Source: Halorhabdus tiamatea SARL4B (GTDB lineage Archaea > Halobacteriota > Halobacteria > Halobacteriales > Haloarculaceae). Taken from it: DNA of 64,000 bases. Location: positions 186,001 to 250,000 of the forward strand of contig NC_021913.1 in NCBI RefSeq assembly GCF_000470655.1, given 5' to 3'. Below, piece after piece: positions 1 through 64,000 of the stretch (position 1 is the first letter of the stretch; the number at the start of each line of letters is the position of its first letter). Under the pieces are notes generated by a model. It saw nothing but the letters and a program-made list of their open reading frames with translations, was not told where the DNA came from and searched no databases. The position numbers and the translations under genes were made by a program.

Positions 1-938
1 TACCGCTTCAGTTGCTCGGCGATGTTCTCCTTGTTGGAGAGATCTGGCTTCACCTCGGTAGCAGTAATCTTGAACTGTTCTCGAGGATTCTCACCGTCAT
101 CGTCTTCGTCGTCGTCGGTTTCCATTCCTCCGAACCCGTACCGCTTGTCTTGGCGTTCGTGGTAGATCCTGAACGGACTCGCGTGTCCAGAGAAATGCAT
201 AATATCCGGTTGCTGCGGCTTCCTACTCTCCTTGCTGGGAATCACGGGCTCACGGACAACAGGTCCAGGGGTTTGTTCCATCAAGTGCTTCCACACACCG
301 TGTGCGATATCAAATTCCCTAGGCTCGCCTTCTCCTCTCTCCGCAGCTTCCACGCAGGGAGGTAGCTCAGGAAAAGTACCGGAGGGCCGGTCGTCGGTCA
401 ATGCTCTGGGTTGGCGCACGATCTCGATTCCGCAGGGCCTGTCGAAGTCCCGTGGCAGCATTCTCCTTTCGACGTCGCCAGGTGCGAAAGGCGGTGTCCG
501 GATCGCACCCACGTATTCTGGTGGTTCTCTGTCACCCCATTTGTCGAAGAACAGGCTCCACTTTTCGTCCCAGTTGTCCCTGTCCTCGATCGCCCGAATC
601 AACGGCTTCGGACCTTGTGTAGCGGCGTACATCGAGTCGCAGTAACCGGACTCAGCGTATCGGTCAAGTTGCTCGGTCAGTCTTCGGATCTCTGTAGGTT
701 TGATCTCATCCTCAGGATCCGGAACCTCGGTGCCGAGATCTTCGTCGCGTGCTCCCCAGGCCACCATGTTCCAATGGTTCTTGACTTCGATACCCCACCG
801 CTGTCCGTTCGGTGTGACGACGTAGAGATCGATCCGGCCTGAGTCCGGCAGTGAGACCTCACCGTAGACAGAAAATCCTCGGGACTCCAGTTCGCTCCAG
901 AGGGTTTCCTGGATCAAGGGTTCGATGATCCTCGCCAT
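1..938 (-). CDS. PD-(D/E)XK nuclease-like protein, partial (C-terminus beyond left edge)
   Basis: The minus strand is open from an ATG at 936-938 to the window edge, giving about 312 residues. Near residues 35-53 it reads GRIDLYVV...GIEVKN, so D37, E51 and K53 fit the PD-(D/E)XK restriction-endonuclease core. The remainder is charged, with an Asp/Glu run near residue 280, and I recognise no further domain. It is transcribed divergently from the TIR-like genes, with a perfect inverted repeat (958-982) in its promoter. The gene continues leftwards, so its full length and any second domain are unknown. A DNase role in defence is inferred from the motif and neighbours. Plus-strand ORFs over this stretch look like shadows. 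Confidence 0.75.
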   Translation of the reverse strand, partial: MARIIEPLIQETLWSELESRGFSVYGEVSLPDSGRIDLYVVTPNGQRWGIEVKNHWNMVAWGARDEDLGTEVPDPEDEIKPTEIRRLTEQLDRYAESGYCDSMYAATQGPKPLIRAIEDRDNWDEKWSLFFDKWGDREPPEYVGAIRTPPFAPGDVERRMLPRDFDRPCGIEIVRQPRALTDDRPSGTFPELPPCVEAAERGEGEPREFDIAHGVWKHLMEQTPGPVVREPVIPSKESRKPQQPDIMHFSGHASPFRIYHERQDKRYGFGGMETDDDEDDDGENPREQFKITATEVKPDLSNKENIAEQLKR

Positions 939-957
939 TACCCAGCTGATTGTGGGT

Positions 958-982
958 TAAAGACCTAATAAGTAGGTCTTTA
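958..982. promoter_or_regulatory. perfect inverted repeat, likely operator
   Basis: TAAAGACCTA-ATAAG-TAGGTCTTTA, 10-bp perfect arms and a 5-bp spacer, lies 20 bp upstream of the nuclease ATG and 118 bp before the TIR-like gene start. The position suggests a repressor site in the divergent promoter. Confidence 0.5.
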
Positions 983-1163
983 GCCAGTAGCGGCGAAGTC
1001 GAATCTCCTCCAGAAAAAAGTGCTTCTGAGCAGTATCTAATCCTACATAAACAGTAGTTATTTGGTGAGTAGACACCTAATAACAGTTAATAGGAAAATT
1101 ATGGTCAGGAGAGTATTTTTCAGCTTCCACTTCGACCGCGATCACTGGCGAGTCAACCAGGTC

Positions 1164-2540
1164 CAGTCGATCACATCGGCGGCCGCGTAATCTTGTCTGA
1201 TGGCGGTGAATCAGATCGAACTGGTCGTGAAGCGTTTTCGAAGCGCGCTCGTGAGCGTAATCTTCGGGATGAACCGTCGCTGTCGGCGGCGGACTGCCGC
1301 CGACGCGACAGTGTCGCCACTCACGACCGCTGTCCGGACCGGTATACAGCTACCGGAAGAACCGGTCGTCGAGTGACTGGTTCGCTGGAACAGCCCTGCG
1401 CACACCGAGCGCTGTCCAGGCGGCCCGCAGCACCATCTCACAGAACTCCGTGAACGACCAGTTCCAGAGGCGGCGCCCCCCGCGGCGGGGCGCCGCCACG
1501 TACTTCCAGTGGAGATACCGCCAGCTGTTCTGGAGCAGCAGGCTCACGACAAACATCACCAGCCGTAGACCAGCGTCCTGAGAGCTGGTGAATGCGAGGC
1601 TCTGCTTGGCTAAGCGGTAACTCGACTCGATGCCGAAGCGCTTGCTGTAATGCTCTCGGGCATCCCGCGGCGTGTCGATAAACGGCGCGTCAGCGGCGTA
1701 GCCGTGACGCGCCACCCCGTGTTCGTCGTATCGTCCCTGCTGGTAGACGCAGTCGATGAACACGGGAAAGGTCACCTCGCCAGCGAGATCGTGTTCGATC
1801 TCGCGGCTCCAGCCCCTGCTGAGTTCGTTTTGAATCGTCTCGCCCCACTTGACGATCGGCATCACGTAGGCGTAGTTGTGCGCGTACAGCAGTCCGAGAC
1901 AGGTGCTGTTGTAGAATCCACGATCAAGGTAGACGGCCTTGACGCCGAGGTCAAGGCCGTCGAGGAGTTCGAGGAACTCAGCGAGGACATCGCTGGTGGT
2001 GTCGCCAGCGACGAGCTGGCGAACCGCCAGCGTGTACCGCTTGTTGCGCACCCGTGCATAGAGTGTCGCATAGGCGTGAAACGTCGTCGTTCCACGTTTC
2101 GCCTGCGAGAAGTACAGCGCTTCTGTCTCGTCTTCGTCGCCGTAGTAGGGATCGAGGTGGAGGTCTGCGCAGACCTCCACCGGTCGATCTGGGAGTGTCT
2201 CAAGTGCATCTCGCTGCAAGAGCGTGTCTCCAACTACCTCAACAGTGTCAAGGTCGAACTGATCGGTGAGATGTCCCCGGACAGTGTTGGCGTGCGGTGA
2301 GTCGTCTGTCGTTTCGCAGACGTGGTTGATCGAGGTCCCGCCGGCGCTGGCGCCGGCGAGGACCTCATACAGCTTCTCCGTGGTGACTTCGACGTTTTCG
2401 CCGAGATCTATCGCAAGCTCTTCGTCAAGGCTGTTGACGACAAAATTAAGCAGGTGCTCTTCCTCTATCTCGTTGTCTGCTTCGGGTTGTTGCACATCCT
2501 CCCAAAGCAGACACTTCCTCTAACCCGATGTGATCGACTG
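1164..2540 (-). mobile_element. ISH3-family insertion sequence, 1377 bp, complete
   Basis: The ends are inverted repeats CAGTCGATCACATCGG (left, and reverse complement at right, 16 bp). It is flanked by 5-bp direct repeats AGGTC at 1159-1163 and 2541-2545. Length, transposase and 5-bp duplication fit the ISH3 family. The element is intact and may be mobile. Confidence 0.93.
1350..2495 (-). CDS. ISH3-family DDE transposase
   Basis: 381 residues, usual length for the family. The DDE triad is visible as the first Asp in CADLHLDPYYGD, the second in VYLDRGFYN and the Glu in FGIESSYRLAKQ. The start is a GTG (2493-2495); an ATG one base away is out of frame. It catalyses cut-and-paste movement of the surrounding element. 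Confidence 0.92.
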   Translation of the reverse strand: MQQPEADNEIEEEHLLNFVVNSLDEELAIDLGENVEVTTEKLYEVLAGASAGGTSINHVCETTDDSPHANTVRGHLTDQFDLDTVEVVGDTLLQRDALETLPDRPVEVCADLHLDPYYGDEDETEALYFSQAKRGTTTFHAYATLYARVRNKRYTLAVRQLVAGDTTSDVLAEFLELLDGLDLGVKAVYLDRGFYNSTCLGLLYAHNYAYVMPIVKWGETIQNELSRGWSREIEHDLAGEVTFPVFIDCVYQQGRYDEHGVARHGYAADAPFIDTPRDAREHYSKRFGIESSYRLAKQSLAFTSSQDAGLRLVMFVVSLLLQNSWRYLHWKYVAAPRRGGRRLWNWSFTEFCEMVLRAAWTALGVRRAVPANQSLDDRFFR

Positions 2541-2978
2541 AGGTCAGGAACAGCTGGCTGACTCAGGACGACCGAGAATCAGCCGGATACATCGATGCAG
2601 CTGACTGGGAGAGTCTGAAACGACAAGGTGACGACGCGATCAAACGCTGGATCAACGACCAGATGAAGGGTACCTCAGTCACAGCAGTTCTCATCGGCCA
2701 GGAGACCTACGACCGTGACTGGGTTGAATACGAGATCAAGAAGAGCTGGAGAGACGGTAACGGCATTGTTGGCATCCGAATCCACAACTTAGAGGATAAG
2801 AGCGGATACACGGACTCGCGTGGAAAGAATCCGCTCAGCAAGATCTACATCGAGGAGAACGGGCAAAAGAAGTTCTTCGATGATATCTTCAGCACGTACC
2901 GTTGGAAGCGGGATAGCGGCTACGATAACTTGGGAGACTGGGTCGAAGAAGCCGCTCAAATAGCAGGTCGATAGAGAA

Positions 2979-3410
2979 ATGGTTTCGGACGAGAGCTTCC
3001 ATCAAGAGCTCGAACAGATTCAGAATGTTATCGACCGGCAGGCCTCTAACTCGTTCAAAATCAAAGGATGGACAGTGACCTTGGTTGTGGTCGCTCTGCT
3101 ATTCCGGACTAACAACTTTCAGCTGTTCGCGGCATTCATCCCACTAATTGGGTTCTGGTTCTTGGATGCATACTACCTGAAGCAGGAGCGTAGGTTCCGA
3201 GAACTCTACAACTGGGTGAGACAGAACAGGCCGGACAACGAAGACCACCTCTTCGATATGGATCCATCTAGGGTTGACGGTGACGTCGACGGCACGGCCA
3301 GGCTGATGTTGAATAACTCGTTGCTGTGGTTCTACGGCACGGTCGGCGGCTTACTTATATTGTACTCGGCCATCCTGATCTTCATCAACGGAGGGACGAT
3401 CTTTGGTTAG
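2979..3410 (+). CDS. small membrane protein between two TIR-like genes
   Basis: 143 residues. An N-terminal polar helix (1-25) is followed by two close hydrophobic segments (about 30-42 and 47-64), then a cytosolic stretch with LDAYYLKQERRFRELYNWVRQ, and a C-terminal hydrophobic segment (about 117-138). The pattern FKIKGWTVTLV...FWFLDAYYLKQER matches a family of membrane proteins I recall beside DUF1863 TIR genes; I cannot name it. It starts 4 bp after the first TIR stop and overlaps the second TIR start by 8 bp, so the three were one operon. By analogy with SLATT/2TM effectors it could be a membrane-disrupting effector; that is inference. Confidence 0.75.
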   Translation: MVSDESFHQELEQIQNVIDRQASNSFKIKGWTVTLVVVALLFRTNNFQLFAAFIPLIGFWFLDAYYLKQERRFRELYNWVRQNRPDNEDHLFDMDPSRVDGDVDGTARLMLNNSLLWFYGTVGGLLILYSAILIFINGGTIFG

Positions 3411-4062
3411 ACGAGTTTTCTTCAGCTTCCACTACGGCCGGGACGTCTGGAGGGTGAATCAGGTCCGTAACAGCTGGGTTGCCAAGGAAAACCGGGAGGC
3501 TGCAGGGTTCATCGATGCGGCAGAGTGGGAGGAGGTAAAGCGTGAGGGTGAAGATACTATCAAGGATTGGATCGATGAGCAGATGCACGGCACTTCTGTC
3601 ACTGCAGTCCTGATCGGGAACGAGACAGCAGACCGGGACTGGGTTCGCTATGAGATAAAGAAGAGCATCAAGCGAGGGAACGGCATCGTTGGCATCAAAG
3701 TCCACTCCCTGAAGGACAAGGAGGGCAGTACTGATTTCAGTGGGAGCAACCCGTTGAAGAAGTTCGTCGTTGAGGAGGACGGTGATGTGAAAACTCTCTC
3801 CAGCATTTTTCCGACCTATCACTGGAAGAGGGACAACGGCAGGGAGAATATCGGTAACTGGGTGGAGGAAGCAGCTCAGGCCTCTGAGCAATTATCTGGT
3901 GTTCAGCGGAGATCGGTTAGACGCATAGAATCGATTGCTGAAGGATTGAATTTCGATGTTGGCGCAGTAATCGTACTCGGTATCTTGATCGTAATCTTCA
4001 TCGAGAAATATACCGACATGGCTCTGTTGAAATCCTCAGAGAGTTACATATTCGCCGTGTAA
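3403..4062 (+). CDS. TIR-like (DUF1863/ThsB-type) protein with C-terminal membrane helix
   Basis: 219 residues. The start is a TTG at 3403, supported by a strong Shine-Dalgarno GGAGGG at 3390-3395 and by homology of the next residues VRRVFFSF to the first TIR gene. Residues 1-165 are the TIR-like domain (FFSFHYGRDVWRVNQVRNSW, TSVTAVLIG, DRDWVRYEIKKS, GNGIVGIKVH). After a basic linker comes a hydrophobic helix VGAVIVLGILIVIFI (about 188-202), which would anchor it. The last dozen residues may come from the IS5-type element starting near 4020, so the native C-terminus may be lost. Role inferred: signal-producing or NAD-processing partner in an antiviral module. Confidence 0.8.
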   Translation: MVRRVFFSFHYGRDVWRVNQVRNSWVAKENREAAGFIDAAEWEEVKREGEDTIKDWIDEQMHGTSVTAVLIGNETADRDWVRYEIKKSIKRGNGIVGIKVHSLKDKEGSTDFSGSNPLKKFVVEEDGDVKTLSSIFPTYHWKRDNGRENIGNWVEEAAQASEQLSGVQRRSVRRIESIAEGLNFDVGAVIVLGILIVIFIEKYTDMALLKSSESYIFAV

Positions 4063-4608
4063 TTCGACGAGATGAAGGCCCTCCCGAAGTCGCAGATTCT
4101 CCGGTTTACTGAGAAGGCGATCCATCTGGCACGCCGAGCGGTTTCTCGATACTCCTCGAAGTTCTCCAAACATCGCTATACACTTCCCCAGCACGTTGTT
4201 TTGCTGTGCCTCAAAGTTCGGAAGAACACGACCTATCGTGGCCTGCTTGACGAACTGATCGAGATGCCACGCATTCGTCACGCCCTCGGATTAGCTGAAC
4301 TTCCTACGCCATCAACGCTTTGTAAGGCGTTCAACCGGCTTGATATGGCTGTATGGCGTGCTATATTGACTCTCTCAGCGACGCTACTTCCGACGAGCGG
4401 TGTCGTTGGAGTTGATGCGTCAGGATTCGACCGCAGTCACGCCTCAAAACACTACACGAAACGAGCCGAACTCACGATTCAGCAGCTCAAAGTGACGCTG
4501 TTGGTTGATGCGAAGGTCAACGCAATCCTCGATCTCCACGTGACGACGACACGAAAACACGATAGCCAGATCGCTCCATCGTTGATCAAGCGCAATCCCG
4601 AAGACATT

Positions 4609-6068
4609 CGGTACTTCCCAACACCGTAATCGGTACAATTGAATCGCCGAGTTGACCACGAGAAAGTGTCTGGGTCTGGATGTGTTCAGTATCCCCGACC
4701 CAGACGGTTACCTTTCGGCCTCGGACGTCAAAGACGTAGCGGAAGAAGTCATTGCACCACTCCCGTTGCCGGGCGTCGAGGGGAGCCCCCTCGACCCCGG
4801 CGACATTTGGCTCGTCGTCATCTTGGCTTGCGTCAACCAGACCTCGATCTGGGAAACCTGCAACGACACCAACGGAACCCCGTGTGACGACACCGTCTTC
4901 GCATGGCTCCATACACTTGACCGGGACTGGCTTGAGTTCGTCGCCAACCTTCTGCTCGGACGCCTTGCCATGACGATTCTCGACCCGGACCGGTCGAGAA
5001 TCGTCTCAATCGACTTCATCGACAATCCCTACCATGGTGAGCACTACGCCGACGAAGGCGAACTCTGCTCGATGGCTCCCAAGGACGGGACGACTACTTG
5101 CCACCGCTATTGCACGGCGTATGTCGTCTCCAATGAAAAGCCGGTAACGCTGGCGATGACCTACGTCCGCAACGATGAAGATGAGGCTGACGCGGTCGAG
5201 CGCGTGCTCGCCCGCGTCGAGAACTACCCCTTCGAGATCGATCTACTCCTTGCAGACAGCGGCTTCTACAACGAGCGCGTCATCCGCCGTGCTAGTGACA
5301 TCGCCGCAACGGTCGTTCACGTGCCCAAGAAAGGTGAACGGATGAAGGACAAACTCGACACCCACGAGTCGTACATGACGACCTATCGCATGTACAAGGA
5401 CAGCGAGCGGGAACTGTGTTTCCCGCTCGCGGTCGCTGTCTCCTACCAGAACGGTGATCGAGGCAAACACGGTGAGGTTGTCCGGGGCTACGTGGCGTGT
5501 GGCGTTACTGATCGATCGGCCAAGCAGGTCGAACGCCTCTATAGAAAGCGTTCAGGCATCGAAACGACCTATCGCTTGTTGCGGCAAGCACGCGGGATCA
5601 CGACGACGCGTGATCCCGTCGTGCGGTTTGCGATCATGTTGGTTGCAGCACTGCTGGAGAACCTGTGGCTCGTTCTCAGGTGGGCGGTCGTCGCCCGCCC
5701 GCGACGGGGCGGGCGCGACCTGCCTGAGGAATTCACGTTCAAGACGTTCCGTGACTGGATTCGTCACGAACTGGAAGAGGAGTTACGTCGGCAGTGGAAG
5801 ATCCAAGCGAACGGGGTTGGCATGCCGGCATCACAGGCAACGGCCGCGGGCTGACCGGGGTCAGCCCACGGCCTATTCGTTGGGCGGTAAGCGACAGCTG
5901 TCGGCAGAGACCGGCGAAATCCGGGTGAGATCGTCTGTTTGGAGCGGTAAATTGGACTTGTCTCGATCTACGCCGCGGCAGCAGCCGAGACTGACTGCCA
6001 AACCATACAGAAAGTGACTGTTTCGTGGCGCTCAAGCAGCACTCTCTCGGCTCGTTCGGGAAGTAACG
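4609..6068 (+). mobile_element. ISH3-like insertion sequence, about 1460 bp
   Basis: Left end CGGTACTTCCCAAC and right end (reverse complement) CGTTACTTCCCGAAC form imperfect inverted repeats. Five-base direct repeats ACATT flank it at 4604-4608 and 6069-6073. It sits inside the IS5-type transposase gene. Confidence 0.8.
4652..5854 (+). CDS. DDE transposase, ISH3-like (IS4-related)
   Basis: 400 residues from a TTG start. The triad is visible as Asp in VSIDFIDNPYHGEHY, Asp in LLADSGFYNERV and Glu in RSGIETTYRLLRQ. It is related to, but clearly distinct from, the transposase at 1350-2495 (shared GFYN and IE.SYRL blocks). A long non-coding tail of about 210 bp lies before the right end. The start is uncertain, as no nearby ATG is in frame. 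Confidence 0.85.
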   Translation: MTTRKCLGLDVFSIPDPDGYLSASDVKDVAEEVIAPLPLPGVEGSPLDPGDIWLVVILACVNQTSIWETCNDTNGTPCDDTVFAWLHTLDRDWLEFVANLLLGRLAMTILDPDRSRIVSIDFIDNPYHGEHYADEGELCSMAPKDGTTTCHRYCTAYVVSNEKPVTLAMTYVRNDEDEADAVERVLARVENYPFEIDLLLADSGFYNERVIRRASDIAATVVHVPKKGERMKDKLDTHESYMTTYRMYKDSERELCFPLAVAVSYQNGDRGKHGEVVRGYVACGVTDRSAKQVERLYRKRSGIETTYRLLRQARGITTTRDPVVRFAIMLVAALLENLWLVLRWAVVARPRRGGRDLPEEFTFKTFRDWIRHELEEELRRQWKIQANGVGMPASQATAAG

Positions 6069-6371
6069 ACATTGATATTCTGCTCGGTGACAAGGGCTAC
6101 GACGACCAGAAGATCAGGCGGCTCGCCCGGCAACATGAGGTTCGGCCACTGATTAAGCATCGTGAGTTCACATCACTCCACAAGGCATGGAACGCACGCT
6201 TAGACGCTGATCTCTACGGCCAGCGGAGTCAATCCGAGACTGTGAACTCAACGCTCAAGCGAAAGTACGGTGCGTTCGTCCGATCACGATGCTGGTGGAA
6301 ACAGTTTCGTGAACTCACTATCGCTTGTCTCGTTCATAATCTCGACCGGTCATTCTGAACGGTCTATACAG

Positions 6372-6749
6372 TTATTCCGTTGCTCGATACGCCTGACCGC
6401 CACGAACGATTCCCAGTACCGCGAGGAGGGCATACAGAACGGGCATATTTACGAGACCGAGATTCAGATAGCCGAGAACGGCGAACGCAAGTGAGAGAAC
6501 TCCAACAACGATCATAATGACGGAGTACACTTTCTGAAACTTCAAGAGCAGGAACACACCAGCGACGGCGATTAACGAGAAGAGGGCGCTGAGGAAATAC
6601 GAATCGAGGTAGACGGAAACAAAAACCGCTCCGAAGAAAGCAACAACGATGAGCCCCACCCTACAGAGATTCCTCCGTAACTCCTGATCGATCACGCTGA
6701 GAGAGTTATATTCCAAGGAGAAACAGTTTATTCTTTTCGCAATTCTCAT
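6372..6749 (-). CDS. hypothetical small membrane protein
   Basis: 125 residues with four hydrophobic segments (about 32-50, 53-68, 74-95, 100-115) after a basic N-terminus, ending GQAYRATE. It resembles orphan haloarchaeal integral membrane proteins. No catalytic motif is visible. It lies immediately right of the IS5 remnant. Confidence 0.6.
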   Translation of the reverse strand: MRIAKRINCFSLEYNSLSVIDQELRRNLCRVGLIVVAFFGAVFVSVYLDSYFLSALFSLIAVAGVFLLLKFQKVYSVIMIVVGVLSLAFAVLGYLNLGLVNMPVLYALLAVLGIVRGGQAYRATE

Positions 6750-6923
6750 CGACCGGCTGTTTCAGGCGAGAATGTGTCTGAAGAATAGGATTTCAACAAG
6801 GCCACCGACATAGATATCCTGGAGAATATCGACCTCTCCCAGTTCCAGCAGGCTACTGGAGACGACAATATGTTCCCATAACTTACCCGTGTGCCAACTA
6901 AACTCCAAGCTACACACCTCAGT

Positions 6924-7346
6924 ATGCCTCCAGCAGATTCCTCCCAGCAACAGACGGACGACTTCCATAGTCATCCGCCTATCCAGTGTGATGCGTGCGA
7001 GTCTGCTCTCCACTCTAACAAAGGTCACACATTGTCCTTCCTTCTCGTGGATCAGCTCACACTCCCCCTTGTTGGATGTAATGAACACCTTGAGCAGTTC
7101 ACCTCTGTCTGTGGATTCACTACCGAGAGCACAGCTGAACTCATAGATCATCGGCCAGCCGGCGGTATCAACTGTCCTAGTTGCCACCTCGCACCCCATA
7201 ATCCAGATCAACCGGTGGTTCCGGTACAGGACGGAGCAGTTGCGATCCTTGCCTGTCCAGAGCATCAAGTAGAGATCGTTGGTCGGTTCCACACAGGTCT
7301 TGATATGCAACAGCAGCTAACTGCTTCTCTCGATACGCTACAATAG
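6924..7346 (+). CDS. hypothetical Cys-rich protein
   Basis: 140 residues from the ATG at 6924; an in-frame ATG at 6891 would add 11. It has CDAC, CPSC and later Cys/His residues (VGCNEH, LACPEHQ) that could bind zinc in two knuckles. Composition is typically haloarchaeal, whereas the overlapping minus-strand frame is Cys/Trp-rich and irregular, so I prefer the plus strand. Function unknown. Confidence 0.6.
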
Positions 7347-7349
7347 GCT

Positions 7350-8144
7350 TCACAGATTCTGGTTTATACGGAATAGGATCTGGACCGCGTGACGGGCTTG
7401 CTCCCTGTAGTCCTTCATCTCGTCTTCAGTGATGTTGGTCTCGATGGAGTGGGCTTCTGCGTTGGCGTTCTGGCGGAAAGCGTCCAGTTCGTTGATGAAG
7501 TCGCTGTCAAGGCCTCCAGAGCGATGCTGGAAGTCGTCGAGATTTTCCTCAAAGGTGTTGATGAGGTCGCTGAACTTCCTGAACCGCCGGTTTTCAGGAA
7601 GATAGTACAGTTCAATCTCCTGCTTCCCGTACTGGTCCCGGAGAAGGTCGATAAGGAGGTTCTCTAAGAGCTTCCGTGTCAGGACGAGCGTAGCGTCGTT
7701 AACCCCGATACGGTAGCACTGGTTGATGTCCTCAACCAGATCCGGGTAGAACGTGCCCGGGACGTTGTCGATGTCGAGAAACCGTTCGGAGCGAAACGTA
7801 GAGTGTAGCACTCCTGTACCAGGATCCTCGTTCTCGAGGATGTCCAAGGCAGGGTATTTGTTCAGTGTATCTGAGTCGGTGTCGGCCAAGGTGTAGATCC
7901 GTTTCATAACGCCCACGGCTTTCTCCTCGTCCTCCTCCGCTACCTCTTTGAGAAACTGAGTGGTGTTTGGCTGCTGGTCGTTGTCTTTGAAGTCCCAGCT
8001 TTTGTAAAATCGGTCGATGTTCCGCATAGTGTCTGTTACGCCGAACTCTGTAGCGGCCATCTCCCAGTCATCTGGCTCCAGATCTTTCTGGACGGCAAAT
8101 CGGGAAAACTGGCCGATGAGAGTTACCATAGGATCCCGAGACAT
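7350..8144 (-). CDS. hypothetical protein, DUF4145/HEPN-like C-terminus
   Basis: 264 residues from MSRDPMVTLIG; a longer start at 8165 is possible. The C-terminal 120 residues (INQCYRIGVNDATLVLTRKLLENLLIDLLRDQYG ... FRQNANAEAHSIETNITEDEMKDYREQARHAVQIL) show the helical pattern of DUF4145-type proteins, which often accompany restriction or defence genes. The canonical HEPN RX4-6H is not clear; NANAEAH occupies the place. The ends of this gene and the 6924 gene converge with 3 bp between them. Confidence 0.6.
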   Translation of the reverse strand: MSRDPMVTLIGQFSRFAVQKDLEPDDWEMAATEFGVTDTMRNIDRFYKSWDFKDNDQQPNTTQFLKEVAEEDEEKAVGVMKRIYTLADTDSDTLNKYPALDILENEDPGTGVLHSTFRSERFLDIDNVPGTFYPDLVEDINQCYRIGVNDATLVLTRKLLENLLIDLLRDQYGKQEIELYYLPENRRFRKFSDLINTFEENLDDFQHRSGGLDSDFINELDAFRQNANAEAHSIETNITEDEMKDYREQARHAVQILFRINQNL

Positions 8145-8423
8145 GGACAGGGGTACAGAAGTCAACTACCTGTAACTACCGCACCGTCTGTTGGATGAGA
8201 TAATAGGGCCTCTATACAACTTCTGCGCGCTATATCCAGCACGACACTGGCACTCATCACCGGAAGAGGAATTCAACAAGACCATTCTGGAAACAGTCTC
8301 GGAAACGGTCGAACTGTACCGAAACTCGGCGACTGGTCCGGTCCGGCATACGTCCGAACCGCTTCCCGGAAACATGGAAGCGCCACGCCGCGGCTTATCG
8401 GGAACGTGAACATCTAGTCGAAT
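8145..8423. other. intergenic stretch without a supported gene
   Basis: Short frames exist on both strands (for example 8191-8409 plus), and a second frame near 8365-8490 reads RFPETWKRHAAAYRERE. Codon use is uneven and no start or homologue is convincing. It may hold the decayed end of a gene. Confidence 0.3.
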
Positions 8424-9368
8424 ATGCCCAACAACGCGACATCAACGCCGAACCGATTAGCGGTGAATCAGCCGACCCGGGACGCTGACCGCAATCGAAC
8501 CCTTACTGAACAAGCCGACCCAACCACGGAGAAGATGCTGTTGCCGTCACTTGACGACGGCATCACGGTGCTCGACGTCGAGGGAGGCCGCGACGTCCCA
8601 ATCTTGCAATCGCTCGTGCTCGACCACCTCCTCCTGCACGACGGCCCCGCCTTCTGGGTGGACGCGAACGGCCACGCGACGACGACCACGCTCGCCCAAA
8701 TCGCCCCCAGCCAGCGGTTGCTCGACCGGATCCACGTCGCACGGGGTTTCACTGCCTACCAGCACTACGGCACCGTCTGCGACCTCCCGACGGCGGTGAA
8801 CCAATCAATCTGGAGATCTACCGCAGACACCGGAATCAGCAGTCGACAGTTGACGGCTCGCAACGAGGGCGCATCCTCGCACACCCCATCGCTCATCGTC
8901 GCCCCGGCGGTCGACGCGCAGTACCGCACTGACGACACGCTTGGAGACGCCCACGCCGGGACACTCCAAGCGCGAACGCTCACTCGACTGGCGACCTACG
9001 CGGATGGGTACGAGGTGCCGGTGCTCGTTACTCGCAGCAAAGCGGACGAGTTCGCGGCGCCGGTCGCGACGGCTGCCGAGCACCACTTAGAGTGCGAGCA
9101 AACCCGGATGGGGCCACGGTTCACGGGTGAGGAGTTCGAGACGCTCGTCTATCCCGTCGACGATGGGGCATACTACCAGACGACGTTTACCTACTGGCGT
9201 CAGTTACTCGGCGCGCGTGCCGAACAGGTCGGGCTGGAACCGGCCTCGCCCTCCACCCCGACCACGGCCACCGATGGCGTCGGAACGGGCGTGACGGCTG
9301 ATGGCACGATTGCGTCACTCACTGCGAACCCACTACTCGATGCCTGGACGAGTGCTGGAGGGCGATAG
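8424..9368 (+). CDS. RecA-fold-like plasmid protein upstream of polB
   Basis: 314 residues. The segment about 48-115 (TVLDVEGGRDVPILQSLVLDHLL...AFWVDANGHATTTTLAQIAPSQRLLDRIHVARGFTAYQHYGTV) has the strand-helix layout of Rad51/RadA-like ATPases. I see no Walker A (GxxxxGKT), so ATP hydrolysis is doubtful. The C-terminus is a low-complexity Thr/Ala/Gly tail. It starts a tight set with the genes at 9371 and 9724 ahead of the polymerase, so a role as polymerase accessory is plausible but inferred. Confidence 0.6.
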   Translation: MPNNATSTPNRLAVNQPTRDADRNRTLTEQADPTTEKMLLPSLDDGITVLDVEGGRDVPILQSLVLDHLLLHDGPAFWVDANGHATTTTLAQIAPSQRLLDRIHVARGFTAYQHYGTVCDLPTAVNQSIWRSTADTGISSRQLTARNEGASSHTPSLIVAPAVDAQYRTDDTLGDAHAGTLQARTLTRLATYADGYEVPVLVTRSKADEFAAPVATAAEHHLECEQTRMGPRFTGEEFETLVYPVDDGAYYQTTFTYWRQLLGARAEQVGLEPASPSTPTTATDGVGTGVTADGTIASLTANPLLDAWTSAGGR

Positions 9369-9370
9369 CA

Positions 9371-9691
9371 ATGGGGCGCACCAATCCGACGTATCGGGAT
9401 GCGCTGCGGGCTATCGAGGAGCGATGGACGGATTTCCGGCGGGCGCTCCGCCGTCGCGACCAACCGCGCTTCGACCAGCTGTTCGAGTACGCTCGCGAGC
9501 ACGCCGACGCGAGTGGCCTGTTGAACCACCAAAACCCGCTGTTTCCGGCGCTGATCAGCATCGATCTCGAACAGGAAGCCCGACTCGATGAACACGAAGA
9601 CCGCCTCGCTGAACTCGAAAACGCACTCAACGAGGCGGATGATCGACAACAACACTCCCAGGCAGGTACAACGGAGGACAGATTGCACTGA
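9371..9691 (+). CDS. small helical protein of the polB region
   Basis: 106 residues, 2 bp after the preceding stop, clearly co-transcribed. It has a basic N-terminal helix (ERWTDFRRALRRRDQPRFDQLFEYAREHAD) and an acidic coiled-coil-like C-terminus (LEQEARLDEHEDRLAELENALNEA). It resembles small proteins that precede plasmid polB genes in haloarchaea. Function unknown. Confidence 0.65.
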   Translation: MGRTNPTYRDALRAIEERWTDFRRALRRRDQPRFDQLFEYAREHADASGLLNHQNPLFPALISIDLEQEARLDEHEDRLAELENALNEADDRQQHSQAGTTEDRLH

Positions 9692-9723
9692 TGGTTTTTA
9701 GTATGGGGTACTAGACCGTTCAT

Positions 9724-10101
9724 ATGGCAACGGATCGCTTCCAGAGGGTCAACAACTTGGAATCAGGTGATCGAATTCGAATCCACCTTACCGGGGACGG
9801 TCCGGTTGAGGCTGGCGGTGTGACGTTTCAGAATCCGTGGGAGACCTCCGTCGGAAGCGTACACGAAGAGAGAAAGGACCCCCGGAAGGGAGATGAGGTC
9901 CGACATATCGAATTTCATCGGACAGTGCGTCTCGATGCACCTGACGAGATCGTGCCGCCTGATCGCGTCGTGTTGAAAACCGCACATCGGATGGAACAGG
10001 AGAACACACTTCGGCTGACATTCAAACAGCTGATCGAAGATAGTCCCGGTCACTATACTCTCCATGCCCTGGGACTCGAGGATCTCGATGTTCTCGAGTG
10101 A
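9724..10101 (+). CDS. hypothetical protein
   Basis: 125 residues. Mostly beta-type sequence starting MATDRFQRVNNLESGDRIRIHL, like a small OB or barrel domain, but I recognise no family. It follows the 9371 gene by 32 bp. A short inverted repeat (TTGTAT-CGA-ATACAA, 10104-10118) begins 2 bp after its stop codon. Confidence 0.6.
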   Translation: MATDRFQRVNNLESGDRIRIHLTGDGPVEAGGVTFQNPWETSVGSVHEERKDPRKGDEVRHIEFHRTVRLDAPDEIVPPDRVVLKTAHRMEQENTLRLTFKQLIEDSPGHYTLHALGLEDLDVLE

Positions 10102-10143
10102 ATTTGTATCGAATACAACGCCTCAGTACCGTAATTAGTAGAC

Positions 10144-10186
10144 TTAACCAACATCCCGTAGCAAGCGTGGGGTTTTTGTTGGTTAA
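10144..10186. repeat. long inverted repeat, TTAACCAACA family, site 1
   Basis: TTAACCAACA at 10144-10153 and TGTTGGTTAA at 10177-10186, half-sites 33 bp apart. It lies about 190 bp upstream of polB. One of six copies in the window. Confidence 0.75.
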
Positions 10187-10373
10187 GATGGGCGGAGAAG
10201 GGGGATCAGCGCCCCGGAAGTGTTTGCGGAAAATGGATGGAAAGCCCCAAATTCGCGTTCCAAGCCCTTCGCAGCCGTGTCACACTGGTTCCCTGAACTC
10301 CGGAAGCGACACACTGTCGATTATCGGGTGAGCGTACGTTGGCGTGCCTATGCTGGAGGACGACGGATAGAAA

Positions 10374-12521
10374 ATGCCATTCACATTCGATTTCCTTGAT
10401 GACGGCCGTGTCCTCGAATGGGAGACGACGGCTGACGGCGCCGTCGCGACCGAACGCGAAGACTACTCACCGCGCTTCTACGTCGCATCCCGCGCACCAG
10501 ATGCCGATATCGACCTCACGAGACTCCGGAGCGTGTACGAACGGCACCCGGACGTCGTCGCGACCAAAATCGTCGCCCGGCGGCCAGGCTTCCGTCGCGA
10601 CGACGAGGACACCCTCGCCGTCGACGTCGTCCACATCGACCGTGTCATCCCACTCGCCCGGCAGGCGCGCCAGCTGTCGGACTATCCAGTCGGGGATCTC
10701 GCCTGTTTCAATGTCGACTTCTCGCGAGAGTTCCGGTACTGTCTGGAGACCGGCGTCGACCCGACGCCGGCGAGCGAGCTGTCGACGCTCCACCTCAGTA
10801 TCCCGGTGACCGAGACGAACAGTGAAACCAACGCCGAGCTTGGCGTGAACGGCAAGACCGTCACGGGATCTCCAGTGGATCTCCTCGCGGCGGTCCAAGA
10901 CGCGATCGACACCCTTGACCCGGATGTCCTCGTATGCTCGACGAGCGAGATCATCTCGACGCTCTACGCGATGGCTCGCACCGCCGGCGTCGACGGCTTC
11001 ACGCTGAGTCGGTGGCCCGACGTCGACTACCAGCAGCTCGCCGGTCAATCGACGTTTTCGAGTTACGGCCGAGTAGGACATTCGCCCGCCCGCTACAACG
11101 TGCCGGGCCGGGCGATCATCGACGAATCGAACACGTTCTTCTACGGGGAGACGAACCTCGACGGTATTTTCGACCTCGTCTCGCGGTCGAAAAAGCCAGC
11201 CCAAGAACTCGCCTGGGCGTCGATTGGGAACGTCCTCACCGCAATTCAGATTTGCGAGGCGCACGACCGCGGTGTTCTCGTGCCGTGGAACTCCTGGCGA
11301 CACGAGTTCTACAAGCCAATGGGAACCCTCCACGATGCCGACCGTGGTGGGTTCATCTTCGCGCCCGAAGTCGGACTCCATGAGGATGTCCACGAACTCG
11401 ACTTTTCGAGTCTCTATCCGAATATCATCTGCATGTGGAACGTCTCTCCGGACGTCATTCGGTGTGACTGTCACAGTGATCGCGAGGACGTTCCCAGCCT
11501 CGGCTACTCCATTTGCGACGAGCAGGGTTACCTCGTCGACGTCCTCCAACCGATCATCGACGCTCGCGACGATATCAAGGCAGATATTCATCGCGAACAG
11601 CAGCGCGATAATCTCGACCAGGACCGTCTCGACGAACTCGAGGGGCGGTCGGCCGCGCTAAAGTGGATTCTCGTCGCGTGCTTTGGATATCAGGGATTCA
11701 GTAACGCGAAATTCGGGCGAATCGAGTGCCATGAAGCAATCAACGCGTTCGCTCGGGAGATCCTGCTCACCGCGAAACAGCGGTTGGAGGCGGGCGGTTG
11801 GCGTGTCGTTCACGGGATCGTCGACTCGATCTGGGTGACGCCCGACCCGGACGTCAGCGACGACGAACGAGAATCACTGGAGACGTTGGCCTCCGAGATC
11901 ACGGACACCGTCGAGATCCGTCTCGAATATGAAGCCGAGTACGAGTGGGTGGCGTTCGTGCCACAGCGCGAAAGCGACGCCGGCGCACTGACGAAGTATT
12001 TCGGGAAGGTTACGGGCAAGGATGAGTTCAAGATACGCGGCATCGAAGCCCGGCAACGATCCACGCCGGAGTTCATTGAAGATGTCCAGCGCGACTGTCT
12101 CGAGATCCTCGGTCAAACGCAATCTCCAGACGCGGTTATCAGTCGCTTGGAACGGGCGATTTCGGAGCTTCACGCTGGCGATGTCGATTCCGACCGACTC
12201 GTCGAACGGAACCGTGTTTCCAAGCCTGTCGAGGCGTACACGCAGTACACCCAGAACGTGGCGGCACTCGAGCGTGCTCGCGACCAGGACCTCGCTGTCC
12301 ATCCCGGACAAGATGTCGAGTACGTGGTCGTCGACGACGAGAAAGCATCACGAGAGCGTGTCGCCCTTGCTCACGAAGAGACGGACCAGTATGATCCATC
12401 GTACTACGAGACGCAGCTGGTACGAGCTGTCGAGAGTATTATTTCACCTCTGGGATGGGATCGGTCGGATATTCGACGAAGGTTGGCAAAGACACGAACG
12501 ACTAAGATTACCTCCTTCTGA
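10374..12521 (+). CDS. B-family DNA polymerase, exonuclease motifs lost (plasmid PolB type)
   Basis: 715 residues. Polymerase motifs are recognisable: motif A ELDFSSLYPNII (about 342), motif B ALKWILVACFGYQGFSNAKFG (about 427) and motif C HGIVDSIWV (about 481). Motif C is usually YGDTDS; here the first Asp is Ile but the second is kept. The exonuclease motifs are gone: LSTLHLSIPV stands where FDIET is expected and DVLVCSTSEI where the Exo II Asp should be, though GRAIIDESNTFFYGE still marks the Exo III region. An inactivated archaeal PolB2 family has been described; this protein may belong to it or may still polymerise without proofreading. The tail is rich in RxR/KTR. Confidence 0.85.
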   Translation: MPFTFDFLDDGRVLEWETTADGAVATEREDYSPRFYVASRAPDADIDLTRLRSVYERHPDVVATKIVARRPGFRRDDEDTLAVDVVHIDRVIPLARQARQLSDYPVGDLACFNVDFSREFRYCLETGVDPTPASELSTLHLSIPVTETNSETNAELGVNGKTVTGSPVDLLAAVQDAIDTLDPDVLVCSTSEIISTLYAMARTAGVDGFTLSRWPDVDYQQLAGQSTFSSYGRVGHSPARYNVPGRAIIDESNTFFYGETNLDGIFDLVSRSKKPAQELAWASIGNVLTAIQICEAHDRGVLVPWNSWRHEFYKPMGTLHDADRGGFIFAPEVGLHEDVHELDFSSLYPNIICMWNVSPDVIRCDCHSDREDVPSLGYSICDEQGYLVDVLQPIIDARDDIKADIHREQQRDNLDQDRLDELEGRSAALKWILVACFGYQGFSNAKFGRIECHEAINAFAREILLTAKQRLEAGGWRVVHGIVDSIWVTPDPDVSDDERESLETLASEITDTVEIRLEYEAEYEWVAFVPQRESDAGALTKYFGKVTGKDEFKIRGIEARQRSTPEFIEDVQRDCLEILGQTQSPDAVISRLERAISELHAGDVDSDRLVERNRVSKPVEAYTQYTQNVAALERARDQDLAVHPGQDVEYVVVDDEKASRERVALAHEETDQYDPSYYETQLVRAVESIISPLGWDRSDIRRRLAKTRTTKITSF

Positions 12522-12551
12522 CCCTTCGCTTACAACAAGATATGAGTAGGA

Positions 12552-12578
12552 CCACACACCCCCCTCGTTCGGAATGAG
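12552..12578 (-). repeat. ORB-like origin repeat 1, extended, inverted
   Basis: Reads on the minus strand CTCATTCCGAACGAGGGGGG followed by TGTGTGG. It is the left border of the AT-rich segment. Confidence 0.85.
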
Positions 12579-12927
12579 ATTATACCCACCATACTACCTG
12601 ATTAGAGGCCGTGGTTCCACCCAATGAGAAGGTTGTAGTAATGGATTCGTTGGGTATACGCGCTCGACGCATGGTCTACTGCTTCAATTCGAAGGATAGA
12701 ATAGCTGTACTTCCATTGTTAGGCGTATTCACGAATACTTCTAACTAGTGGCGTATTCTACTTGGAGAGCTTTTAGGGCAACTAGGTAATAAAGCTAGGG
12801 TTGTGACTAGACAAGTGATCCGCGAAAGTCTACGCCATCTTGTGATTTGGGGAATTATCTTGTCCTAGTTAGGGTACGCCTAGTAGATTGTTGGAAGATC
12901 TCGTCCATACGGCCAGTTTCACGGTAT

Positions 12928-12954
12928 CTCATTCCGAATCAGGGGGGTGTGTCC
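12928..12954 (+). repeat. ORB-like origin repeat 2, extended
   Basis: CTCATTCCGAATCAGGGGGG followed by TGTGTCC. It is the right border of the AT-rich segment, in opposite orientation to repeat 1. Confidence 0.87.
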
Positions 12955-13022
12955 CTCTAGCTCCAATCCGGATCTATCCTAATTGGGCTGGCATCAATAT
13001 CGCCTATTAGTTCGGTGGACAA

Positions 13023-13043
13023 CTCATTCCGAATCAGGGGGGT
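13023..13043 (+). repeat. ORB-like origin repeat 3
   Basis: Exact CTCATTCCGAATCAGGGGGG core followed by T. Confidence 0.85.
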
Positions 13044-13080
13044 CTCTGTAGCGTCCTCGATTCTTGGCTGATGGACCTAC

Positions 13081-13101
13081 CTCATTCCGAACGAGGGGGG
13101 T
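13081..13101 (+). repeat. ORB-like origin repeat 4
   Basis: CTCATTCCGAACGAGGGGGG, two core differences shared with repeat 1. Confidence 0.82.
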
Positions 13102-13158
13102 TGATCTGGACTTGCTGATTATTCGAGCTACTGGCAATCCACTCGTTCTACGATGTAG

Positions 13159-13179
13159 CTCATTCCGAACCAGGGGAGT
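13159..13179 (+). repeat. ORB-like origin repeat 5
   Basis: CTCATTCCGAACCAGGGGAG, G-run broken by one A. Confidence 0.78.
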
Positions 13180-13210
13180 AAAGTCTCCACAGAACACGGA
13201 TTTGAAGATA

Positions 13211-13227
13211 GCTCACTCTGAATTGGG
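13211..13227 (+). repeat. ORB-like origin repeat 6, degenerate
   Basis: GCTCACTCTGAATTGGG keeps the CTCA.TC.GAAT pattern but has a short G-run; possibly a decayed copy. Confidence 0.4.
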
Positions 13228-13291
13228 TCTCCTCCTGTATGACGGCGTCACCTATCGATTTTCCGCTGTTTAGCACCGATATCCAATGAAT

Positions 13292-13312
13292 CTCATTCCG
13301 AATCAGGGGGGT
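13292..13312 (+). repeat. ORB-like origin repeat 7, in the orc promoter
   Basis: Exact core 35 bp before the orc1/cdc6 ATG, so the initiator could control its own transcription. Confidence 0.85.
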
Positions 13313-13346
13313 AACGACTAAGTAGGTTCCTTCCCAGGATGAATCT

Positions 13347-14741
13347 ATGACAGACAACGAGGAATCAGACGGAGGAGGTGACTCGTCTATCACGGACCAA
13401 CAGCTGGATGGTTTCGATACAAACAGGGAGGACAGTTCGGCTTCTGAAATTTCGTCGGCTACGAAAGAAATCCAGCGATCAGAACCGAACGACCCGGCAA
13501 ATGACCCACTGTTCGTTCGGGAGGGCGATGAAGACGGCTCCTCAACTCCAATCTGGGCGGATCGCGATCTACTTTCAATTGGAACCGTTCCTGGGCCGGA
13601 CCGCATCGTCGGTCGAGACACCGAAATCAAGTCGGTTGCTGGAGAAATCCGTCACCTCGTCCACGAATCCCAACCTAACCACGTCGTTATTTACGGCGAA
13701 ACCGGAACTGGCAAATCACTTGTCAGCCGGCACGTCTCCGACCGTCTCGTTGATACTGCCACTGCCCGTAACGTCCCTGCTGCAAGCATCTACGTCGAGT
13801 GCAAGAAGAATAATACCGAAACGCGAGTCGCCCGAACAATCGCTCGTGCCCTAAGCGACAAATCCGGTTCTGGCATAGAAATCCCTCGCGTCGGTTTAGG
13901 GTCCGCCGAATACTACGATTACGCCTACGACATCATCGACGAGTACTACGATGGACTTATTGTCATCCTTGATGAGATCGACATGGTTGATGACGCTGAG
14001 GGACTCCTCCATGAACTCTCGCGAGCCCGAGAAGCCGGCCATACTGATGCCTATATCGGAATCATCGCTATCAGCAACGACATCGACTTCGGACAGAAAC
14101 TCAATGCACGCGTTCAGAGCTCGATGCGGACGACGGACTTCGTCTTTGAACCATACCAGAGCGACCAAATCGAGCAGATCCTCGAGTATCGACGAGATGC
14201 ATTCCAAGACGGTGTCGTACAAGACGGCGTCATAACCGAGACTGCTGACCGGTCGGCGGATGAACATGGTGATGCGAGGAAGGCAGTCGACGTTCTGCGG
14301 ATTGCTGGTGACATCGCTGACGACAACGATGCAGAGGTCGTTAGTGCGGACCACGTCGATAAAGCCGTCAAGCGTGCAGAGATCAATCGAGTCAAGGAGA
14401 CGATTGAAAGTACCTCACCGCAATCCAAACTCGTCCTCTACACTCTCGGTCGCTTGACTGGCTCGAACAACCGCCGTTTCCGTACCTCTGGTATCTACAG
14501 CCAATACGAGACGACCTGCGGTGACGTCGGCGCTGATCCCCTCTCGTATGATCGAGTGAGTCAGATTCTCAGCACGCTCGCGCTAATGGGAATCTCTGAG
14601 TCTCACCAGATTGGTGGCGGACACAAGCAGGGTGTTTATCTGGAACACCAGCTTATCAAGGACAAAGATGTAGTGATGAAGGCAGTTGTAGAGAGCGATG
14701 AACGGCTTTCAGAACTTCACAACGGAACCTACGAGATTTAA
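13347..14741 (+). CDS. orc1/cdc6: Orc1/Cdc6-family replication initiator
   Basis: 464 residues. After an acidic, Ser-rich N-terminal tail (1-65) comes an AAA+ domain with Walker A YGETGTGKS (about 116-124), Walker B LIVILDEIDM (about 204-213) and sensor 1 IGIIAISND. The lid contains EQILEYRRDAF and GDARKAVDVLRIAG. The C-terminal 110 residues form the winged helix (LVLYTLGRLTGSNNRRFRTSGIY...). It would bind the ORB-like repeats that bracket it and open the origin. Length is normal for haloarchaeal plasmid initiators. Confidence 0.95.
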   Translation: MTDNEESDGGGDSSITDQQLDGFDTNREDSSASEISSATKEIQRSEPNDPANDPLFVREGDEDGSSTPIWADRDLLSIGTVPGPDRIVGRDTEIKSVAGEIRHLVHESQPNHVVIYGETGTGKSLVSRHVSDRLVDTATARNVPAASIYVECKKNNTETRVARTIARALSDKSGSGIEIPRVGLGSAEYYDYAYDIIDEYYDGLIVILDEIDMVDDAEGLLHELSRAREAGHTDAYIGIIAISNDIDFGQKLNARVQSSMRTTDFVFEPYQSDQIEQILEYRRDAFQDGVVQDGVITETADRSADEHGDARKAVDVLRIAGDIADDNDAEVVSADHVDKAVKRAEINRVKETIESTSPQSKLVLYTLGRLTGSNNRRFRTSGIYSQYETTCGDVGADPLSYDRVSQILSTLALMGISESHQIGGGHKQGVYLEHQLIKDKDVVMKAVVESDERLSELHNGTYEI

Positions 14742-14787
14742 TCAAGCATCATGAGGGTTCGTTCTACCTAGAACCCTTCTACTGAAG

Positions 14788-14809
14788 CTCATTCCGAATC
14801 AGGGGTGTC
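14788..14809 (+). repeat. ORB-like origin repeat 8, downstream of orc
   Basis: CTCATTCCGAATCAGGGGTG, 46 bp after the orc stop. Confidence 0.8.
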
Positions 14810-14832
14810 AAATATTCTGAGAAGTGAACAAG

Positions 14833-14853
14833 CTCACTTCGAATCAGGGGGGT
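14833..14853 (+). repeat. ORB-like origin repeat 9, downstream of orc
   Basis: CTCACTTCGAATCAGGGGGG, two differences from the core, full G-run. Confidence 0.8.
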
Positions 14854-14876
14854 TGTTCTCGAGAGAACCAGATTAG

Positions 14877-15200
14877 CTAATCGTCTGGACTGACCGGTCC
14901 TTTGTACTGCGAGCACACCTTCTCGCCTTCCCGCCACTGCCAGTAGTAATAGCGGTTGTCGTTGATTTCCTTTATCGTGATCGTCGCTTTGGCAGGGACG
15001 TCGTCCGGGAGGTCGTCTGGTCGCTCCTCCACTTCTTCCTGGTCATCCGACTCCTCGAGGCGGTCCTCACGTGCCTTGTACTCGGCTAACGCTTCAGCGT
15101 ACGTAGCAACGTCTCGGAGTCGTTCCGGGGTCGACTCGTTGAGCGTGTTGACGATCTCCGTCGGGAAGTTCGCCGGTGGGGTCGGGGGCTCGTAGGACAT
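14877..15200 (-). CDS. hypothetical protein, DUF6788-like
   Basis: 107 residues from MSYEPPTPPAN; an upstream in-frame start would run into the inverted repeat at 15215. The C-terminus (ITIKEINDNRYYYWQWREGEKVCSQYKGPVSPDD) looks like small haloarchaeal/phage proteins annotated DUF6788; the middle is a charged Glu/Asp linker. No function is known. It ends 24 bp after ORB repeat 9. Confidence 0.6.
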   Translation of the reverse strand: MSYEPPTPPANFPTEIVNTLNESTPERLRDVATYAEALAEYKAREDRLEESDDQEEVEERPDDLPDDVPAKATITIKEINDNRYYYWQWREGEKVCSQYKGPVSPDD

Positions 15201-15214
15201 CGGCTGCTCTCGCG

Positions 15215-15255
15215 TTAACCAACACAACCCGCTAATCCATAGTTTTGTTGGTTAA
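15215..15255. repeat. long inverted repeat, TTAACCAACA family, site 2
   Basis: TTAACCAACA at 15215-15224 and TGTTGGTTAA at 15246-15255. It lies between the divergent starts of the 14877 and 15338 genes, within 15 bp of the first. Confidence 0.78.
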
Positions 15256-15305
15256 GACGATGGGGCGGCTACCGTGCATGCTGACTGAAACACTACGCGA
15301 AACTT

Positions 15306-15327
15306 CTTTATATAGTAGTTTCGAACT
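15306..15327 (+). promoter_or_regulatory. TATA box with palindromic operator before the regulator
   Basis: TTTATATAGT at 15307-15316 sits about 25-30 bp before the GTG at 15338, the spacing of a leaderless haloarchaeal transcript. TAGTT-TCG-AACTA (15315-15327) overlaps the box and resembles the palindrome at 24479, suggesting repressor control. Confidence 0.5.
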
Positions 15328-15337
15328 ATGTTACACC

Positions 15338-16261
15338 GTGCTCCGGCGCATCGAACTTGATGTCCTCGCCACGGTCGACCGCGGCGACACAATCTCCGAG
15401 CTCGCGACGAAGCTCGACCACAGCGAGAGCTACATCTCTCGTGCCGTCGCCGACCTCGTCGAGAGGGGGCTCGTCTACACGGAACGCGATGGCCGGCGAA
15501 AACGAGTCGTCCCGTCGGATGCTCGCGCCGTCGAACTCTATCGGGACCTCATCCGCCAACACTCCCACATCGACTTCCCCGAGCTGCTGACCGGCAAGGC
15601 ACTCGAGGTACTGTACTACCTCGACCAGCCGCGAACCGTCTCCGAGATTGCCGACCGGAGCGATAACTACCGCAACACGGTCAACCGCGTCCTCAAGCGG
15701 TTTCGTGACCGTGGGCTCGTCGGGACGGCCGACGGCCGCTATGACTTCAACGCCGACTTCGACCGCCTCCACGAGTTTGCCCGTGAACTCGCACACCATC
15801 TGCATCGTCAGCGCCTCGAAGCCGACGCCCCGAAGGGCACGATTCTCTGGGAGGACTACGACGAATTCCTCGCCCAGACCGAGACGGAGATCGACGCGGA
15901 GGGGTTTCACGAAACCGGCCTCGCTCGATTCGCGGCCTTCGACCTCCAGTTCCTGCTCACCGGCCACCGCTACTACGTCTACTCCGAGGATCTCGATGCC
16001 GTCTCGCCGGCGGAGCTGTGCTGTCACACACTGTTGATCGACGACGGCAGCCGCCACCGCTCGTACTGTCTCCTCCTACTCAGCCACGTCGACGTCGACG
16101 AGGAGGATCTCCGAGAGCAGGGGGCGACGTATGGCCTCGAAGCCGAAATCGACGCCTTGCTGCGATACCTCGAGACGCACGGCGAGGTCGACGACGACCG
16201 GCTTCCGGAGTGGGACGAGTTCCAGGAGCTGGCGGCTGACTACGAGGTACGATTATCCTGA
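15338..16261 (+). CDS. transcriptional regulator with two winged-helix domains
   Basis: 307 residues from the GTG at 15338, chosen for the TATA spacing; the frame is open further upstream but those starts overlap the promoter. The first HTH (ISELATKLDHSESYISRAVADLVERGLVYTERDGRRKRV, about 14-55) is MarR/ArsR-like and the second (VSEIADRSDNYRNTVNRVLKRFRDRGLVGTADGRYDF, about 97-135) is similar. The C-terminal half (FLLTGHRYYVYSEDLDAVSPAELCCHTLLIDD...) is a ligand-type domain I cannot name. The gene faces VapC convergently. Confidence 0.75.
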   Translation: MLRRIELDVLATVDRGDTISELATKLDHSESYISRAVADLVERGLVYTERDGRRKRVVPSDARAVELYRDLIRQHSHIDFPELLTGKALEVLYYLDQPRTVSEIADRSDNYRNTVNRVLKRFRDRGLVGTADGRYDFNADFDRLHEFARELAHHLHRQRLEADAPKGTILWEDYDEFLAQTETEIDAEGFHETGLARFAAFDLQFLLTGHRYYVYSEDLDAVSPAELCCHTLLIDDGSRHRSYCLLLLSHVDVDEEDLREQGATYGLEAEIDALLRYLETHGEVDDDRLPEWDEFQELAADYEVRLS

Positions 16262-16298
16262 GACCGAACATCGTCAGCAGCCGTGCCGTCTGCCAGCG

Positions 16299-16733
16299 TC
16301 AGTTCGGATCGTAGGGATTCGTTGCTGTATCGAGTCGATAGACATCCTCGACAGCGTCAAAATCGTCGTCAAACGCATACAGGTAGCCGAGCCCCTCGGT
16401 TTGCATATATGCGACAATGCAGGCGTCGACGAAGGAGAGGGGTTCGTGTTGGCGAAAGAGGGCCTTTCCTGTCGCGAGGGCGTCGGTGGTGAGTGAGTCG
16501 ATGTGGAAGCGGGCGTTTTCTTCGATGCGATCGAGGAGGTCGACGGCTGCGTCGTGGCCGGCGTGGGTCGTGAGGCCGTTGAGCGTTTCCGCGAGCACGT
16601 AGTCGAGGACGACTGCTTCCGGGAGCGTTCCGTCGTCGATGCCGTGGAGCACCGGGAGCGCGGCATCGTGGGATCCATCTCGCCGGTATGCGGCGACAAA
16701 AAGGACTGTCGTATCGATCAGTGCACGGGGCAT
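16299..16733 (-). CDS. vapC: VapC-like PIN-domain toxin
   Basis: 144 residues. PIN acidic residues are visible: Asp in MPRALIDTTVLF, Glu in VLAETLNGL, Asp in SFVDACIVAYMQ and the YAFDDDFD end motif. Such toxins are RNases, held off by the partner antitoxin. Its ATG follows the vapB stop directly (TAAATG), so the two are co-translated. Confidence 0.9.
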   Translation of the reverse strand: MPRALIDTTVLFVAAYRRDGSHDAALPVLHGIDDGTLPEAVVLDYVLAETLNGLTTHAGHDAAVDLLDRIEENARFHIDSLTTDALATGKALFRQHEPLSFVDACIVAYMQTEGLGYLYAFDDDFDAVEDVYRLDTATNPYDPN

Positions 16734-16985
16734 TTACTCGACGTCGACGCCCCAGGCGTCGTGATCGCTCGTGACATCGGTCGGCTCCTCACCAGCGTAG
16801 CCGTCGAAGTCGGCGAACGTGCCGGTTTGCTGTTGGATGACGTGGACCCGAATGCTCCCATCGTCTTCGAGATGCCAACGGAGCTGATCACCATCGTCGA
16901 TATTGAGTTCACGCCGAATCCGGGCGGGGATGTTTGCCTGGTTTCCAGACACCTTGCTTTCGGCGTCGATTCTGTCGCTGCTCAT
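16734..16985 (-). CDS. vapB: VapB-like AbrB/SpoVT antitoxin
   Basis: 83 residues. The N-terminal swapped-hairpin AbrB domain reads ESKVSGNQANIPARIRRELNIDDGDQLRWHLEDDGSIRV; the acidic C-terminus (FDGYAGEEPTDVTSDHDAWGVDVE) should wrap the toxin. First gene of the pair; a palindrome at 17018 lies in its promoter. Confidence 0.9.
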   Translation of the reverse strand: MSSDRIDAESKVSGNQANIPARIRRELNIDDGDQLRWHLEDDGSIRVHVIQQQTGTFADFDGYAGEEPTDVTSDHDAWGVDVE

Positions 16986-17017
16986 ACCTCACGGTAGGTG
17001 ACCGGCCGTGAAAAGTC

Positions 17018-17035
17018 TAGTGTGCCGCCACACTA
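17018..17035. promoter_or_regulatory. vapBC operator palindrome
   Basis: TAGTGTG-CCGC-CACACTA, 7-bp perfect arms, 33 bp upstream of the vapB ATG. A likely site for autoregulation by VapB/VapBC. Confidence 0.55.
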
Positions 17036-17059
17036 CCACGCGCTCCAGAAGATATCGTT

Positions 17060-17881
17060 CTAGTTCGAGGGTGCTGGAAGGCGCCCATCCGGACGTGGAA
17101 CACGACCCTGTTTTATCTCGTGATCGACGCGACGCAGATGCTTACAGCCGCCTTCGGGTGAGCGCTGCTGCCAGTCAGGGCAGGTACACGACTTGTCGAT
17201 GACGTCGACTTCGTACCGGTTTCCGGACGCGGACTGAACTTCGTAGCGGCCACCTTTCGAGAGGAGCGAAACGTCCATCGCTTCGGCGACAGCACGCTTC
17301 GTTCGGGGCTCGAGATCGTCCTGTGACTTTGGGTTCTCGTCGACGACCAGTCGGTCGCGAACGTCGCCCGTTCGGCCACCGTCGGGAGCGACGGCTTCCG
17401 CAGGGCCACTAAGCCGCTCGTGGAGCACTTCCTCCACCGGATGGCCTTCCGGCCAGAGGTAATGGACCTCGCGGCGCTCGCGATGGTCATAGGAGCCGCA
17501 CGCGGCTGCGCTCCCAGTCCAGACACGCCACGCCCCGAGTGCTGCCATCACGTCGACGATGACTCGCGGAACAGCCTCGTGCTTGTCGGGGTAGAACATC
17601 CGAAAGCGAGTACATTCCGCCTGCGGCGGAACCGTCTCCCACCACTCGACGTCGTCGTCCCAGCTCTCGTACATCGCCTTATCCTCCCCGTATCCAACGG
17701 TCAGGCCGTCGATCTGCGGTATCTCCACCGATGTCTCGTCAGCCTCGTCTTCGAGCAGCCGAAGGACGGCGTACCGGAGATACTCGTGATTCGGATTGTC
17801 TGAAGATTGGGCGACCTGCTCGTGGTGCTCTGCGACTCGCTCTGCCTCGTCGAGAACGGTCGTTAGATATTGGTCGGTCAT
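17060..17881 (-). CDS. SWIM zinc-finger protein
   Basis: 273 residues from MTDQYLTTVLDEAERV; the frame extends upstream through the leader hairpin, so I start at 17881. The C-terminus carries a SWIM motif, CTCPDWQQRSPEGGCKH (CxCx-nCxH), preceded by RYEVQSASGNRYEVDVIDKS. SWIM proteins bind DNA or protein partners, in archaea often near recombination factors. Leader copy 1 precedes it. Confidence 0.7.
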   Translation of the reverse strand: MTDQYLTTVLDEAERVAEHHEQVAQSSDNPNHEYLRYAVLRLLEDEADETSVEIPQIDGLTVGYGEDKAMYESWDDDVEWWETVPPQAECTRFRMFYPDKHEAVPRVIVDVMAALGAWRVWTGSAAACGSYDHRERREVHYLWPEGHPVEEVLHERLSGPAEAVAPDGGRTGDVRDRLVVDENPKSQDDLEPRTKRAVAEAMDVSLLSKGGRYEVQSASGNRYEVDVIDKSCTCPDWQQRSPEGGCKHLRRVDHEIKQGRVPRPDGRLPAPSN

Positions 17882-17900
17882 GGGTCGGTGGAGACGGAAG

Positions 17901-17933
17901 TGCGCCCCCGCCCCTCGGCGGGCGCTGAAAAAC
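17901..17933 (-). promoter_or_regulatory. hairpin leader, copy 1 (SWIM gene)
   Basis: Minus strand: GTTTTTCAGCGCCCGCCGAGGGG then CGGGGGCGC. T-rich box followed by a GC stem-loop, 20 nt before the ATG. Abuts inverted-repeat site 3. Confidence 0.7.
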
Positions 17934-17975
17934 TTAACCAACAAATACCGATCAATCGTATCCTCTGTTGGTTAA
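17934..17975. repeat. long inverted repeat, TTAACCAACA family, site 3
   Basis: TTAACCAACA at 17934-17943 and TGTTGGTTAA at 17966-17975. It lies in the divergent region between the SWIM gene and the AbiE-like pair. Confidence 0.78.
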
Positions 17976-18079
17976 CCCCTCTCTGCTCGAATGCTGCGCC
18001 GGATCGGACTACTGGAGCTAAGAATAGTATATCTGTATAGCGATAACGTCATAGGAAATACGGGGGACAAGACTAATAC

Positions 18080-18106
18080 CGTTAGATGCGATACCGATAA
18101 CTAACG
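18080..18106. promoter_or_regulatory. operator-like inverted repeat before the AbiE-like pair
   Basis: CGTTAG (18080-18085) and CTAACG (18101-18106) flank a 15-bp spacer and end directly before the ATG at 18107. Antitoxins of AbiEi type bind such repeats to repress their operon; the assignment here is inferred. Confidence 0.45.
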
Positions 18107-18781
18107 ATGATGGAGTACGTCGACGAGACCGCGGCGAAGATCATGGTCGCGGCCCGGCCGGGCGACTCGATCCGTCAAATCGCCCAGAAGATCGACGGCT
18201 CCTACTCGTGGGTGTACGACTGGATCGAGCGGTTAGAGGACGCAGGCTTCATCCGGCGTGATGACGGCGTCTACATCGAGAATTACGCTGTCAGGGATCG
18301 CTACTACGATCTCGTCGCGGCCATTTCTCGCGCTGTTCCCCCTTCGATCGACGACGGCTACGTCATTCCACACTTCGCCGGGATGCCCTTTGCGTACACG
18401 AAAATCGACGGCGTCTACGTCTGGACCCACGGCGGCTATCAGATCGCTCGCGGCCACGACGATTATCCGATCTTTATCCAGGTCGCTGACCAGGACGTCG
18501 AACGGTGGACAGCGTTCTTTGATGAGTTCGGGATTCCGAGCCGGATCGAAGAGCGGCCGGACGCGACCGACTCCGACGCGGCCGTCTCGTACGTGTTGTT
18601 CCCGACGAGTGGGGACATCACTCGTGAGTGGGTCGACGGCAATCCGGTCATTCCGTTGGATGAGGCAATCGAGCACATGTTGGAGTACCGAGTGAACTAC
18701 GAGCCGGCGTTGGAGATGATCGCCGACGAGTACGACCGCGATATCGACGCGTCCCACGAGGATCCGCGTCTCAATGCATGA
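18107..18781 (+). CDS. HTH protein, AbiEi-like antitoxin/regulator
   Basis: 224 residues. An N-terminal winged helix (AARPGDSIRQIAQKIDGSYSWVYDWIERLEDAGFIRRDDGVYI) is followed by a C-terminal domain with YVIPHFAGMPFAYTKIDGVYVWTHGGYQIARGHDDYPIFI. The layout and the downstream nucleotidyltransferase fit the AbiE type IV toxin-antitoxin arrangement, though the family match is by architecture only. Its stop overlaps the next start (ATGA). A paralogue without a partner lies at 25178-25849. Confidence 0.7.
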   Translation: MMEYVDETAAKIMVAARPGDSIRQIAQKIDGSYSWVYDWIERLEDAGFIRRDDGVYIENYAVRDRYYDLVAAISRAVPPSIDDGYVIPHFAGMPFAYTKIDGVYVWTHGGYQIARGHDDYPIFIQVADQDVERWTAFFDEFGIPSRIEERPDATDSDAAVSYVLFPTSGDITREWVDGNPVIPLDEAIEHMLEYRVNYEPALEMIADEYDRDIDASHEDPRLNA

Positions 18782-19473
18782 GCCTCGGTGAACGCGAAGA
18801 CGAACTACTGGATACGCTGGAGGCAGTCATCGACGCTGACCTGCCGTACGTGCTCGTCGGTGGGTGGGCGATCGCGGCGTTCAATCAACGCTTCACCACG
18901 GACGTCGACGTCGTCATTCCGGCCCAAGCGGTCGACGACTACACGGACCTTCTCACCGACCGCGGCTACGAGAAAACGGCCGAAGTCGAGCGAAACGAAC
19001 TCTACGAGGGCCGGACTATCCGGTTTACCAAAGATATCGGGAATCCGGTTCGGTTCGACGCGATGGTGGACGCGCTGGGCTGTCGCCAGACGGAAGCTGA
19101 GTGGTCGTATCGCTATCTGGCCCAGCACTCTGTCACCGAGGAACTACGAACCGGGCGCCCGGTAACAGCCAGGATTCCGGAACGGGAGTTGCTGTTCGCG
19201 GTGAAACTCCACAGTGGCCGCAAGGCAGACTCTCGGGATCTAGTGGTGCTGGCTGCTGGCGCGGATTTCGACCGGATCGCGACTCATCTGCATCGCGGGG
19301 AGTCCGAGAAGCTCGCTGGTCGCATCGAGACTGTCCTCAACCGCCTCACGTCGGAGGATTTCGCAGATGCATTCAAAGGAGTCTTCGAACAGCAAACGGT
19401 TCCCGAACAGGATATCGATGCCGTCGTTGAGTTCCTTCGTGACCAGCAGCGCCGAATCGATTCTGAACGATAA
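18778..19473 (+). CDS. nucleotidyltransferase, AbiEii-like toxin
   Basis: 231 residues. The NTase signature is VLVGGWAIAAFNQRFTTDVDVVIP (GG...D.D, about 23-46), with a further conserved patch FDAMVDALG and ELLFAVKLHSGRKADSRDLVVL near residue 140. AbiEii-type proteins add nucleotides to RNA targets and arrest growth when released from the antitoxin. ATGA overlap with the upstream HTH gene implies translational coupling. A minor nucleotidyltransferase of other role is the alternative. Confidence 0.75.
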   Translation: MSLGEREDELLDTLEAVIDADLPYVLVGGWAIAAFNQRFTTDVDVVIPAQAVDDYTDLLTDRGYEKTAEVERNELYEGRTIRFTKDIGNPVRFDAMVDALGCRQTEAEWSYRYLAQHSVTEELRTGRPVTARIPERELLFAVKLHSGRKADSRDLVVLAAGADFDRIATHLHRGESEKLAGRIETVLNRLTSEDFADAFKGVFEQQTVPEQDIDAVVEFLRDQQRRIDSER

Positions 19474-19537
19474 CATCGACTGTCGATGGGTATGTCTCGG
19501 GACCGATCGAAACACGCAGGGTCGGACGCCGAACGAA

Positions 19538-19578
19538 TTAACCAACAGAGTGGGATAGTACCCTCCGGCGTTGGTTAA
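19538..19578. repeat. long inverted repeat, TTAACCAACA family, site 4
   Basis: TTAACCAACA at 19538-19547 and CGTTGGTTAA at 19569-19578 (one mismatch). It lies between the converging 3' ends of the NTase and ArdC-like genes, so this copy cannot be a simple promoter. Confidence 0.72.
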
Positions 19579-19596
19579 CAGCCGGGGAGGGGGTGT

Positions 19597-20535
19597 TCAG
19601 CCCTCTACAACTGTGTCGATGATCTCCTGAGCGGTCGAACTGATCCGGCCGAGACGCTCCTGAATGCTCTCCGCATCGTCGTCCTGCCACGCGGCAAGAT
19701 AGAACGCTGACCCGCTCGTATCCAGGTCGAAATACCGCCCGACGATGTACGCAACGGCTTCCGCTTCGACCTCGCGTTTTGCGCGCTCGGGCTCGTCGTC
19801 GCCCTCGAAATGGAGCAGCGCGTGGGCATACTCGTGAATCAGCGTCACCGCGAGATCGGCCTGATTTGAGCGGGCTTTCGCTTCGACGACGGGCTGGCCC
19901 TCGTGGAGAGTCCGGTGTTTGCAGACGCCTTTCGCGTCGCCATGCTCCCACTCGGCAGCGTCGACGACACGGACGTCGATATCGAGAGTAGTTGCCGCAT
20001 CGAGGAGTGCTGGCACCAGGTCGTCGGCGTCACCTGTGGCCTCGGTTTCCAGCTCGGGGAGCGGTTCGCCCTCGGTTTGAGACACATCGAAGACTGCCGT
20101 TGGTTTGAATCCAACCAGTCCTTTCGACCACTCCTCGGGCGATGTCTCGTCGTAGTCACAGTCGCTTTGCTCGTGGTAACTCGGTGAATTCTCGCACTCT
20201 GGGCACTGCTTCGTAATAATGGGTGCCCAGATCCAGATCGCCTGTTCACCTTCTTGGACGTGCCGGTCGAACTCATTTCGCCAGGTATTGTAGCCCGCAA
20301 CGCGGGTCGCCTCGGGACACTGGAGCTTGATCAGGAGTGTGTTGCGATGTGAGTAGTCATGGAACCGGGACTGAACGTCGAGCCACTCCTGGAATTGCTG
20401 GCTGGCTTTCGCCTCGTCGACATCAACGACGAGCTCGTCGATCCAGTCTTCGATGGTGCTGTGCATCTCGTTGTTCCGTGTGTCGGTTTCCTCGAACGAG
20501 ACCGACGTCTCACTGGCAGTCAACATGGATTGCAT
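19597..20535 (-). CDS. ArdC-like antirestriction protein with zincin domain
   Basis: 312 residues. The N-terminal part (IEDWIDELVVDVDEAKASQQFQEWLDVQSRFHDYSHRNTLLIKLQCP...VAGYNTWRNEF) is the ArdC-type ssDNA-binding domain. The C-terminal part has the metalloprotease motif HEYAHALLH (HExxH) and a later AEAVAYIVGRYF that could supply the third ligand. A CPEC...C insertion lies between. ArdC-type proteins protect incoming plasmid DNA from restriction; the window also holds DISARM. GTG at 20538 and ATG at 20526 are alternative starts. Confidence 0.82.
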   Translation of the reverse strand: MQSMLTASETSVSFEETDTRNNEMHSTIEDWIDELVVDVDEAKASQQFQEWLDVQSRFHDYSHRNTLLIKLQCPEATRVAGYNTWRNEFDRHVQEGEQAIWIWAPIITKQCPECENSPSYHEQSDCDYDETSPEEWSKGLVGFKPTAVFDVSQTEGEPLPELETEATGDADDLVPALLDAATTLDIDVRVVDAAEWEHGDAKGVCKHRTLHEGQPVVEAKARSNQADLAVTLIHEYAHALLHFEGDDEPERAKREVEAEAVAYIVGRYFDLDTSGSAFYLAAWQDDDAESIQERLGRISSTAQEIIDTVVEG

Positions 20536-20570
20536 CACGTCGAGTACGACGGCGCTGCGTCAGGTCAGGA

Positions 20571-20603
20571 CGCGCCGCACCCCTCGGGGGCGCACAATAA
20601 ACG
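20571..20603 (-). promoter_or_regulatory. hairpin leader, copy 2 (ArdC-like gene)
   Basis: Minus strand: GTTTATTGTGCGCCCCCGAG then GGGTGCGGCGCG, about 35 nt before the start. Confidence 0.72.
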
Positions 20604-20683
20604 ACGGCGCGACTGCGGGGTTTATGTCGGGGTTGCTATCGGAGGCTGGGATTAACAACCAGTGCGACACAATCACCGGGAGA

Positions 20684-20839
20684 ATGGGTCTCGTCGAAAC
20701 GCTTCGCGGGGTCGTTGGTACTCGCACGTCCACGACATCTACCCTGTATGAGTGCCGGCACTGCGGAACGACCCTTTCCGAGGACGCCGAAACGTGTCCG
20801 ACCTGTGGTGAAGAAGAGGTTGCCTGCTACCAGTTCTAA
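20684..20839 (+). CDS. small zinc-ribbon protein (51 aa)
   Basis: MGLVETLRGVVGTRTS followed by YECRHCGTTLSEDAETCPTCGEEEVACYQF. Two CxxC knuckles form a minimal zinc ribbon as in other haloarchaeal micro-proteins. It stands alone on the plus strand between minus-strand genes. Confidence 0.7.
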   Translation: MGLVETLRGVVGTRTSTTSTLYECRHCGTTLSEDAETCPTCGEEEVACYQF

Positions 20840-20934
20840 GTGAATGTTATTCTATCTGAACAGGTTGCGGTCAGACTCGTTTCTGTTCGAGATAGTCCCC
20901 GGTCAAACACCCCGCAGTGTGAATGGGGAATCGG

Positions 20935-21282
20935 TTATCGAAGCGCTGTCTTCTCGTCAGCGAAGCCGACCGTGACGAGATACTCGAGGAACGCGTCGAA
21001 CTGGTCGACATCGCTCGGCGTGTCCGCCGCGAGGTGTCGTGCCCACTCGATGGCCCACTGGAACGCAGGATCGGTTCCGCCCTTGCCATGTATATACCAC
21101 CAGCGGGCGGCCTTCAGGACGACGAGCGGATTCGCCGGCGGTTGCTCGCTCGCGAGTCCACGAGTGATCGACCGGATCTCCTCGGGTACCTCAGCGGGAT
21201 CGACCTCGCCTGATTGGGTGTTCGATACGTCGACTGGAATGTCGTCGATCGAGACGTCGTTCGGACGCTGTTGTTGACTCAC
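20935..21282 (-). CDS. hypothetical protein of haloarchaeal plasmids
   Basis: 115 residues: an acidic N-terminus and a helical C-terminus (NPLVVLKAARWWYIHGKGGTDPAFQWAIEWARHLAADTPSDVDQFDAFLEYLVTVGFADEKTALR). No domain recognised. Preceded by leader copy 3. Confidence 0.6.
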   Translation of the reverse strand: MSQQQRPNDVSIDDIPVDVSNTQSGEVDPAEVPEEIRSITRGLASEQPPANPLVVLKAARWWYIHGKGGTDPAFQWAIEWARHLAADTPSDVDQFDAFLEYLVTVGFADEKTALR

Positions 21283-21316
21283 GGAAAATCACCTTCTCGG
21301 AGGACTTTCTGGATCG

Positions 21317-21348
21317 AGCCCTCGCCCCTCCGGGGCGCGAAAAACCAC
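21317..21348 (-). promoter_or_regulatory. hairpin leader, copy 3
   Basis: Minus strand: GTTTTTCGCGCCCCGGAGGG then GCGAGGGCTC, about 35 nt before the 21282 start. Confidence 0.7.
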
Positions 21349-21356
21349 TCGTGGCG

Positions 21357-22358
21357 TCACGCCGGCGGAATGTACACACTCTGGTCGCCGGCGATCTCCT
21401 CGAGGTTGTTCCGATGGCGATGTGAGAAGTAGCACTCGTAGCTGCAGTAGCCACAGAGCACGCCGGTATCATACTCAGCGATGAAGGGACCGCGCCGAGT
21501 CGTCCAGACGTTCGCTTCGCATTCGGTACACGCAGCACTATCGAGGTCGGTTGGTGACGGGCCCTCGTACTCGATTTCGGGGATGTCGCTGTGTGGTGTC
21601 GAGTCGGGCCAGACGCCGTGAGACTGCCAGAAGGCCTTGATGCGGGCGAGACTGTGTCGGACTGTCTTCCGAACTGTGACGTGGGAGGCGTCACGACCAC
21701 TGTCGTCCCAGCCGTCAGCCGTCCAGAACTCCCCGAACTGCGCGCCGCGATGCAGCCCGTTCCAATCGAGGCCGACGATGTCGGCCGGTGGGTCGTCCGT
21801 GAGTGTCGGACGGGTCAACTGCTGGATGACGTCCCACTGTTTCGGTGGGCTGCCCCCCAAGATGTGAACACGGCGGCCACGCCAGTCGGTCGGCTCGGAG
21901 AACTCGTGCGCCAACCGGTCGGCGTACCCCCGCGAGTAGCCGAGCACGAGGTCGTTCGGGACCGTGTCGATCACTTCGCGGCATTTTGGAACGATGACGA
22001 GTTCGGCATCGGGGTAACTCGCCTGAATTTCGCGGGCAGCGGCTACGTACTCGTTGACGTCGTCTCCCTCGTACACATCTCCGATCACGCCAACCTTGGG
22101 TTCGTATTCGAAAAATCGGGCGATGTACCGATCCAGATCGGGATTCCGAAAGTCGTTATCCAACATCCCGACGGGGATGTTCAGGTCCTGATACTGGGTC
22201 TGCTGGTACCCACAGTCTTCTCGGAACCCGGGCAAGAATCCGAGCTGATGCGCATCCAGAGCGAACGGCGCTCGATGAAGGAACGCCACGACGTCGGCTT
22301 GTCTGGCAGCGGCGATGTCGCGTTCAGTGCTGCTGCTGGAGTTGATTTCGAGCGACAT
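21357..22358 (-). CDS. TGT/DpdA-like protein (DUF6610-type)
   Basis: 333 residues. The core reads PVGMLDNDFRNPDLDRYIARFFEYEPKVGVIGDVYEGDDVNEYV...LVIVPK...LGYSRGYADRLAHEF...HILGGSPPKQWDVI...IVGLDWN, which looks like the barrel of tRNA-guanine transglycosylase relatives, including the LGGS motif. Members in phages and plasmids (DpdA) insert 7-deazaguanines into DNA. The C-terminus adds CTEC...CGYCSYECYFSH, a zinc site. I recall the name DUF6610 for such haloarchaeal proteins but cannot verify it. No preQ0 synthesis genes are in the window; the host could supply them. Leader copy 4 and inverted-repeat site 5 precede it. Confidence 0.5.
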   Translation of the reverse strand: MSLEINSSSSTERDIAAARQADVVAFLHRAPFALDAHQLGFLPGFREDCGYQQTQYQDLNIPVGMLDNDFRNPDLDRYIARFFEYEPKVGVIGDVYEGDDVNEYVAAAREIQASYPDAELVIVPKCREVIDTVPNDLVLGYSRGYADRLAHEFSEPTDWRGRRVHILGGSPPKQWDVIQQLTRPTLTDDPPADIVGLDWNGLHRGAQFGEFWTADGWDDSGRDASHVTVRKTVRHSLARIKAFWQSHGVWPDSTPHSDIPEIEYEGPSPTDLDSAACTECEANVWTTRRGPFIAEYDTGVLCGYCSYECYFSHRHRNNLEEIAGDQSVYIPPA

Positions 22359-22389
22359 GAATTACGACCGTGCGAGGGCGAATTCGGTC

Positions 22390-22424
22390 GCCCTGCACCC
22401 CTCTCCCGGGCGCAAAAACAACAC
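22390..22424 (-). promoter_or_regulatory. hairpin leader, copy 4 (TGT-like gene)
   Basis: Minus strand: GTTGTTTTTGCGCCCGGGAG then AGGGGTGCAGGG, about 32 nt before the ATG. Confidence 0.73.
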
Positions 22425-22427
22425 ACG

Positions 22428-22468
22428 CTAACCAACACTCTCTCTTGGATCTGGGACTTGTTGGTTAA
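22428..22468. repeat. long inverted repeat, TTAACCAACA family, site 5
   Basis: CTAACCAACA at 22428-22437 (one mismatch) and TGTTGGTTAA at 22459-22468, directly upstream of leader 4. Confidence 0.74.
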
Positions 22469-22533
22469 TTAGCGGCCGCTGGTAGGCACGAAGACCCTCT
22501 CAAAAATACAGCTGGATGGCCTATTGTCGGCGA

Positions 22534-22923
22534 CTACTCTCGTTCTTCGAGGACGATCCGCCTTGCTTCAGCGACAAGTCCGTGGGCATCGGACATTGCT
22601 TCCGCATCAAGAGCGACGGCGGCTCCAATCCCGTCTTCGAGAACGAAATTCATCTCGATAACGTTCTCGAAGCACTGAACCAGGCACGTGAGCTGTCCGT
22701 GGTCTTCTGAGAAGGTGTTTTCGTAGATTGGTGCCGTTAACGACTCCATTCGGGACTCGTCAATTGCAGATTCGAGCTCATCTGTCGTATATTGCTCAGC
22801 GACGTCATCCCTGAGATGGACGATTTCGTACGTGTCTTCCTCGTATTTCACGATACTCCGGAGATTCCCGTCAGTTCGTTGCTCGAAGAAGTTCTCGAGC
22901 CGGGTGGCCATCCTTGTCGCCAT
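22534..22923 (-). CDS. hypothetical protein, haloarchaeal DUF7522-like
   Basis: 129 residues from MATRMATRLENFFEQRTDGNLRSIVKYEEDTYEIVHLRDDVAEQYTTDELESAIDESRMESL. An upstream in-frame extension looks non-coding. A widely seen haloarchaeal family, function unknown; the DUF number is from memory. Confidence 0.6.
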   Translation of the reverse strand: MATRMATRLENFFEQRTDGNLRSIVKYEEDTYEIVHLRDDVAEQYTTDELESAIDESRMESLTAPIYENTFSEDHGQLTCLVQCFENVIEMNFVLEDGIGAAVALDAEAMSDAHGLVAEARRIVLEERE

Positions 22924-23004
22924 ATTACCAACTCGTATCTCTTTCAACATAGGTGTAGGGCAAAGAAATAACATCGCCGCATCGATTATTGTCCCTTCTG
23001 TCCT

Positions 23005-23538
23005 TCAATCTCTCCGCCTACGGCGCACCTGTTCAGGATTCGGTACCCACGGATGAGCGTCCCAGCAGTGCAGGGCGTGCTCTTGTGCCGTGTCGAACAA
23101 CGCCTCGCACGACCCACATTCGTAGGTGGTCTCGGGCCAGCGTTCTGTGACGAACATCGCCGTCACCGTCGACCTAACTGGATCTGGTGCGGCCGACCGC
23201 TGAACGTAATCATAGCCGATCACAGTCCGTCGACGAAGTGCCGACTGCGCCAGCCGTTCGGGCCGGTCTGCTGGGAGGTACACCCACCGAACGAACGCGT
23301 CCTCTGAGTCCTTCGCTGAGGGTTGAAGGATGAACCACCGGTCATAATCGTCGCGGAAGAGATACCGTTCTGTTCCCCGATTTTGGAGATAGAGCGGATC
23401 GCCGTACCCGGCAATCACCCGCAGACCGATGGACGGGAAAATTGGGGTGAGGAGTCGCTCTTCCAGCGTGAGCGAGCGGGACTCACCGGCTGAATTCTCG
23501 GTCTCGAAGTCGTCAAGCGTCGCTTCGCCAGTCATCAT
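23005..23538 (-). CDS. hypothetical protein with C-terminal C2H2-type zinc finger
   Basis: 177 residues from MMTGEATLDDFETENS. The middle has VIAGYGDPLYLQNRGTERYLFRDDYDRWFILQP; the C-terminus has YECGSCEALFDTAQEHALHCWDAHPW, a CxxC...HxxxxH finger. The frame is open further upstream, but that part is the shadow of the small gene at 23535. Overlaps that gene by 4 nt (ATGA). Confidence 0.68.
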   Translation of the reverse strand: MMTGEATLDDFETENSAGESRSLTLEERLLTPIFPSIGLRVIAGYGDPLYLQNRGTERYLFRDDYDRWFILQPSAKDSEDAFVRWVYLPADRPERLAQSALRRRTVIGYDYVQRSAAPDPVRSTVTAMFVTERWPETTYECGSCEALFDTAQEHALHCWDAHPWVPNPEQVRRRRRD

Positions 23539-23687
23539 TCGCCGGGATTTGTCTCGTCTGTGTCTTTCCCAGCTGTTCGCTCGTGCCGGTCGTTGTATCG
23601 CTCGAGTTCTCGGCCGATGCACTCCAGCGCCGTGACGGCGCGTTCGATGAGCTGATACGTTGCTCGCGAAAGTCGGAATGTCTCCAT
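23535..23687 (-). CDS. micro-protein (50 aa) between overlapping genes
   Basis: METFRLSRATYQLIERAVTA LECIG... one amphipathic helix with a charged tail ending TNPGE. The start overlaps the upstream stop (TGATG) and the stop overlaps the downstream start (ATGA), the mark of a tightly coupled operon 24382-23005. Function unknown. Confidence 0.65.
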   Translation of the reverse strand: METFRLSRATYQLIERAVTALECIGRELERYNDRHERTAGKDTDETNPGE

Positions 23688-24382
23688 CAGTTGTCCTCCT
23701 CTGGCTCGACGAGGTCGTTACTCTCAGCGACGAGTGCCTGAACGGCAGAGACAGGGTCGTTTTCAACCGGAAGTGTTCGATGGCCAAGCGGGGCGGGATA
23801 CGCCCGGTCGCCCTGCGCGCAAAGTATGATCAGCCACTCCTCGCTCCCTTCGGCGAGGACGACGTAGTGGTCGATATCCCGGCGTTGAAAGACTGTTCGA
23901 TCTGTCCGGCTCACCGCACTCCAATTCGCCGGCAGTGACGATGGCGGCATCCCACCATCTGGCGTGAGTGCTCGGTACTCTTCGAATTCAGCGAGTGCCG
24001 CCTCGATATCCTCCCCGGTGAGATGCCAGCAGTCGGCCGGGCCATCACACACTAACTGACTGACCACTGCGTCGCGGAACTGGATGTAGTGTTGCTGGGC
24101 GACGGTTTCGTTGTCGGTGTAATCGAGGAGTAGCGCACAGGCGAGCTGCGCCGGGCCGCTCCCAACGTAGCCCCAGTCGAATCCCACCGGGCTATGCCGC
24201 ACGAGACTGAGACTTCGATCAGGGGAGAGGCGTTCGTGTGCGGTGAGGTTCAGGACCACTGGCGTTCCGTCGACGCGCATCCCGACGTACTCGACGCGGT
24301 CTGTACTCGCCTGACATCGCTCATCCGTATCCTGTACGACTGCTCGTGGGTCGGTAGTCGAATTCGTCTCCATCGGTTGCAT
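23687..24382 (-). CDS. DUF6166-type protein (paralogue 1)
   Basis: 231 residues. Residues about 30-125 hold the family block: YVGMRVDGTPVVLNL...LVRHSPVGFDWGYVGSGPAQLACALLLDYTDNE...QFRDAVVSQLVC...CWHLTGEDIEAAL. A C-terminal extension (WSAVSRTDRTVFQRRDIDHYVVLAEGSEEWLIILCAQGDRAY) is absent from the second copy at 26187. Function unknown; the family is common on archaeal and bacterial mobile DNA. Alternative ATG at 24373. Confidence 0.72.
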   Translation of the reverse strand: MQPMETNSTTDPRAVVQDTDERCQASTDRVEYVGMRVDGTPVVLNLTAHERLSPDRSLSLVRHSPVGFDWGYVGSGPAQLACALLLDYTDNETVAQQHYIQFRDAVVSQLVCDGPADCWHLTGEDIEAALAEFEEYRALTPDGGMPPSSLPANWSAVSRTDRTVFQRRDIDHYVVLAEGSEEWLIILCAQGDRAYPAPLGHRTLPVENDPVSAVQALVAESNDLVEPEEDN

Positions 24383-24395
24383 GCGGGCGTTCGGA

Positions 24396-24430
24396 TCCCC
24401 CGCGCCCCTGCTGGGGGTCGAAAAACCACC
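24396..24430 (-). promoter_or_regulatory. hairpin leader, copy 5 (DUF6166 gene 1)
   Basis: Minus strand: GTGGTTTTTCGACCCCCAGC then AGGGGCGCGGGGGA, ending about 14 nt before the ATG at 24382. Confidence 0.72.
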
Positions 24431-24478
24431 ACCGGCTGTTAGGCCCTCAGCGTCGCTTCAAAGTTAGAACTCAGACTA

Positions 24479-24496
24479 TTATAGTTCAAACTATAA
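24479..24496. promoter_or_regulatory. palindrome, possible operator or terminator
   Basis: TTATAGTT-CA-AACTATAA, perfect 8-bp arms, in an AT-rich gap after the stop of the 24530 gene and upstream of leader 5. It resembles the operator overlapping the TATA box at 15315. Confidence 0.4.
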
Positions 24497-24529
24497 CATT
24501 TCTACACATAACTAATCAATAGGGACTGT

Positions 24530-24829
24530 TTATTCTTCGAAGAGACAGCGAGCGGCTGCATCGTCGCCAGCGAGGGTCTGCTGATCCTCGTCCGTATCAG
24601 CGAAGAGTGTTGATTGATCTCCTTCGGTTGATTGCTCAACTGCGGGTCGATCGTCGACGCCGAACTCACTGGCCTCGGGCCGATCAAGACGTGAATCCCG
24701 GTCGCGATGATCCACGTCAGCACCGAAGTCCTCGAGTGAGGTCTCGACGCTCGTTTCAGTTACTTCGAGTTGGCCATCGTCGCCGAATGCGGTCTGTCGT
24801 TGAATTTCGATCTCGGGTTGATCGCTCAT
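24530..24829 (-). CDS. hypothetical acidic protein
   Basis: 99 residues from MSDQPEIEIQRQTAFGDDGQ. Low-complexity, Asp/Glu-rich, predicted disordered. Longer starts up to 24886 are possible. Follows the 24883 gene in the same direction. Confidence 0.5.
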   Translation of the reverse strand: MSDQPEIEIQRQTAFGDDGQLEVTETSVETSLEDFGADVDHRDRDSRLDRPEASEFGVDDRPAVEQSTEGDQSTLFADTDEDQQTLAGDDAAARCLFEE

Positions 24830-24882
24830 CTCATTCGAGCCTCCACCCACCGAGGCTCCGACAGACATCCCCGAGTGCTGCG

Positions 24883-25104
24883 TCAATCGTCTTCTGCGCG
24901 AATTTCGCTGGCCCGATCTTTGAGCCGGCGAAGAATCGGGATCCGTTGCTGATTCGCATTCTCGTAGGCGACGCAGGCTCGCAGCGTCTCCATGTCATGA
25001 ATCGTCGCGATACCAGCATTGATGAGTCGGGTATTTGGCGGTTCGAGACGCTGTTTCGGTGTGAGACCGTCTGATTCGACGGATAGATCTGACGAATCGC
25101 TCAT
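24883..25104 (-). CDS. hypothetical small protein (73 aa)
   Basis: MSDSSDLSVESDGLTPKQRL... then NTRLINAGIATIHDMETLRACVAYENANQQRIPILRRLKDRASEIRAEDD. A helical protein with no recognised domain. The frame remains open upstream over the next gene, but the ATG at 25104 follows leader copy 6 by 6 nt. Confidence 0.55.
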   Translation of the reverse strand: MSDSSDLSVESDGLTPKQRLEPPNTRLINAGIATIHDMETLRACVAYENANQQRIPILRRLKDRASEIRAEDD

Positions 25105-25110
25105 TTTTGT

Positions 25111-25141
25111 TCGCCTCCGCTCTCTCAAGGCGGCAACAAAC
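25111..25141 (-). promoter_or_regulatory. hairpin leader, copy 6
   Basis: Minus strand: GTTTGTTGCCGCCTTGAGAG then AGCGGAGGCG. Same plan as the others, with a different stem and AGCGGAGGCG in place of the GGGGTGCGG arm. Confidence 0.6.
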
Positions 25142-25177
25142 AGCGGCCAGGCCCCTCCCAGTCGAAGAAATCCCTTG

Positions 25178-25849
25178 TCAGAACTCCACGTCAGTTTGGC
25201 GGTAGTTCGCGTCAGTGTCGACGCTGTCGTACATATGGCCGAGCATGTCGAGCGCTGACTGGAAGTGCGCGTAGTGCTCGTTTGCGAACGCCACAGTTTC
25301 TTCGAGTGGGATGACAGGCCGTCCGTCGACCCTCTCGGCCTCGATCTGTGGCCGCGGCTTGAGTACCACCTGTATCGAACCATCGAGGTCGGCAGCAGGC
25401 AGGCGTTCTTCCGCAGTCGGGATTTCGAACCGATCGAAGAACGCCGTCCAGGCATCGAGGTCAGACTCGTGGACGGCGATGAACAGCGGATAGTCCTCTG
25501 GGTCGCGAGCGACCTGGTAGCCACCGCGAGTCCAGACGTAGACCGCATCGATGCCAGTGTATGCATACTCCATCCCCGCGAACTGCGGGAGGACATAGGC
25601 TTCTGAGATCGACGGTGGCGAGATGTCCGCTGACGCTGTCAGGAACTCGAGACCGGCGTCTCGGAGCGTCTGATCGATGAGATGAAGCCCATCGTCGTAC
25701 GCGACGTATCCCGCCTCCTCGAGGCTATTCACGACGCGACGGATCGTCTCCCGGTTCTCGTCGATCTTCCGCGCGACGCCTGAGATAGAATCGCCCGGAT
25801 CAAGCGCGAGGATAACCTTGAGTTCCTTCTCACCGCACACTTCGTACAT
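25178..25849 (-). CDS. HTH protein, orphan paralogue of the AbiEi-like antitoxin
   Basis: 223 residues from MYEVCGEKELKVILALDPGD. Winged helix ISGVARKIDENRETIRRVVNSLEEAGYVAYDDGLHL, then the same C-terminal domain as the 18107 gene (AYVLPQFAGMEYAYTGIDAVYVWTRGGYQVARDPEDYPLFI). No nucleotidyltransferase lies next to it, so it may be a free regulator or a solitary antitoxin. An inverted repeat AATAGT...ACTATT (25873-25893) lies 24 bp upstream. Confidence 0.72.
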   Translation of the reverse strand: MYEVCGEKELKVILALDPGDSISGVARKIDENRETIRRVVNSLEEAGYVAYDDGLHLIDQTLRDAGLEFLTASADISPPSISEAYVLPQFAGMEYAYTGIDAVYVWTRGGYQVARDPEDYPLFIAVHESDLDAWTAFFDRFEIPTAEERLPAADLDGSIQVVLKPRPQIEAERVDGRPVIPLEETVAFANEHYAHFQSALDMLGHMYDSVDTDANYRQTDVEF

Positions 25850-25872
25850 CCTGCGGCTACACAATTCTGTGC

Positions 25873-25893
25873 AATAGTCAAAAAAGTACTATT
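25873..25893. promoter_or_regulatory. inverted repeat in the orphan antitoxin promoter
   Basis: AATAGT-N9-ACTATT upstream of the ATG at 25849, over an A-rich core that may be the TATA region. Possible self-regulation. Confidence 0.4.
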
Positions 25894-26167
25894 CGTGTGG
25901 GTCGGCTGGCTGGATCTGGCGAGTGTCCTCAGCGAGGTCGTGGATATACTCGCGGAGGGTTTCCATATCCTCGCGGGCGTCTTCGAGCGTCTTACCCTTC
26001 ACTTTGGCCGTGATCTTGTCTTGATCGCGGGTGCCAGTACCGCGAGTGAGTTTGACGGTGAGTGAGACGCCGACATCGCTTCGCTCGACGTACTCGGTTG
26101 GCACCTGACGCTCACGGTTCTGTTGCGATTCTGAGTCCGCACGAGGCTGCTGAGTGTGTTCTGACAT
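25889..26167 (-). CDS. hypothetical small protein, DUF7389-like
   Basis: 92 residues. N-terminus disordered (Gln/Arg-rich), then VGVSLTVKLTRGTGTRDQDKITAKVKGKTLEDAREDMETLREYIHDLAEDTRQIQP, a beta-beta-beta-helix shape. Frequent on haloarchaeal plasmids; the DUF number is from memory. 19 bp after the 26187 gene, hence in its operon. Confidence 0.65.
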   Translation of the reverse strand: MSEHTQQPRADSESQQNRERQVPTEYVERSDVGVSLTVKLTRGTGTRDQDKITAKVKGKTLEDAREDMETLREYIHDLAEDTRQIQPADPHE

Positions 26168-26186
26168 TGATTGCGCTCTGTGATCG

Positions 26187-26591
26187 TTAGTTGACGGACG
26201 GTGCGACTGGATCGTCGACTATCTCACGAAGGGTTGCATCTATCTCGTGTCCGGTGAGTCGCCAGCAGCCGTCAGGTCCTGTACACTCTAGCTGGCTCAC
26301 CACTTCGGTCTTGAACGCCTTGTACTCCCCCAGTGCCACCTCCTCATTGTCAGTGTAATCGAGCAGAAGGGCGAGTGCGAGTTGGGCCGGCCCGCTGCCG
26401 CCATATCCCCATTCAAAGCCCGAAGGACTGTGATTCGCCAGCTCGAGACTCCGCTCTGGGGTGAGCTTTTCTTGATCCGATTGCTTCTCGACGATGGCGC
26501 GGCCTCGACGACGGTAACCGACGTAGATGACGTCGGGATCAGCCGAGGTCCGTGACTGTACGAGCGAACGTGGGTCGCTGATTCCACTCAT
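26187..26591 (-). CDS. DUF6166-type protein (paralogue 2)
   Basis: 134 residues, the short form. Shares ANHSPSGFEWGYGGSGPAQLALALLLDYTDNEEVALGEYKAFKTEVVSQL and CWRLTGHEIDATL with the 23687 gene. Leader copy 7 lies about 30 nt upstream. Confidence 0.72.
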   Translation of the reverse strand: MSGISDPRSLVQSRTSADPDVIYVGYRRRGRAIVEKQSDQEKLTPERSLELANHSPSGFEWGYGGSGPAQLALALLLDYTDNEEVALGEYKAFKTEVVSQLECTGPDGCWRLTGHEIDATLREIVDDPVAPSVN

Positions 26592-26620
26592 TGTTTGGTT
26601 CGCGGGAGGCTCGTTTGATC

Positions 26621-26651
26621 ACCCCCGCACCCCTCTCAGGGGCGATAAACA
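26621..26651 (-). promoter_or_regulatory. hairpin leader, copy 7 (DUF6166 gene 2)
   Basis: Minus strand: GTTTATCGCCCCTGAGAGGG then GTGCGGGGGT. A clear representative of the family: TATA-like box, CGCCCC/GGGGTG stem, TGAGA loop. Confidence 0.75.
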
Positions 26652-26867
26652 CTACCAGTCCAGAATCGTCCTTGAGATACAACGGATCAGCTACCCACCA
26701 GAACTGCCGAAGACTATTCATCCATCAGCCGTACTCAACGCGCCAAGGGTCGGATCACCTGGTTTGCTCTACGGGAAATGGGGTTGCCCAGACCATCTCC
26801 TGCTGGAAGAGTCGCTGTAAACACGGGAGTCCCGAACGTTAACTACCGGGGAAGCACACGTCTATGT

Positions 26868-27545
26868 ATGACAATTACGACTGAGTTTTCCCTCAGTTCA
26901 CCGTCTCTCCCGCTGGTCAGTATCACTGAGAGACTCCCACCGGACCAAATTGAGTGCGTCCACGGACTCTGTTTCGAGCAGGACGCCCGGATGTTTATCG
27001 TCAAAATTGATTCCGAGATTAACGTCTCAGAAGCCGACTTGGAAGCGCTGGACGAAGTCCAAGAGGCGACAACGATCGGCTACGCGGGCGAGCAAACCGT
27101 CCACAACCTTACGATAGACCTCGCCGACGCGATCTCGGAAGTATTCAGTGGGGGCAGTTCCGTAGCGGCCAAACTCGAGCCGACCGTCGTCACACCGGAC
27201 GGATGGTACGAGAGGAAAGTGTACAAGGACCGTGATGCGTTCATGGAGTCCCGGACCCGCTGTGAGAACTACGGGATTTCGCTCGACCTTATTTCGATGA
27301 CCTCCACTTCCGCTGCATCGGACGATGCTATCCCGTTTGGGTTGACTGAACGGCAATACGAGGCGCTGACACTCGCTCTCTCTCGTGGCTACTACGAGAG
27401 CCCACGCCAGACCTCGACTGAGGAGCTCGCTACGGAACTCGGCATCTCACAACCCTCGCTCTCGAGACTCCTCAGGCGGGGTGAGCGTCAGCTACTCTCT
27501 TCGGCACTCCAAACACAGGAGCACTTAAACACGGTTTCCAATTAG
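26868..27545 (+). CDS. bat-type HTH_10 transcriptional regulator
   Basis: 225 residues from MTITTEFSLSSPSLPL. The C-terminal HTH_10 domain reads FGLTERQYEALTLALSRGYYESPRQTSTEELATELGISQPSLSRLLRRGERQLL, typical of bacterio-opsin activator proteins. The N-terminal half is a sensory domain of unknown ligand. It heads the block of oxidoreductases downstream and may control them. Confidence 0.85.
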   Translation: MTITTEFSLSSPSLPLVSITERLPPDQIECVHGLCFEQDARMFIVKIDSEINVSEADLEALDEVQEATTIGYAGEQTVHNLTIDLADAISEVFSGGSSVAAKLEPTVVTPDGWYERKVYKDRDAFMESRTRCENYGISLDLISMTSTSAASDDAIPFGLTERQYEALTLALSRGYYESPRQTSTEELATELGISQPSLSRLLRRGERQLLSSALQTQEHLNTVSN

Positions 27546-27597
27546 CACCGTCGCTATCTGGCCGTAGTCCCTCTGATTTTGTAGACAGAGACCTACT

Positions 27598-28449
27598 ATG
27601 AAGACAGTTGAACTCAACAACGGTGTAGAGATGCCGATTCTCGGATTCGGCACGTATCAAATCGAGGACCTCGACGAGTGCGAACGAAGTGTTTCGGAAG
27701 CCCTCGAAACAGGGTATCGACTCATCGATACTGCGGCGTCGTATGAGAACGAGGAGGCGGTCGGGCGGGCAATCGAGAAGAGCGACGTGCCGCGAGACGA
27801 GGTGTTCGTTACGTCAAAACTCTGGGTGCAGGACACCGGCTACGAGGCTACGTTGGACGCGTTCGAGCGATCGTTGGACCGACTGGGCCTCGACTACCTC
27901 GACCTGTTTCTGATTCATCAGCCCTACGGCGACGTCCACTGTTCGTGGCAGGCTATGGAAGACCTCTACGAGGACGGCAAGATCAGGGCCATTGGAGTCA
28001 GCAACTTCCACCCCGACCGGGTGATGGACCTCATGGTCCACAACGATGTCGTCCCAGCCGTCAATCAGATCGAGACGCATCCCTTCTACCAGCGAACCGA
28101 GGATGCAGCATTCCTCGAGGAACACGGCATCCAACACGAGTCGTGGGGGCCGTTCGCCGAAGGCCAGAACAACATCTTCGAGCACGACGTGCTGACCACG
28201 ATTGGGGACCGCCACGGTAAATCCGCTGCACAGGTGACACTGCGATGGCTCATTCAGCGCGACATCGTCGCTATTCCGAAGTCGGTCCACGCCGACCGGA
28301 TCGCCGAGAACTTCGAGGTCTTCGACTTCGAACTCACCAAGGAGGAAATGGAGACGATCGCCGAACTAAACGAGGGCGAAAGCCAGTTCTTCGACCACCG
28401 AGACCCGGAGATGGTGAAGTGGTTGGGGGAGGCTGAACGGGACACGTGA
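27598..28449 (+). CDS. aldo/keto reductase (DkgA-like)
   Basis: 283 residues. NADPH-dependent reduction of aldehydes or ketones. The tetrad is visible: Asp in RLIDTAASY, Tyr in [11 protein letters not shown], Lys in VTSKLWV and His in FLIHQPYGD. Also the family blocks IGVSNF and QIETHPFYQ. Length is normal for the AKR5-like group. 52 bp after the regulator. Confidence 0.92.
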
Positions 28450-28605
28450 GCTGATCTGAGCGCTCTCTCTACGTGACCTAACCGTCTCTCAGACGCGATC
28501 TCCGGTATCCCCTTCGCCACTTCAGAGACGACGGGAGTTAAATACGGTTTCCAGATAGCATCGAAGTCTTGGATATCAAACCCGCAATTCGCATACGTAC
28601 AAAAT

Positions 28606-28986
28606 ATGGATGTGACAAACGTTCCGTCCGCTGATAGAGAAGAATCCGATCACCCGGTCCAAGTGACGACGGCGCTCGTTTCGGATGGTGTTTCGAGCGA
28701 GTTCGACGGGAATACCGTCCGCTCGGTGGAAGTTACGTTCCGACCGGGAGAACGAACCAAATTCCACACGCATGCTGGCGTACAGGTGTTGTACGTCACT
28801 GAAGGCGAAGGAATCGTCGCGACCCGCAACGGAGAACGTGAGGTCTCGGAGGGCGACCTGATCGTCTTCGAGCCTGATGAAGAGCACTGGCACGGGAACA
28901 CACGGAATGCCGATTCGCCGTTCAGCCACCTCGCCTTCATGGCTGAACCGGATGGATCTGAAGTAACTGCCCTCGAAGAACCATAA
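28606..28986 (+). CDS. cupin-domain protein
   Basis: 126 residues. Cupin motif 1 is FRPGERTKFHTHAGVQVLYVTEGEG and motif 2 is EGDLIVFEPDEEHWHGN; the His/Glu residues could bind a metal. It ends 2 bp before the next reductase, so the two form one operon. Substrate unknown. Confidence 0.85.
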   Translation: MDVTNVPSADREESDHPVQVTTALVSDGVSSEFDGNTVRSVEVTFRPGERTKFHTHAGVQVLYVTEGEGIVATRNGEREVSEGDLIVFEPDEEHWHGNTRNADSPFSHLAFMAEPDGSEVTALEEP

Positions 28987-28988
28987 CC

Positions 28989-30002
28989 ATGGAATACACG
29001 ACTCTCGGTTCGACCGGAATGGAGGTCAGCCGCATCTGTCTCGGCGGGATGAGTTTCGGCGTGAGCGACTTGCACGACTGGACGCTCGACGAGGAGGGCT
29101 CGCGCGAGATCATCGAACGCGCGATTGACCTCGGTATCAACTTCTTCGACACGGCCAACGCGTACTCGAACGGGGAGTCCGAGGAGATCATCGGGGACGT
29201 TCTCGGAGAGTACGACCGCGACGAACACGTCGTCGCCACGAAATGCTACTTCCCCACGAACCTCTTCTCCGATGCAGACGAACCACACCCGAACGCGTCG
29301 GGACTCTCCCGGAAGACTGTCGAGCAAGAACTGGAGAATTCGCTAGACCGACTGGGGATGGATACCATCGACCTCTACCAGATCCACCGGTGGGACTACG
29401 AGACACCCATCGAGCAAACGCTGCGTACCCTTGATGACGCAGTTCGACGCGGGAAGGTTCGATACATCGGCGCGTCGTCGATGTGGACTCACCAGTTCGC
29501 CGAGGCACTGTACACCAGCGATCACCTAGATCTTGAACCGTTCGTGACGATGCAGGACCACTACAACCTCGTCTACCGCGAAGGCGAGCGGGAGATGTTC
29601 CCCTTCTGCGAGAAAGAAGACATCGGCGTCATCCCGTGGAGTCCGCTCGCACAAGGATACCTCACCCGCCCCCACGAAGAGATGACGACGACGACCCGCG
29701 GCGAAGAGCTCACCGAGACGCACGAGGAATACCGGATGGGCGGCGGACCGGCCGTCAACGAGCGTGTCGAGGAACTCGCTGCGGAGAAGGGGGTGACGAT
29801 GGCACAGCTCTCGCTGGCGTGGTTACTCCACCAGGACGTCGTTGATGCGCCGATCGTCGGCACCACGAGCGTCGAACATCTCGAACAAGCCGTCGAAGCA
29901 CTCGATATCGACCTGACGGATTCAGAGCTAGAGTACTTGGAAGAACCGTACGAGCCCCTGCCGATTGCTGGCGCTCCTGTCCCTGGGTCGGAAGCCAACT
30001 AG
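28989..30002 (+). CDS. aldo/keto reductase
   Basis: 337 residues, the longer channel-subunit/YajO-like form. Asp and Tyr in FFDTANAYSNGESEEIIG, Lys in VATKCYFP, His in YQIHRWDYETP; nucleotide-binding end APIVGTTSVEHLEQAV. Starts MEYTTLGSTGMEVSRICLG. Confidence 0.92.
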   Translation: MEYTTLGSTGMEVSRICLGGMSFGVSDLHDWTLDEEGSREIIERAIDLGINFFDTANAYSNGESEEIIGDVLGEYDRDEHVVATKCYFPTNLFSDADEPHPNASGLSRKTVEQELENSLDRLGMDTIDLYQIHRWDYETPIEQTLRTLDDAVRRGKVRYIGASSMWTHQFAEALYTSDHLDLEPFVTMQDHYNLVYREGEREMFPFCEKEDIGVIPWSPLAQGYLTRPHEEMTTTTRGEELTETHEEYRMGGGPAVNERVEELAAEKGVTMAQLSLAWLLHQDVVDAPIVGTTSVEHLEQAVEALDIDLTDSELEYLEEPYEPLPIAGAPVPGSEAN

Positions 30003-30036
30003 CGCCTCAGTAATCTGAGGACTCAGTCACTCCACA

Positions 30037-30720
30037 ATGAGAGAGAATACCCTACGTACTTCGAACGATTCAGAGATCGATAGAACGAGTCGGCGAAAAC
30101 TGCTAGGGGCAGCTGCAGTGGCAGGCGGTGGCTTCCTTACGGGATGCATACACCAGAGCGGGTCCGAGACGGAAGCGCAGACTACCCCCTCCCAAACTGC
30201 GGATGAGAACAGCGTCCTGATCGTGTTTTTCTCTCGTACGGAAAACACTCAGGCTGTCGCTGAAATCATTCAGCAAGAAGTGGGTGGAGAGCTGTTCGAA
30301 GTGTTGCCGGCAGACCCGTACCCCGTCGATTACGACACGCTCGTCTCACAGGTAGACCAAGAAAACGAAGAGGGGTATACACCGCCTCTCCAATGCAACG
30401 TGGAGGATATCGAGGCGTATGACACCGTGTTTTTCGGTGCCCCGACGTGGGATATGCAGTTGCCACCGCCGATGAAGACCTTTCTGAATGAACACGATTT
30501 AGGCGGGAAAACTGTGGTCCCCTTCAATACGAATGGTGGGTATGGCGTCGGGAGTAGCTTTCAAACGATCGAAGATCGCTGTCCCGATGCCGACGTACGG
30601 GAGGGCTTCTCTACTCGGGGTGGGTTGGAGAGAGATGGTGTGTACTTGGCAATCCAAGACGATCGGAGAGAGGAAGTCAGGACGGAAGTGACGGACTGGT
30701 TACAGAGGATTCAGATGTAA
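30037..30720 (+). CDS. flavodoxin-domain lipoprotein, Tat-exported
   Basis: 227 residues. The N-terminus has twin arginines and a lipobox (SRRKLLGAAAVAGGGFLTGC), so it is likely exported by Tat and lipid-anchored at the Cys near 34. The flavodoxin fold follows: VLIVFFSRTENTQAVAEIIQ (phosphate loop), VFFGAPTWDMQLPPPMKTFL and TNGGYGVGSSF. It may pass electrons outside the membrane; partners unknown. Confidence 0.87.
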   Translation: MRENTLRTSNDSEIDRTSRRKLLGAAAVAGGGFLTGCIHQSGSETEAQTTPSQTADENSVLIVFFSRTENTQAVAEIIQQEVGGELFEVLPADPYPVDYDTLVSQVDQENEEGYTPPLQCNVEDIEAYDTVFFGAPTWDMQLPPPMKTFLNEHDLGGKTVVPFNTNGGYGVGSSFQTIEDRCPDADVREGFSTRGGLERDGVYLAIQDDRREEVRTEVTDWLQRIQM

Positions 30721-30740
30721 CCTCAGCCTTGCCGGTCCCG

Positions 30741-30772
30741 AGGCCGCACCCCTCTCAGGGGTTCAACAAACA
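30741..30772 (-). promoter_or_regulatory. hairpin leader, copy 8, orphan
   Basis: Minus strand: CTTGTTTGTTGAACCCCTGA then GAGGGGTGCGGCCTC. Well-formed, but it points into the 3' end of the flavodoxin gene and no minus-strand gene follows. It probably marks a lost gene. Confidence 0.65.
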
Positions 30773-30833
30773 AGACGGCGTAGCGTTCGGCAACGTATTT
30801 GGCAGTCGCAACGTACTGTCCACATAATTGAGG

Positions 30834-32198
30834 ATGGCTGTACTGGACGATCTCTCGGGGTTCGAGTTCGAGGACGTGATGGAGGACGTGTTCCGGAACC
30901 TCGGCTACGAGAACGTCCGCCAGGCCGACCGCACGGCTGACGAGGGTCGCGACGTCATCATGGAGGAGGTCGTCGACGGCACGCGGCGTGCGATCATCGT
31001 CGAGTGCAAGCACACGGGGACGGTCGGGCGGCCGGTCGTCCAGAAGCTCCACTCGGCGATCGCGACGTTCGACTTCGACGGCCCCAAACGCGGAATGGTC
31101 GTCACCACCGGCCGGTTCACGAATCCCGCCCAGGAGTACGCAAACCGACTCCAGCAGAACGACGATCCACATCCAATCGAGCTGCTCGATGGCGAGGACC
31201 TCCGGGAGATCGCCGACGAGATCGGCCTCGACCTCTACAACGGTCGCATCGAGATTCTCTGCGACGAGACGCTCCGCCCGTACGACCCTGCCGCCGACGT
31301 CGACGCGCCGGTCACGGAGGCGTTCCGCGACATCGAGAACATCGAAGCCGCCGACCTCCCAGAACCGCACTCATCGGTGACGTTCCGCCCGGTGGTCGCG
31401 GTCACCGCGGACACGAACGCCGTCTTCGAGACGTCGGTGGGCGTCATCCACCGGATCAACGACCGGACCCGATTCGTCGCCCACGCCGAACGCGGGCAGC
31501 CGCAGGTCGTCGACGAGGATGTCGCCACGCTGGTCACCGAGAACCTCCACGCGACGGTCGAACTCGACACCGAGCAGTTCGGAGAGGTGTTCGACGACGT
31601 CGAAGAGCGCCGTTTCGGGCAGACTCAAACGGAGTACAAGGAATGGGCCGTCGAGCGGCTCCAGCAGCACCACACAACGACGGTGACCTACACGGGCGAC
31701 AACAACGTCACGTACAACAAGACCTGTGAGCCGAACCGCTCGGACATCTCTGTCCAGTCGATCGAACCAGTGTACCTCCCTGAGGTTCGGCACACGACTG
31801 ACCTCCAGGAGTACACCTACCCCTACGAGTACTACGCGGCAGGTCCGTCACGAGTGACAGACGAGGATGGCATCCACCGCTGCGTCCATTGTGACACGAG
31901 CGGCCGCGACGAGATGTACACCTACTGTCCGAGCTGCGGGGCCATCGCCTGCTCCAGTCACATCAAAACGGAGCGGCTGGAAGGCGAGCCGGTCTGTACG
32001 GGCTGTGCGAGGACGGAACGGTTCGCGCTGAAGACGAAGTACTTCTACGACGAGGAAAACCTCGAAGCGTTCCGCGAGGAGTACGCCGCGATGCCGCTTC
32101 ACGAGAAGGCGATGGAGAACAAGTGGCTGGCCGGGGGAAGCGTTGTCGCGACGCTGCTGGTCGTCGTCGGCCTTCTCGTCATCGGCGGCATCATTTAG
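30834..32198 (+). CDS. Mrr-type restriction endonuclease with zinc ribbons and C-terminal membrane helix
   Basis: 454 residues from the ATG at 30834. The N-terminal 120 residues match the Mrr catalytic domain: FEDVMEDVFRNLGYENVRQADRTADEGRDVIM...AIIVECKHTGTVGRPVVQKLHSAI, with Asp and ExK in place. Around 350-400 two zinc knuckles occur (CVHCDTSGRDEMYTYCPSCGAIACSSH, CTGC). The end is a hydrophobic helix (GGSVVATLLVVVGLLVIGGII), which would anchor the nuclease in the membrane. Mrr enzymes cut modified DNA; the anchored form is unusual. Confidence 0.8.
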   Translation: MAVLDDLSGFEFEDVMEDVFRNLGYENVRQADRTADEGRDVIMEEVVDGTRRAIIVECKHTGTVGRPVVQKLHSAIATFDFDGPKRGMVVTTGRFTNPAQEYANRLQQNDDPHPIELLDGEDLREIADEIGLDLYNGRIEILCDETLRPYDPAADVDAPVTEAFRDIENIEAADLPEPHSSVTFRPVVAVTADTNAVFETSVGVIHRINDRTRFVAHAERGQPQVVDEDVATLVTENLHATVELDTEQFGEVFDDVEERRFGQTQTEYKEWAVERLQQHHTTTVTYTGDNNVTYNKTCEPNRSDISVQSIEPVYLPEVRHTTDLQEYTYPYEYYAAGPSRVTDEDGIHRCVHCDTSGRDEMYTYCPSCGAIACSSHIKTERLEGEPVCTGCARTERFALKTKYFYDEENLEAFREEYAAMPLHEKAMENKWLAGGSVVATLLVVVGLLVIGGII

Positions 32199-32211
32199 AC
32201 CGGTTGCGTTC

Positions 32212-32784
32212 TCACGCAGGCTCGGCGACCATTTCTTCGAGCGCGTGCTCAAGCGGGCCGTGGAACTGCCAGCTGGCCCGCTCGAAGGCTTCGTCGGTCG
32301 GCCCATCCCAGCGCGGGAAGGCGGAGTGACCACTCACCTTGACGGTCCACTCGGACGGCTCTTCGAACGGGTTCCGGGTCGGGAGCTCGACGACGTAGAG
32401 GTACTCCTCGTCGCCGTGGATGCCGTCGGCTGGGTTCTCGACGCCGTGTCCGAGCAGGAACATCGGCTGGTCGAGGTGCTCCATATTGTCCGGGTCGAGG
32501 AGATCCGAGGGTTGGTCAGCGTGGATGCTCCGATCACGCGCTTCGTCCACGTAGAGGGTCATCGTCGAGAGCGTGTCGAGGAACAGGAACTGGGCAGCGG
32601 CGTATGCAGGCCCGCGCTCTGTTCGTGTCTCGTCGAGCAACTCCTTCAGCTGGACAAGGTCACGGAGGACGCTGTCGGGATAGCCATCCGAGTGGCGGTA
32701 GATTTGTGCGATTCGGTCGGTATCGGACTGTTCGTCTGCGGGCTCGCTCCGTTGGATGAATCGGAGTTGACTTCGTGTCGACAT
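32212..32784 (-). CDS. hypothetical protein of haloarchaeal plasmids
   Basis: 190 residues: MSTRSQLRFIQRSEPADEQSDTDRIAQIYRHSDGYPDSVLRDLVQLKELLDETRTERGPAYAAAQFLFLD... with EYLYVVELPTRNPFEEPSEWTVKVSGHSAFPRWDG later. I have seen this type as a conserved plasmid protein, without function. Leader copy 9 precedes it. Confidence 0.65.
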   Translation of the reverse strand: MSTRSQLRFIQRSEPADEQSDTDRIAQIYRHSDGYPDSVLRDLVQLKELLDETRTERGPAYAAAQFLFLDTLSTMTLYVDEARDRSIHADQPSDLLDPDNMEHLDQPMFLLGHGVENPADGIHGDEEYLYVVELPTRNPFEEPSEWTVKVSGHSAFPRWDGPTDEAFERASWQFHGPLEHALEEMVAEPA

Positions 32785-32790
32785 CGATCA

Positions 32791-32836
32791 CCGCCGGCGC
32801 GTGTGCGCCGGCACCCATCGCCGGCGCAGAAACAAC
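32791..32836 (-). promoter_or_regulatory. hairpin leader, copy 9, with two alternative stems
   Basis: The minus strand has a GTTGTTTCTG box, then three GCCGGC-type blocks. The middle block can pair with either neighbour, so two mutually exclusive hairpins are possible. It ends 6 nt before the start at 32784. Confidence 0.65.
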
Positions 32837-32985
32837 TTCTCCTGAATCGAGTGGAGTCGCTGGAATCTCGCCGAATGGCTGTCACTGGACAACTTAAACC
32901 CGGTTAAAAATGGATTCCGAAATTCGCAAGATGGCAGTCGGGCGGGGTCCTTGCTCGGAAACTGATACTGTTCCAGCCCAAAGGT

Positions 32986-33855
32986 ATGCGTATGTCATCG
33001 GAGTCCGAGAGGAGCTCACCGCTCCCCGATCCGGATGAGATTGCCAGGCGGGCCGAACGGCAGCGTAGTCTGTACGAGGAAGCCGCCGAGAATCCAGACC
33101 GGGTGGTGCCAGCGATGTTCATTGAGGACTGCGCCCGGTGCGAAACGCTCGCCGACAAGCGGCGTCGTGAGGGCTTCTATAAACACTTCTATCGGACACT
33201 CCCCGATCGAGAGACGGCGAAGCTGTCCAGCGACGATCTCCCTGAGGAGATTCAGTCTGCTGCGCCTGTTCATCGTGCAATCGATGATACGACTCTCGAG
33301 GACGAGAGCGCTGACGTGGCCTCCGTCTCGGAGCTGTGGGAGCAGATCGGTACTGGTGAGCACCCGGGCAAGCTGTGTCAAGCTCCGCTGGTCCACTACA
33401 TCGACCGTGAGGACTGCTATATCCACGCAGAACCAACGCGGGTCGGCTTCAGCTATGGTCTCCCCGTGTTCGTGTACAAACGCCGGCAATCGGACAACCA
33501 CTACGGAGTCTTCTTCTCCAGTGAGAAGGCGTATCTGTGGCTCTGTGGGTGGATTCTGCACGCCAACGGATTCTTTGACCCGAAAGAGTTCATTCCATCA
33601 CTCTACTTCTTGAAGGCTTCGGACCCATCCACAGTTGCTCCTGAGTTGGTGTCCAAAACAGAAGATCTCGTGTTTCGTAACGGATTCCCCGGCGTAGATG
33701 CGCCCGAAATCACAGACCTGCCGGACGGGGTCAATCTGTACCAATTCCCGTACAGCAAGGACACGTATGCGGATCAGTTTGCTCGATGGCGCCGTCTCTA
33801 CTTCGACGAGCGAACCCCTCGTGGGTGCGGAGACTGCGACGTGTGTCGGGCGTAA
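32986..33855 (+). CDS. hypothetical protein
   Basis: 289 residues. Basic, helical N-terminal part with a CARCETLADKRRREGFYKHFYRTLPD segment, a middle part YIHAEPTRVGFSYGLPVFVYKRRQSDNHYGVFFSSEKAYLWLCGWILHANGFF, and a CGDCDVCRA end that could bind zinc. No family recognised. Confidence 0.55.
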   Translation: MRMSSESERSSPLPDPDEIARRAERQRSLYEEAAENPDRVVPAMFIEDCARCETLADKRRREGFYKHFYRTLPDRETAKLSSDDLPEEIQSAAPVHRAIDDTTLEDESADVASVSELWEQIGTGEHPGKLCQAPLVHYIDREDCYIHAEPTRVGFSYGLPVFVYKRRQSDNHYGVFFSSEKAYLWLCGWILHANGFFDPKEFIPSLYFLKASDPSTVAPELVSKTEDLVFRNGFPGVDAPEITDLPDGVNLYQFPYSKDTYADQFARWRRLYFDERTPRGCGDCDVCRA

Positions 33856-33877
33856 ATTCACCGCCTTAACGCGTGAC

Positions 33878-34273
33878 CTACGCCAGATGCGACACCTCTG
33901 ATGGTTCCTCGAGGTCGTCGAACTCGCCGCGCTCGACAGGTTCCCAGTCCTCACCCGGCTCTGGACTCCACCAGTCGACCTTGTAGGCGCCCGGTGCACC
34001 GAGGATCTTCACGCGCGCCGACCCATCAGGCAGGTCGCGGCGCAGTTTCTCGTCGACGTGGAGGTTCCAGGTCGTGGTAGAATCGAAGCAGGCGAGCACG
34101 GCCTCCTCGTAGCCGCGCGTCTCTCGGGATTCCTGGAGTTCGACCTGGGTGTTGCAGTTCTTGCAGAACACCCCCTCGAACGGGATGTGAGTGAAGACCT
34201 CCTTCCCGCAGACGGGACACCAGAGGAACTCGAACAGTGCCTCGCTGTGTCGGTCAAGTACTTCGAGACTCAT
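33878..34273 (-). CDS. zinc-ribbon protein C, copy 1 (DUF7567-like)
   Basis: 131 residues from MSLEVLDRHSEALFEFLW. A zinc ribbon reads CPVCGKEVFTHIPFEGVFCKNC; the rest is NTQVELQESRETRGYEEAVLACFDSTTTWNLHVDEKLRRDLPDGSARVKILGAPGAYKVDWWSPEPGEDWEP. Nearly identical to the 40457 gene. Third gene of the A-B-C set; leader copy 10 upstream. Confidence 0.75.
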   Translation of the reverse strand: MSLEVLDRHSEALFEFLWCPVCGKEVFTHIPFEGVFCKNCNTQVELQESRETRGYEEAVLACFDSTTTWNLHVDEKLRRDLPDGSARVKILGAPGAYKVDWWSPEPGEDWEPVERGEFDDLEEPSEVSHLA

Positions 34274-34294
34274 TGGTTGACTCACCCGGTCGTA

Positions 34295-34328
34295 CCGGGC
34301 CAACACCTCGTGCCCGGCCGAAAAACAG
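34295..34328 (-). promoter_or_regulatory. hairpin leader, copy 10 (gene C, copy 1)
   Basis: Minus strand: GCTGTTTTTCGGCCGGGCAC then GAGGTGTTGGCCCGG, 21 nt before the ATG. Confidence 0.62.
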
Positions 34329-34346
34329 CGCCCACCGCTCACTCAC

Positions 34347-34712
34347 TCACCGTTCGGCACCGTAGACGATGCGTGAGGGGGCTTCGTACCCACAGTCGGG
34401 GCAGTCGTACCATCGCTGGATTTTCGCCCCGTCTGCTGCCTTCTCGCCGACGCGAACGTCGTTGTTCGGACACTCCGGGCAGCTGAGGTCCGGGGCCGGC
34501 CGCTCCCGGAGTTCGTCACGGAACGACGTCGCGTCCTTCGTCTCGTATCCCCGCGACCACACCGGATAGCCGTCGACGAGGATTGCCCCGCGCCACTTGT
34601 ACCGGTAGGAGTCCGGCGCTCGATGCAGGACGGCTCGCGCTCCGGTCTCGGTGTTCCGATACGCAAGCGTTGGCGATCGGCTCTCCCGCCGCCAATTAGT
34701 GATGCGAGGCAT
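34347..34712 (-). CDS. zinc-ribbon protein B, copy 1 (DUF7568-like)
   Basis: 121 residues. N-terminal part MPRITNWRRESRSPTLAYRNTETGARAVLHRAPDSYRYKWRGAILVDGYPVW and a C-terminal zinc ribbon CPECPNND...CPDCGYEAPSRIVYGAER. Its start is 3 bp after the stop of gene A, so A and B are co-transcribed. Function unknown. Confidence 0.75.
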   Translation of the reverse strand: MPRITNWRRESRSPTLAYRNTETGARAVLHRAPDSYRYKWRGAILVDGYPVWSRGYETKDATSFRDELRERPAPDLSCPECPNNDVRVGEKAADGAKIQRWYDCPDCGYEAPSRIVYGAER

Positions 34713-34715
34713 TGG

Positions 34716-35207
34716 TTAGAAGTGGACGTCAGCGGGCACGATCCAGAGCTCTTCACTCTCCTCGAGGAGTCGATCCAGTTGGCCTCGATGTCGAATGCCG
34801 CTGCCGTGTTCGTCGTACAGGAAGACAGAGGGCCCGTCGTACGCGCCGACCTGGTGGAAGGCGTGTCGGGCGAGGTCCTCGTCACGCATGATGTCCTCGT
34901 CGCTGCGTTCGTCGATGGCCTCTTTCACCCGGTCGAGATTCCGCTGGAACTCTTCCTTCGTGGCGTCCCAGCTTCGTTCGAGCAGCTCTTCGCCCTCGTC
35001 GGATTCCACAGCGGCTGCTACCGGGAGATCGCCCCAACGGGCTGATCCAGCGACCGTCGTGTCCTTCTCGTCGAAGCAGACGTAGTAGTCGAAGACAGCA
35101 CCTGCGTGTGGCACGGCGCCGACGAGTCGATCGAACACCGTCTTTCCGCTGGCGAGTGCGTCGTCTCGTGTCGATGCCTCTACGAGCGTGTAAATGACCA
35201 TGTGCAT
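34716..35207 (-). CDS. hypothetical protein A, copy 1
   Basis: 163 residues: MHMVIYTLVEASTRDDALASGKTVFDRLVG (ferredoxin-like strand-helix start), then an acidic helical part (EGEELLERSWDATKEEFQRNLDRVKEAIDERSDEDIMRDEDLARHAFHQVGAYDGPSVFLYDEHGSGIRHRGQLDRLLEESEELWIVPADVHF). Present in three copies in the window (34716, 41682, truncated at 45057). Function unknown. Confidence 0.75.
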   Translation of the reverse strand: MHMVIYTLVEASTRDDALASGKTVFDRLVGAVPHAGAVFDYYVCFDEKDTTVAGSARWGDLPVAAAVESDEGEELLERSWDATKEEFQRNLDRVKEAIDERSDEDIMRDEDLARHAFHQVGAYDGPSVFLYDEHGSGIRHRGQLDRLLEESEELWIVPADVHF

Positions 35208-35263
35208 CGGTGTTCACCTCGGTCTGCCGACGCACACGACTCCGCTCCGCGTCACTGCTTAGT

Positions 35264-35295
35264 GCGCCGGCACCCATCGCCGGCGCAGAAACAAC
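35264..35295 (-). promoter_or_regulatory. hairpin leader, copy 11 (gene A, copy 1)
   Basis: Stem GCGCCGGC / GCCGGCGC, perfect 8 bp, loop ACCCATC on the plus strand, behind GTTGTTTCT on the minus strand. The same hairpin occurs in copies 9 and 14. Confidence 0.72.
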
Positions 35296-35408
35296 ACAAG
35301 CAGTGACAGTGCGCAACTAGAGGATTGTACACCAGTTGGGAAAAGAGTTCAAACAGTCAGTCGACGCCGAACACCCTCTTATATCAGTTCGCAGGAGTAC
35401 GTCTCACT

Positions 35409-37043
35409 ATGGCCGGAGGGAGTTTGCGAATCGCGCGTGCCGAATGGACGCGTCACCGGCGGGAATTCGGAACTCCACTAACAGGACGTCCCGTCCTGCT
35501 GGTCGCAGTCGCCGCAATCACTCTCGTCCTCGGATGGCTCGCTCACTCACTAGGGCGTGACCTCACCACGGGACAACCGCTTCCATACGAGCTATTGAGC
35601 CTTCTCGTGAGCGTCACATTCGTCTGGATGGCGTGGCGGAGTTCCCAGTACACGCACGCTCGATTCGAGCGGCTGAGCCCGGATCCACTGTTGACGACCG
35701 TTCCCGCGAGGACGGCCACCCTGGGACTCCTAGGATTCGTCTACGCTCGGCTGATCACCACGCTCGCCCTGCCGACGCTCGGCGTCGCGGTTGGAATCGC
35801 GGTCGGCCTCCGGTCACCGACGGTTGGTATCACGGTCCTCGTGGCGATTGCGGGCATCGCTTCGCTCGCCGTGGCACTTGGAACCACGAGCAGACTCGCC
35901 GCCCGCCTCGTCGCACTGCGACTCACGCGAGTTCGCGTCTACAGGGATATTCTCATTGTGTTCGGCTGGATCCCGCTCATGATTGGCTTCATGATCCTTC
36001 AGGAGCTGTCGATATCGCTCGCCCCGTTACTCGCGGTGTTCGGCGCGTTGCCGCTTGCGTGGTTCGTCGATCTGGCGCTCCTCGGTAGTGTGGAGTCCTC
36101 GTTCGGATCGGTCGGTCACGCGTTCGGCGCGCTTGGGCTCCTCGTACTCACGGTCCCCGTCCTCGTGGCCGGATCAACCGTCTTCGCGCGCCGGATCTGG
36201 GAAAGCGAACCGGTCAGTTCGGTCGGATCGACGGGATCGAGCGGCTCTCACTCTCTCCTCAAGGAAGGGGTACTGGAGCGATTCGTCGGTGATCGCATCC
36301 CGCGTGCCGCGTACACCGTCGCTCGGGAACGATGGCTGCTGGAGCGGCGCGGTCCACGTGGCCTGTTGATGAGCGGCTACGTGGTGTTTCTCGTCGGAAT
36401 GTTCGGGTTTCCGGCAGTCGCTATCGGTGGCGGCGGGCCGAACGGCTTGCTGTTGTTGTTCGCGGTCGGCCTTGGCATGATGGCTGGAATCGCATTCGCA
36501 TCTGCCCCGATCGGAACGGAATACCGGACCTTGCCGATGCTGTTCACGACGGTCGATGGACAACAGTTCGCTGGCGGCTTGGTGCTGGCTGCCACCACCG
36601 TCGGTGCGCCACTCGTCCTGCTCGTTATCGTCCCGCTCGGCATTAGTAGCCTCGTCGGGACCATCCAGACGATCGTGATAGCCCTCGTCGGCGTTACAGT
36701 GTCGACGTGTACCGCATCCGTGGCGCTTGCGATCGGTATGGGCGTGGAGCGCTACGACTATACCCCCATGTCATCATTCTTCACTGACATTCCCGTATAT
36801 GCGGAAATCGGACTGAACGGATTCCTTCGGCTCGGATCGATATTCGCTGTCGTGACGCTTGTGACCGTCCCGGCATTTCTGGGAAATGCCCCACCCGTCT
36901 ACGAGCGTGTCGAAGCGCTTGGCATCCCGGCCCTCGGGGTCCAGATCGGCTCTCTCTTTCTGACGCTACTACTCGTCGTTGCAGTCACGAGAATCGCCTT
37001 CCGAATAGCAGTGCAGCGGTTCCGCGACTATCAAATCGGGTGA
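35409..37043 (+). CDS. ABC transporter permease (ABC-2 type)
   Basis: 544 residues from MAGGSLRIARAEWTRHRREF. About 12 hydrophobic segments occur in two groups, separated by a cytosolic stretch near residues 275-310 (SESVSS-like Ser/Gly linker and RIPRAAYTVARERWLLERRG). It forms the membrane part of an exporter with the ATPase that overlaps its stop codon. Substrate unknown; such pairs export drugs or peptides. Confidence 0.82.
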   Translation: MAGGSLRIARAEWTRHRREFGTPLTGRPVLLVAVAAITLVLGWLAHSLGRDLTTGQPLPYELLSLLVSVTFVWMAWRSSQYTHARFERLSPDPLLTTVPARTATLGLLGFVYARLITTLALPTLGVAVGIAVGLRSPTVGITVLVAIAGIASLAVALGTTSRLAARLVALRLTRVRVYRDILIVFGWIPLMIGFMILQELSISLAPLLAVFGALPLAWFVDLALLGSVESSFGSVGHAFGALGLLVLTVPVLVAGSTVFARRIWESEPVSSVGSTGSSGSHSLLKEGVLERFVGDRIPRAAYTVARERWLLERRGPRGLLMSGYVVFLVGMFGFPAVAIGGGGPNGLLLLFAVGLGMMAGIAFASAPIGTEYRTLPMLFTTVDGQQFAGGLVLAATTVGAPLVLLVIVPLGISSLVGTIQTIVIALVGVTVSTCTASVALAIGMGVERYDYTPMSSFFTDIPVYAEIGLNGFLRLGSIFAVVTLVTVPAFLGNAPPVYERVEALGIPALGVQIGSLFLTLLLVVAVTRIAFRIAVQRFRDYQIG

Positions 37044-37051
37044 TCCAGACT

Positions 37052-37873
37052 ATGACCAACAGTCCGAACGAACCGACGACCGCAACCGAGCACGAAACCG
37101 ATACGGGGACGGGTGACCGTCGCGCGATCGTCACTGACGACCTGACGAAGGAGTACGGGGAGACGACGGCCGTCGACAGCCTCGATCTCACCGTCGAACA
37201 TGGGGCAGTGTACGGGTTTCTCGGCCCGAACGGCGCGGGGAAGACGACGACGATCAGGATGCTCACAGCGTTGCTGCCACCGACCAGCGGGTCCGGACGC
37301 GTCGCCGGTGCGTCGATCACCGACCGCGAGGCAGTCATCGATCACATCGGCTACTTGCCCGAGTCACCGCCGATCCACGAGGAATTCACTGCCCGCGAGC
37401 AACTCGAATACCACGGCGGGTTACGCAACATGGATCGGAGTCAGATCGAAGAGCGCATCGAGACGCTGCTCGGCCGATTCGACCTCACCGACGCGGCCGA
37501 TGACCGGATCGCAACGTATTCCAAGGGGATGCGACAGAAGACAGGGCTCATCCAGGCGATCATGCACGACCCCACAGTCGCGTTTCTCGATGAACCGACT
37601 GCTGGCCTCGACCCCCGGGCAGCACGGACCGTCCGTGAGACGATCACCGAACTCGCTGCCGGCGACATGACGGTCTTTCTCTCGACCCACATCCTTCCTG
37701 TCGTCGAGGAAATCGCTACTGAGGTCGGGATTCTCTACGACGGCCAGCTCGTTGCAGAAGGACCGCCTGCAGAGCTGAAAGACCGCTTGGAAACCAGTGA
37801 AGACAGCACTCTCGAAGACGTCTTCCTGGATGTCACAACGGAGGAACCGAGCGCAACTGACAGCACTAGGTAG
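37052..37873 (+). CDS. ABC transporter ATP-binding protein
   Basis: 273 residues. Walker A GPNGAGKTTT, signature YSKGMRQKTGL, Walker B VAFLDEPTAGLD and switch His in LSTHIL. An in-frame GTG at 37040 overlaps the permease stop (GTGA) and is an alternative start. The N-terminal 30 residues are disordered. Drives the permease encoded upstream. Confidence 0.9.
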   Translation: MTNSPNEPTTATEHETDTGTGDRRAIVTDDLTKEYGETTAVDSLDLTVEHGAVYGFLGPNGAGKTTTIRMLTALLPPTSGSGRVAGASITDREAVIDHIGYLPESPPIHEEFTAREQLEYHGGLRNMDRSQIEERIETLLGRFDLTDAADDRIATYSKGMRQKTGLIQAIMHDPTVAFLDEPTAGLDPRAARTVRETITELAAGDMTVFLSTHILPVVEEIATEVGILYDGQLVAEGPPAELKDRLETSEDSTLEDVFLDVTTEEPSATDSTR

Positions 37874-37936
37874 TGGAGGGTGTTGAGAGCGATCAGTTCG
37901 TAGCGATTCACAATCGTTGGTTGGTACGGCCCGGAA

Positions 37937-38614
37937 TCACCGAGCTGCAGCGAGCAGGCGGACGGGCCTGGTCAGCCGGCGGCCAAGCCGGCGGATCTCA
38001 CCTCGTTTGCCGGCGTAGGTATCGTCGTGGACGTACCCGGCGTCAGTGGCAGTCGCCCTGGCGTCGTGTTCCAGGAACTTGAGGGCAGTCTCGACGCGGC
38101 GTTCCCCGATGTCGGTCCGTTCAGCGACCTCGCCGACCGTCAGGGGGTGGTCCGCTGCACGGAGTTCCTCGTGGACGAGTCGCGTCACCTGCATCGTCAG
38201 CATGGCCTCACCGGCGTCCGCGTCCTCGAGCCCGAGGTCTGGGCGGTCGGCGGCCGCGTCGATCCCCGTCCAACGGGCGACCGCGCTATCGAGCGCCAAC
38301 CAGGGGCCGGCGAGGAGGGCGACGGCAGCGAGGACGCGTCCGGCGACGTTGCCCTCGCCGGAGAGCCAGAGCACCGTACCGCCGACCCCGAGAACGCAGC
38401 CGACGCCGATCCAGACCAGACGCCGGTCGAGCATCTCGGCCTCCATCGCAGCGCTCAGCACGCCCGCGAGTGCCGCCAGCGCACCGAGATACGCGACCTG
38501 CCAGAGATCGTCGCTGACCACGGCGAGCGCCACGAGAACGGCCAGTATGGCAGCGACGGCCCGGGGCCGGAATTCCTCCCGGAGTGCGTCGACGAACTCT
38601 TCGTTCACGTCCAC
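37937..38614 (-). CDS. membrane protein with C-terminal winged-helix domain
   Basis: 225 residues from a GTG at 38614, chosen because TTTATG (38630-38635) lies about 25 bp upstream as a TATA box; an ATG at 38635 would add 7 residues. Four hydrophobic segments fill residues about 18-105; the C-terminal part (TMQVTRLVHEELRAADHPLTVGEVAERTDIGERRVETALKFLEHDARATATDAGYV) is a winged helix. A membrane-bound regulator is likely. It converges on the ABC ATPase gene. Confidence 0.7.
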   Translation of the reverse strand: MDVNEEFVDALREEFRPRAVAAILAVLVALAVVSDDLWQVAYLGALAALAGVLSAAMEAEMLDRRLVWIGVGCVLGVGGTVLWLSGEGNVAGRVLAAVALLAGPWLALDSAVARWTGIDAAADRPDLGLEDADAGEAMLTMQVTRLVHEELRAADHPLTVGEVAERTDIGERRVETALKFLEHDARATATDAGYVHDDTYAGKRGEIRRLGRRLTRPVRLLAAAR

Positions 38615-39112
38615 AAAATGTATTGAAGACAGCATAAATCTCTCGCTCGGGCGAAGTCACGACGTTACTGGAGAGCGGTTCGTGACGACCTCGATGGTGC
38701 TAGGGTTTCTGCTCCGTTGGACTATGGTGAGACGGGCCTTGTTTAGACGCAGCGAGGATTGGACGAACCGGTCGCTATCCGATAGACGAAATCGAACAGA
38801 GAGGCTCTCACAGACTGATCCTGTTCATCCGACACAGACACCAGCCTCCGTTATCGGGGGCGTCGGCCTTGTTTAGACGCGGTGTAGATCAGACGAAACG
38901 GTCTCTATCCGAAGAACGAAATCGAACAGAGAGGCTCTCATAGACGATCCTGTTCAGCCAACACAGACACTAACCCACGTTATCGGGAGCGTCTAAACAA
39001 GGCCGGTGAGACGGAACCAACGAGATATAACTCACTTCTTTTGATACGTATTGCCGGTCTCTCCGGAGAGCTGCGTCACAGAAGCAGACGCGTCAATTTC
39101 TGTCTTCCCGGA
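38615..39112. other. intergenic region carrying a tandem MITE
   Basis: About 500 bp without a gene. It holds the promoter of the 37937 gene at its left and the 270-bp MITE-like element in the middle; the rest shows nothing else I can support. Confidence 0.6.
38735..39004. mobile_element. MITE-like element, two tandem units
   Basis: 270 bp between inverted repeats GGCCTTGTTTAGACGC (38735-38750) and GCGTCTAAACAAGGCC (38989-39004). Flanking 9-bp direct repeats GGTGAGACG occur at 38726-38734 and 39005-39013. A second copy of the left end at 38865-38880 divides it into units of 130 and 140 bp that are clearly similar. The first unit ends at GGGCGTC and lacks the rest of the right end. No coding capacity. 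Confidence 0.85.
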
Positions 39113-39457
39113 TTATCGAGGGGGGCTCGGAACCACAAGGAGAGAATAGAGGAGGGTACACAGGCCAATGATTTCGCTGATTCTGCTGAGAAGCGGGAGA
39201 TAGAACGTATAGACCCGCGACTGGAAGCCGATACTCTGGCCGAGCGAATTGATCCCGATCGAGAGGGCCATCGGGACGACAGTGATGAGGCAGAGGCCCA
39301 CCGCGAGGTACAGCATTCGTGTGCTGTTGTTCCGGCGGTAGCCCGAGTAGGCGTGAAACACGATGAACAGCGCCAGTCCCGTCGCGATCAGCGTCGCCGA
39401 GAGCAATAGGAGATACTCGGATTGGGGCTGCACGCCGCCCATCTGTAGTGCCGTCAT
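39113..39457 (-). CDS. small membrane protein, DUF7521-like
   Basis: 114 residues from MTALQMGGVQPQSEYLLLL. Three hydrophobic segments (about 15-33, 46-66, 83-108) with RRNNSTRMLYLAVG between, as in haloarchaeal membrane partners of HTH regulators. The start overlaps the regulator stop (TGATG), so both are translated together. Confidence 0.72.
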   Translation of the reverse strand: MTALQMGGVQPQSEYLLLLSATLIATGLALFIVFHAYSGYRRNNSTRMLYLAVGLCLITVVPMALSIGINSLGQSIGFQSRVYTFYLPLLSRISEIIGLCTLLYSLLVVPSPPR

Positions 39458-39882
39458 CACAGGCCCTCCCACATCTCGGTAAAGCGGTCGGCGAGGTGTC
39501 CGGTTGCTCGCTCGGCGACCGTAATCTCGAACCCGTCGTCGGTGAGCCGAACCGTGAGTTCGTCCAATCGCGCTTCGTACATGCTGTAGTGGTTCCCGTC
39601 GGGTTGCGGTACCCGTCGTTCCGCGAGGAGCCCGCAGTCGACAAGGCGCTCCGCACGACGATACACCGTGGAAATCGAGATGTCACAGGCCTCACTAAGT
39701 TCCTTTGCGGACATCGCATCGTCTCGCGTCCGCCGGAGGATCTCCTGGGCGTAACTGTCGTCAAGGAGCGCGAGAATCTCGTCGGTGTCCGGTTCATTAC
39801 CCACGCGTACCCTCTCCTGTGTCACTCGTGCTCCTTGGAGTTCCCGGCGAGGGACACGATTGAGTGCGACACCTACGCTCAT
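39457..39882 (-). CDS. winged-helix regulator paired with the membrane protein
   Basis: 141 residues. ArsR-like HTH: LLDDSYAQEILRRTRDDAMSAKELSEACDISISTVYRRAERLVDCGLLAERRVPQPDGNHYSMY. The pair of this HTH with a three-segment membrane protein recurs in haloarchaea; the signal is unknown. Confidence 0.78.
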   Translation of the reverse strand: MSVGVALNRVPRRELQGARVTQERVRVGNEPDTDEILALLDDSYAQEILRRTRDDAMSAKELSEACDISISTVYRRAERLVDCGLLAERRVPQPDGNHYSMYEARLDELTVRLTDDGFEITVAERATGHLADRFTEMWEGL

Positions 39883-39928
39883 TTCGGACGCTCCAGGGAC
39901 AGATCATTCATTCGTCGCCAGATGTTAG

Positions 39929-40324
39929 TCACGAGGTTTGGTGGACGCGCTTAAATAGCGCGGCGGTGCCAAACTGGAGGACGACGGTCACGAGGTACGC
40001 GATGATACCGGCGTATGGACTCTCCACGAAGGTCAGGGCGAGCTGGTAGGCACCGATGAGAATTCCCGACGTAACGAGCGCCGCTGAGATCGTCCACACG
40101 ACGGCGGCACCGCCAGAGTACGTAATCGGCCAGTACTGCTCATAGGCGTGCGGGATGTGCGTCGCGATCGCAAGTAAGAGTAGAAAAGATGCGGCAAACG
40201 AAACCCCAGTCCGGTACAACGGGTAGATGGTGAGCAGCGCCATGAGGACGGAGACCACGCTGACTGTGAAGTCCTTTGTCAGCTCTGCTTTGAGACGTGT
40301 CCCCAGCGACGTGTCGTTTGCCAT
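39929..40324 (-). CDS. hypothetical membrane protein
   Basis: 131 residues, four hydrophobic segments (about 22-36, 43-60, 72-92, 104-123) and a charged N-terminus (MANDTSLGTRLKAELTKDF). Contains YEQYWPITYSGGAAVVW. No family recognised. Confidence 0.62.
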   Translation of the reverse strand: MANDTSLGTRLKAELTKDFTVSVVSVLMALLTIYPLYRTGVSFAASFLLLLAIATHIPHAYEQYWPITYSGGAAVVWTISAALVTSGILIGAYQLALTFVESPYAGIIAYLVTVVLQFGTAALFKRVHQTS

Positions 40325-40456
40325 ACGTCACTCTATGGAGCCACGGATGAAGGTGCTTGTGTGGATTCGCTGAGCCAGCGAATCTCCGATCGGTCGAGGA
40401 GACGGAGACTGCGAAGCCTGTCGAGCGGAACAACACTCCAGTCCCTTTCGCGGACT

Positions 40457-40852
40457 CTACGCCAGATGCGACACCTCGTCTGGCTCCTCGACATCATCGA
40501 ATTCGCCACGTTCGACCGGTTCCCAGTCCTCGCCCGGCTCTGGACTCCACCAATCGACCTCGTAAGCGCCCGGTGCGCCAAGAATCTTCACGCGTGCCGA
40601 CCCATCCGGAAGATCGCGACGAAGCTTCTCGTCGATGTGAAGGTTCCAGGTCGTGCTTGTATCGAAGCAGGCGAGCACGGCCTCCTCGTAGCCGCGTGTC
40701 TCTCGGGATTCTTGGAGTTCGACCTGTGTGTTGCAGTGCTTGCAGAACACCCCCTCGAACGGGATGTGGCTGAACACCTCGTGTCCACAGACTGGACACC
40801 AGAGGAACTCGAACAGTGCTTCGCTGTGACGGTCGATAACTTCCAGACTCAT
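40457..40852 (-). CDS. zinc-ribbon protein C, copy 2 (DUF7567-like)
   Basis: 131 residues. About 93% of residues agree with the 33878 copy by eye; zinc ribbon CPVCGHEVFSHIPFEGVFCKHC. Leader copy 12 upstream. Here a small membrane gene separates it from gene B, unlike in copy 1. Confidence 0.75.
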   Translation of the reverse strand: MSLEVIDRHSEALFEFLWCPVCGHEVFSHIPFEGVFCKHCNTQVELQESRETRGYEEAVLACFDTSTTWNLHIDEKLRRDLPDGSARVKILGAPGAYEVDWWSPEPGEDWEPVERGEFDDVEEPDEVSHLA

Positions 40853-40875
40853 CTGTGAATCTGGCCCGATTGAGA

Positions 40876-40906
40876 CGGGCCACCCATCCCGGCCCAGAAA
40901 TAAACG
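40876..40906 (-). promoter_or_regulatory. hairpin leader, copy 12 (gene C, copy 2)
   Basis: Minus strand: GTTTATTTCTGGGCCGGGAT then GGGTGGCCCG, 24 nt before the ATG. Confidence 0.7.
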
Positions 40907-41004
40907 CCACCGCTAGGGTGTCATAGAACGATTCACAAGGGTTAGTTTCAGGCCATATGTATCGAATCACCCGCTAAGTGGGATTGCGGATTGAGCGAAT
41001 TCGC

Positions 41005-41202
41005 CTACTCAGTATCCATGAATACACCAATAGTTCCGAGGAATCCGGACGCGAAAACCGTGAGCCCGACAACTGGATTGAAGTAGTGAGCAATAGCGAG
41101 ACCAAGTAAACTGACCTGTGTACCCAAAATCATCATCTGCGTCCCGAGACGGTTGATATCGGCATCAGACTTCGGCACAGAAAAACAATAAAAAGGAGCC
41201 AT
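41005..41202 (-). CDS. small membrane protein (65 aa)
   Basis: MAPFYCFSVPKSDADINRLG then two hydrophobic segments (QMMILGTQVSLLGLAIAHY and VVGLTVFASGFLGTIGVF), ending MDTE. An internal GTG/ATG start is possible. It occupies an insertion between genes C and B of the second A-B-C set. Confidence 0.5.
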   Translation of the reverse strand: MAPFYCFSVPKSDADINRLGTQMMILGTQVSLLGLAIAHYFNPVVGLTVFASGFLGTIGVFMDTE

Positions 41203-41312
41203 GTTAAATATTGATAGAGCGTCAGTCTGTACTTAGCGATTCAACGAGAGCGTAGCAGCAGTATGGGAACTGTTCTATGACACCCTCGTCACCGCGGATA
41301 CGTTCCCATTAA

Positions 41313-41678
41313 TCAGCGCTCGGCGCCGTACACGATTCTTGAGGATGCTTCGTACCCACAGTTCCGACACTCGAACCAGCGCTGGGTCTTCGCGCCGTCA
41401 GCCGTTTTTCCGCCCGTTGCCACATCACTGTTCGAACACTCGGGACAACTCAGTTCGGGCGCTGGCCGTTTCCGGAGCTCGTCACGGAACGATTTCGCGT
41501 CCTTCGTCTCGTACCCCTGCGACCAGACAGGATAGCCGTCGACGAGGATTGCCCCACGCCATTTGTACCGGTAGGAGTCCGGGGCTCGATGCAGGACGGC
41601 TCGCGCACCGGTCTCGGTGTTCCGATACGCGAGTGTCGGCGAGCGGCTCTCGCGTCGCCAATTGGTAATCCTGGACAT
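41313..41678 (-). CDS. zinc-ribbon protein B, copy 2 (DUF7568-like)
   Basis: 121 residues, same length as the 34347 copy. N-terminal 70 residues almost unchanged; the zinc ribbon region differs (CPECSNSD...CRNCGYEASSRIVYGAER). Starts 3 bp after gene A copy 2. Confidence 0.75.
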   Translation of the reverse strand: MSRITNWRRESRSPTLAYRNTETGARAVLHRAPDSYRYKWRGAILVDGYPVWSQGYETKDAKSFRDELRKRPAPELSCPECSNSDVATGGKTADGAKTQRWFECRNCGYEASSRIVYGAER

Positions 41679-41681
41679 CCT

Positions 41682-42173
41682 TTAGAAGTGGACGTCAGCG
41701 GGTACGATCCAGAGCTCTTCACTCTCCTCGAGGAGTCGATCCAGCTGTCCACGGTGACGAATGCCGGTTCCGTGTTCGGTGTACAGGAAGATCGTCGGGC
41801 CGTCGTACGCACCGACCTTGTGGAAGGCGTGCCGGGCGAGGTCCTCGTCGCGCATGATCTCCTCGTCGGAGAGCTCGTCGATGGCCTCCTTCACCCGATC
41901 GAGATTACGCTCGAATTCCTCCTTCGTCGCCTCCCAGCCACGCTCGAGCAGGTCCTGGCCGTCATCGGAGTCGACGGGGGCTGCCGTCGGCAACTTCCCC
42001 CATCGTGCCTTCCTCGCAACGGACGTGTCCTCCTCGTCGAAGGTCACAAAATAGTCGAATACTGTACAGGAATTTGGCTCAGCGCCAACCAATCGATTGA
42101 ACACCGTTTTCCCTGTAGCTAATGCTTCGTTTTCTGTCGATGCCTCGACGAGCGCGTAGATGACCATATGCAT
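41682..42173 (-). CDS. hypothetical protein A, copy 2
   Basis: 163 residues from MHMVIYALVEASTENEALATGKTVFNRLVG. The C-terminal half matches copy 1 (DEDLARHAFHKVGAYDGPTIFLY...RHRGQLDRLLEESEELWIVPADVHF); the middle has drifted. Leader copy 13 upstream. Confidence 0.75.
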   Translation of the reverse strand: MHMVIYALVEASTENEALATGKTVFNRLVGAEPNSCTVFDYFVTFDEEDTSVARKARWGKLPTAAPVDSDDGQDLLERGWEATKEEFERNLDRVKEAIDELSDEEIMRDEDLARHAFHKVGAYDGPTIFLYTEHGTGIRHRGQLDRLLEESEELWIVPADVHF

Positions 42174-42208
42174 CTGAACCACTCCAACGCCCGTCGGTCC
42201 GGTCACCG

Positions 42209-42243
42209 ACGCGCGCCACTCTCTCGCTGGCGCGAATAGACAG
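42209..42243 (-). promoter_or_regulatory. hairpin leader, copy 13 (gene A, copy 2)
   Basis: Minus strand: CTGTCTATTCGCGCCAGCGA then GAGAGTGGCGCGCGTC, about 35 nt before the ATG. Confidence 0.62.
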
Positions 42244-42258
42244 CTACCAGAGAGAACG

Positions 42259-42648
42259 ATGATTCAGAGGCAGTACGGAACAGGCCTCACTCAGAAGGAT
42301 ATATTCGCTCAGTACAGCCGAACGCTTTATCAGGTCAAACTTCTGTTAGTACGTGTGAAGACGCTTCGCCGAATGTTGTTTCGTGAGCCGGATGGGCGAC
42401 CGAAGAGTCTCACTTTCTTGCTCTTATCGTTCGCTTCCATCCTCGGGTGGATGTATTTCGGTATTGTACTCAACGGTCCTCACAATATGCTCTTTTTAGG
42501 TATCGCGTTTGCGTTCTCTGGGTTAGCTGAATCTCTTCCTCCGACCCGACAACGTTCAGCAGGAGTTTTGCGAACACTTGGCCTCGGTATCCTCGTTGTC
42601 TTCCTTGTTCTCCTCGTATTAGCTCCAGAGTTAATATGGGCCAAGTGA
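42259..42648 (+). CDS. hypothetical membrane protein
   Basis: 129 residues. A basic N-terminal 45 residues and three hydrophobic segments (LTFLLLSFASILGWMYFGIVL, MLFLGIAFAFSGLAES, LGLGILVVFLVLLVLAPELIW). No family recognised; base composition is lower in GC than neighbouring minus-strand genes. Confidence 0.6.
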   Translation: MIQRQYGTGLTQKDIFAQYSRTLYQVKLLLVRVKTLRRMLFREPDGRPKSLTFLLLSFASILGWMYFGIVLNGPHNMLFLGIAFAFSGLAESLPPTRQRSAGVLRTLGLGILVVFLVLLVLAPELIWAK

Positions 42649-42688
42649 GTGCAGACTAATCTGAAAAATACAGAGGAGGCAGTTCGTA

Positions 42689-42907
42689 TCAGTTCTTGTT
42701 ATTCGGGTCAAAGGCGTAGTAGACCACAGCCATCGTGACACCCATTACGACTGGTCCAAAACTTCCATCGCCCGGGAGCAGGAGTCGAACAGCAAGCACG
42801 CCCACAGCGGAAACGAACCCAACGAGAAGAGCGTAGGAAACACGAGTTAGGTCACGCACCCGATCATCCAATTGCTGGTACACACCTCGAAGAGTACCCA
42901 TACGCAT
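42689..42907 (-). CDS. small membrane protein (72 aa)
   Basis: MRMGTLRGVYQQLDDRVRDL then two hydrophobic segments (YALLVGFVSAVGVLAVRLLL, FGPVVMGVTMAVVYYAF), ending DPNNKN. Typical haloarchaeal small membrane protein, unknown function. Confidence 0.55.
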   Translation of the reverse strand: MRMGTLRGVYQQLDDRVRDLTRVSYALLVGFVSAVGVLAVRLLLPGDGSFGPVVMGVTMAVVYYAFDPNNKN

Positions 42908-42985
42908 AATTACCGTAGACGGTAGATGTGTCTTTTCGTTAGGAATGTACGCCTGCAGAGCAGCTGTTTCACCCCCAATTAGTCG

Positions 42986-43333
42986 GTGAGAACCCGCCTC
43001 GATGTGGTGAGCTGCTTCGGTAAATACAGAACAACTATTTTGCCTTTGGATGTCCGATTTTTGCTTGTGTCCCCAGTACTTGAGTCCCTCAAAGAAACGT
43101 GGAGTACCGTGACTAGTTTCGATTCAGTAAAGGTCTGGCTTCTCGTCGTCGGGATTGCTGGTGGAGTTGGACTGTTCATCTCTTGGGAGCTGAGTCAACT
43201 CTGGGAACACCTCTTCGGTTACTCCTCGATAATGACCGTACTGACAACGATTACCGTACTCTTGCTCTCCTATTTCTGCCTGAGCTACCTTGTCTCATCT
43301 GTTCTCTACAATCACGAACTGAGTGCGAATTAG
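42986..43333 (+). CDS. hypothetical membrane protein
   Basis: 115 residues with two strong hydrophobic segments (VWLLVVGIAGGVGLFIS, VLTTITVLLLSYFCLSYLVSSVL). The first 30 residues may be non-coding and a later start is possible. No family recognised. Confidence 0.5.
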   Translation: MRTRLDVVSCFGKYRTTILPLDVRFLLVSPVLESLKETWSTVTSFDSVKVWLLVVGIAGGVGLFISWELSQLWEHLFGYSSIMTVLTTITVLLLSYFCLSYLVSSVLYNHELSAN

Positions 43334-43394
43334 GTAGGCAAGTACACTGTGTGGCCAGTTCAGCAAAAGACGCCTGAATACAACACTGCGTACT

Positions 43395-43520
43395 CCTCTT
43401 AATCAAATAGGGCCAATCTCCCTGATTGCGTCAATTCTCTCGTCCTCGTCGAATGTAACGTATTGACGTCCACCTTGAAATGAGGCTCCTCCACGCTGGA
43501 CGATGGTCCACGGGAGTGAC
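43395..43520 (-). pseudogene. possible remnant C-terminus of a gene cut by the TnpB element
   Basis: The minus strand reads KSLPWTIVQRGGASFQGGRQ then YVTFDEDERIDAIREIGPI and a stop, with good codon use but no start before the TnpB stop. It may be what is left of the host gene on this side, or a small conserved end of the element. Confidence 0.3.
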
Positions 43521-44779
<1,259 letters not shown>

Positions 44780-44783
<4 letters not shown>

Positions 44784-44977
44784 CGCTTGCTTACTTTCTG
44801 CTGGTCGGGTTGCTCCCACCGGCGCGGGATGTAGCCGAACTGTTCGATCTCGGCGGCCTGTTCACGGAGAAGCCCGACCAGGACTTGCTCTGGAACGCCT
44901 GCCTGTGCGTGTTCGACCAACAGACTCTGAAGTCCCTCACGGGCGTTCTCGACGGCTTCGAGATCGTTATCGCCCAT
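44780..44977 (-). CDS. small protein encoded before tnpB
   Basis: 65 residues: [65 protein letters not shown]. Helical, ATGA overlap with tnpB. Small genes in this position recur in haloarchaeal tnpB elements; role unknown, perhaps translation coupling. Confidence 0.65.
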
Positions 44978-45056
44978 CGATGCGCTCCCGGGTATCCGCG
45001 GTTTCGTATTTGAATGTTGGCGACGCCGTCCGGCTCTGAGAGTTACGGTGAATTCG

Positions 45057-45176
45057 ATCGAAGACGGCGCCGGCGTGTGGGTCCGCGCCGACCAGACGGT
45101 CGAACACCGTCTTTCCGGTGGCCAGCGCGTCGTCGTGGGTCGATGCCTCTACCAGTGTGTATATGACCATGTGCAT
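45057..45176 (-). pseudogene. hypothetical protein A, copy 3, truncated by the TnpB element
   Basis: MHMVIYTLVEASTHDDALATGKTVFDRLVGADPHAGAVFD matches residues 1-40 of the other copies, then the frame runs into element sequence and stops at 44967. Leader copy 14 is intact upstream. The rest of the gene is not found on the far side of the element. Confidence 0.8.
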
Positions 45177-45227
45177 CTCGAACACCTCGAAACGCCGACG
45201 CACCGGGGGTCGTTGCTCGCTCCTGCT

Positions 45228-45261
45228 GCGCCGGCACCCATCGCCGGCGCCCGAAAAACCC
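45228..45261 (-). promoter_or_regulatory. hairpin leader, copy 14 (truncated gene A, copy 3)
   Basis: Contains the same 23-bp hairpin as copies 9 and 11 (GCGCCGGC-ACCCATC-GCCGGCGC), with GTTTTTCGG before it on the minus strand. Confidence 0.7.
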
Positions 45262-45278
45262 GATCTAGCGGTCGATTC

Positions 45279-45701
45279 TTAGGACTCGTTCGTTCGATCG
45301 ACTGTGATGGTCAGGTTTCCGGACTCGTAGTCAGCTTCGAAGTCGACGGTGAACGCATCCGAGTCATATGCGGCGTGGTAGGCGCGGTGGCGTTCGAGCG
45401 AGCCTGTCGCCTTGAAGTGGAAGAACGCGGCCGCCGTGTAGGGCTTGCTCTGTGTTTCGACCTGCGACTCGACGGATGCGGGGAGCGCGATTTGTGGTGT
45501 GTCCGTGTCGATACTCGCAGCGAACGCCTTCGCTTCCTCGACGGTGGCTTGCGAATGGGCTGGTGTCTCGCCAGTGAGCACGTTCACCGGTGTTTCCGTC
45601 TCGTCGGTGAACAGGGCGTCTTCGAAGGTGTGTGTCCCGAGGATCGCCTCGGGATCCAACTCGCAGTCGTGAAACGGATCGTTGTCTGGATTCTCGGGCA
45701 T
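45279..45701 (-). CDS. hypothetical protein
   Basis: 140 residues from MPENPDNDPFHDCELDPEAILGTHTFEDALF. An acidic N-terminal half and a C-terminal beta-rich end with YTAAAFFHFKATGSLERHRAYHAAYDSDAFTVDFEADYESGNLTITVDR. No family recognised. Leader copy 15 upstream. Confidence 0.58.
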   Translation of the reverse strand: MPENPDNDPFHDCELDPEAILGTHTFEDALFTDETETPVNVLTGETPAHSQATVEEAKAFAASIDTDTPQIALPASVESQVETQSKPYTAAAFFHFKATGSLERHRAYHAAYDSDAFTVDFEADYESGNLTITVDRTNES

Positions 45702-45718
45702 CAAATCACGAGCCAACG

Positions 45719-45751
45719 GTGGGGCTCAGTCCTTTCTGCCCCAGACAAACC
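45719..45751 (-). promoter_or_regulatory. hairpin leader, copy 15
   Basis: Minus strand: GGTTTGTCTGGGGCAGAAAG then GACTGAGCCCCACC; stem TGGGGC/GCCCCA with a longer loop. Confidence 0.6.
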
Positions 45752-45822
45752 ACAACTTGTCTCGATGTAGCGGAGGTAAGTCCCGAAAGAAGAGCGCCCT
45801 GCCCGCCTTTTCGGCCGCAGAA

Positions 45823-48195
45823 TCAGGTGTCGGAGAACCGGTCGGGCTCGATTCGTGACAACCGCATCGCGTTCCCGGTGACGCCGAGGCTCATCCCCAT
45901 ATCTCCGACAACGACTGCCAGCGCAACGCTGACCAGGCCCAGCGGCACGCCTAACGCGAGCAGAAGCTTCACGCCGAGGCTCGCCCAGATGTTCTGCCGG
46001 ATCACGCCGTTGGCCGTATGCGACAGGTCGTACAGGTACGGGAGTTTCCCGATGTCGTCGCCCATCAACGCAATATCAGCCGTTTCGAGGGCGGTGTCGG
46101 TGCCCGCCGCGCCCATCGCGATGCCGACCTCCGCAGTGGCGAGCGCGGGGGCGTCATTGATGCCGTCGCCGACCATCGCGACCTCCCCGTACTCCGCCTG
46201 TAACTCCTCGACTGCGTCGACCTTCTCGTCGGGCAGGAGTTCGGCGCGATACTCATCGACACCGACCTGCTCGGCGATGGCGCGGGCGGTGCCCTCGTTG
46301 TCGCCGGTCAGCATCACCACGCGCTCGACGCCCAGCTCGTGCAGGCGTTCGACAGCCCGCTTCGAGGCCGGGCGCACCTCGTCGGCGATGGCGATTGCAC
46401 CCAGCAGTTCCGACTCCGTCCCGACGATAACGACCGTCTTGCCCTCCCGCTCCAGTGAGGTGAGCGCGTCCTCGGCGAATGCCCCGTCGTCGTACTCGGC
46501 CGCCTCTTCCGCCGCGACGCCGCCGTCCGTCTCGCGGCGTGCCCGAGCGAGGTCGAAGCCCAGCTCCTCGAAGAGCGCGGGCTTGCCCGCATAGTACGTC
46601 TTGCCGTCGATCTCCCCGCGGATGCCCTTTCCGGTGAGGCTCTCGAAGCCACTCGGGTCGGGCAGGTCGCCCACGCCCGCCTCCTCAGCACGGGCGAGAA
46701 TCGCCGCAGCGATGGGGTGCTCACTGCGCCGCTCCAGCCCGGCGGCGCGACGGAGCAGATCATCCTCAGTGGTGTCGCCGACCGGGACGACATCGGTGAC
46801 GGCGAGTTCGCCCTTCGTGAGCGTCCCCGTCTTGTCGAGCGCGACGGCATCGACTTCGCCCATCGCTTCGAGGTAGTTGCCGCCCTTGATCAGGACGCCG
46901 TTCTTCGCGGCGCTGGTGATGCCCGACACCACCGAGACGGGTGTGGAGATGACGAACGCACAGGGGCAGGCGATTACCAGCAGGGTGAGCCCGCGGATGA
47001 ACCAGGTCTGCCAGTCGCTCGCGAAGGTGAACCCGTACCCGGCCAGGTCGACCGAGATGGGGTCGGCGATGACCAGCGGCGGGATTGCGGCGGTCAGGAT
47101 TGCCAGCACGACGACGAGGGGTGTGTAGTAGCCGGAGAAGCGGTCGACGAACTGCTCAGACTCGGTCTTCTTCGCCTGTGCGCCCTGGACCATCTCGATG
47201 ATGCGCGAGAGCGTCGAATCGCCAGCGGTCGAGGTGACCTCTACCTCGAGGTACCCCTCTTCGTTGATCGCGCCGGCGTAGACCTCGTCGCCGGCAGTCT
47301 TGTCGACGGGGACGCTCTCGCCCGTGATCGGCGACTGGTCGACTGCACTCTCGCCGTCGATGACCGTTCCGTCGAGCGGAATCTTGTCGCCGGGGCGGAC
47401 GACGACGGTCTCGCCAACGTCGACCTCCTCGGCGGGAACGGTCACTTCCTCACCATCGCGAAGGACGGTCGCCTCGTCGGGCGAGAGTTCCATCAGCTCG
47501 CGCAGGGAGTCCCGTGCCCTGTCCATCGCGTAGTCCTCGAGCAGCTCGGCGATGCTGAATAGGACGGCCAGCGTGGCGGCCTCGACGAAGTAGCCGATAC
47601 CGGTCGCCGCGATGATCGCCGTCCCCATCAGCAGGTCGATGTCGAGGCTTCGGTTCTTCGCGGAGTAGTACCCGCTACGGACGACGGGGATGCCGCTGGC
47701 GGCGACGGCGCCGAGGAACAGGACATCTGCGATGTGGAGCGGGTACTCGAGGACGCTCGCCACCGTGGCGTTCTGTCCGGTGAGGAGAAACTCGAAGAGG
47801 AGGCCGAGCGTGACGAACGCCGCGCCGAGCCACGTCTTCTTCGCGCGAGGACTTGTCCAGACCTCCGATGGTGGCGCGATGTCGACGCCGTCGGTCGCCT
47901 GGTTGTCCTCATCATCGCCCTCGGCGTCCGAGCCCCCGACGACCTCGTAGCCGGCGCCTTCAATCGCCTTGACTACGTCGGCTTCGCTAGTTCGATCAGG
48001 GTCGTACGTGACGTTGGCCGTGCCGGTGGTCGGCTGGAGCGTGGCGTCAGTAATGCCGTCGACACGCTGGAGGCTCTTGTCCACCTTTTGGGCGCAAGAG
48101 GGACAGTCCATCTCGGGAACGGCGAGGCGGGCGGTCAGCTCACGTCGCTGTCCGCCGCCGCTCGTCCCCCCTGCTGCGTCCGGATTCTCTGTCAT
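45823..48195 (-). CDS. heavy-metal P-type ATPase (Zn/Cd/Pb type)
   Basis: 790 residues from MTENPDAAGGTSGGGQRRE; longer starts run into the promoter palindrome. An N-terminal HMA domain has MDCPSC; the transport motif is ACPCAFVISTP; phosphorylation site DKTGTLT; ITGESVPV, SEHPIA and GDGINDAPALA are all present. The final helix VVGDMGMSLGVTGNAMRL and the Lys in NIWASLGVKLL fit zinc/cadmium exporters. It expels the metal ion from the cytosol using ATP. The preceding HTH_10 gene is the likely regulator. Confidence 0.95.
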   Translation of the reverse strand: MTENPDAAGGTSGGGQRRELTARLAVPEMDCPSCAQKVDKSLQRVDGITDATLQPTTGTANVTYDPDRTSEADVVKAIEGAGYEVVGGSDAEGDDEDNQATDGVDIAPPSEVWTSPRAKKTWLGAAFVTLGLLFEFLLTGQNATVASVLEYPLHIADVLFLGAVAASGIPVVRSGYYSAKNRSLDIDLLMGTAIIAATGIGYFVEAATLAVLFSIAELLEDYAMDRARDSLRELMELSPDEATVLRDGEEVTVPAEEVDVGETVVVRPGDKIPLDGTVIDGESAVDQSPITGESVPVDKTAGDEVYAGAINEEGYLEVEVTSTAGDSTLSRIIEMVQGAQAKKTESEQFVDRFSGYYTPLVVVLAILTAAIPPLVIADPISVDLAGYGFTFASDWQTWFIRGLTLLVIACPCAFVISTPVSVVSGITSAAKNGVLIKGGNYLEAMGEVDAVALDKTGTLTKGELAVTDVVPVGDTTEDDLLRRAAGLERRSEHPIAAAILARAEEAGVGDLPDPSGFESLTGKGIRGEIDGKTYYAGKPALFEELGFDLARARRETDGGVAAEEAAEYDDGAFAEDALTSLEREGKTVVIVGTESELLGAIAIADEVRPASKRAVERLHELGVERVVMLTGDNEGTARAIAEQVGVDEYRAELLPDEKVDAVEELQAEYGEVAMVGDGINDAPALATAEVGIAMGAAGTDTALETADIALMGDDIGKLPYLYDLSHTANGVIRQNIWASLGVKLLLALGVPLGLVSVALAVVVGDMGMSLGVTGNAMRLSRIEPDRFSDT

Positions 48196-48231
48196 CACGT
48201 CACGGTAGGGGCGGGAGTTCGATATGTCTTT

Positions 48232-48247
48232 GTTGGAATATTCCAAC
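48232..48247. promoter_or_regulatory. perfect palindrome before the metal ATPase
   Basis: GTTGGAATATTCCAAC, 16 bp perfect, 37 bp upstream of the ATG at 48195 and 8 bp after the regulator stop. A likely operator for metal-dependent control. Confidence 0.55.
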
Positions 48248-48255
48248 TGCGGCCC

Positions 48256-49005
48256 TCAGTGCGATGCCAGCCGCTCTTCCGCTACCCGCTCGCCGGCGAC
48301 ATGTTGCTTCGCCAAATGTTCTTCCGCCCGACGGAGTCGGTAGGTGAGTGTTGACCGTGGCATGTCGAGATGCTCGGCGAGCTTGCCGACGTCAACCTCG
48401 CGGGGCGACTCGTAATAGCCGTGTTCGACCGCGGCCTGAAGAGCGGCCTCCTGGGCTGGCGGTAGGCCGCTCGGTGTCCCGTCGCGTCCCCCAGCTGATG
48501 TCGTCGTATCCGCGGTGCGGAGCATCTCCATCTGGGCGCACTCCCCGACGGCAACCCCGAGGGAATCGAAGAACGCCGCCACATCGCCCTCGTCGGAGTG
48601 AATGAGCCGCCACGTGTAGTGGCGGCCCTCGTGACGGGTCTCGAACAGCACACCGTCGCCGAGGTGGTCGCGGGCGATGTGGGGGACTGAGGCACAGGCA
48701 GGGGTCCGCTCCCAGTCGGAGTAGAGGATGAGCGTGTCGTCCGTGCGGTCGAGGACACGGGTGGTCTGGGTTGCGCCGCAGTCCTCGGTGGCGAGACAGT
48801 CGGCGTAGTAGTCGCTGTTGCGAAACGCGTCCTCGATGGCGTCGAGTGCGTCCGGAGTGCCGGTGGCATGGTCGACTCGCCAGAGCTGGTCGGCAGTGGC
48901 GTGCAGCGAGAGTGAACGAACGCGAGCGTCGGGGTGGTCTGCGAGGGCGTCCGCCACCCTGTTGCAGCCGGGCTCGTATTCGAGAGCGAAGACGAGTTCG
49001 CGCAT
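48256..49005 (-). CDS. bat-type HTH_10 regulator, probably metal-responsive
   Basis: 249 residues from MRELVFALEYEPGCNRVADAL. Cys/His residues are frequent in the N-terminal half (PGCNRV, ADCLATEDCGATQ, PACASVPH), which could sense metal. C-terminal HTH_10: LPPAQEAALQAAVEHGYYESPREVDVGKLAEHLDMPRSTLTYRLRRAEEHL. Directly upstream of the P-ATPase and in the same direction. Confidence 0.85.
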   Translation of the reverse strand: MRELVFALEYEPGCNRVADALADHPDARVRSLSLHATADQLWRVDHATGTPDALDAIEDAFRNSDYYADCLATEDCGATQTTRVLDRTDDTLILYSDWERTPACASVPHIARDHLGDGVLFETRHEGRHYTWRLIHSDEGDVAAFFDSLGVAVGECAQMEMLRTADTTTSAGGRDGTPSGLPPAQEAALQAAVEHGYYESPREVDVGKLAEHLDMPRSTLTYRLRRAEEHLAKQHVAGERVAEERLASH

Positions 49006-49066
49006 ACCCCGACTAAGGCCTGCCACGACATAACCCATGGCTTGGGGCGATGTCTACTGGCGGGTA

Positions 49067-49351
49067 TCAGATCACGTCGTCCGGGTCGTGAACCTCCTGC
49101 ATTCGCTGTGCTTCGGCCGCGTATTGCTCCTGGAGGTCGGGGTCATCGACCATGCCAAGATTGCCGGGTTCAGCATCGACTGCTGCTGTCGTGTCTCGGA
49201 CGTCGGTGAAGGACGTGAGTGCGCGTTCCTTCCGATAGTACTGTTCTCCATCGGGTGTTGCGTAGGTGAGGATGATCAGGTTCTGCTCGTCATCGGAGTA
49301 CGTCCGTTCGACAAGCCAAACACGAACGTCATCTTCAGACTGATTTGACAT
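49067..49351 (-). CDS. hypothetical small protein
   Basis: 94 residues from MSNQSEDDVRVWLVERTYSDDEQNLIILTYATPDGEQYYRKERALTSFTDVRDTTAAV. A beta-strand-rich N-terminus and a helical tail. No family recognised with certainty. Confidence 0.6.
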   Translation of the reverse strand: MSNQSEDDVRVWLVERTYSDDEQNLIILTYATPDGEQYYRKERALTSFTDVRDTTAAVDAEPGNLGMVDDPDLQEQYAAEAQRMQEVHDPDDVI

Positions 49352-49388
49352 ACTTAGACATCCCCCGATATCCACTAAGGGATTGGTG

Positions 49389-50051
49389 TTACGACTTGCC
49401 GAGACTCGCTGTCTCGAAGGGTGATTCTCCGGTCGGAATGAGCAGCTCCTGTCGGTCTCCGACCCGCTCAGCGAGCTTCCGTTTCAGATACTGTCTCGCC
49501 GTTGACGGTGTGAAGACGCCCTTGTCGAGCATGTCGCCGACGACGTCTTTGAGGGCCGCGAACTGCCCCTGCAGGTGGCCGTCGCCGACCGGCTCGCCGT
49601 CGTACCAGCGCACCGTCGCAAGCGCGCCGTTCCCGACCGTCTCTCCCTGTTCGACTGTCTCCGAATCGTACTGCAACCCGAACCACAGCGTTCGGTAGGC
49701 GGTCACCTCGAACGTCGTCGACACCACGAAGAACGCCTCGTGGTGGAGGTAGTCGAGGTGGTCAGCGACGATCTCGTCGAGGGTGAGCCCGGTGGCGCTG
49801 GGCTTCGGCTCGACGACCGTCGACGGTCGATCCTCGCCGGGGAGGTAGCCGTCGACCGCATCTGCCTCGAGGCCATCGGCCAGCTCTGCCAGCAGCTGTT
49901 TCGCCCACTTGGAGTCGGTATCGTCGCCACCGAACGGGGTTTCAGCCGAAATCCGGTGCTTGAGCTTGAGGTTCGCTGCGCCCCAATGGCTGTAGTGGAG
50001 CGTGTACTGTCCGTCTGTGCGTTCGTACGCAACGAGTGCGCGGTGTCCCAT
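49389..50051 (-). CDS. DUF6735-like protein
   Basis: 220 residues, MGHRALVAYERTDGQYTLHYSHWGAANLKLKHRISAETPFGG at the start, TTFEVTAYRTLWFGLQYD in the middle. I recognise the N-terminal block as the haloarchaeal DUF6735 family, often on mobile DNA; function unknown. Leader copy 16 upstream. Confidence 0.7.
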   Translation of the reverse strand: MGHRALVAYERTDGQYTLHYSHWGAANLKLKHRISAETPFGGDDTDSKWAKQLLAELADGLEADAVDGYLPGEDRPSTVVEPKPSATGLTLDEIVADHLDYLHHEAFFVVSTTFEVTAYRTLWFGLQYDSETVEQGETVGNGALATVRWYDGEPVGDGHLQGQFAALKDVVGDMLDKGVFTPSTARQYLKRKLAERVGDRQELLIPTGESPFETASLGKS

Positions 50052-50087
50052 CGAGCAATCACCTCACGGGGCGATCGCGACTGGATC

Positions 50088-50124
50088 TCCCCGCACCCCT
50101 CCCGGGGGAAGAAAAACAAACAGC
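50088..50124 (-). promoter_or_regulatory. hairpin leader, copy 16 (DUF6735 gene)
   Basis: Minus strand: GTTTGTTTTTCTTCCCCCGG then GAGGGGTGCGGGGAG, about 37 nt before the ATG. Confidence 0.72.
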
Positions 50125-50200
50125 TGTGACCGGTTCGAACAGCCTACTGGGTTAGTTCTGTCCCGGCGATTATTCATAGTCCTGTACTAATAGTGGGGCA

Positions 50201-51583
50201 ATGTCATTAGAGTCGGAAGAAATTCACCAGCTGCTAGAATGGGCAATTGACTGGCAACACGATATCAGCCGTAATTCGACACCTGATGCGTTTGAAGCAA
50301 GCGAACGCTCGTCGTCACCGTGGGCTCGCCATCGTTCAAATTATGCGTTCGAGAAACTAGCACAGGAGACTTTCCCGCTCTATGACTTGGGAATTGCTCC
50401 ATCTGATATAATGTCAGATGTGATGGGCATCATCCAAGACCTGGCATTCGAATCGGACGCTGAGGTAGACTGGGACGAATATCACTATCCCGTTGAGGAA
50501 TCGATTGAAGAAGATGGACTGGTATCGACGTACGAGGCAAAAGTCAATCAGGTCATTGCTGAAATCGGGCAGGGTGAGCAACTGGAAACTATCTTCTATT
50601 TCCCGTTGAATATACAATGGGCTGGCTCTCCGCCAGAAATTGAGATTTTCGATATTACCTTCCAGCCAATCTCTGAGTCTGAATGGTCTGAGCAGCTTTC
50701 AGAATTTAGAAGGTATCCCGACACATTCGGAACTGGGACGGTGGAGTCGCTGTGTGAGGATACAGATTATAGCTATTGGACGACGACTATTCAGTCGAAA
50801 GGACGTAGCTATGCAGCGAATAAGCTCAATACTGCTCTGAATCTGTTGTGTGCGAAGATCAATCATACACTCTATTGTTGGGAAATTCAGCGATTGAGCG
50901 AGCGGGACCAGTCCTCGCCAGGGAACCCACGGTGGTCATGGATACAAGAACCGATGGCTGTCCTTACAGCTGGCACTGACCATCCATTAGAGGTCGCCAT
51001 CACCAATAGGAGTTCACCTCGCACTGTGGACTTGGATTGGACTAATGGAGATCTGCCGGAGCGGTTTGAGGAGATCCCGTCCTTCAATTATGGCGCTGAT
51101 GGACTTGCAGGGATATTCCAAGATGCTCTTTTAGAGTATCAGCGAGCAATGCTCGAGACAGAACGTCAGAATGCATTTTTCGGATTTTGGCGGTGTATTG
51201 AAGAACTCACATTAGCTGGGCACGGTGAAAAAAGCGAAATCGTTGACCGGGCGATGTGGGCATATAGTGTCAGTGCCAGTGAGGCCCACGAAATATTTTT
51301 CAAAACCATCACTGAGCAGCTCTATGACACACGGAACAAATGGGTCCACGAAGCAAACTGGGGGGACATCTGGGAAATCCATGAACGCGTGGCCAAGTAC
51401 TTAGCTGATTCATTGATTCAATTATATATAGACGATTTCTATGGGCTGGATCAAAACGTGGTGGCAGAGGCCTTCCGATATGCCCGTATGGAAGAGCCCC
51501 AGCGAGAAAAGAAGCAACGCCAGGCCAAACAACGTCTGGAGGCACTAAATGAACTCAATAATATCGAGCAAGACTGTCCATAG
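50201..51583 (+). CDS. HEPN-domain protein, ApeA-like
   Basis: 460 residues. The N-terminal 300 residues are unassigned, beta-rich from about 125. The C-terminal 130 residues are a HEPN-like helical bundle: LLEYQRAMLETERQNAFFGFWRCIEELTL ... ITEQLYDTRNKWVHEANWG, with RNKWVH as the RX4H catalytic motif. This layout resembles Apea-like abortive-infection RNases. The gene is lower in GC than its neighbours and lies on the opposite strand, signs of separate transfer. Defence role is inferred. Confidence 0.65.
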   Translation: MSLESEEIHQLLEWAIDWQHDISRNSTPDAFEASERSSSPWARHRSNYAFEKLAQETFPLYDLGIAPSDIMSDVMGIIQDLAFESDAEVDWDEYHYPVEESIEEDGLVSTYEAKVNQVIAEIGQGEQLETIFYFPLNIQWAGSPPEIEIFDITFQPISESEWSEQLSEFRRYPDTFGTGTVESLCEDTDYSYWTTTIQSKGRSYAANKLNTALNLLCAKINHTLYCWEIQRLSERDQSSPGNPRWSWIQEPMAVLTAGTDHPLEVAITNRSSPRTVDLDWTNGDLPERFEEIPSFNYGADGLAGIFQDALLEYQRAMLETERQNAFFGFWRCIEELTLAGHGEKSEIVDRAMWAYSVSASEAHEIFFKTITEQLYDTRNKWVHEANWGDIWEIHERVAKYLADSLIQLYIDDFYGLDQNVVAEAFRYARMEEPQREKKQRQAKQRLEALNELNNIEQDCP

Positions 51584-51741
51584 TTGATTTGGCGGTTTAC
51601 AGGTTGGGCAAGTAGTGTGCGAAGCTCTCCGGCGGAGTCCTGAGCTAGCGAAGGTCTCGGAGAACTTCGACCCTCGCGATTCCGATGTCGTGGTCCGTAA
51701 GGTCCTAAACTTTCGTAGACCTCAAAGTCATCGTAGCCGTT
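51584..51741 (-). ncRNA. possible TnpB guide-RNA end
   Basis: Downstream of the tnpB stop, the minus strand holds GGTC-TACGAAAGTTTA-GGACC, CTCCGCCGGAG and GGTCGAAGTTCTCCGAGACC, several small stem-loops. By analogy with TnpB elements a guide RNA would end near here; the exact end is unknown. Confidence 0.3.
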
Positions 51742-53550
51742 CTAATTTTCGGCAGGATTTGGAAGCACCTCGTGGGAATCGTTCGTGCTGACGAGCAAAC
51801 ACTGCCTCGTAATGCTCCCGCTGGGACACCGCAGTCCCGTCTTCCTGCTCTGATTTTGTTGCAGTCCTTCCTCTGCCCGGCTTCGTGTCGTAGTGAGGGA
51901 CGAAGAACGGTACTCGGACAATCGGGTCTGACGGCCACTCGCCGGGTCCTGTTCACTGTTGGCCGCGGACTGAACGCCAGGCACCGACACGGTTTCTGAA
52001 TCCTCCGTGCCGGCCTCAGAACGGACACGCTCGCAGGTGGGGCGTGATGGAAAGCTGGCGTGATTTCCCCGCGCCGTGTAGACACAGGGATTCGCCGTTT
52101 CCATCCGACTCCCAGAGAGGTGTTTTCGTCCGACATTGACCGCGCCGACCACATCTCGGTCGCACTCATACTCACAGCTGGGACAGTAGAAGTGGCCGCC
52201 GTTGCGTAACTCGGTGTGATCTGTCGGGGCCTTCACGGTCTTGCCGCGTTCGCCACATCGCGGACAGTAGCGTGATGTCCCCCAGGGATTCACCGTCTCG
52301 ACGTCGAGCCCGAGGAGGTCACCCTTGTACCGGAGCCGCTCAAGTAACTTCCCATGGGCCCACGTCGAGATGCTCCATGCCGTCACGCCACCCGTCTCTT
52401 CGGCCTCAAACTGCCCTAGCGACTCGAGGACGATCGTCTCGCACTCGTGAACGGCCGCGAGCCACACCAGCTGATTTGCTACATCGTGCTGGATCTGGTC
52501 GCGGAGACGTCGCTCCTTCCGTCGCGTCCGGCGATATTCGCTGAGGAGGTGAGCGAACTGCTCGGTATGGCTCTTGCCCTGTTGGCGGAGTTCGGCAAGG
52601 CGGCTGTCTATGCCCTCGGCGTCGGCTTTCACTCGAAACAGTTTGTCCTTCGCGTGGTGGTCGACGAAGTTGGGTGGCGCGATCTGGGATTCATCTTTCC
52701 CGTCTTCAGATCCGTCTAACACAACCGCAGTTGCCTGCTTTTTCACGCCGAGGTCCACAGCGAGAACACGGTCGGAAGTGGTGTCTACGGAGGTCTCGGG
52801 AACATCCACTGGCACGTCCAGCGTATAGCCGTATTCGGAGGAATGCAGTGTCGGCGCTTTCAGCTCCCCTGCCTCAAGCATCTCGTTGAACCGTTGGTGG
52901 GCTGGGAACCGTATTTCGTGCTCTGTCCAGTCGGCATACGAGTTGGGCGATAGCGAATCCGGCGCCTTCAGCATCACCACGACTTCTCCGTCCGCGGCTT
53001 GGACCTCGTGGATGTCTCCACGACTGTCCGGGCCGAAGGGAACCGTGTCGTCGGGCTGGGGACAGTCGACGAGGTCCGTGTATGCTTCAGGAAATCGGCC
53101 ATTCCGGTCGTAATGATTGTTTAGCTGCTCGACGACGGTTTCGATATTGCTCCACTGGATGTACGGTGAGTCTCCACTATCGAATAGGCGGCTTCGAAGC
53201 TGCTGCCATCCAACCCGCCTGATTTTTCGTTCCTCGACAGTTTCGACGATGAACTGGAAGGCACGGTACTTCTCACGATGAGCTTTTAGAATCCGAGTAA
53301 CACGATGGTAGATACATCGCTTGAATCGGTTGTAGAGGTATGCGTCTGTGTCCTCGAACGGCTCGTACTCGTCGTCTCGGACGTAGGTGTGGTCGTTGCT
53401 ATCGCGGGACTGAATCGCTTCGAGGTGCCTGTCTCGCCAGTATTCTTCCTTGAGCAATCGACGGAGATGGCGTTGCCCGAGCTCTAGGATTCGGGAACAG
53501 GCAGCGTGATACTCTCGGGGAATATGGAATTGTTCAGTGAGGTGGGTCAT
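51742..53550 (-). CDS. tnpB: large TnpB/Cas12-type RuvC protein with its own hairpin leader
   Basis: 602 residues from MTHLTEQFHIPREYHAAC. RuvC acidic residues are all present: Asp in VLAVDLGVKKQATAVV (about 265), Glu in ETIVLESLGQF (about 373) and Asp in CDRDVVGAVNVG (about 465). Zinc finger CPRCGERGKT...CPSCEYEC. Residues after about 480 (GNHASFPSRPTCERVRSEAG... to PNPAEN) are Ser/Arg-rich and look unstructured; this stretch may double as guide-RNA scaffold. No TnpA and no clear element ends; the promoter is leader copy 17, as for resident genes. Confidence 0.85.
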   Translation of the reverse strand: MTHLTEQFHIPREYHAACSRILELGQRHLRRLLKEEYWRDRHLEAIQSRDSNDHTYVRDDEYEPFEDTDAYLYNRFKRCIYHRVTRILKAHREKYRAFQFIVETVEERKIRRVGWQQLRSRLFDSGDSPYIQWSNIETVVEQLNNHYDRNGRFPEAYTDLVDCPQPDDTVPFGPDSRGDIHEVQAADGEVVVMLKAPDSLSPNSYADWTEHEIRFPAHQRFNEMLEAGELKAPTLHSSEYGYTLDVPVDVPETSVDTTSDRVLAVDLGVKKQATAVVLDGSEDGKDESQIAPPNFVDHHAKDKLFRVKADAEGIDSRLAELRQQGKSHTEQFAHLLSEYRRTRRKERRLRDQIQHDVANQLVWLAAVHECETIVLESLGQFEAEETGGVTAWSISTWAHGKLLERLRYKGDLLGLDVETVNPWGTSRYCPRCGERGKTVKAPTDHTELRNGGHFYCPSCEYECDRDVVGAVNVGRKHLSGSRMETANPCVYTARGNHASFPSRPTCERVRSEAGTEDSETVSVPGVQSAANSEQDPASGRQTRLSEYRSSSLTTTRSRAEEGLQQNQSRKTGLRCPSGSITRQCLLVSTNDSHEVLPNPAEN

Positions 53551-53570
53551 TTGTTGGCCTCGTGGTTCTC

Positions 53571-53603
53571 TCCCCCGCACCCCTTCTGGGGGGCAATAAA
53601 CAG
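53571..53603 (-). promoter_or_regulatory. hairpin leader, copy 17 (large tnpB)
   Basis: Minus strand: GTTTATTGCCCCCCAGAAGG then GGTGCGGGGGAG, about 22 nt before the ATG. Confidence 0.72.
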
Positions 53604-53644
53604 CCTCAGGAGCGAGACATCCGGATTCATCGTTATACCGCCGC

Positions 53645-53833
53645 TCAGGACTCGATCTGTGTTCCGGCGTCCCCGCTGTCTTCCGGCTGGGAGAGCAGAC
53701 TCACGTCTTGCAGGAGAGCTCTCGCTGCCTCTATCCGCTCCTGATCTGCGTTGTCGAGTCCGGCCGTCTCGATGCGTTTGAGATTGGTGAGTGAGCGATG
53801 CAGTCGATATCCGGGTGTGTTGCGTGGGTCCAT
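53645..53833 (-). CDS. small hypothetical protein (62 aa)
   Basis: MDPRNTPGYRLHRSLTNLKR IETAGLDN... a helical protein with acidic end SQPEDSGDAGTQIES. Leader copy 18 immediately upstream supports it as a gene. Confidence 0.6.
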   Translation of the reverse strand: MDPRNTPGYRLHRSLTNLKRIETAGLDNADQERIEAARALLQDVSLLSQPEDSGDAGTQIES

Positions 53834-53838
53834 TTGAA

Positions 53839-53870
53839 GCGCCTCGCCGATTCACGGCGCAGAGAAACCT
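53839..53870 (-). promoter_or_regulatory. hairpin leader, copy 18
   Basis: Minus strand: GGTTTCTCTGCGCCGTGAAT then CGGCGAGGCGC, ending 5 nt before the ATG. Confidence 0.6.
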
Positions 53871-53907
53871 CTCCGGCTGCGGGTAGCTGTCGGACGGGGC
53901 CTGCTCG

Positions 53908-53949
53908 TTAACCAACATTGGTGTGTTTCTGTGTCGCTATGTTGGTTAA
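53908..53949. repeat. long inverted repeat, TTAACCAACA family, site 6
   Basis: TTAACCAACA at 53908-53917 and TGTTGGTTAA at 53940-53949, perfect arms, just before the stop codon of the 53946 gene; the last bases overlap that gene. Over 31 kb from the other five. Confidence 0.76.
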
Positions 53950-54842
53950 GGCGAGTCCTGACCCGCTTTGCTGGGTCCGTAGCGAGCTGAGCCACACACC
54001 CGGCACTCCCAGATCGGTTGCCCCGTCCACGCTTCATCCGGGACCGACTCGTGGGTCTTGAACTGATGGTCGGTCGCCCGTCCACAGGTTTGACAGTCGA
54101 GTTCCTGCGTCGTCGGTACCGACGACACCTGGCGGTCAGCCGCAGCCTCGCCAGTAGATTCGGTCAGCGCCATCGCTGGAACCAGCCACACCGCGTCGTC
54201 GGCATCGTCGAGGACCGCGTCGAGACGCGACGCGTCGCGGATGCCGTCCCCACGCTGGTCGTAGAGCCGCGTCGGGGCCTGCTCCTGACGCTCCGACGCT
54301 CCCTGCCCGCGCCACCCAGTCCGGTCACGGGCGGCACTGAGAAGCCGCTCTCCCTCCGCTGACGACACCTGTACCGCGTCGGGGAGTGAGGGCCATTGCT
54401 CGACCAACTGGCGCGCCGGCGCCTCGTCGAGATCGTAGATGAGCGTGTAGTCGTCGACGGCCGGCTCCGCCTCGTTGGCGGAGAGGAGGTTCGCCGCGGC
54501 ACCGCCCTTCGCGACGGCGCCGTAGAACGTGGTCGACTCGACGACCAGGTGGATGATGCCGAGGACCGTCGTCGACGCTGTCTCGTTCGTGCTAGTGGCG
54601 TCACTTCCGAGATGGTTAGAGAGGCAGAACCGGCATTTCGTCTGGCCGTCTGGGACTGATGCCCCACAGGACCGGCACTCGCCGTCGGTTACCGTCGGCG
54701 CATCAGGGTAGCCACCAGAGCTCGTCGCGACGCGTTGCCGCCGGGGGGCACCCTCACAGCCGTCGTCCAGCCTCGTGTCCGGAATGTGGGACGCCTCGCC
54801 AGTCGGCCGCAGTTCCTCAAAGTCGGAGTAACGACCGTTCAT
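53946..54842 (-). CDS. zinc-finger protein of haloarchaeal plasmids
   Basis: 298 residues from MNGRYSDFEELRPTGEASH. Zinc ribbons near both ends: CRSCGASVPDGQTKCRFC (about 58-75) and CQTCGRATDHQF...CRVCGSARYG at the C-terminus. The centre (STTVLGIIHLVVESTTFYGAVAKGGAAANLLSANEAEPAVDDYTLIYDLDEAPARQLVEQWPSLPDAVQVSS) is a folded domain I cannot name. No leader copy lies in front of it. Confidence 0.65.
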   Translation of the reverse strand: MNGRYSDFEELRPTGEASHIPDTRLDDGCEGAPRRQRVATSSGGYPDAPTVTDGECRSCGASVPDGQTKCRFCLSNHLGSDATSTNETASTTVLGIIHLVVESTTFYGAVAKGGAAANLLSANEAEPAVDDYTLIYDLDEAPARQLVEQWPSLPDAVQVSSAEGERLLSAARDRTGWRGQGASERQEQAPTRLYDQRGDGIRDASRLDAVLDDADDAVWLVPAMALTESTGEAAADRQVSSVPTTQELDCQTCGRATDHQFKTHESVPDEAWTGQPIWECRVCGSARYGPSKAGQDSP

Positions 54843-54936
54843 AGAGCAGTCTACAGAGAACATGGCTCGTCTTCGTGTTTAAATCGTAGCGTGGATAGAC
54901 CGATGTGCAGTACAGACGGAGAGACAGTGGACTGCC

Positions 54937-55863
54937 TCAGGCGACCCGTTCCTCCAACGTATCCCGGTGTGCCCGAACAGTCGCCTTCGAGGCGTTCGCC
55001 ACGTCCGCGGCCTCGGATTGCGTCAGCCATCGCCCCTCCTCGCGACCGGCCTTGTAGAGGCAGGCCGCGGCGAACCCGGCCGGATGGACGCCCGTCGTGA
55101 CGCCGCGCTCCTCGGCCTGTTCCGCGAGGGCTCGGGCCCGCTGTCGGATTTCGTCCGGACACTCGAGGTCCGAGGCGAGGCGCGGCACGAACATGCTGGG
55201 GGAGACGGGCTCAGCGGGGAGGCCCAGCTCTTCGTTCAGCGTTTTGTACGCGTTCGTGACTCGTGACTCCGCGAGGCGGGCCATCTCGCTGACGTCGTCC
55301 ACTAACCGCGAGAGGCCGTTGCACCGGCAGGCTCCATAGACGCTGGCCGCGGCGATGGCCTCGATGGATCTGCCTCGAAGCAGATCCTCGTTCTGGGCGC
55401 TCCGGAAGAGCTGGCACGCCTGGTCGCGAACCGAATCGGAGAGCTCGAGCGCACTCGCCAACCGACGCACCTCGCCCAGTCCGTGAGCGAGATTCCGTTC
55501 TGCTTTCGACCGCCAGCGACCCCGGGTCTGCTCACGGCGCATCCGCGCGAGTCGCCGTCGCTTCTGCCCAGAGATCTCGTTCCCCTTCGCGTCGGTGCCG
55601 CGACCGATCTCCGTCGACAGGCCGCGATCGTGGCGGGCCGCAGTGAGTGGAGCACCCGTTCGCTCGCACTCCTCGTCGTCGTACGCCCGCCACTCCGGCC
55701 CGTGATCGATGCGCTGTTCGTCGATGACCAGCCCACAGTCCTCGCAGACCGTTTCGACCGCGTTCGTGGTGACCTGGCCGTCGCACTCGGGACACTGGTT
55801 CGCACTCGATTCCGTTCGGACGTCTTCGTCGAATCCGCTCTCGTAGATGTCTCTGGTTGCCAT
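54937..55863 (-). CDS. tfb: transcription initiation factor TFB (TFIIB homologue)
   Basis: 308 residues from MATRDIYESGFDEDV. Zinc ribbon CPECDGQVTTNAVETVCEDCGLVIDEQ (about 24-50), B-finger/linker region GPEWRAYDDEE...GTDAKGNEISGQKRRRLARMR, then two cyclin folds (about 105-205 and 215-305, including SIEAIAAASVYGACR and GVTTGVHPAGFAAACLYKAGR). It recruits RNA polymerase to promoters. Plasmid TFB copies are common in haloarchaea and can give promoter specificity. Leader copy 19 precedes it. Confidence 0.93.
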   Translation of the reverse strand: MATRDIYESGFDEDVRTESSANQCPECDGQVTTNAVETVCEDCGLVIDEQRIDHGPEWRAYDDEECERTGAPLTAARHDRGLSTEIGRGTDAKGNEISGQKRRRLARMRREQTRGRWRSKAERNLAHGLGEVRRLASALELSDSVRDQACQLFRSAQNEDLLRGRSIEAIAAASVYGACRCNGLSRLVDDVSEMARLAESRVTNAYKTLNEELGLPAEPVSPSMFVPRLASDLECPDEIRQRARALAEQAEERGVTTGVHPAGFAAACLYKAGREEGRWLTQSEAADVANASKATVRAHRDTLEERVA

Positions 55864-55899
55864 CGTTCTCACCGTGTTCAGGGAACCCGCCAGTACAGC

Positions 55900-55933
55900 G
55901 AGCCCCTCACCCATTGAGGGGGTAGAAAAACTG
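55900..55933 (-). promoter_or_regulatory. hairpin leader, copy 19 (tfb)
   Basis: Minus strand: GCAGTTTTTCTACCCCCTCA then ATGGGTGAGGGGCTC, about 37 nt before the ATG. Shows that the TFB gene carries the same leader as many of its neighbours. Confidence 0.7.
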
Positions 55934-56019
55934 CACGACAGCTACGTCAGTGACTCATAGATCAGATAAGAGTACGGCAAAGATTCGCTGGCACTAGAGA
56001 GTGTCTCTATGGAATCCGA

Positions 56020-57162
56020 TCAACTGGGAAACATCCCTTCGACTGTCGGACTATACAACATCGCTTCCACCAAATCCGGAGGCACGGCATTTCCTACGAC
56101 TCTTTCGGCCGCGCTAATTCGATCAGGTAGTTCGAACTCTCTCGGAAAAGTCATCAGTAGTGCAGCTTCACGAGGAGTTATACTCCGGTTAGCTTCGGGA
56201 TGAGTGAATCGGCCACAACTTGGGGTCGTGCAGCGCGTCGTAAGAGTTGGTGCTGGCTCTTTCCACGCCATTCTCCCATAGGCTGAGCCAGCACCTGAAT
56301 CAATATTCTGATGGCACTCTCGGATGAGATCCTCGTGCTCGGTTCCTCGGAGATCCATCCAACTTCCTCCGTCGTCAGGGATTGCCTCCATTAGATCGAT
56401 GGTTTTCTGCCGATGATTCCTCGCTCGATGGGCTGGATCGTCATCCTGTTTTTCTCCCTTTGACAAGTTCACCAGATCGTCTCGAACGATCGCGTCTTGG
56501 ACCCACCTCCATCGCTCTCGTTCGTCGTCCTCATCCGGATTTTCTGTGTGTGTTGGTGACCGAACTGCGATGTCGTCTGAGTCCGCACCGTACACACATA
56601 CGCCGATGGTTCGCTTCCTCCGTTGCGGAATCCCGTAGTTGGCGGCATTAACGAGTTTCAGGTTCACACCGTATCCGCCCTGTTCTTCGGTGTCCTCCTC
56701 GCGCGTCACTTTCTCCATTTGATTGCGAAACCACTTGATATAGGCACCCTCTCCCGAACTGAGGATGCCTTGGACGTTCTCGAAGAACACGAGATCGGGC
56801 TTTTCCTCCCGAATCCGTTCAACAAATGCCCGGAGTAAGTCGTCCTTCGGTTCGTCCTCTGGCCAGGGCGTAGTGTCTCTAAGTGAGCTGAAATTCTGGC
56901 ATGGAGGACAGCCACAGATTACGTCTACTTCTCCCTTTTCGAGGCCGAAGTGGTCGCGAATCTCGTCGAAAGTCGTTTCCTCTAAATCTGCTTGCAGAGG
57001 TTCAAAGTCGACTATCCCCTCGTCCGTGAGATTTCGTTCGTACGTGTCGAGTGCGTCTTCGTCGATGTCAACCGCACCTCTTATTTCAAACCCTGCCTGG
57101 TGAAATCCGAGAGAAGCCCCACCAGCGCCGCAAAAGAGGTCAACCACGGTACCTCTGCTCAT
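56020..57162 (-). CDS. drmMII: C5-cytosine DNA methyltransferase, DISARM DrmMII
   Basis: 380 residues, MSRGTVVDLFCGAGGASLG (motif I). Motif IV CGCPPCQNFS holds the catalytic Cys, motif VI is VFFENVQG, motif VIII QRRKRTIGV and motif X VVGNAVPP; the target-recognition domain lies at about 240-320. It marks host DNA. In class 2 DISARM the methylase gene follows drmC, as here, 114 bp downstream. Confidence 0.9.
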   Translation of the reverse strand: MSRGTVVDLFCGAGGASLGFHQAGFEIRGAVDIDEDALDTYERNLTDEGIVDFEPLQADLEETTFDEIRDHFGLEKGEVDVICGCPPCQNFSSLRDTTPWPEDEPKDDLLRAFVERIREEKPDLVFFENVQGILSSGEGAYIKWFRNQMEKVTREEDTEEQGGYGVNLKLVNAANYGIPQRRKRTIGVCVYGADSDDIAVRSPTHTENPDEDDERERWRWVQDAIVRDDLVNLSKGEKQDDDPAHRARNHRQKTIDLMEAIPDDGGSWMDLRGTEHEDLIRECHQNIDSGAGSAYGRMAWKEPAPTLTTRCTTPSCGRFTHPEANRSITPREAALLMTFPREFELPDRISAAERVVGNAVPPDLVEAMLYSPTVEGMFPS

Positions 57163-57276
57163 TACTTACCCATACAAATTCCGACGTCTAATTTTTTGTG
57201 CTTCAGGTGAAGGTCCCCGTTGGCGAACGAGGAGCGTCGCACCTCCATAGAGTGTGGGTTAAGCGCTGCCGACATT

Positions 57277-58197
57277 TTATCGTAATAATGGTAGTTCGAC
57301 CGGGTCAGCAGCTGCGAACACGTCGTCGAAAACTGCTGCGGTTCGCGTGGCCGGAGCTCCCTCTACGATGATCCCAAATTCGAAATTGGCGCTCAGATTC
57401 GTCTTGGTGAGGTTAGCCGAGCCGACGTAACAGCTAGTTTCATCGACGATGGCAAGTTTCGCGTGGGTTGCGAGCTTGTGCCTGCCCCAATCCGTTTCTT
57501 CGTATAGATCGCGAACTTCTAGACGCGATCGACCTTCTCGATCAAGGCCCTCGTGTAACGTGTTTAGCGCATCAATAAGGTCGTCACCAGGATCTTCTGT
57601 CTCACGAGTGAGAACGCGTAGGTTGACCCCTCGTTGGGGCAAGCTTGCGAGGTCGTCGACGATGCGCTGGTCAGCGTCGAAGTAGGGATTCGCGATCCGG
57701 ACTGTGTCACTGGCCCCGAGGACTAGGTCCCGGGCCCGAGCACTAATCGCGCCAACGGCGTCACCCTCACTGAGAGTCACACCGTCCGGAAGGGTCGCAA
57801 CTAAACTGACGTCGGGTGCACTCTTACGCGAGCGTTCCGTAACCTCTTCGATAGCCAACGCCGCGACGTACTGGCGATCGAGAGTGCGTGCCGCCAATTG
57901 CGGAGATACGCGAAAGGTGTAATCGGCGTAACGATCTCCTGTCGAAATCTGCTCGGCCTCAGCGTCCGTCGCGAGGCCAACAAAGACAGCCTCTACTGCC
58001 CGCGCCGACAGAGTGTATTCCGAGGGTGCGTATTCCTGCAGCGTAGTTTGATTCACCGTGGTTTGGGGTGAGTCCCGAAATTTAGCGAACCCGTCACGAA
58101 GGTGTTCGATTACACTTGGTGGAAGTTGCTGGGCGATTGCGAAATCCCGAGGTGGGTCATCGAAGCCGACCATATTGTTCTCCTCCCCGTCCGGCAT
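57277..58197 (-). CDS. drmC: phospholipase D-type protein, DISARM DrmC
   Basis: 306 residues from MPDGEENNMVGFDD, 4 bp after the drmB stop. The HKD motif reads HAKLAIVDETSCYVGSANLTKTNL in the C-terminal third; an earlier half-motif is not clear, so a dimer may form the active site. DrmC is the PLD-family member of DISARM, and is dispensable in the system that was studied. Confidence 0.88.
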   Translation of the reverse strand: MPDGEENNMVGFDDPPRDFAIAQQLPPSVIEHLRDGFAKFRDSPQTTVNQTTLQEYAPSEYTLSARAVEAVFVGLATDAEAEQISTGDRYADYTFRVSPQLAARTLDRQYVAALAIEEVTERSRKSAPDVSLVATLPDGVTLSEGDAVGAISARARDLVLGASDTVRIANPYFDADQRIVDDLASLPQRGVNLRVLTRETEDPGDDLIDALNTLHEGLDREGRSRLEVRDLYEETDWGRHKLATHAKLAIVDETSCYVGSANLTKTNLSANFEFGIIVEGAPATRTAAVFDDVFAAADPVELPLLR

Positions 58198-58201
58198 ACT
58201 A

Positions 58202-60133
58202 TCACACGTTCCAAAACGCAGGCGTAGCTGGTCCACCGACGAGCGCTCGCCGGTCGAGGTGCTCGTTGAACGCCTCACAAGTGACGGTCGTTAGATGAAG
58301 GCAAGCGTGACACGCAGCACCGTCGTCGTCCTGACTGCACGCGGGGTCGAGCAGGCACTGTTCGGCAAAGTCGATCGTGTGGTCTACCCACGGGTGAATT
58401 CGAGTCTCGAAGAGGGTCGACATCCCACCGAGTGCGAAGTGTTCGGTCGACTTCGCGTACAGAATAATGGCCGGGACGTTCGGTAAGATCAGCTCGGAAA
58501 TGCTGTCAGTCGCGAGGCCACACTGATCAGATGCCGTGGAAACCAGTGCGTGGCTCATGCTGTGTAAGAGTCGATACGCCGATTCGGTGGGTTCGTGATC
58601 GACATCAGAAAATGGATTGTCGACGGCTACGGGATCGACGTTGTTCAAGAGCCACTTCTGGTACGTTTCGTCGCTGGCGTCAGCGTCCGGCGTTACCGAT
58701 TCGTCGACGACGTTGGCGTCAACTAACCACTCCACGAGGGCCTTGCGGTCGACCTCGAGAATCAGCGCTTCTGACGGACTACGATCGGCGAAAACGGGAA
58801 TCGTCCCCTCGTCACCGTAAGGATGATCGAACGCGTTCAGGTCGACCTGAGACGGATCTGGAAGTTCCCGGTAATAGCCGTAGAGCACCGAAAGTAGCGG
58901 GAAGTTGTCCACCACCCACACTTCGTTCACGTTGATTCGATCCAGCTTATCCTGGTACTTTCGAGCTCGCGGGTACCTCTCTTTGAACTCTGGGGTGAGA
59001 ACATCCGAAAGTTTCCGCGGTTCTGGGTACGTGCTCGGATCGTAATCGTCGTGTTCGGGATCTCCTTCGTACCCTTCCGTTGAGCGGATGAATGTGAATA
59101 GCTGGTCAGCGATCAGAGAGTACGCTCGCTGTTCTCGAGTTTCGTCGTCGCCTTCGGTACCAGGTGGGTCGATTTCACCTCGGGTCTTCTCTGTCACGTA
59201 CTCACTCGTCAAGTGGTCGACGGCGCGCCCCGCGTCAGCCTGCATTTGGAGGTACCTTTCGATTTCATCCTCGGTGTATCCCTCTTCGCGAAGGTTCTCG
59301 ATTTGTTCTTGCTCCCCGGCGCGAGTCACCATATCCTCGATCGTGTTGTCTTCCGTGAGGGGAACGTCGTCGTCAGTAAATGCAGCCATCAATACCCTCG
59401 CCCAGGACTCCTCTCGTTCTAGCTCGTCACGGTCCATCCCGACTGGCGGAATGGCCACCTGAAGTAACGTGGCTGGATAGTATATCCCCCCACCACCTGG
59501 TGGCGTCGGTCCTCCCACGTACTCGTTACAATCTTCGCAAAAGGCACCTAGCGGGCCCATGTCGTCCCCACAATAGTCACAGCGGAACCTCCACGTTGCG
59601 GGGTCCCGGGTAGGCTTGTGTAAATACGGCGCGACGTAGTCGTGCGTTTCGCATTCGTCAGTTGGTCCGGGAGGAAGCGCGTTACCACACTCGTGAGTGA
59701 CGACGAATGGAACTTGTTGCAATCTGCCCTGGCATCCGTCTCGAGGACAGTCACCGGGATTCTTGTCTTCGCTGTCAGTCGCGTAGTAGTCAGTCGGATT
59801 TTGTCTGATGTCTACGCGACGGCACTCCGGTTGATCACACACCATCGTCAGAGGGAACAACCGTCCTTCGACCTTGCGTGGACGATAAGCGTCGAGGTCA
59901 GCGGGAGAGAGTTCGTTCCACGGAGACTCGTCCGCGTTACGGAATCGATCCGCTTGACTACGCATCTCCCCGGTCACTCGGGCGACTGGCAGATCGTTGA
60001 ACTGCCGCACCTTCACTCCCTTGTCTTTCACCCGCATCGCAACGTCATACTCTCCGTAGTCGAACACGTTTCCGGGGCCGAAATTGTACAGTACCTGTGC
60101 GATGCCCCGCATCATGTCGGCCTCTTCGTCCAT
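58202..60133 (-). CDS. drmB: DUF1998 protein, DISARM DrmB
   Basis: 643 residues. Several Cys clusters (CDQPECRRVD, CPRDGCQGRL, CDYCGDDMGPLGAFCEDC) and the C-terminal DUF1998 block HSMSHALVSTASDQCGLATDSISELILPN...ILYAKSTEHFALGGMSTLFETRIHPW...CLLDPACSQDDDGAACHACLHL. DrmB forms a complex with the DrmA helicase on invading DNA. 83 bp separate it from drmA. Confidence 0.9.
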   Translation of the reverse strand: MDEEADMMRGIAQVLYNFGPGNVFDYGEYDVAMRVKDKGVKVRQFNDLPVARVTGEMRSQADRFRNADESPWNELSPADLDAYRPRKVEGRLFPLTMVCDQPECRRVDIRQNPTDYYATDSEDKNPGDCPRDGCQGRLQQVPFVVTHECGNALPPGPTDECETHDYVAPYLHKPTRDPATWRFRCDYCGDDMGPLGAFCEDCNEYVGGPTPPGGGGIYYPATLLQVAIPPVGMDRDELEREESWARVLMAAFTDDDVPLTEDNTIEDMVTRAGEQEQIENLREEGYTEDEIERYLQMQADAGRAVDHLTSEYVTEKTRGEIDPPGTEGDDETREQRAYSLIADQLFTFIRSTEGYEGDPEHDDYDPSTYPEPRKLSDVLTPEFKERYPRARKYQDKLDRINVNEVWVVDNFPLLSVLYGYYRELPDPSQVDLNAFDHPYGDEGTIPVFADRSPSEALILEVDRKALVEWLVDANVVDESVTPDADASDETYQKWLLNNVDPVAVDNPFSDVDHEPTESAYRLLHSMSHALVSTASDQCGLATDSISELILPNVPAIILYAKSTEHFALGGMSTLFETRIHPWVDHTIDFAEQCLLDPACSQDDDGAACHACLHLTTVTCEAFNEHLDRRALVGGPATPAFWNV

Positions 60134-60216
60134 ACGTTACCACCTCACCGGCGGGACAGGCTCGTTAACGAGGGCTCTCTGGACGGTTGGATTTGCCGTA
60201 AGGTGTGCTGTCGAAG

Positions 60217-63200
60217 TCATTGGTTCGTGAAGAGGTTGATGGCCTTGGCAGTGTTCGTGTCCGGTTCGATCGGGATTTGCTCGTCTATGTCACGAAGATT
60301 AGTCATCGGTTCTCGCGCACCGACGAGGGCTTCGTCGTTCTCGTCTGTTAGCGTTCCAAACACGTGGGGTAGGAACGTGTTATCGTCGTCAGGCTCAGCG
60401 TCAATTAGCGCAGGCCAAAGGTCATCGAACATCTTCTCTAGCCGCTCCGAGTAGATCGACGCCGCGTCTGCGTCCGACGGAGACGCGTCGTGAACGTCGT
60501 ACGCTCGAGCAAGGAGATTCTCGACTCGTTGCCGGTCAACGTCAATCTCGTCGCGATGAATTGCTTCTTGAAGGCCTTCCCAGTCGTAGAGACGCTCCGA
60601 GAGTTCACCCCCGTACTCTCCGTCAAACAACTGCAGGAATAGAGCACAGAATAACCCGGAGAACGTTTGCTCGATCCCGTACTTCGCCCACCGCTCGAGC
60701 GGCGTAGCCTCTACCAGGAGGTCTTCGTACTCGTGGTGATGATGGAATTGGTGGTAATGGGATTGGTCTTTCACCTGCATCGGGTGGAACGACATGTAGA
60801 CTGACCCAGGATGTTCCCGCCCGACCCGGGAATAAGACTGAATGTACTCAGCCGTCGAGCGCGGAGTGCCATGGAACGCTATGAAATTGAACCGCTCGAT
60901 GTCGATACCGTGCGAGATCATTGACGTCGCGATGACGACGTGAATGGGCTCTTCGCGATCCTCACGATCAGCTTCGATCTCGTCCTTGTACGTCCGGACC
61001 AGGCTGAGTGGAGTTTCGCCCGTCATGAGAACGGGACGAAGGGTGTGATAGTTTCCGTCGGCCGTCGCCAGGTTTCGGTTTATCATCGTCCGGACTGAGC
61101 GCTTCATCAGCTGGGTGTTGTCCTTCGCGTAGTGATACGAGACCTGGACCTCATAGTCGTCGAGAACGTCGATCAATTCATCCTTTCTCTCGTCCTCGCC
61201 GGGCGAAAAGTCCAGTTCGTCGTAATCGTATTCTCCTTCGTTGGGGTCTCGGTCAGCTATCGCCCCATCCAGCTCGGCAGGATTTTCCTGAAACTCTTGG
61301 ACGATCCGTGCTTGCTCTTCGTGGATGCGGTTGATGGCGAACGTCCGAGATACGTTCCGGGGGATGCCGCCGATCATGTTGCGGCCGACTTTCCGCGGGT
61401 GAGCGTAAGCGTAGAATGACTGCTTCAGGCGAGGGCCCTGTGCGGGGAAGGTATTGTGTTCCCGCCGATATAGTGCCTCTACCTGCCGTTCAGCACCCTT
61501 AATGGTCGCAGTCGCCGCGACGACCTTCATTTGCCAACCGTCGCCGAATTCTTCGGCCAAGGTCTGCAGTAACGTCTCGTAATGGGAGTCAAAGGATCCG
61601 AATTCTTCTCGCAGCAGGTGGAGTTCGTCCTGAATTATTAACGACGGTGGGTCCACTGAGTCGACCTCCACGAGGTCCTCGTTGTCACACGTGTGCTTCG
61701 AGGGATAGTCGTAGTCGTCTACCAGACAGTCCTCTTCTCCGGTGAATCCGTGGTGAGGACACCGCGCCTCAATATGTCCGAGTAGCGTCCGAAATCGACG
61801 TTGCATCCCGACAATGGAGATCTTGTCGATCGTCGAAACGACGAACGTGGGCGCGTGGCGGTAGACTTCTCTGTCCGTGACGTAGACGGGCAGGGGTTCT
61901 TCCCCGTCGTGTAGCTTGACCCACGGACACTCCGAGTGGGTGCACACGTGATCGACTCGTGCTCGTTCGTGGTCACCGTCTATTTCGACGCTCTCGTTCC
62001 CACAGAAGGGGCACTCGGAAAGGATGAGGAACTCGTGGTCCTGATCTTCAGGCGGGTCGTCCTTCGCTTCCTGGATCCGATCGACGCGGTCGTAGCGCCG
62101 CTCGTCCATCAGCTTGTTTGGAACGTTGTCCTTGCCCACGAAGTAACCCACACTGAACGGATCGCCCTCGAGGCCGTCCTCGCGACGGACCAATTCAGCG
62201 TGTCCGAGCACCTCAGCCGCGCGCTGCAGTTGTTCGAGAGACAAAAATCGTAGCGGGAACTTCGTCAGAGCCGTAGTTCCGTACTCCTTTCCCCGCAATC
62301 TGTCGTGAAACGCGGTGAACGTGACTAACCCCAGATACGCTTCGGTTTTTCCACCACCAGTCGGATAGTAAATGACGTCTGCAGTGTCGAGTCGATTCGT
62401 CACCTCCCGGTCTGGATCAGCTTGTGCCACTATGTCGGGAATCGACATCACGATGAACACTAGTTGAAATAGTCGCCAACCTGGGAAGTCACCCATCTCG
62501 ATGAACGTCTCATTCAGGAGCGTGAACGCCTCTCGGACTCTGTCATCGTCGCGAATGAGTTTACGCCCCTGCTCGAATCGTCGACGTTCATCTCTGAATG
62601 AAGATATTGCCTCCTCAAACCGCCGCTCAGCCTCGTCAGATTTGTCAGATAATACTTCATCTCCAACGTCGAGGTAGTGGCCTTCAGCTCTCTCCATTTC
62701 ATTTTGAAGGATGAGGAGTAAGTCGTCTAAGTCGATCTCGTCAGTCCCGTTCACCTGCTCGGGGAGGTCCTCGAGAACGTGTGCGGGGAGATCTTCTTCG
62801 GACAACGAGGCATTGTCAGCTAGCACGTCGAACTGCAGCGGAATCGGTTCTCGGGGAAGATACTTTGACTGTTCGTAGACTGGGAGAGTGACGGTCCGAA
62901 CGCCGACCGGATCGGGATCAGCCAACGGATTGCGTTCTTCTGCAGGATATATCGGTTCTGCCGCACAGTTCTCACCCACCGCGTACATCCGGCCGTCGTA
63001 CTGGTACTCGTCGCGAATCTCGTCGAGTTGGAACGGCGTGATGTCCGGTCCGTCGACGCTGGCGTCAATTCCCACGTCGAAGAGGAACGCCCGCCACATC
63101 TTGTACTCGTAGTCGTCGGCGTCAGGATAGTCCGCGCCGTGAGTGTTCACCAGCGTGGCCTCGATGACGAACCGATTTTCTCCTTCGTCTCGGGACTCCT

Positions 63201-63975
63201 CTCTCACTTGGACGCGCAAATCCCCCTCCCAAAGGGGATCTACGACGTCACTGGAGTAGGTTTCGTCGATCCACCCGCGAAACGCTGACTCGTCTTCGAG
63301 AAGCCTCTCCGGGATCTCTCGACCTTCGCGTTCGCTCGTGTCGTTGGGTAATTCGCGAAACGTGAGGGGATCGTCACGAACTGTTTCCTCTGCGGCAGCG
63401 AACGCCGAAGACAGCGAGACCACTTTCGGACGTGATTCGTCAGCGAGAGAACGGAGGTCAGATCCAGTGAGGGCCAACTCATCTCCGCAATGTTCTACCA
63501 AGTCTAGCTCGATTCGTTCGTACACTGGAAGCAAGTCGACTACTGCTTCTTCTTCTTCGTCGGCACTTTCCTCGTCGCCACCGTCCGATCTGAGTTCACG
63601 CCCACCGTCCGTTGCCTCCTGTGGCACGTCTGGTTGATGGCGCGACGATTGAGGCCCTCCGCGTTCGTAGGTCGGCGTGCGGTGCAGGTGCCTTTCTCCC
63701 CCACGTTCACGCTGTTCGTCGACCTCTGGAAATCGACGATAGTAGACGTTGGCACTGGGCGTCAGCTCGACGGTCGCGTCGTCGTCGATGTTCGTGGGAA
63801 CGCGGAACGTCACCCCAATACGGAAGGGGGCGACATCTTCCGCAATGTCCTGAAACGCTTCGTCCTGAGCCAGAGCCTCGCGATATTTGTATTGGGAGGC
63901 GAGAACTCCTGCAAAGTATTGTCGAGACGGTTTAGATCCGTAGTGCGTTTGCTCGTTCGGACCCCGACCAGTCAA
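60217..63975 (-). CDS. drmA: SF2 helicase, DISARM DrmA (5' end at or beyond window edge)
   Basis: 1252 residues are visible. Helicase motif I YYPTGGGKTEAYLG (about 540), motif II IIQDELHLL (about 780), and motifs V/VI TSMISHGIDIERFNFIAFHGTPRSTAEYIQSYSRVGREHPG (about 1010-1050). A CPFCGNE...C zinc patch lies near 660. The first possible start shown is a TTG at 63975, but the frame stays open to the edge, so the gene may begin outside. DrmA is the DNA-translocating core of DISARM. Confidence 0.92.
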   Translation of the reverse strand: MTGRGPNEQTHYGSKPSRQYFAGVLASQYKYREALAQDEAFQDIAEDVAPFRIGVTFRVPTNIDDDATVELTPSANVYYRRFPEVDEQRERGGERHLHRTPTYERGGPQSSRHQPDVPQEATDGGRELRSDGGDEESADEEEEAVVDLLPVYERIELDLVEHCGDELALTGSDLRSLADESRPKVVSLSSAFAAAEETVRDDPLTFRELPNDTSEREGREIPERLLEDESAFRGWIDETYSSDVVDPLWEGDLRVQVREESRDEGENRFVIEATLVNTHGADYPDADDYEYKMWRAFLFDVGIDASVDGPDITPFQLDEIRDEYQYDGRMYAVGENCAAEPIYPAEERNPLADPDPVGVRTVTLPVYEQSKYLPREPIPLQFDVLADNASLSEEDLPAHVLEDLPEQVNGTDEIDLDDLLLILQNEMERAEGHYLDVGDEVLSDKSDEAERRFEEAISSFRDERRRFEQGRKLIRDDDRVREAFTLLNETFIEMGDFPGWRLFQLVFIVMSIPDIVAQADPDREVTNRLDTADVIYYPTGGGKTEAYLGLVTFTAFHDRLRGKEYGTTALTKFPLRFLSLEQLQRAAEVLGHAELVRREDGLEGDPFSVGYFVGKDNVPNKLMDERRYDRVDRIQEAKDDPPEDQDHEFLILSECPFCGNESVEIDGDHERARVDHVCTHSECPWVKLHDGEEPLPVYVTDREVYRHAPTFVVSTIDKISIVGMQRRFRTLLGHIEARCPHHGFTGEEDCLVDDYDYPSKHTCDNEDLVEVDSVDPPSLIIQDELHLLREEFGSFDSHYETLLQTLAEEFGDGWQMKVVAATATIKGAERQVEALYRREHNTFPAQGPRLKQSFYAYAHPRKVGRNMIGGIPRNVSRTFAINRIHEEQARIVQEFQENPAELDGAIADRDPNEGEYDYDELDFSPGEDERKDELIDVLDDYEVQVSYHYAKDNTQLMKRSVRTMINRNLATADGNYHTLRPVLMTGETPLSLVRTYKDEIEADREDREEPIHVVIATSMISHGIDIERFNFIAFHGTPRSTAEYIQSYSRVGREHPGSVYMSFHPMQVKDQSHYHQFHHHHEYEDLLVEATPLERWAKYGIEQTFSGLFCALFLQLFDGEYGGELSERLYDWEGLQEAIHRDEIDVDRQRVENLLARAYDVHDASPSDADAASIYSERLEKMFDDLWPALIDAEPDDDNTFLPHVFGTLTDENDEALVGAREPMTNLRDIDEQIPIEPDTNTAKAINLFTNQ

Positions 63976-64000
63976 CCGACGTACTAACCTTCGGGTGATG

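What the first reader, a model, noticed from the sequence alone, without database searches (positions are those of the whole stretch)
51584..53603. Large TnpB that behaves like a resident gene
All RuvC residues are kept, but no TnpA or clear element ends are seen, and transcription would start from the same hairpin leader as the plasmid cassettes. The odd 120-residue tail may be the translated guide scaffold. It could be a domesticated RNA-guided nuclease for plasmid competition.
Basis: partly seen in the sequence, partly recalled or inferred. Interest (0 to 1): 0.6.

Follow-up and report, generated by a model that had tools for sequence, protein, structure and literature searches.

The report
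Immobilised RNA-guided nuclease on a plasmid
A gene-cutting enzyme that normally belongs to a jumping gene has lost one end of its transposon, runs from the plasmid's own promoter region, and still carries a guide matching a gene found on rival plasmids, so it may now serve plasmids in competing with or converting one another.

Summary
The large TnpB is real (minus strand, 53550-51742; D266, E376 and D466 kept). Its ~114-residue tail is the translated omegaRNA scaffold. In the tail, synonymous sites are as constrained as the rest and the frame carries no protein signal. Helices covary (21 of 33 pairs), and conservation runs past the stop codon of relatives to a fixed right end, GAAAAT(C/T)AGAACGG.

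About 25 distant copies keep a left end preceded by RGGG (the inferred TAM) and a DUF2080 gene. The window's clade (six intact copies, several host families) has lost both. It sits directly behind a hairpin leader found in this genome only on the plasmid.

After the right end follow 18 nt identical in all copies, then the remnant of a 127-codon plasmid gene. That gene is intact on dozens of sister plasmids as GGGG + target: an empty site. So this is an IS-derived TnpB that became a resident, selected (body dN/dS 0.16-0.38) plasmid gene.

Most likely it acts as an RNA-guided homing or gene-drive nuclease against TnpB-less sister plasmids. That is inferred: junctions fit repair at the cut site, but every known intact target has at least two mismatches to the guide. 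New variant of a known kind.

The parts
51742..53550 (-). large TnpB coding sequence, 602 aa
   Evidence: family of ~25 distant (55-65% aa) and 6 intact near-identical (93-100% aa) homologues
52087..53550 (-). TnpB protein body (residues 1-488); RuvC D266 (52753-52755), E376 (52423-52425), D466 (52153-52155), zinc ribbon
   Evidence: dN/dS 0.16-0.38 within the near clade; catalytic residues invariant; aligns to Cas12f1 9i8y and 8hr5
51745..52086 (-). C-terminal tail (residues 489-602), the part of the ORF that overlaps the omegaRNA
   Evidence: dN about equal to dS, and tail dS 0.02-0.05 against body dS 0.05-0.24; third positions variable 8/114 in tail against 88/488 in body, Fisher p=0.003
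51737..51966 (-). omegaRNA scaffold / right end, ending GAAAATTAGAACGG
   Evidence: covarying helices, 21 of 33 pairs with two-sided changes, 141 cells against 42 in shuffles; universal end in distant copies
51719..51736 (-). guide, CTACGATGACTTTGAGGT (18 nt)
   Evidence: identical in all near copies; sequence diverges from position 19 on
51610..51718 (-). remnant of the disrupted 127-codon target gene (right flank; low coordinate approximate)
   Evidence: alignment to intact target genes
53573..53599 (-). hairpin leader (TTTAT-box + CCCCC..GGGGTGCGGGG) directly upstream of the TnpB ATG
50089..50115 (-). same leader upstream of the DUF6735 gene
26623..26649 (-). same leader upstream of another plasmid gene
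53645..53833 (-). 62-aa ORF upstream of the leader; its 3' half travels with TnpB in Halorubrum halodurans (L039)
49389..50051 (-). DUF6735 gene, conserved right-hand neighbour on sister plasmids (breakpoint at 50117)
53946..54863 (-). MBSP1-family gene, conserved left-hand neighbour on sister plasmids

Best explanation
This is an IS200/IS605-like TnpB that inserted into a conserved 127-codon plasmid gene at GGGG|target. It then lost its left end, its DUF2080 gene and the first 46 codons of that gene, so that TnpB now sits behind the plasmid's own hairpin leader. The transcript still carries the omegaRNA (overlapping the last ~110 codons) and an 18-nt guide against the disrupted gene. Proposed mechanism: TnpB-omegaRNA cuts sister plasmids that keep the intact gene next to an RGGG motif. 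The cut plasmid is lost, or is repaired from the TnpB-bearing plasmid, so the cassette spreads by RNA-guided homing or gene drive instead of by transposition. Its own locus is spared because the bases before the guide are ACGG, not RGGG. Shown: insertion-derived, left end lost, RNA constraint, protein selection, guide and target identity. Inferred: TAM, cleavage, homing, plasmid competition.
For: Right end GAAAAT[C/T]AGAACGG is common to the family and each distant copy has a different downstream sequence. The left end is preceded by G at -3 (21/21), -2 (20/21) and -1 (21/21), and by A/G at -4 (20/21). The empty site of relative L031 joins without a gap. The window's clade lacks the LE and DUF2080, forms one clade with support 1.0, has one copy per genome and occupies the same plasmid locus in its hosts. 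The target gene covers at least 80% of its length on 63 plasmid records, and 37/37 distinct intact genes have GGGG before the site. Body dN/dS is 0.16-0.38; the tail shows no protein constraint but low dS. omegaRNA covariation. The guide is 18/18 identical while sequence from +19 differs by 6-7/13 between two lineages, and +18 lies within the 15-21 bp cut range of ISDra2 TnpB (PMC8612924). In L039 the cassette minus its LE sits inside a split target gene, joined at a short shared sequence. A plasmid gene drive by IS605 TnpB has been shown experimentally (PMC11870625).
Against: No intact target with 0 or 1 mismatch was found (minimum 2, typically at guide positions 1, 7 and 13). The first target base is T in all 19 distant copies checked but C here, so the ancestral site is not fully explained. 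Two clade members are decayed: Haloglomus has a stop at codon 78 and a frameshift, and Halocatena is a remnant. Guide identity alone is weak against the slow body rate (P 0.03-0.23). Six of six TnpB+ genomes lack an intact target, but with about a quarter of genomes of the family carrying a match this is not significant. The switch at +18 could be an ordinary recombination junction.
Confidence: 0.55

Rival explanations
1. An ordinary, immobile relict of an IS605-like element: the left end was lost by chance, the gene is carried along on a widely transferred plasmid, and there is no new role.
For: Two of eight clade members are decaying; no perfectly matched target is known; near-identical copies in different genera fit simple plasmid transfer.
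Against: Body dN/dS of 0.16-0.38 after loss of the LE, and strong conservation of scaffold and guide, argue for continued function. Fusion to the plasmid leader close to the ATG in every copy is not random decay.
Confidence: 0.27
2. A domesticated RNA-guided regulator, TldR-like: TnpB-omegaRNA binds the target gene or its relatives and represses it rather than cutting.
For: Promoter capture and loss of transposon ends resemble TldR domestication; mismatches between guide and targets could favour binding without cleavage (inference).
Against: TldRs are nuclease-dead (own knowledge; TldR as RNA-guided transcription factor, PMC13418256). Here D266, E376 and D466 are all kept in every member. The guide lies within a coding sequence rather than a promoter.
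Confidence: 0.08
3. Still a mobile element: a remote or cryptic left end is used, moved in trans by a chromosomal Y1 transposase.
For: Four Y1_Tnp genes exist in the genome.
Against: No LE-like motif in 2.45 kb upstream and no DUF2080 in the window; one copy per genome, at the same plasmid locus; distant relatives reach 3-4 copies per genome.
Confidence: 0.07

Closest known systems
IS200/IS605 TnpB with overlapping omegaRNA/reRNA (ISDra2 TnpB; haloarchaeal sotRNAs, Rfam RF02656/RF02657)
   Different: Longer protein (core ~488 aa against ~400), an RNA not matched by any Rfam family, G-rich inferred TAM (RGGG) where ISDra2 uses TTGAT, left end lost
[quoted passage not shown]
   Same: TnpB guide targets the site on plasmids lacking the insertion; expected advantage of TnpB+ plasmids
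   Different: Here a natural cassette that has lost a transposon end and uses the plasmid's own leader; activity untested; extant targets carry mismatches
TldR (nuclease-dead TnpB-like RNA-guided transcription factors)
   Same: TnpB detached from its transposon and kept as a resident gene with a guide
   Different: Nuclease residues intact here; guide matches a coding sequence inside the disrupted gene
Cas12f (type V-F CRISPR effectors)
   Same: Nearest solved structure by sequence (9i8y)
   Different: No CRISPR array-like repeats in window 46000-60000; guide comes from a transposon right end
Homing endonucleases
   Same: Predicted spread by cutting alleles that lack the gene, with repair from the copy that has it
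   Different: Specificity from a 3' guide RNA, not protein-DNA recognition

Membership tests
TnpB (IS200/IS605-type RNA-guided nuclease) | RuvC D-E-D and C-terminal zinc ribbon | tested here: met
TnpB (IS200/IS605-type RNA-guided nuclease) | omegaRNA at the 3' end of the gene, overlapping the ORF, ending at the element's right end | tested here: met
TnpB (IS200/IS605-type RNA-guided nuclease) | guide = DNA next to the right end, matching an empty site preceded by the TAM | tested here: met
   at this locus the match to present targets is imperfect (2 or more mismatches)
TnpB (IS200/IS605-type RNA-guided nuclease) | RNA-guided dsDNA cleavage | not testable with these tools
   needs biochemistry
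Complete IS200/IS605 element | left end present | tested here: not met
   absent in the window and its clade, present in ~25 distant relatives
Complete IS200/IS605 element | TnpA in the element | tested here: not met
   no TnpA next to the gene; Y1_Tnp only on the other replicon; distant relatives have DUF2080, not TnpA, before TnpB where annotated
TldR | RuvC catalytic residues lost | tested here: not met
Cas12f CRISPR effector | adjacent CRISPR array | tested here: not met
   no regularly spaced repeat array in window 46000-60000
Plasmid gene-drive / homing nuclease | TnpB+ plasmids displace or convert TnpB- plasmids | not tested
   junctions in L039 and at +18 are suggestive only

The most novel reading that the evidence does not exclude
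A naturally occurring, transposition-independent RNA-guided plasmid drive: a TnpB that no longer moves by transposition but is kept and spread among haloarchaeal plasmids by cutting and converting a conserved gene of TnpB-less sister plasmids, using an RGGG TAM and a fixed 18-nt guide.
Probability: 0.38. Interest if true: 0.82.

Novelty: new variant of a known kind. Interest (0 to 1): 0.6.

Why it matters
If true, TnpB can outlive its transposon as a plasmid weapon or homing gene while keeping its nuclease, a step between IS elements and Cas12 or TldR-type domestication. It gives a ready natural system (known guide, known target gene, predicted TAM, cultured hosts) for testing RNA-guided gene drive between archaeal plasmids, and a long-protein TnpB family with a G-rich predicted TAM.

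Tried and rejected
Rfam found no match to the omegaRNA. A single-sequence fold was no better than shuffles (z 0.53), so the RNA claim rests on covariation. The scans of viral contigs gave no relative of the protein and no copy of the degenerate target site. An empty site for the N. pharaonis copy was not found among plasmids. The parent of the window's own right flank was not found. Guide conservation judged against body rates alone is weak. Absence of the target in TnpB+ genomes is not significant. TldR-like repression was judged unlikely because the RuvC residues are intact; Cas12f membership was rejected because no array is present near the gene.

Full report
What is there. The ORF on the minus strand (53550 to 51742) encodes a 602-aa TnpB. 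It matches the Cas12f1-like_TNB domain at E 6.9e-18 and guided_TnpB just under that model's cut-off. Sequence-nearest solved structures are Cas12f1 (9i8y) and a transposase (8hr5). The RuvC residues D266, E376 and D464/D466 are invariant in 29 distinct members. The window lies on replicon C1 of a two-contig genome; this TnpB is single copy there, with 18 only distantly similar TnpBs elsewhere (26-35% identity over part of the protein).

The family. About 25 distant relatives (55-65% identity) occur in haloarchaea, plus six intact close copies: the window, Haloplanus sp. GDY1, Natrinema versiforme, Halobacterium hubeiense, Natrialba taiwanensis and Halorubrum halodurans. A Haloglomus irregulare copy is broken (stop at codon 78, frameshift, contig break) and a Halocatena salina copy is a remnant. 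The close copies form one clade with support 1.0 on a long branch.

The tail is the guide scaffold. In most distant members an in-frame stop interrupts the tail, yet conservation continues in the same register past it (LPNxTEN) to the same end, GAAAAT[C/T]AGAACGG, after which every copy differs. In the close clade the body has dN/dS 0.16-0.38 with dS 0.05-0.24. The tail has dN about equal to dS and dS of only 0.02-0.05. Third positions vary at 88/488 in the body and 8/114 in the tail (p=0.003). In 31 sequences RNAalifold finds 33 pairs, 21 with two-sided compensatory changes. The cells with such changes number 141 against 42 expected on shuffling, and sliding the partners destroys the pairing. 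This arrangement (guide RNA from the 3' end of tnpB) is known from ISDra2 (PMC8612924) and from haloarchaeal sotRNAs (PMC12558985).

Ends and TAM. Distant copies have a left end starting roughly T[T/A]NNNTAACTGTTAC and a DUF2080-type small gene before tnpB in most. The bases before the left end are R-G-G-G (G at -3 21/21, -2 20/21, -1 21/21; A or G at -4 20/21). For relative L031 the joined flanks match empty sites in other genomes without a gap. I infer a TAM of RGGG. In 19 of 19 distant copies checked the next base is T.

The window's locus. The right end finishes at 51737. The next 18 nt (51736-51719, CTACGATGACTTTGAGGT) are identical in all close copies. They match codons GYDDFEV of a 127-codon plasmid gene that covers at least 80% of its length on 63 plasmid records. 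In all 37 distinct intact genes examined, GGGG precedes the site. So these are empty sites, and the inferred filled site is GGGG | element | CTACGA. But on the left the element end, the DUF2080 gene and the first 46 codons of the target gene are missing. TnpB starts about 21 nt after a hairpin leader like the one before the target gene itself and DUF6735. In the window's genome that leader motif occurs four times, all on this plasmid. No left-end motif or DUF2080 remains.

Signs of spread without transposition. (a) In Halorubrum halodurans (L039) the order is target codons 1-44, the 3' half of the 62-aa ORF, leader, TnpB, right end, target codons 61-126. The left joint lies in a short sequence shared by the target gene and the 62-aa ORF (ACTCACCA). 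(b) Two lineages of close copies share the guide exactly, then differ by 6-7 of 13 bases from position 19 on, although the window's scaffold differs from the other lineage by only 4-6 of 120. The window-type flank resembles intact target genes (83/109) more than the other flank (72/111), as expected if the cassette joined a different target allele near the cut site. ISDra2 TnpB cuts 15-21 bp from its TAM (PMC8612924). Both are consistent with break-induced conversion but do not prove it; ordinary recombination could also give them. Both flank types share a 5-nt shortening relative to intact genes, which I cannot fully explain.

Function. IS605 TnpB has been shown to give plasmids an advantage over copies lacking the insertion, dependent on RuvC (PMC11870625). 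The same logic fits here without transposition. The weak point is that every intact target known has 2 to 6 mismatches to the guide, mostly at wobble positions, so present-day cutting is uncertain; the guide may record a rare or vanished allele, or the targets may have escaped. In the own genome, a search for GGGG plus the guide with up to 2 mismatches returns only the guide itself, and the own locus is preceded by ACGG, not RGGG.

Verdict. IS-derived, immobilised, leader-fused, under protein and RNA constraint: well supported. RNA-guided plasmid homing or competition: the most likely role, not shown.

Noticed in passing
window 56020-63975 (-): A DISARM-like defence locus (C5 methylase with DrmMII matches, DrmC, DrmB, DrmA) lies a few kb from the TnpB on the same plasmid.
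   Followed up: no
L050 (2775-4037), L052, L053: A different ~420-aa TnpB sits in the same slot, preceded by the leader plus the first ten codons of the large TnpB and followed by the target gene from about codon 97: one TnpB appears to have replaced another, and its flank again lies in the same 127-codon gene.
   Followed up: partly
L051 (4589-5827), L059 (4654-5892): A third TnpB type at this locus has a right end followed by GGGACATCGCGCACTC, matching the start of the neighbouring DUF6735 gene, so several TnpB families seem to target core genes of this plasmid family.
   Followed up: partly
window 24398, 26623, 50089, 53573 (-): The CCCC(N5)GGGGTGCGGGG leader occurs only four times in the 3.15-Mb genome (one with a mismatch), all on one strand of this plasmid; its position between a TATA-like box and the start codons suggests an operator or a shared leader.
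   Followed up: partly
L142 5086-5468: Halocatena salina plasmid holds a remnant: TnpB tail with an internal deletion, right end and the identical 18-nt guide, without the TnpB body.
   Followed up: partly
window 50201-51583 (+): A 460-aa ORF with no Pfam, NCBIfam or PADLOC match abuts the target-gene remnant; among the loci compared it is present only in the window, Haloplanus GDY1 and Natrinema versiforme versions.
   Followed up: no
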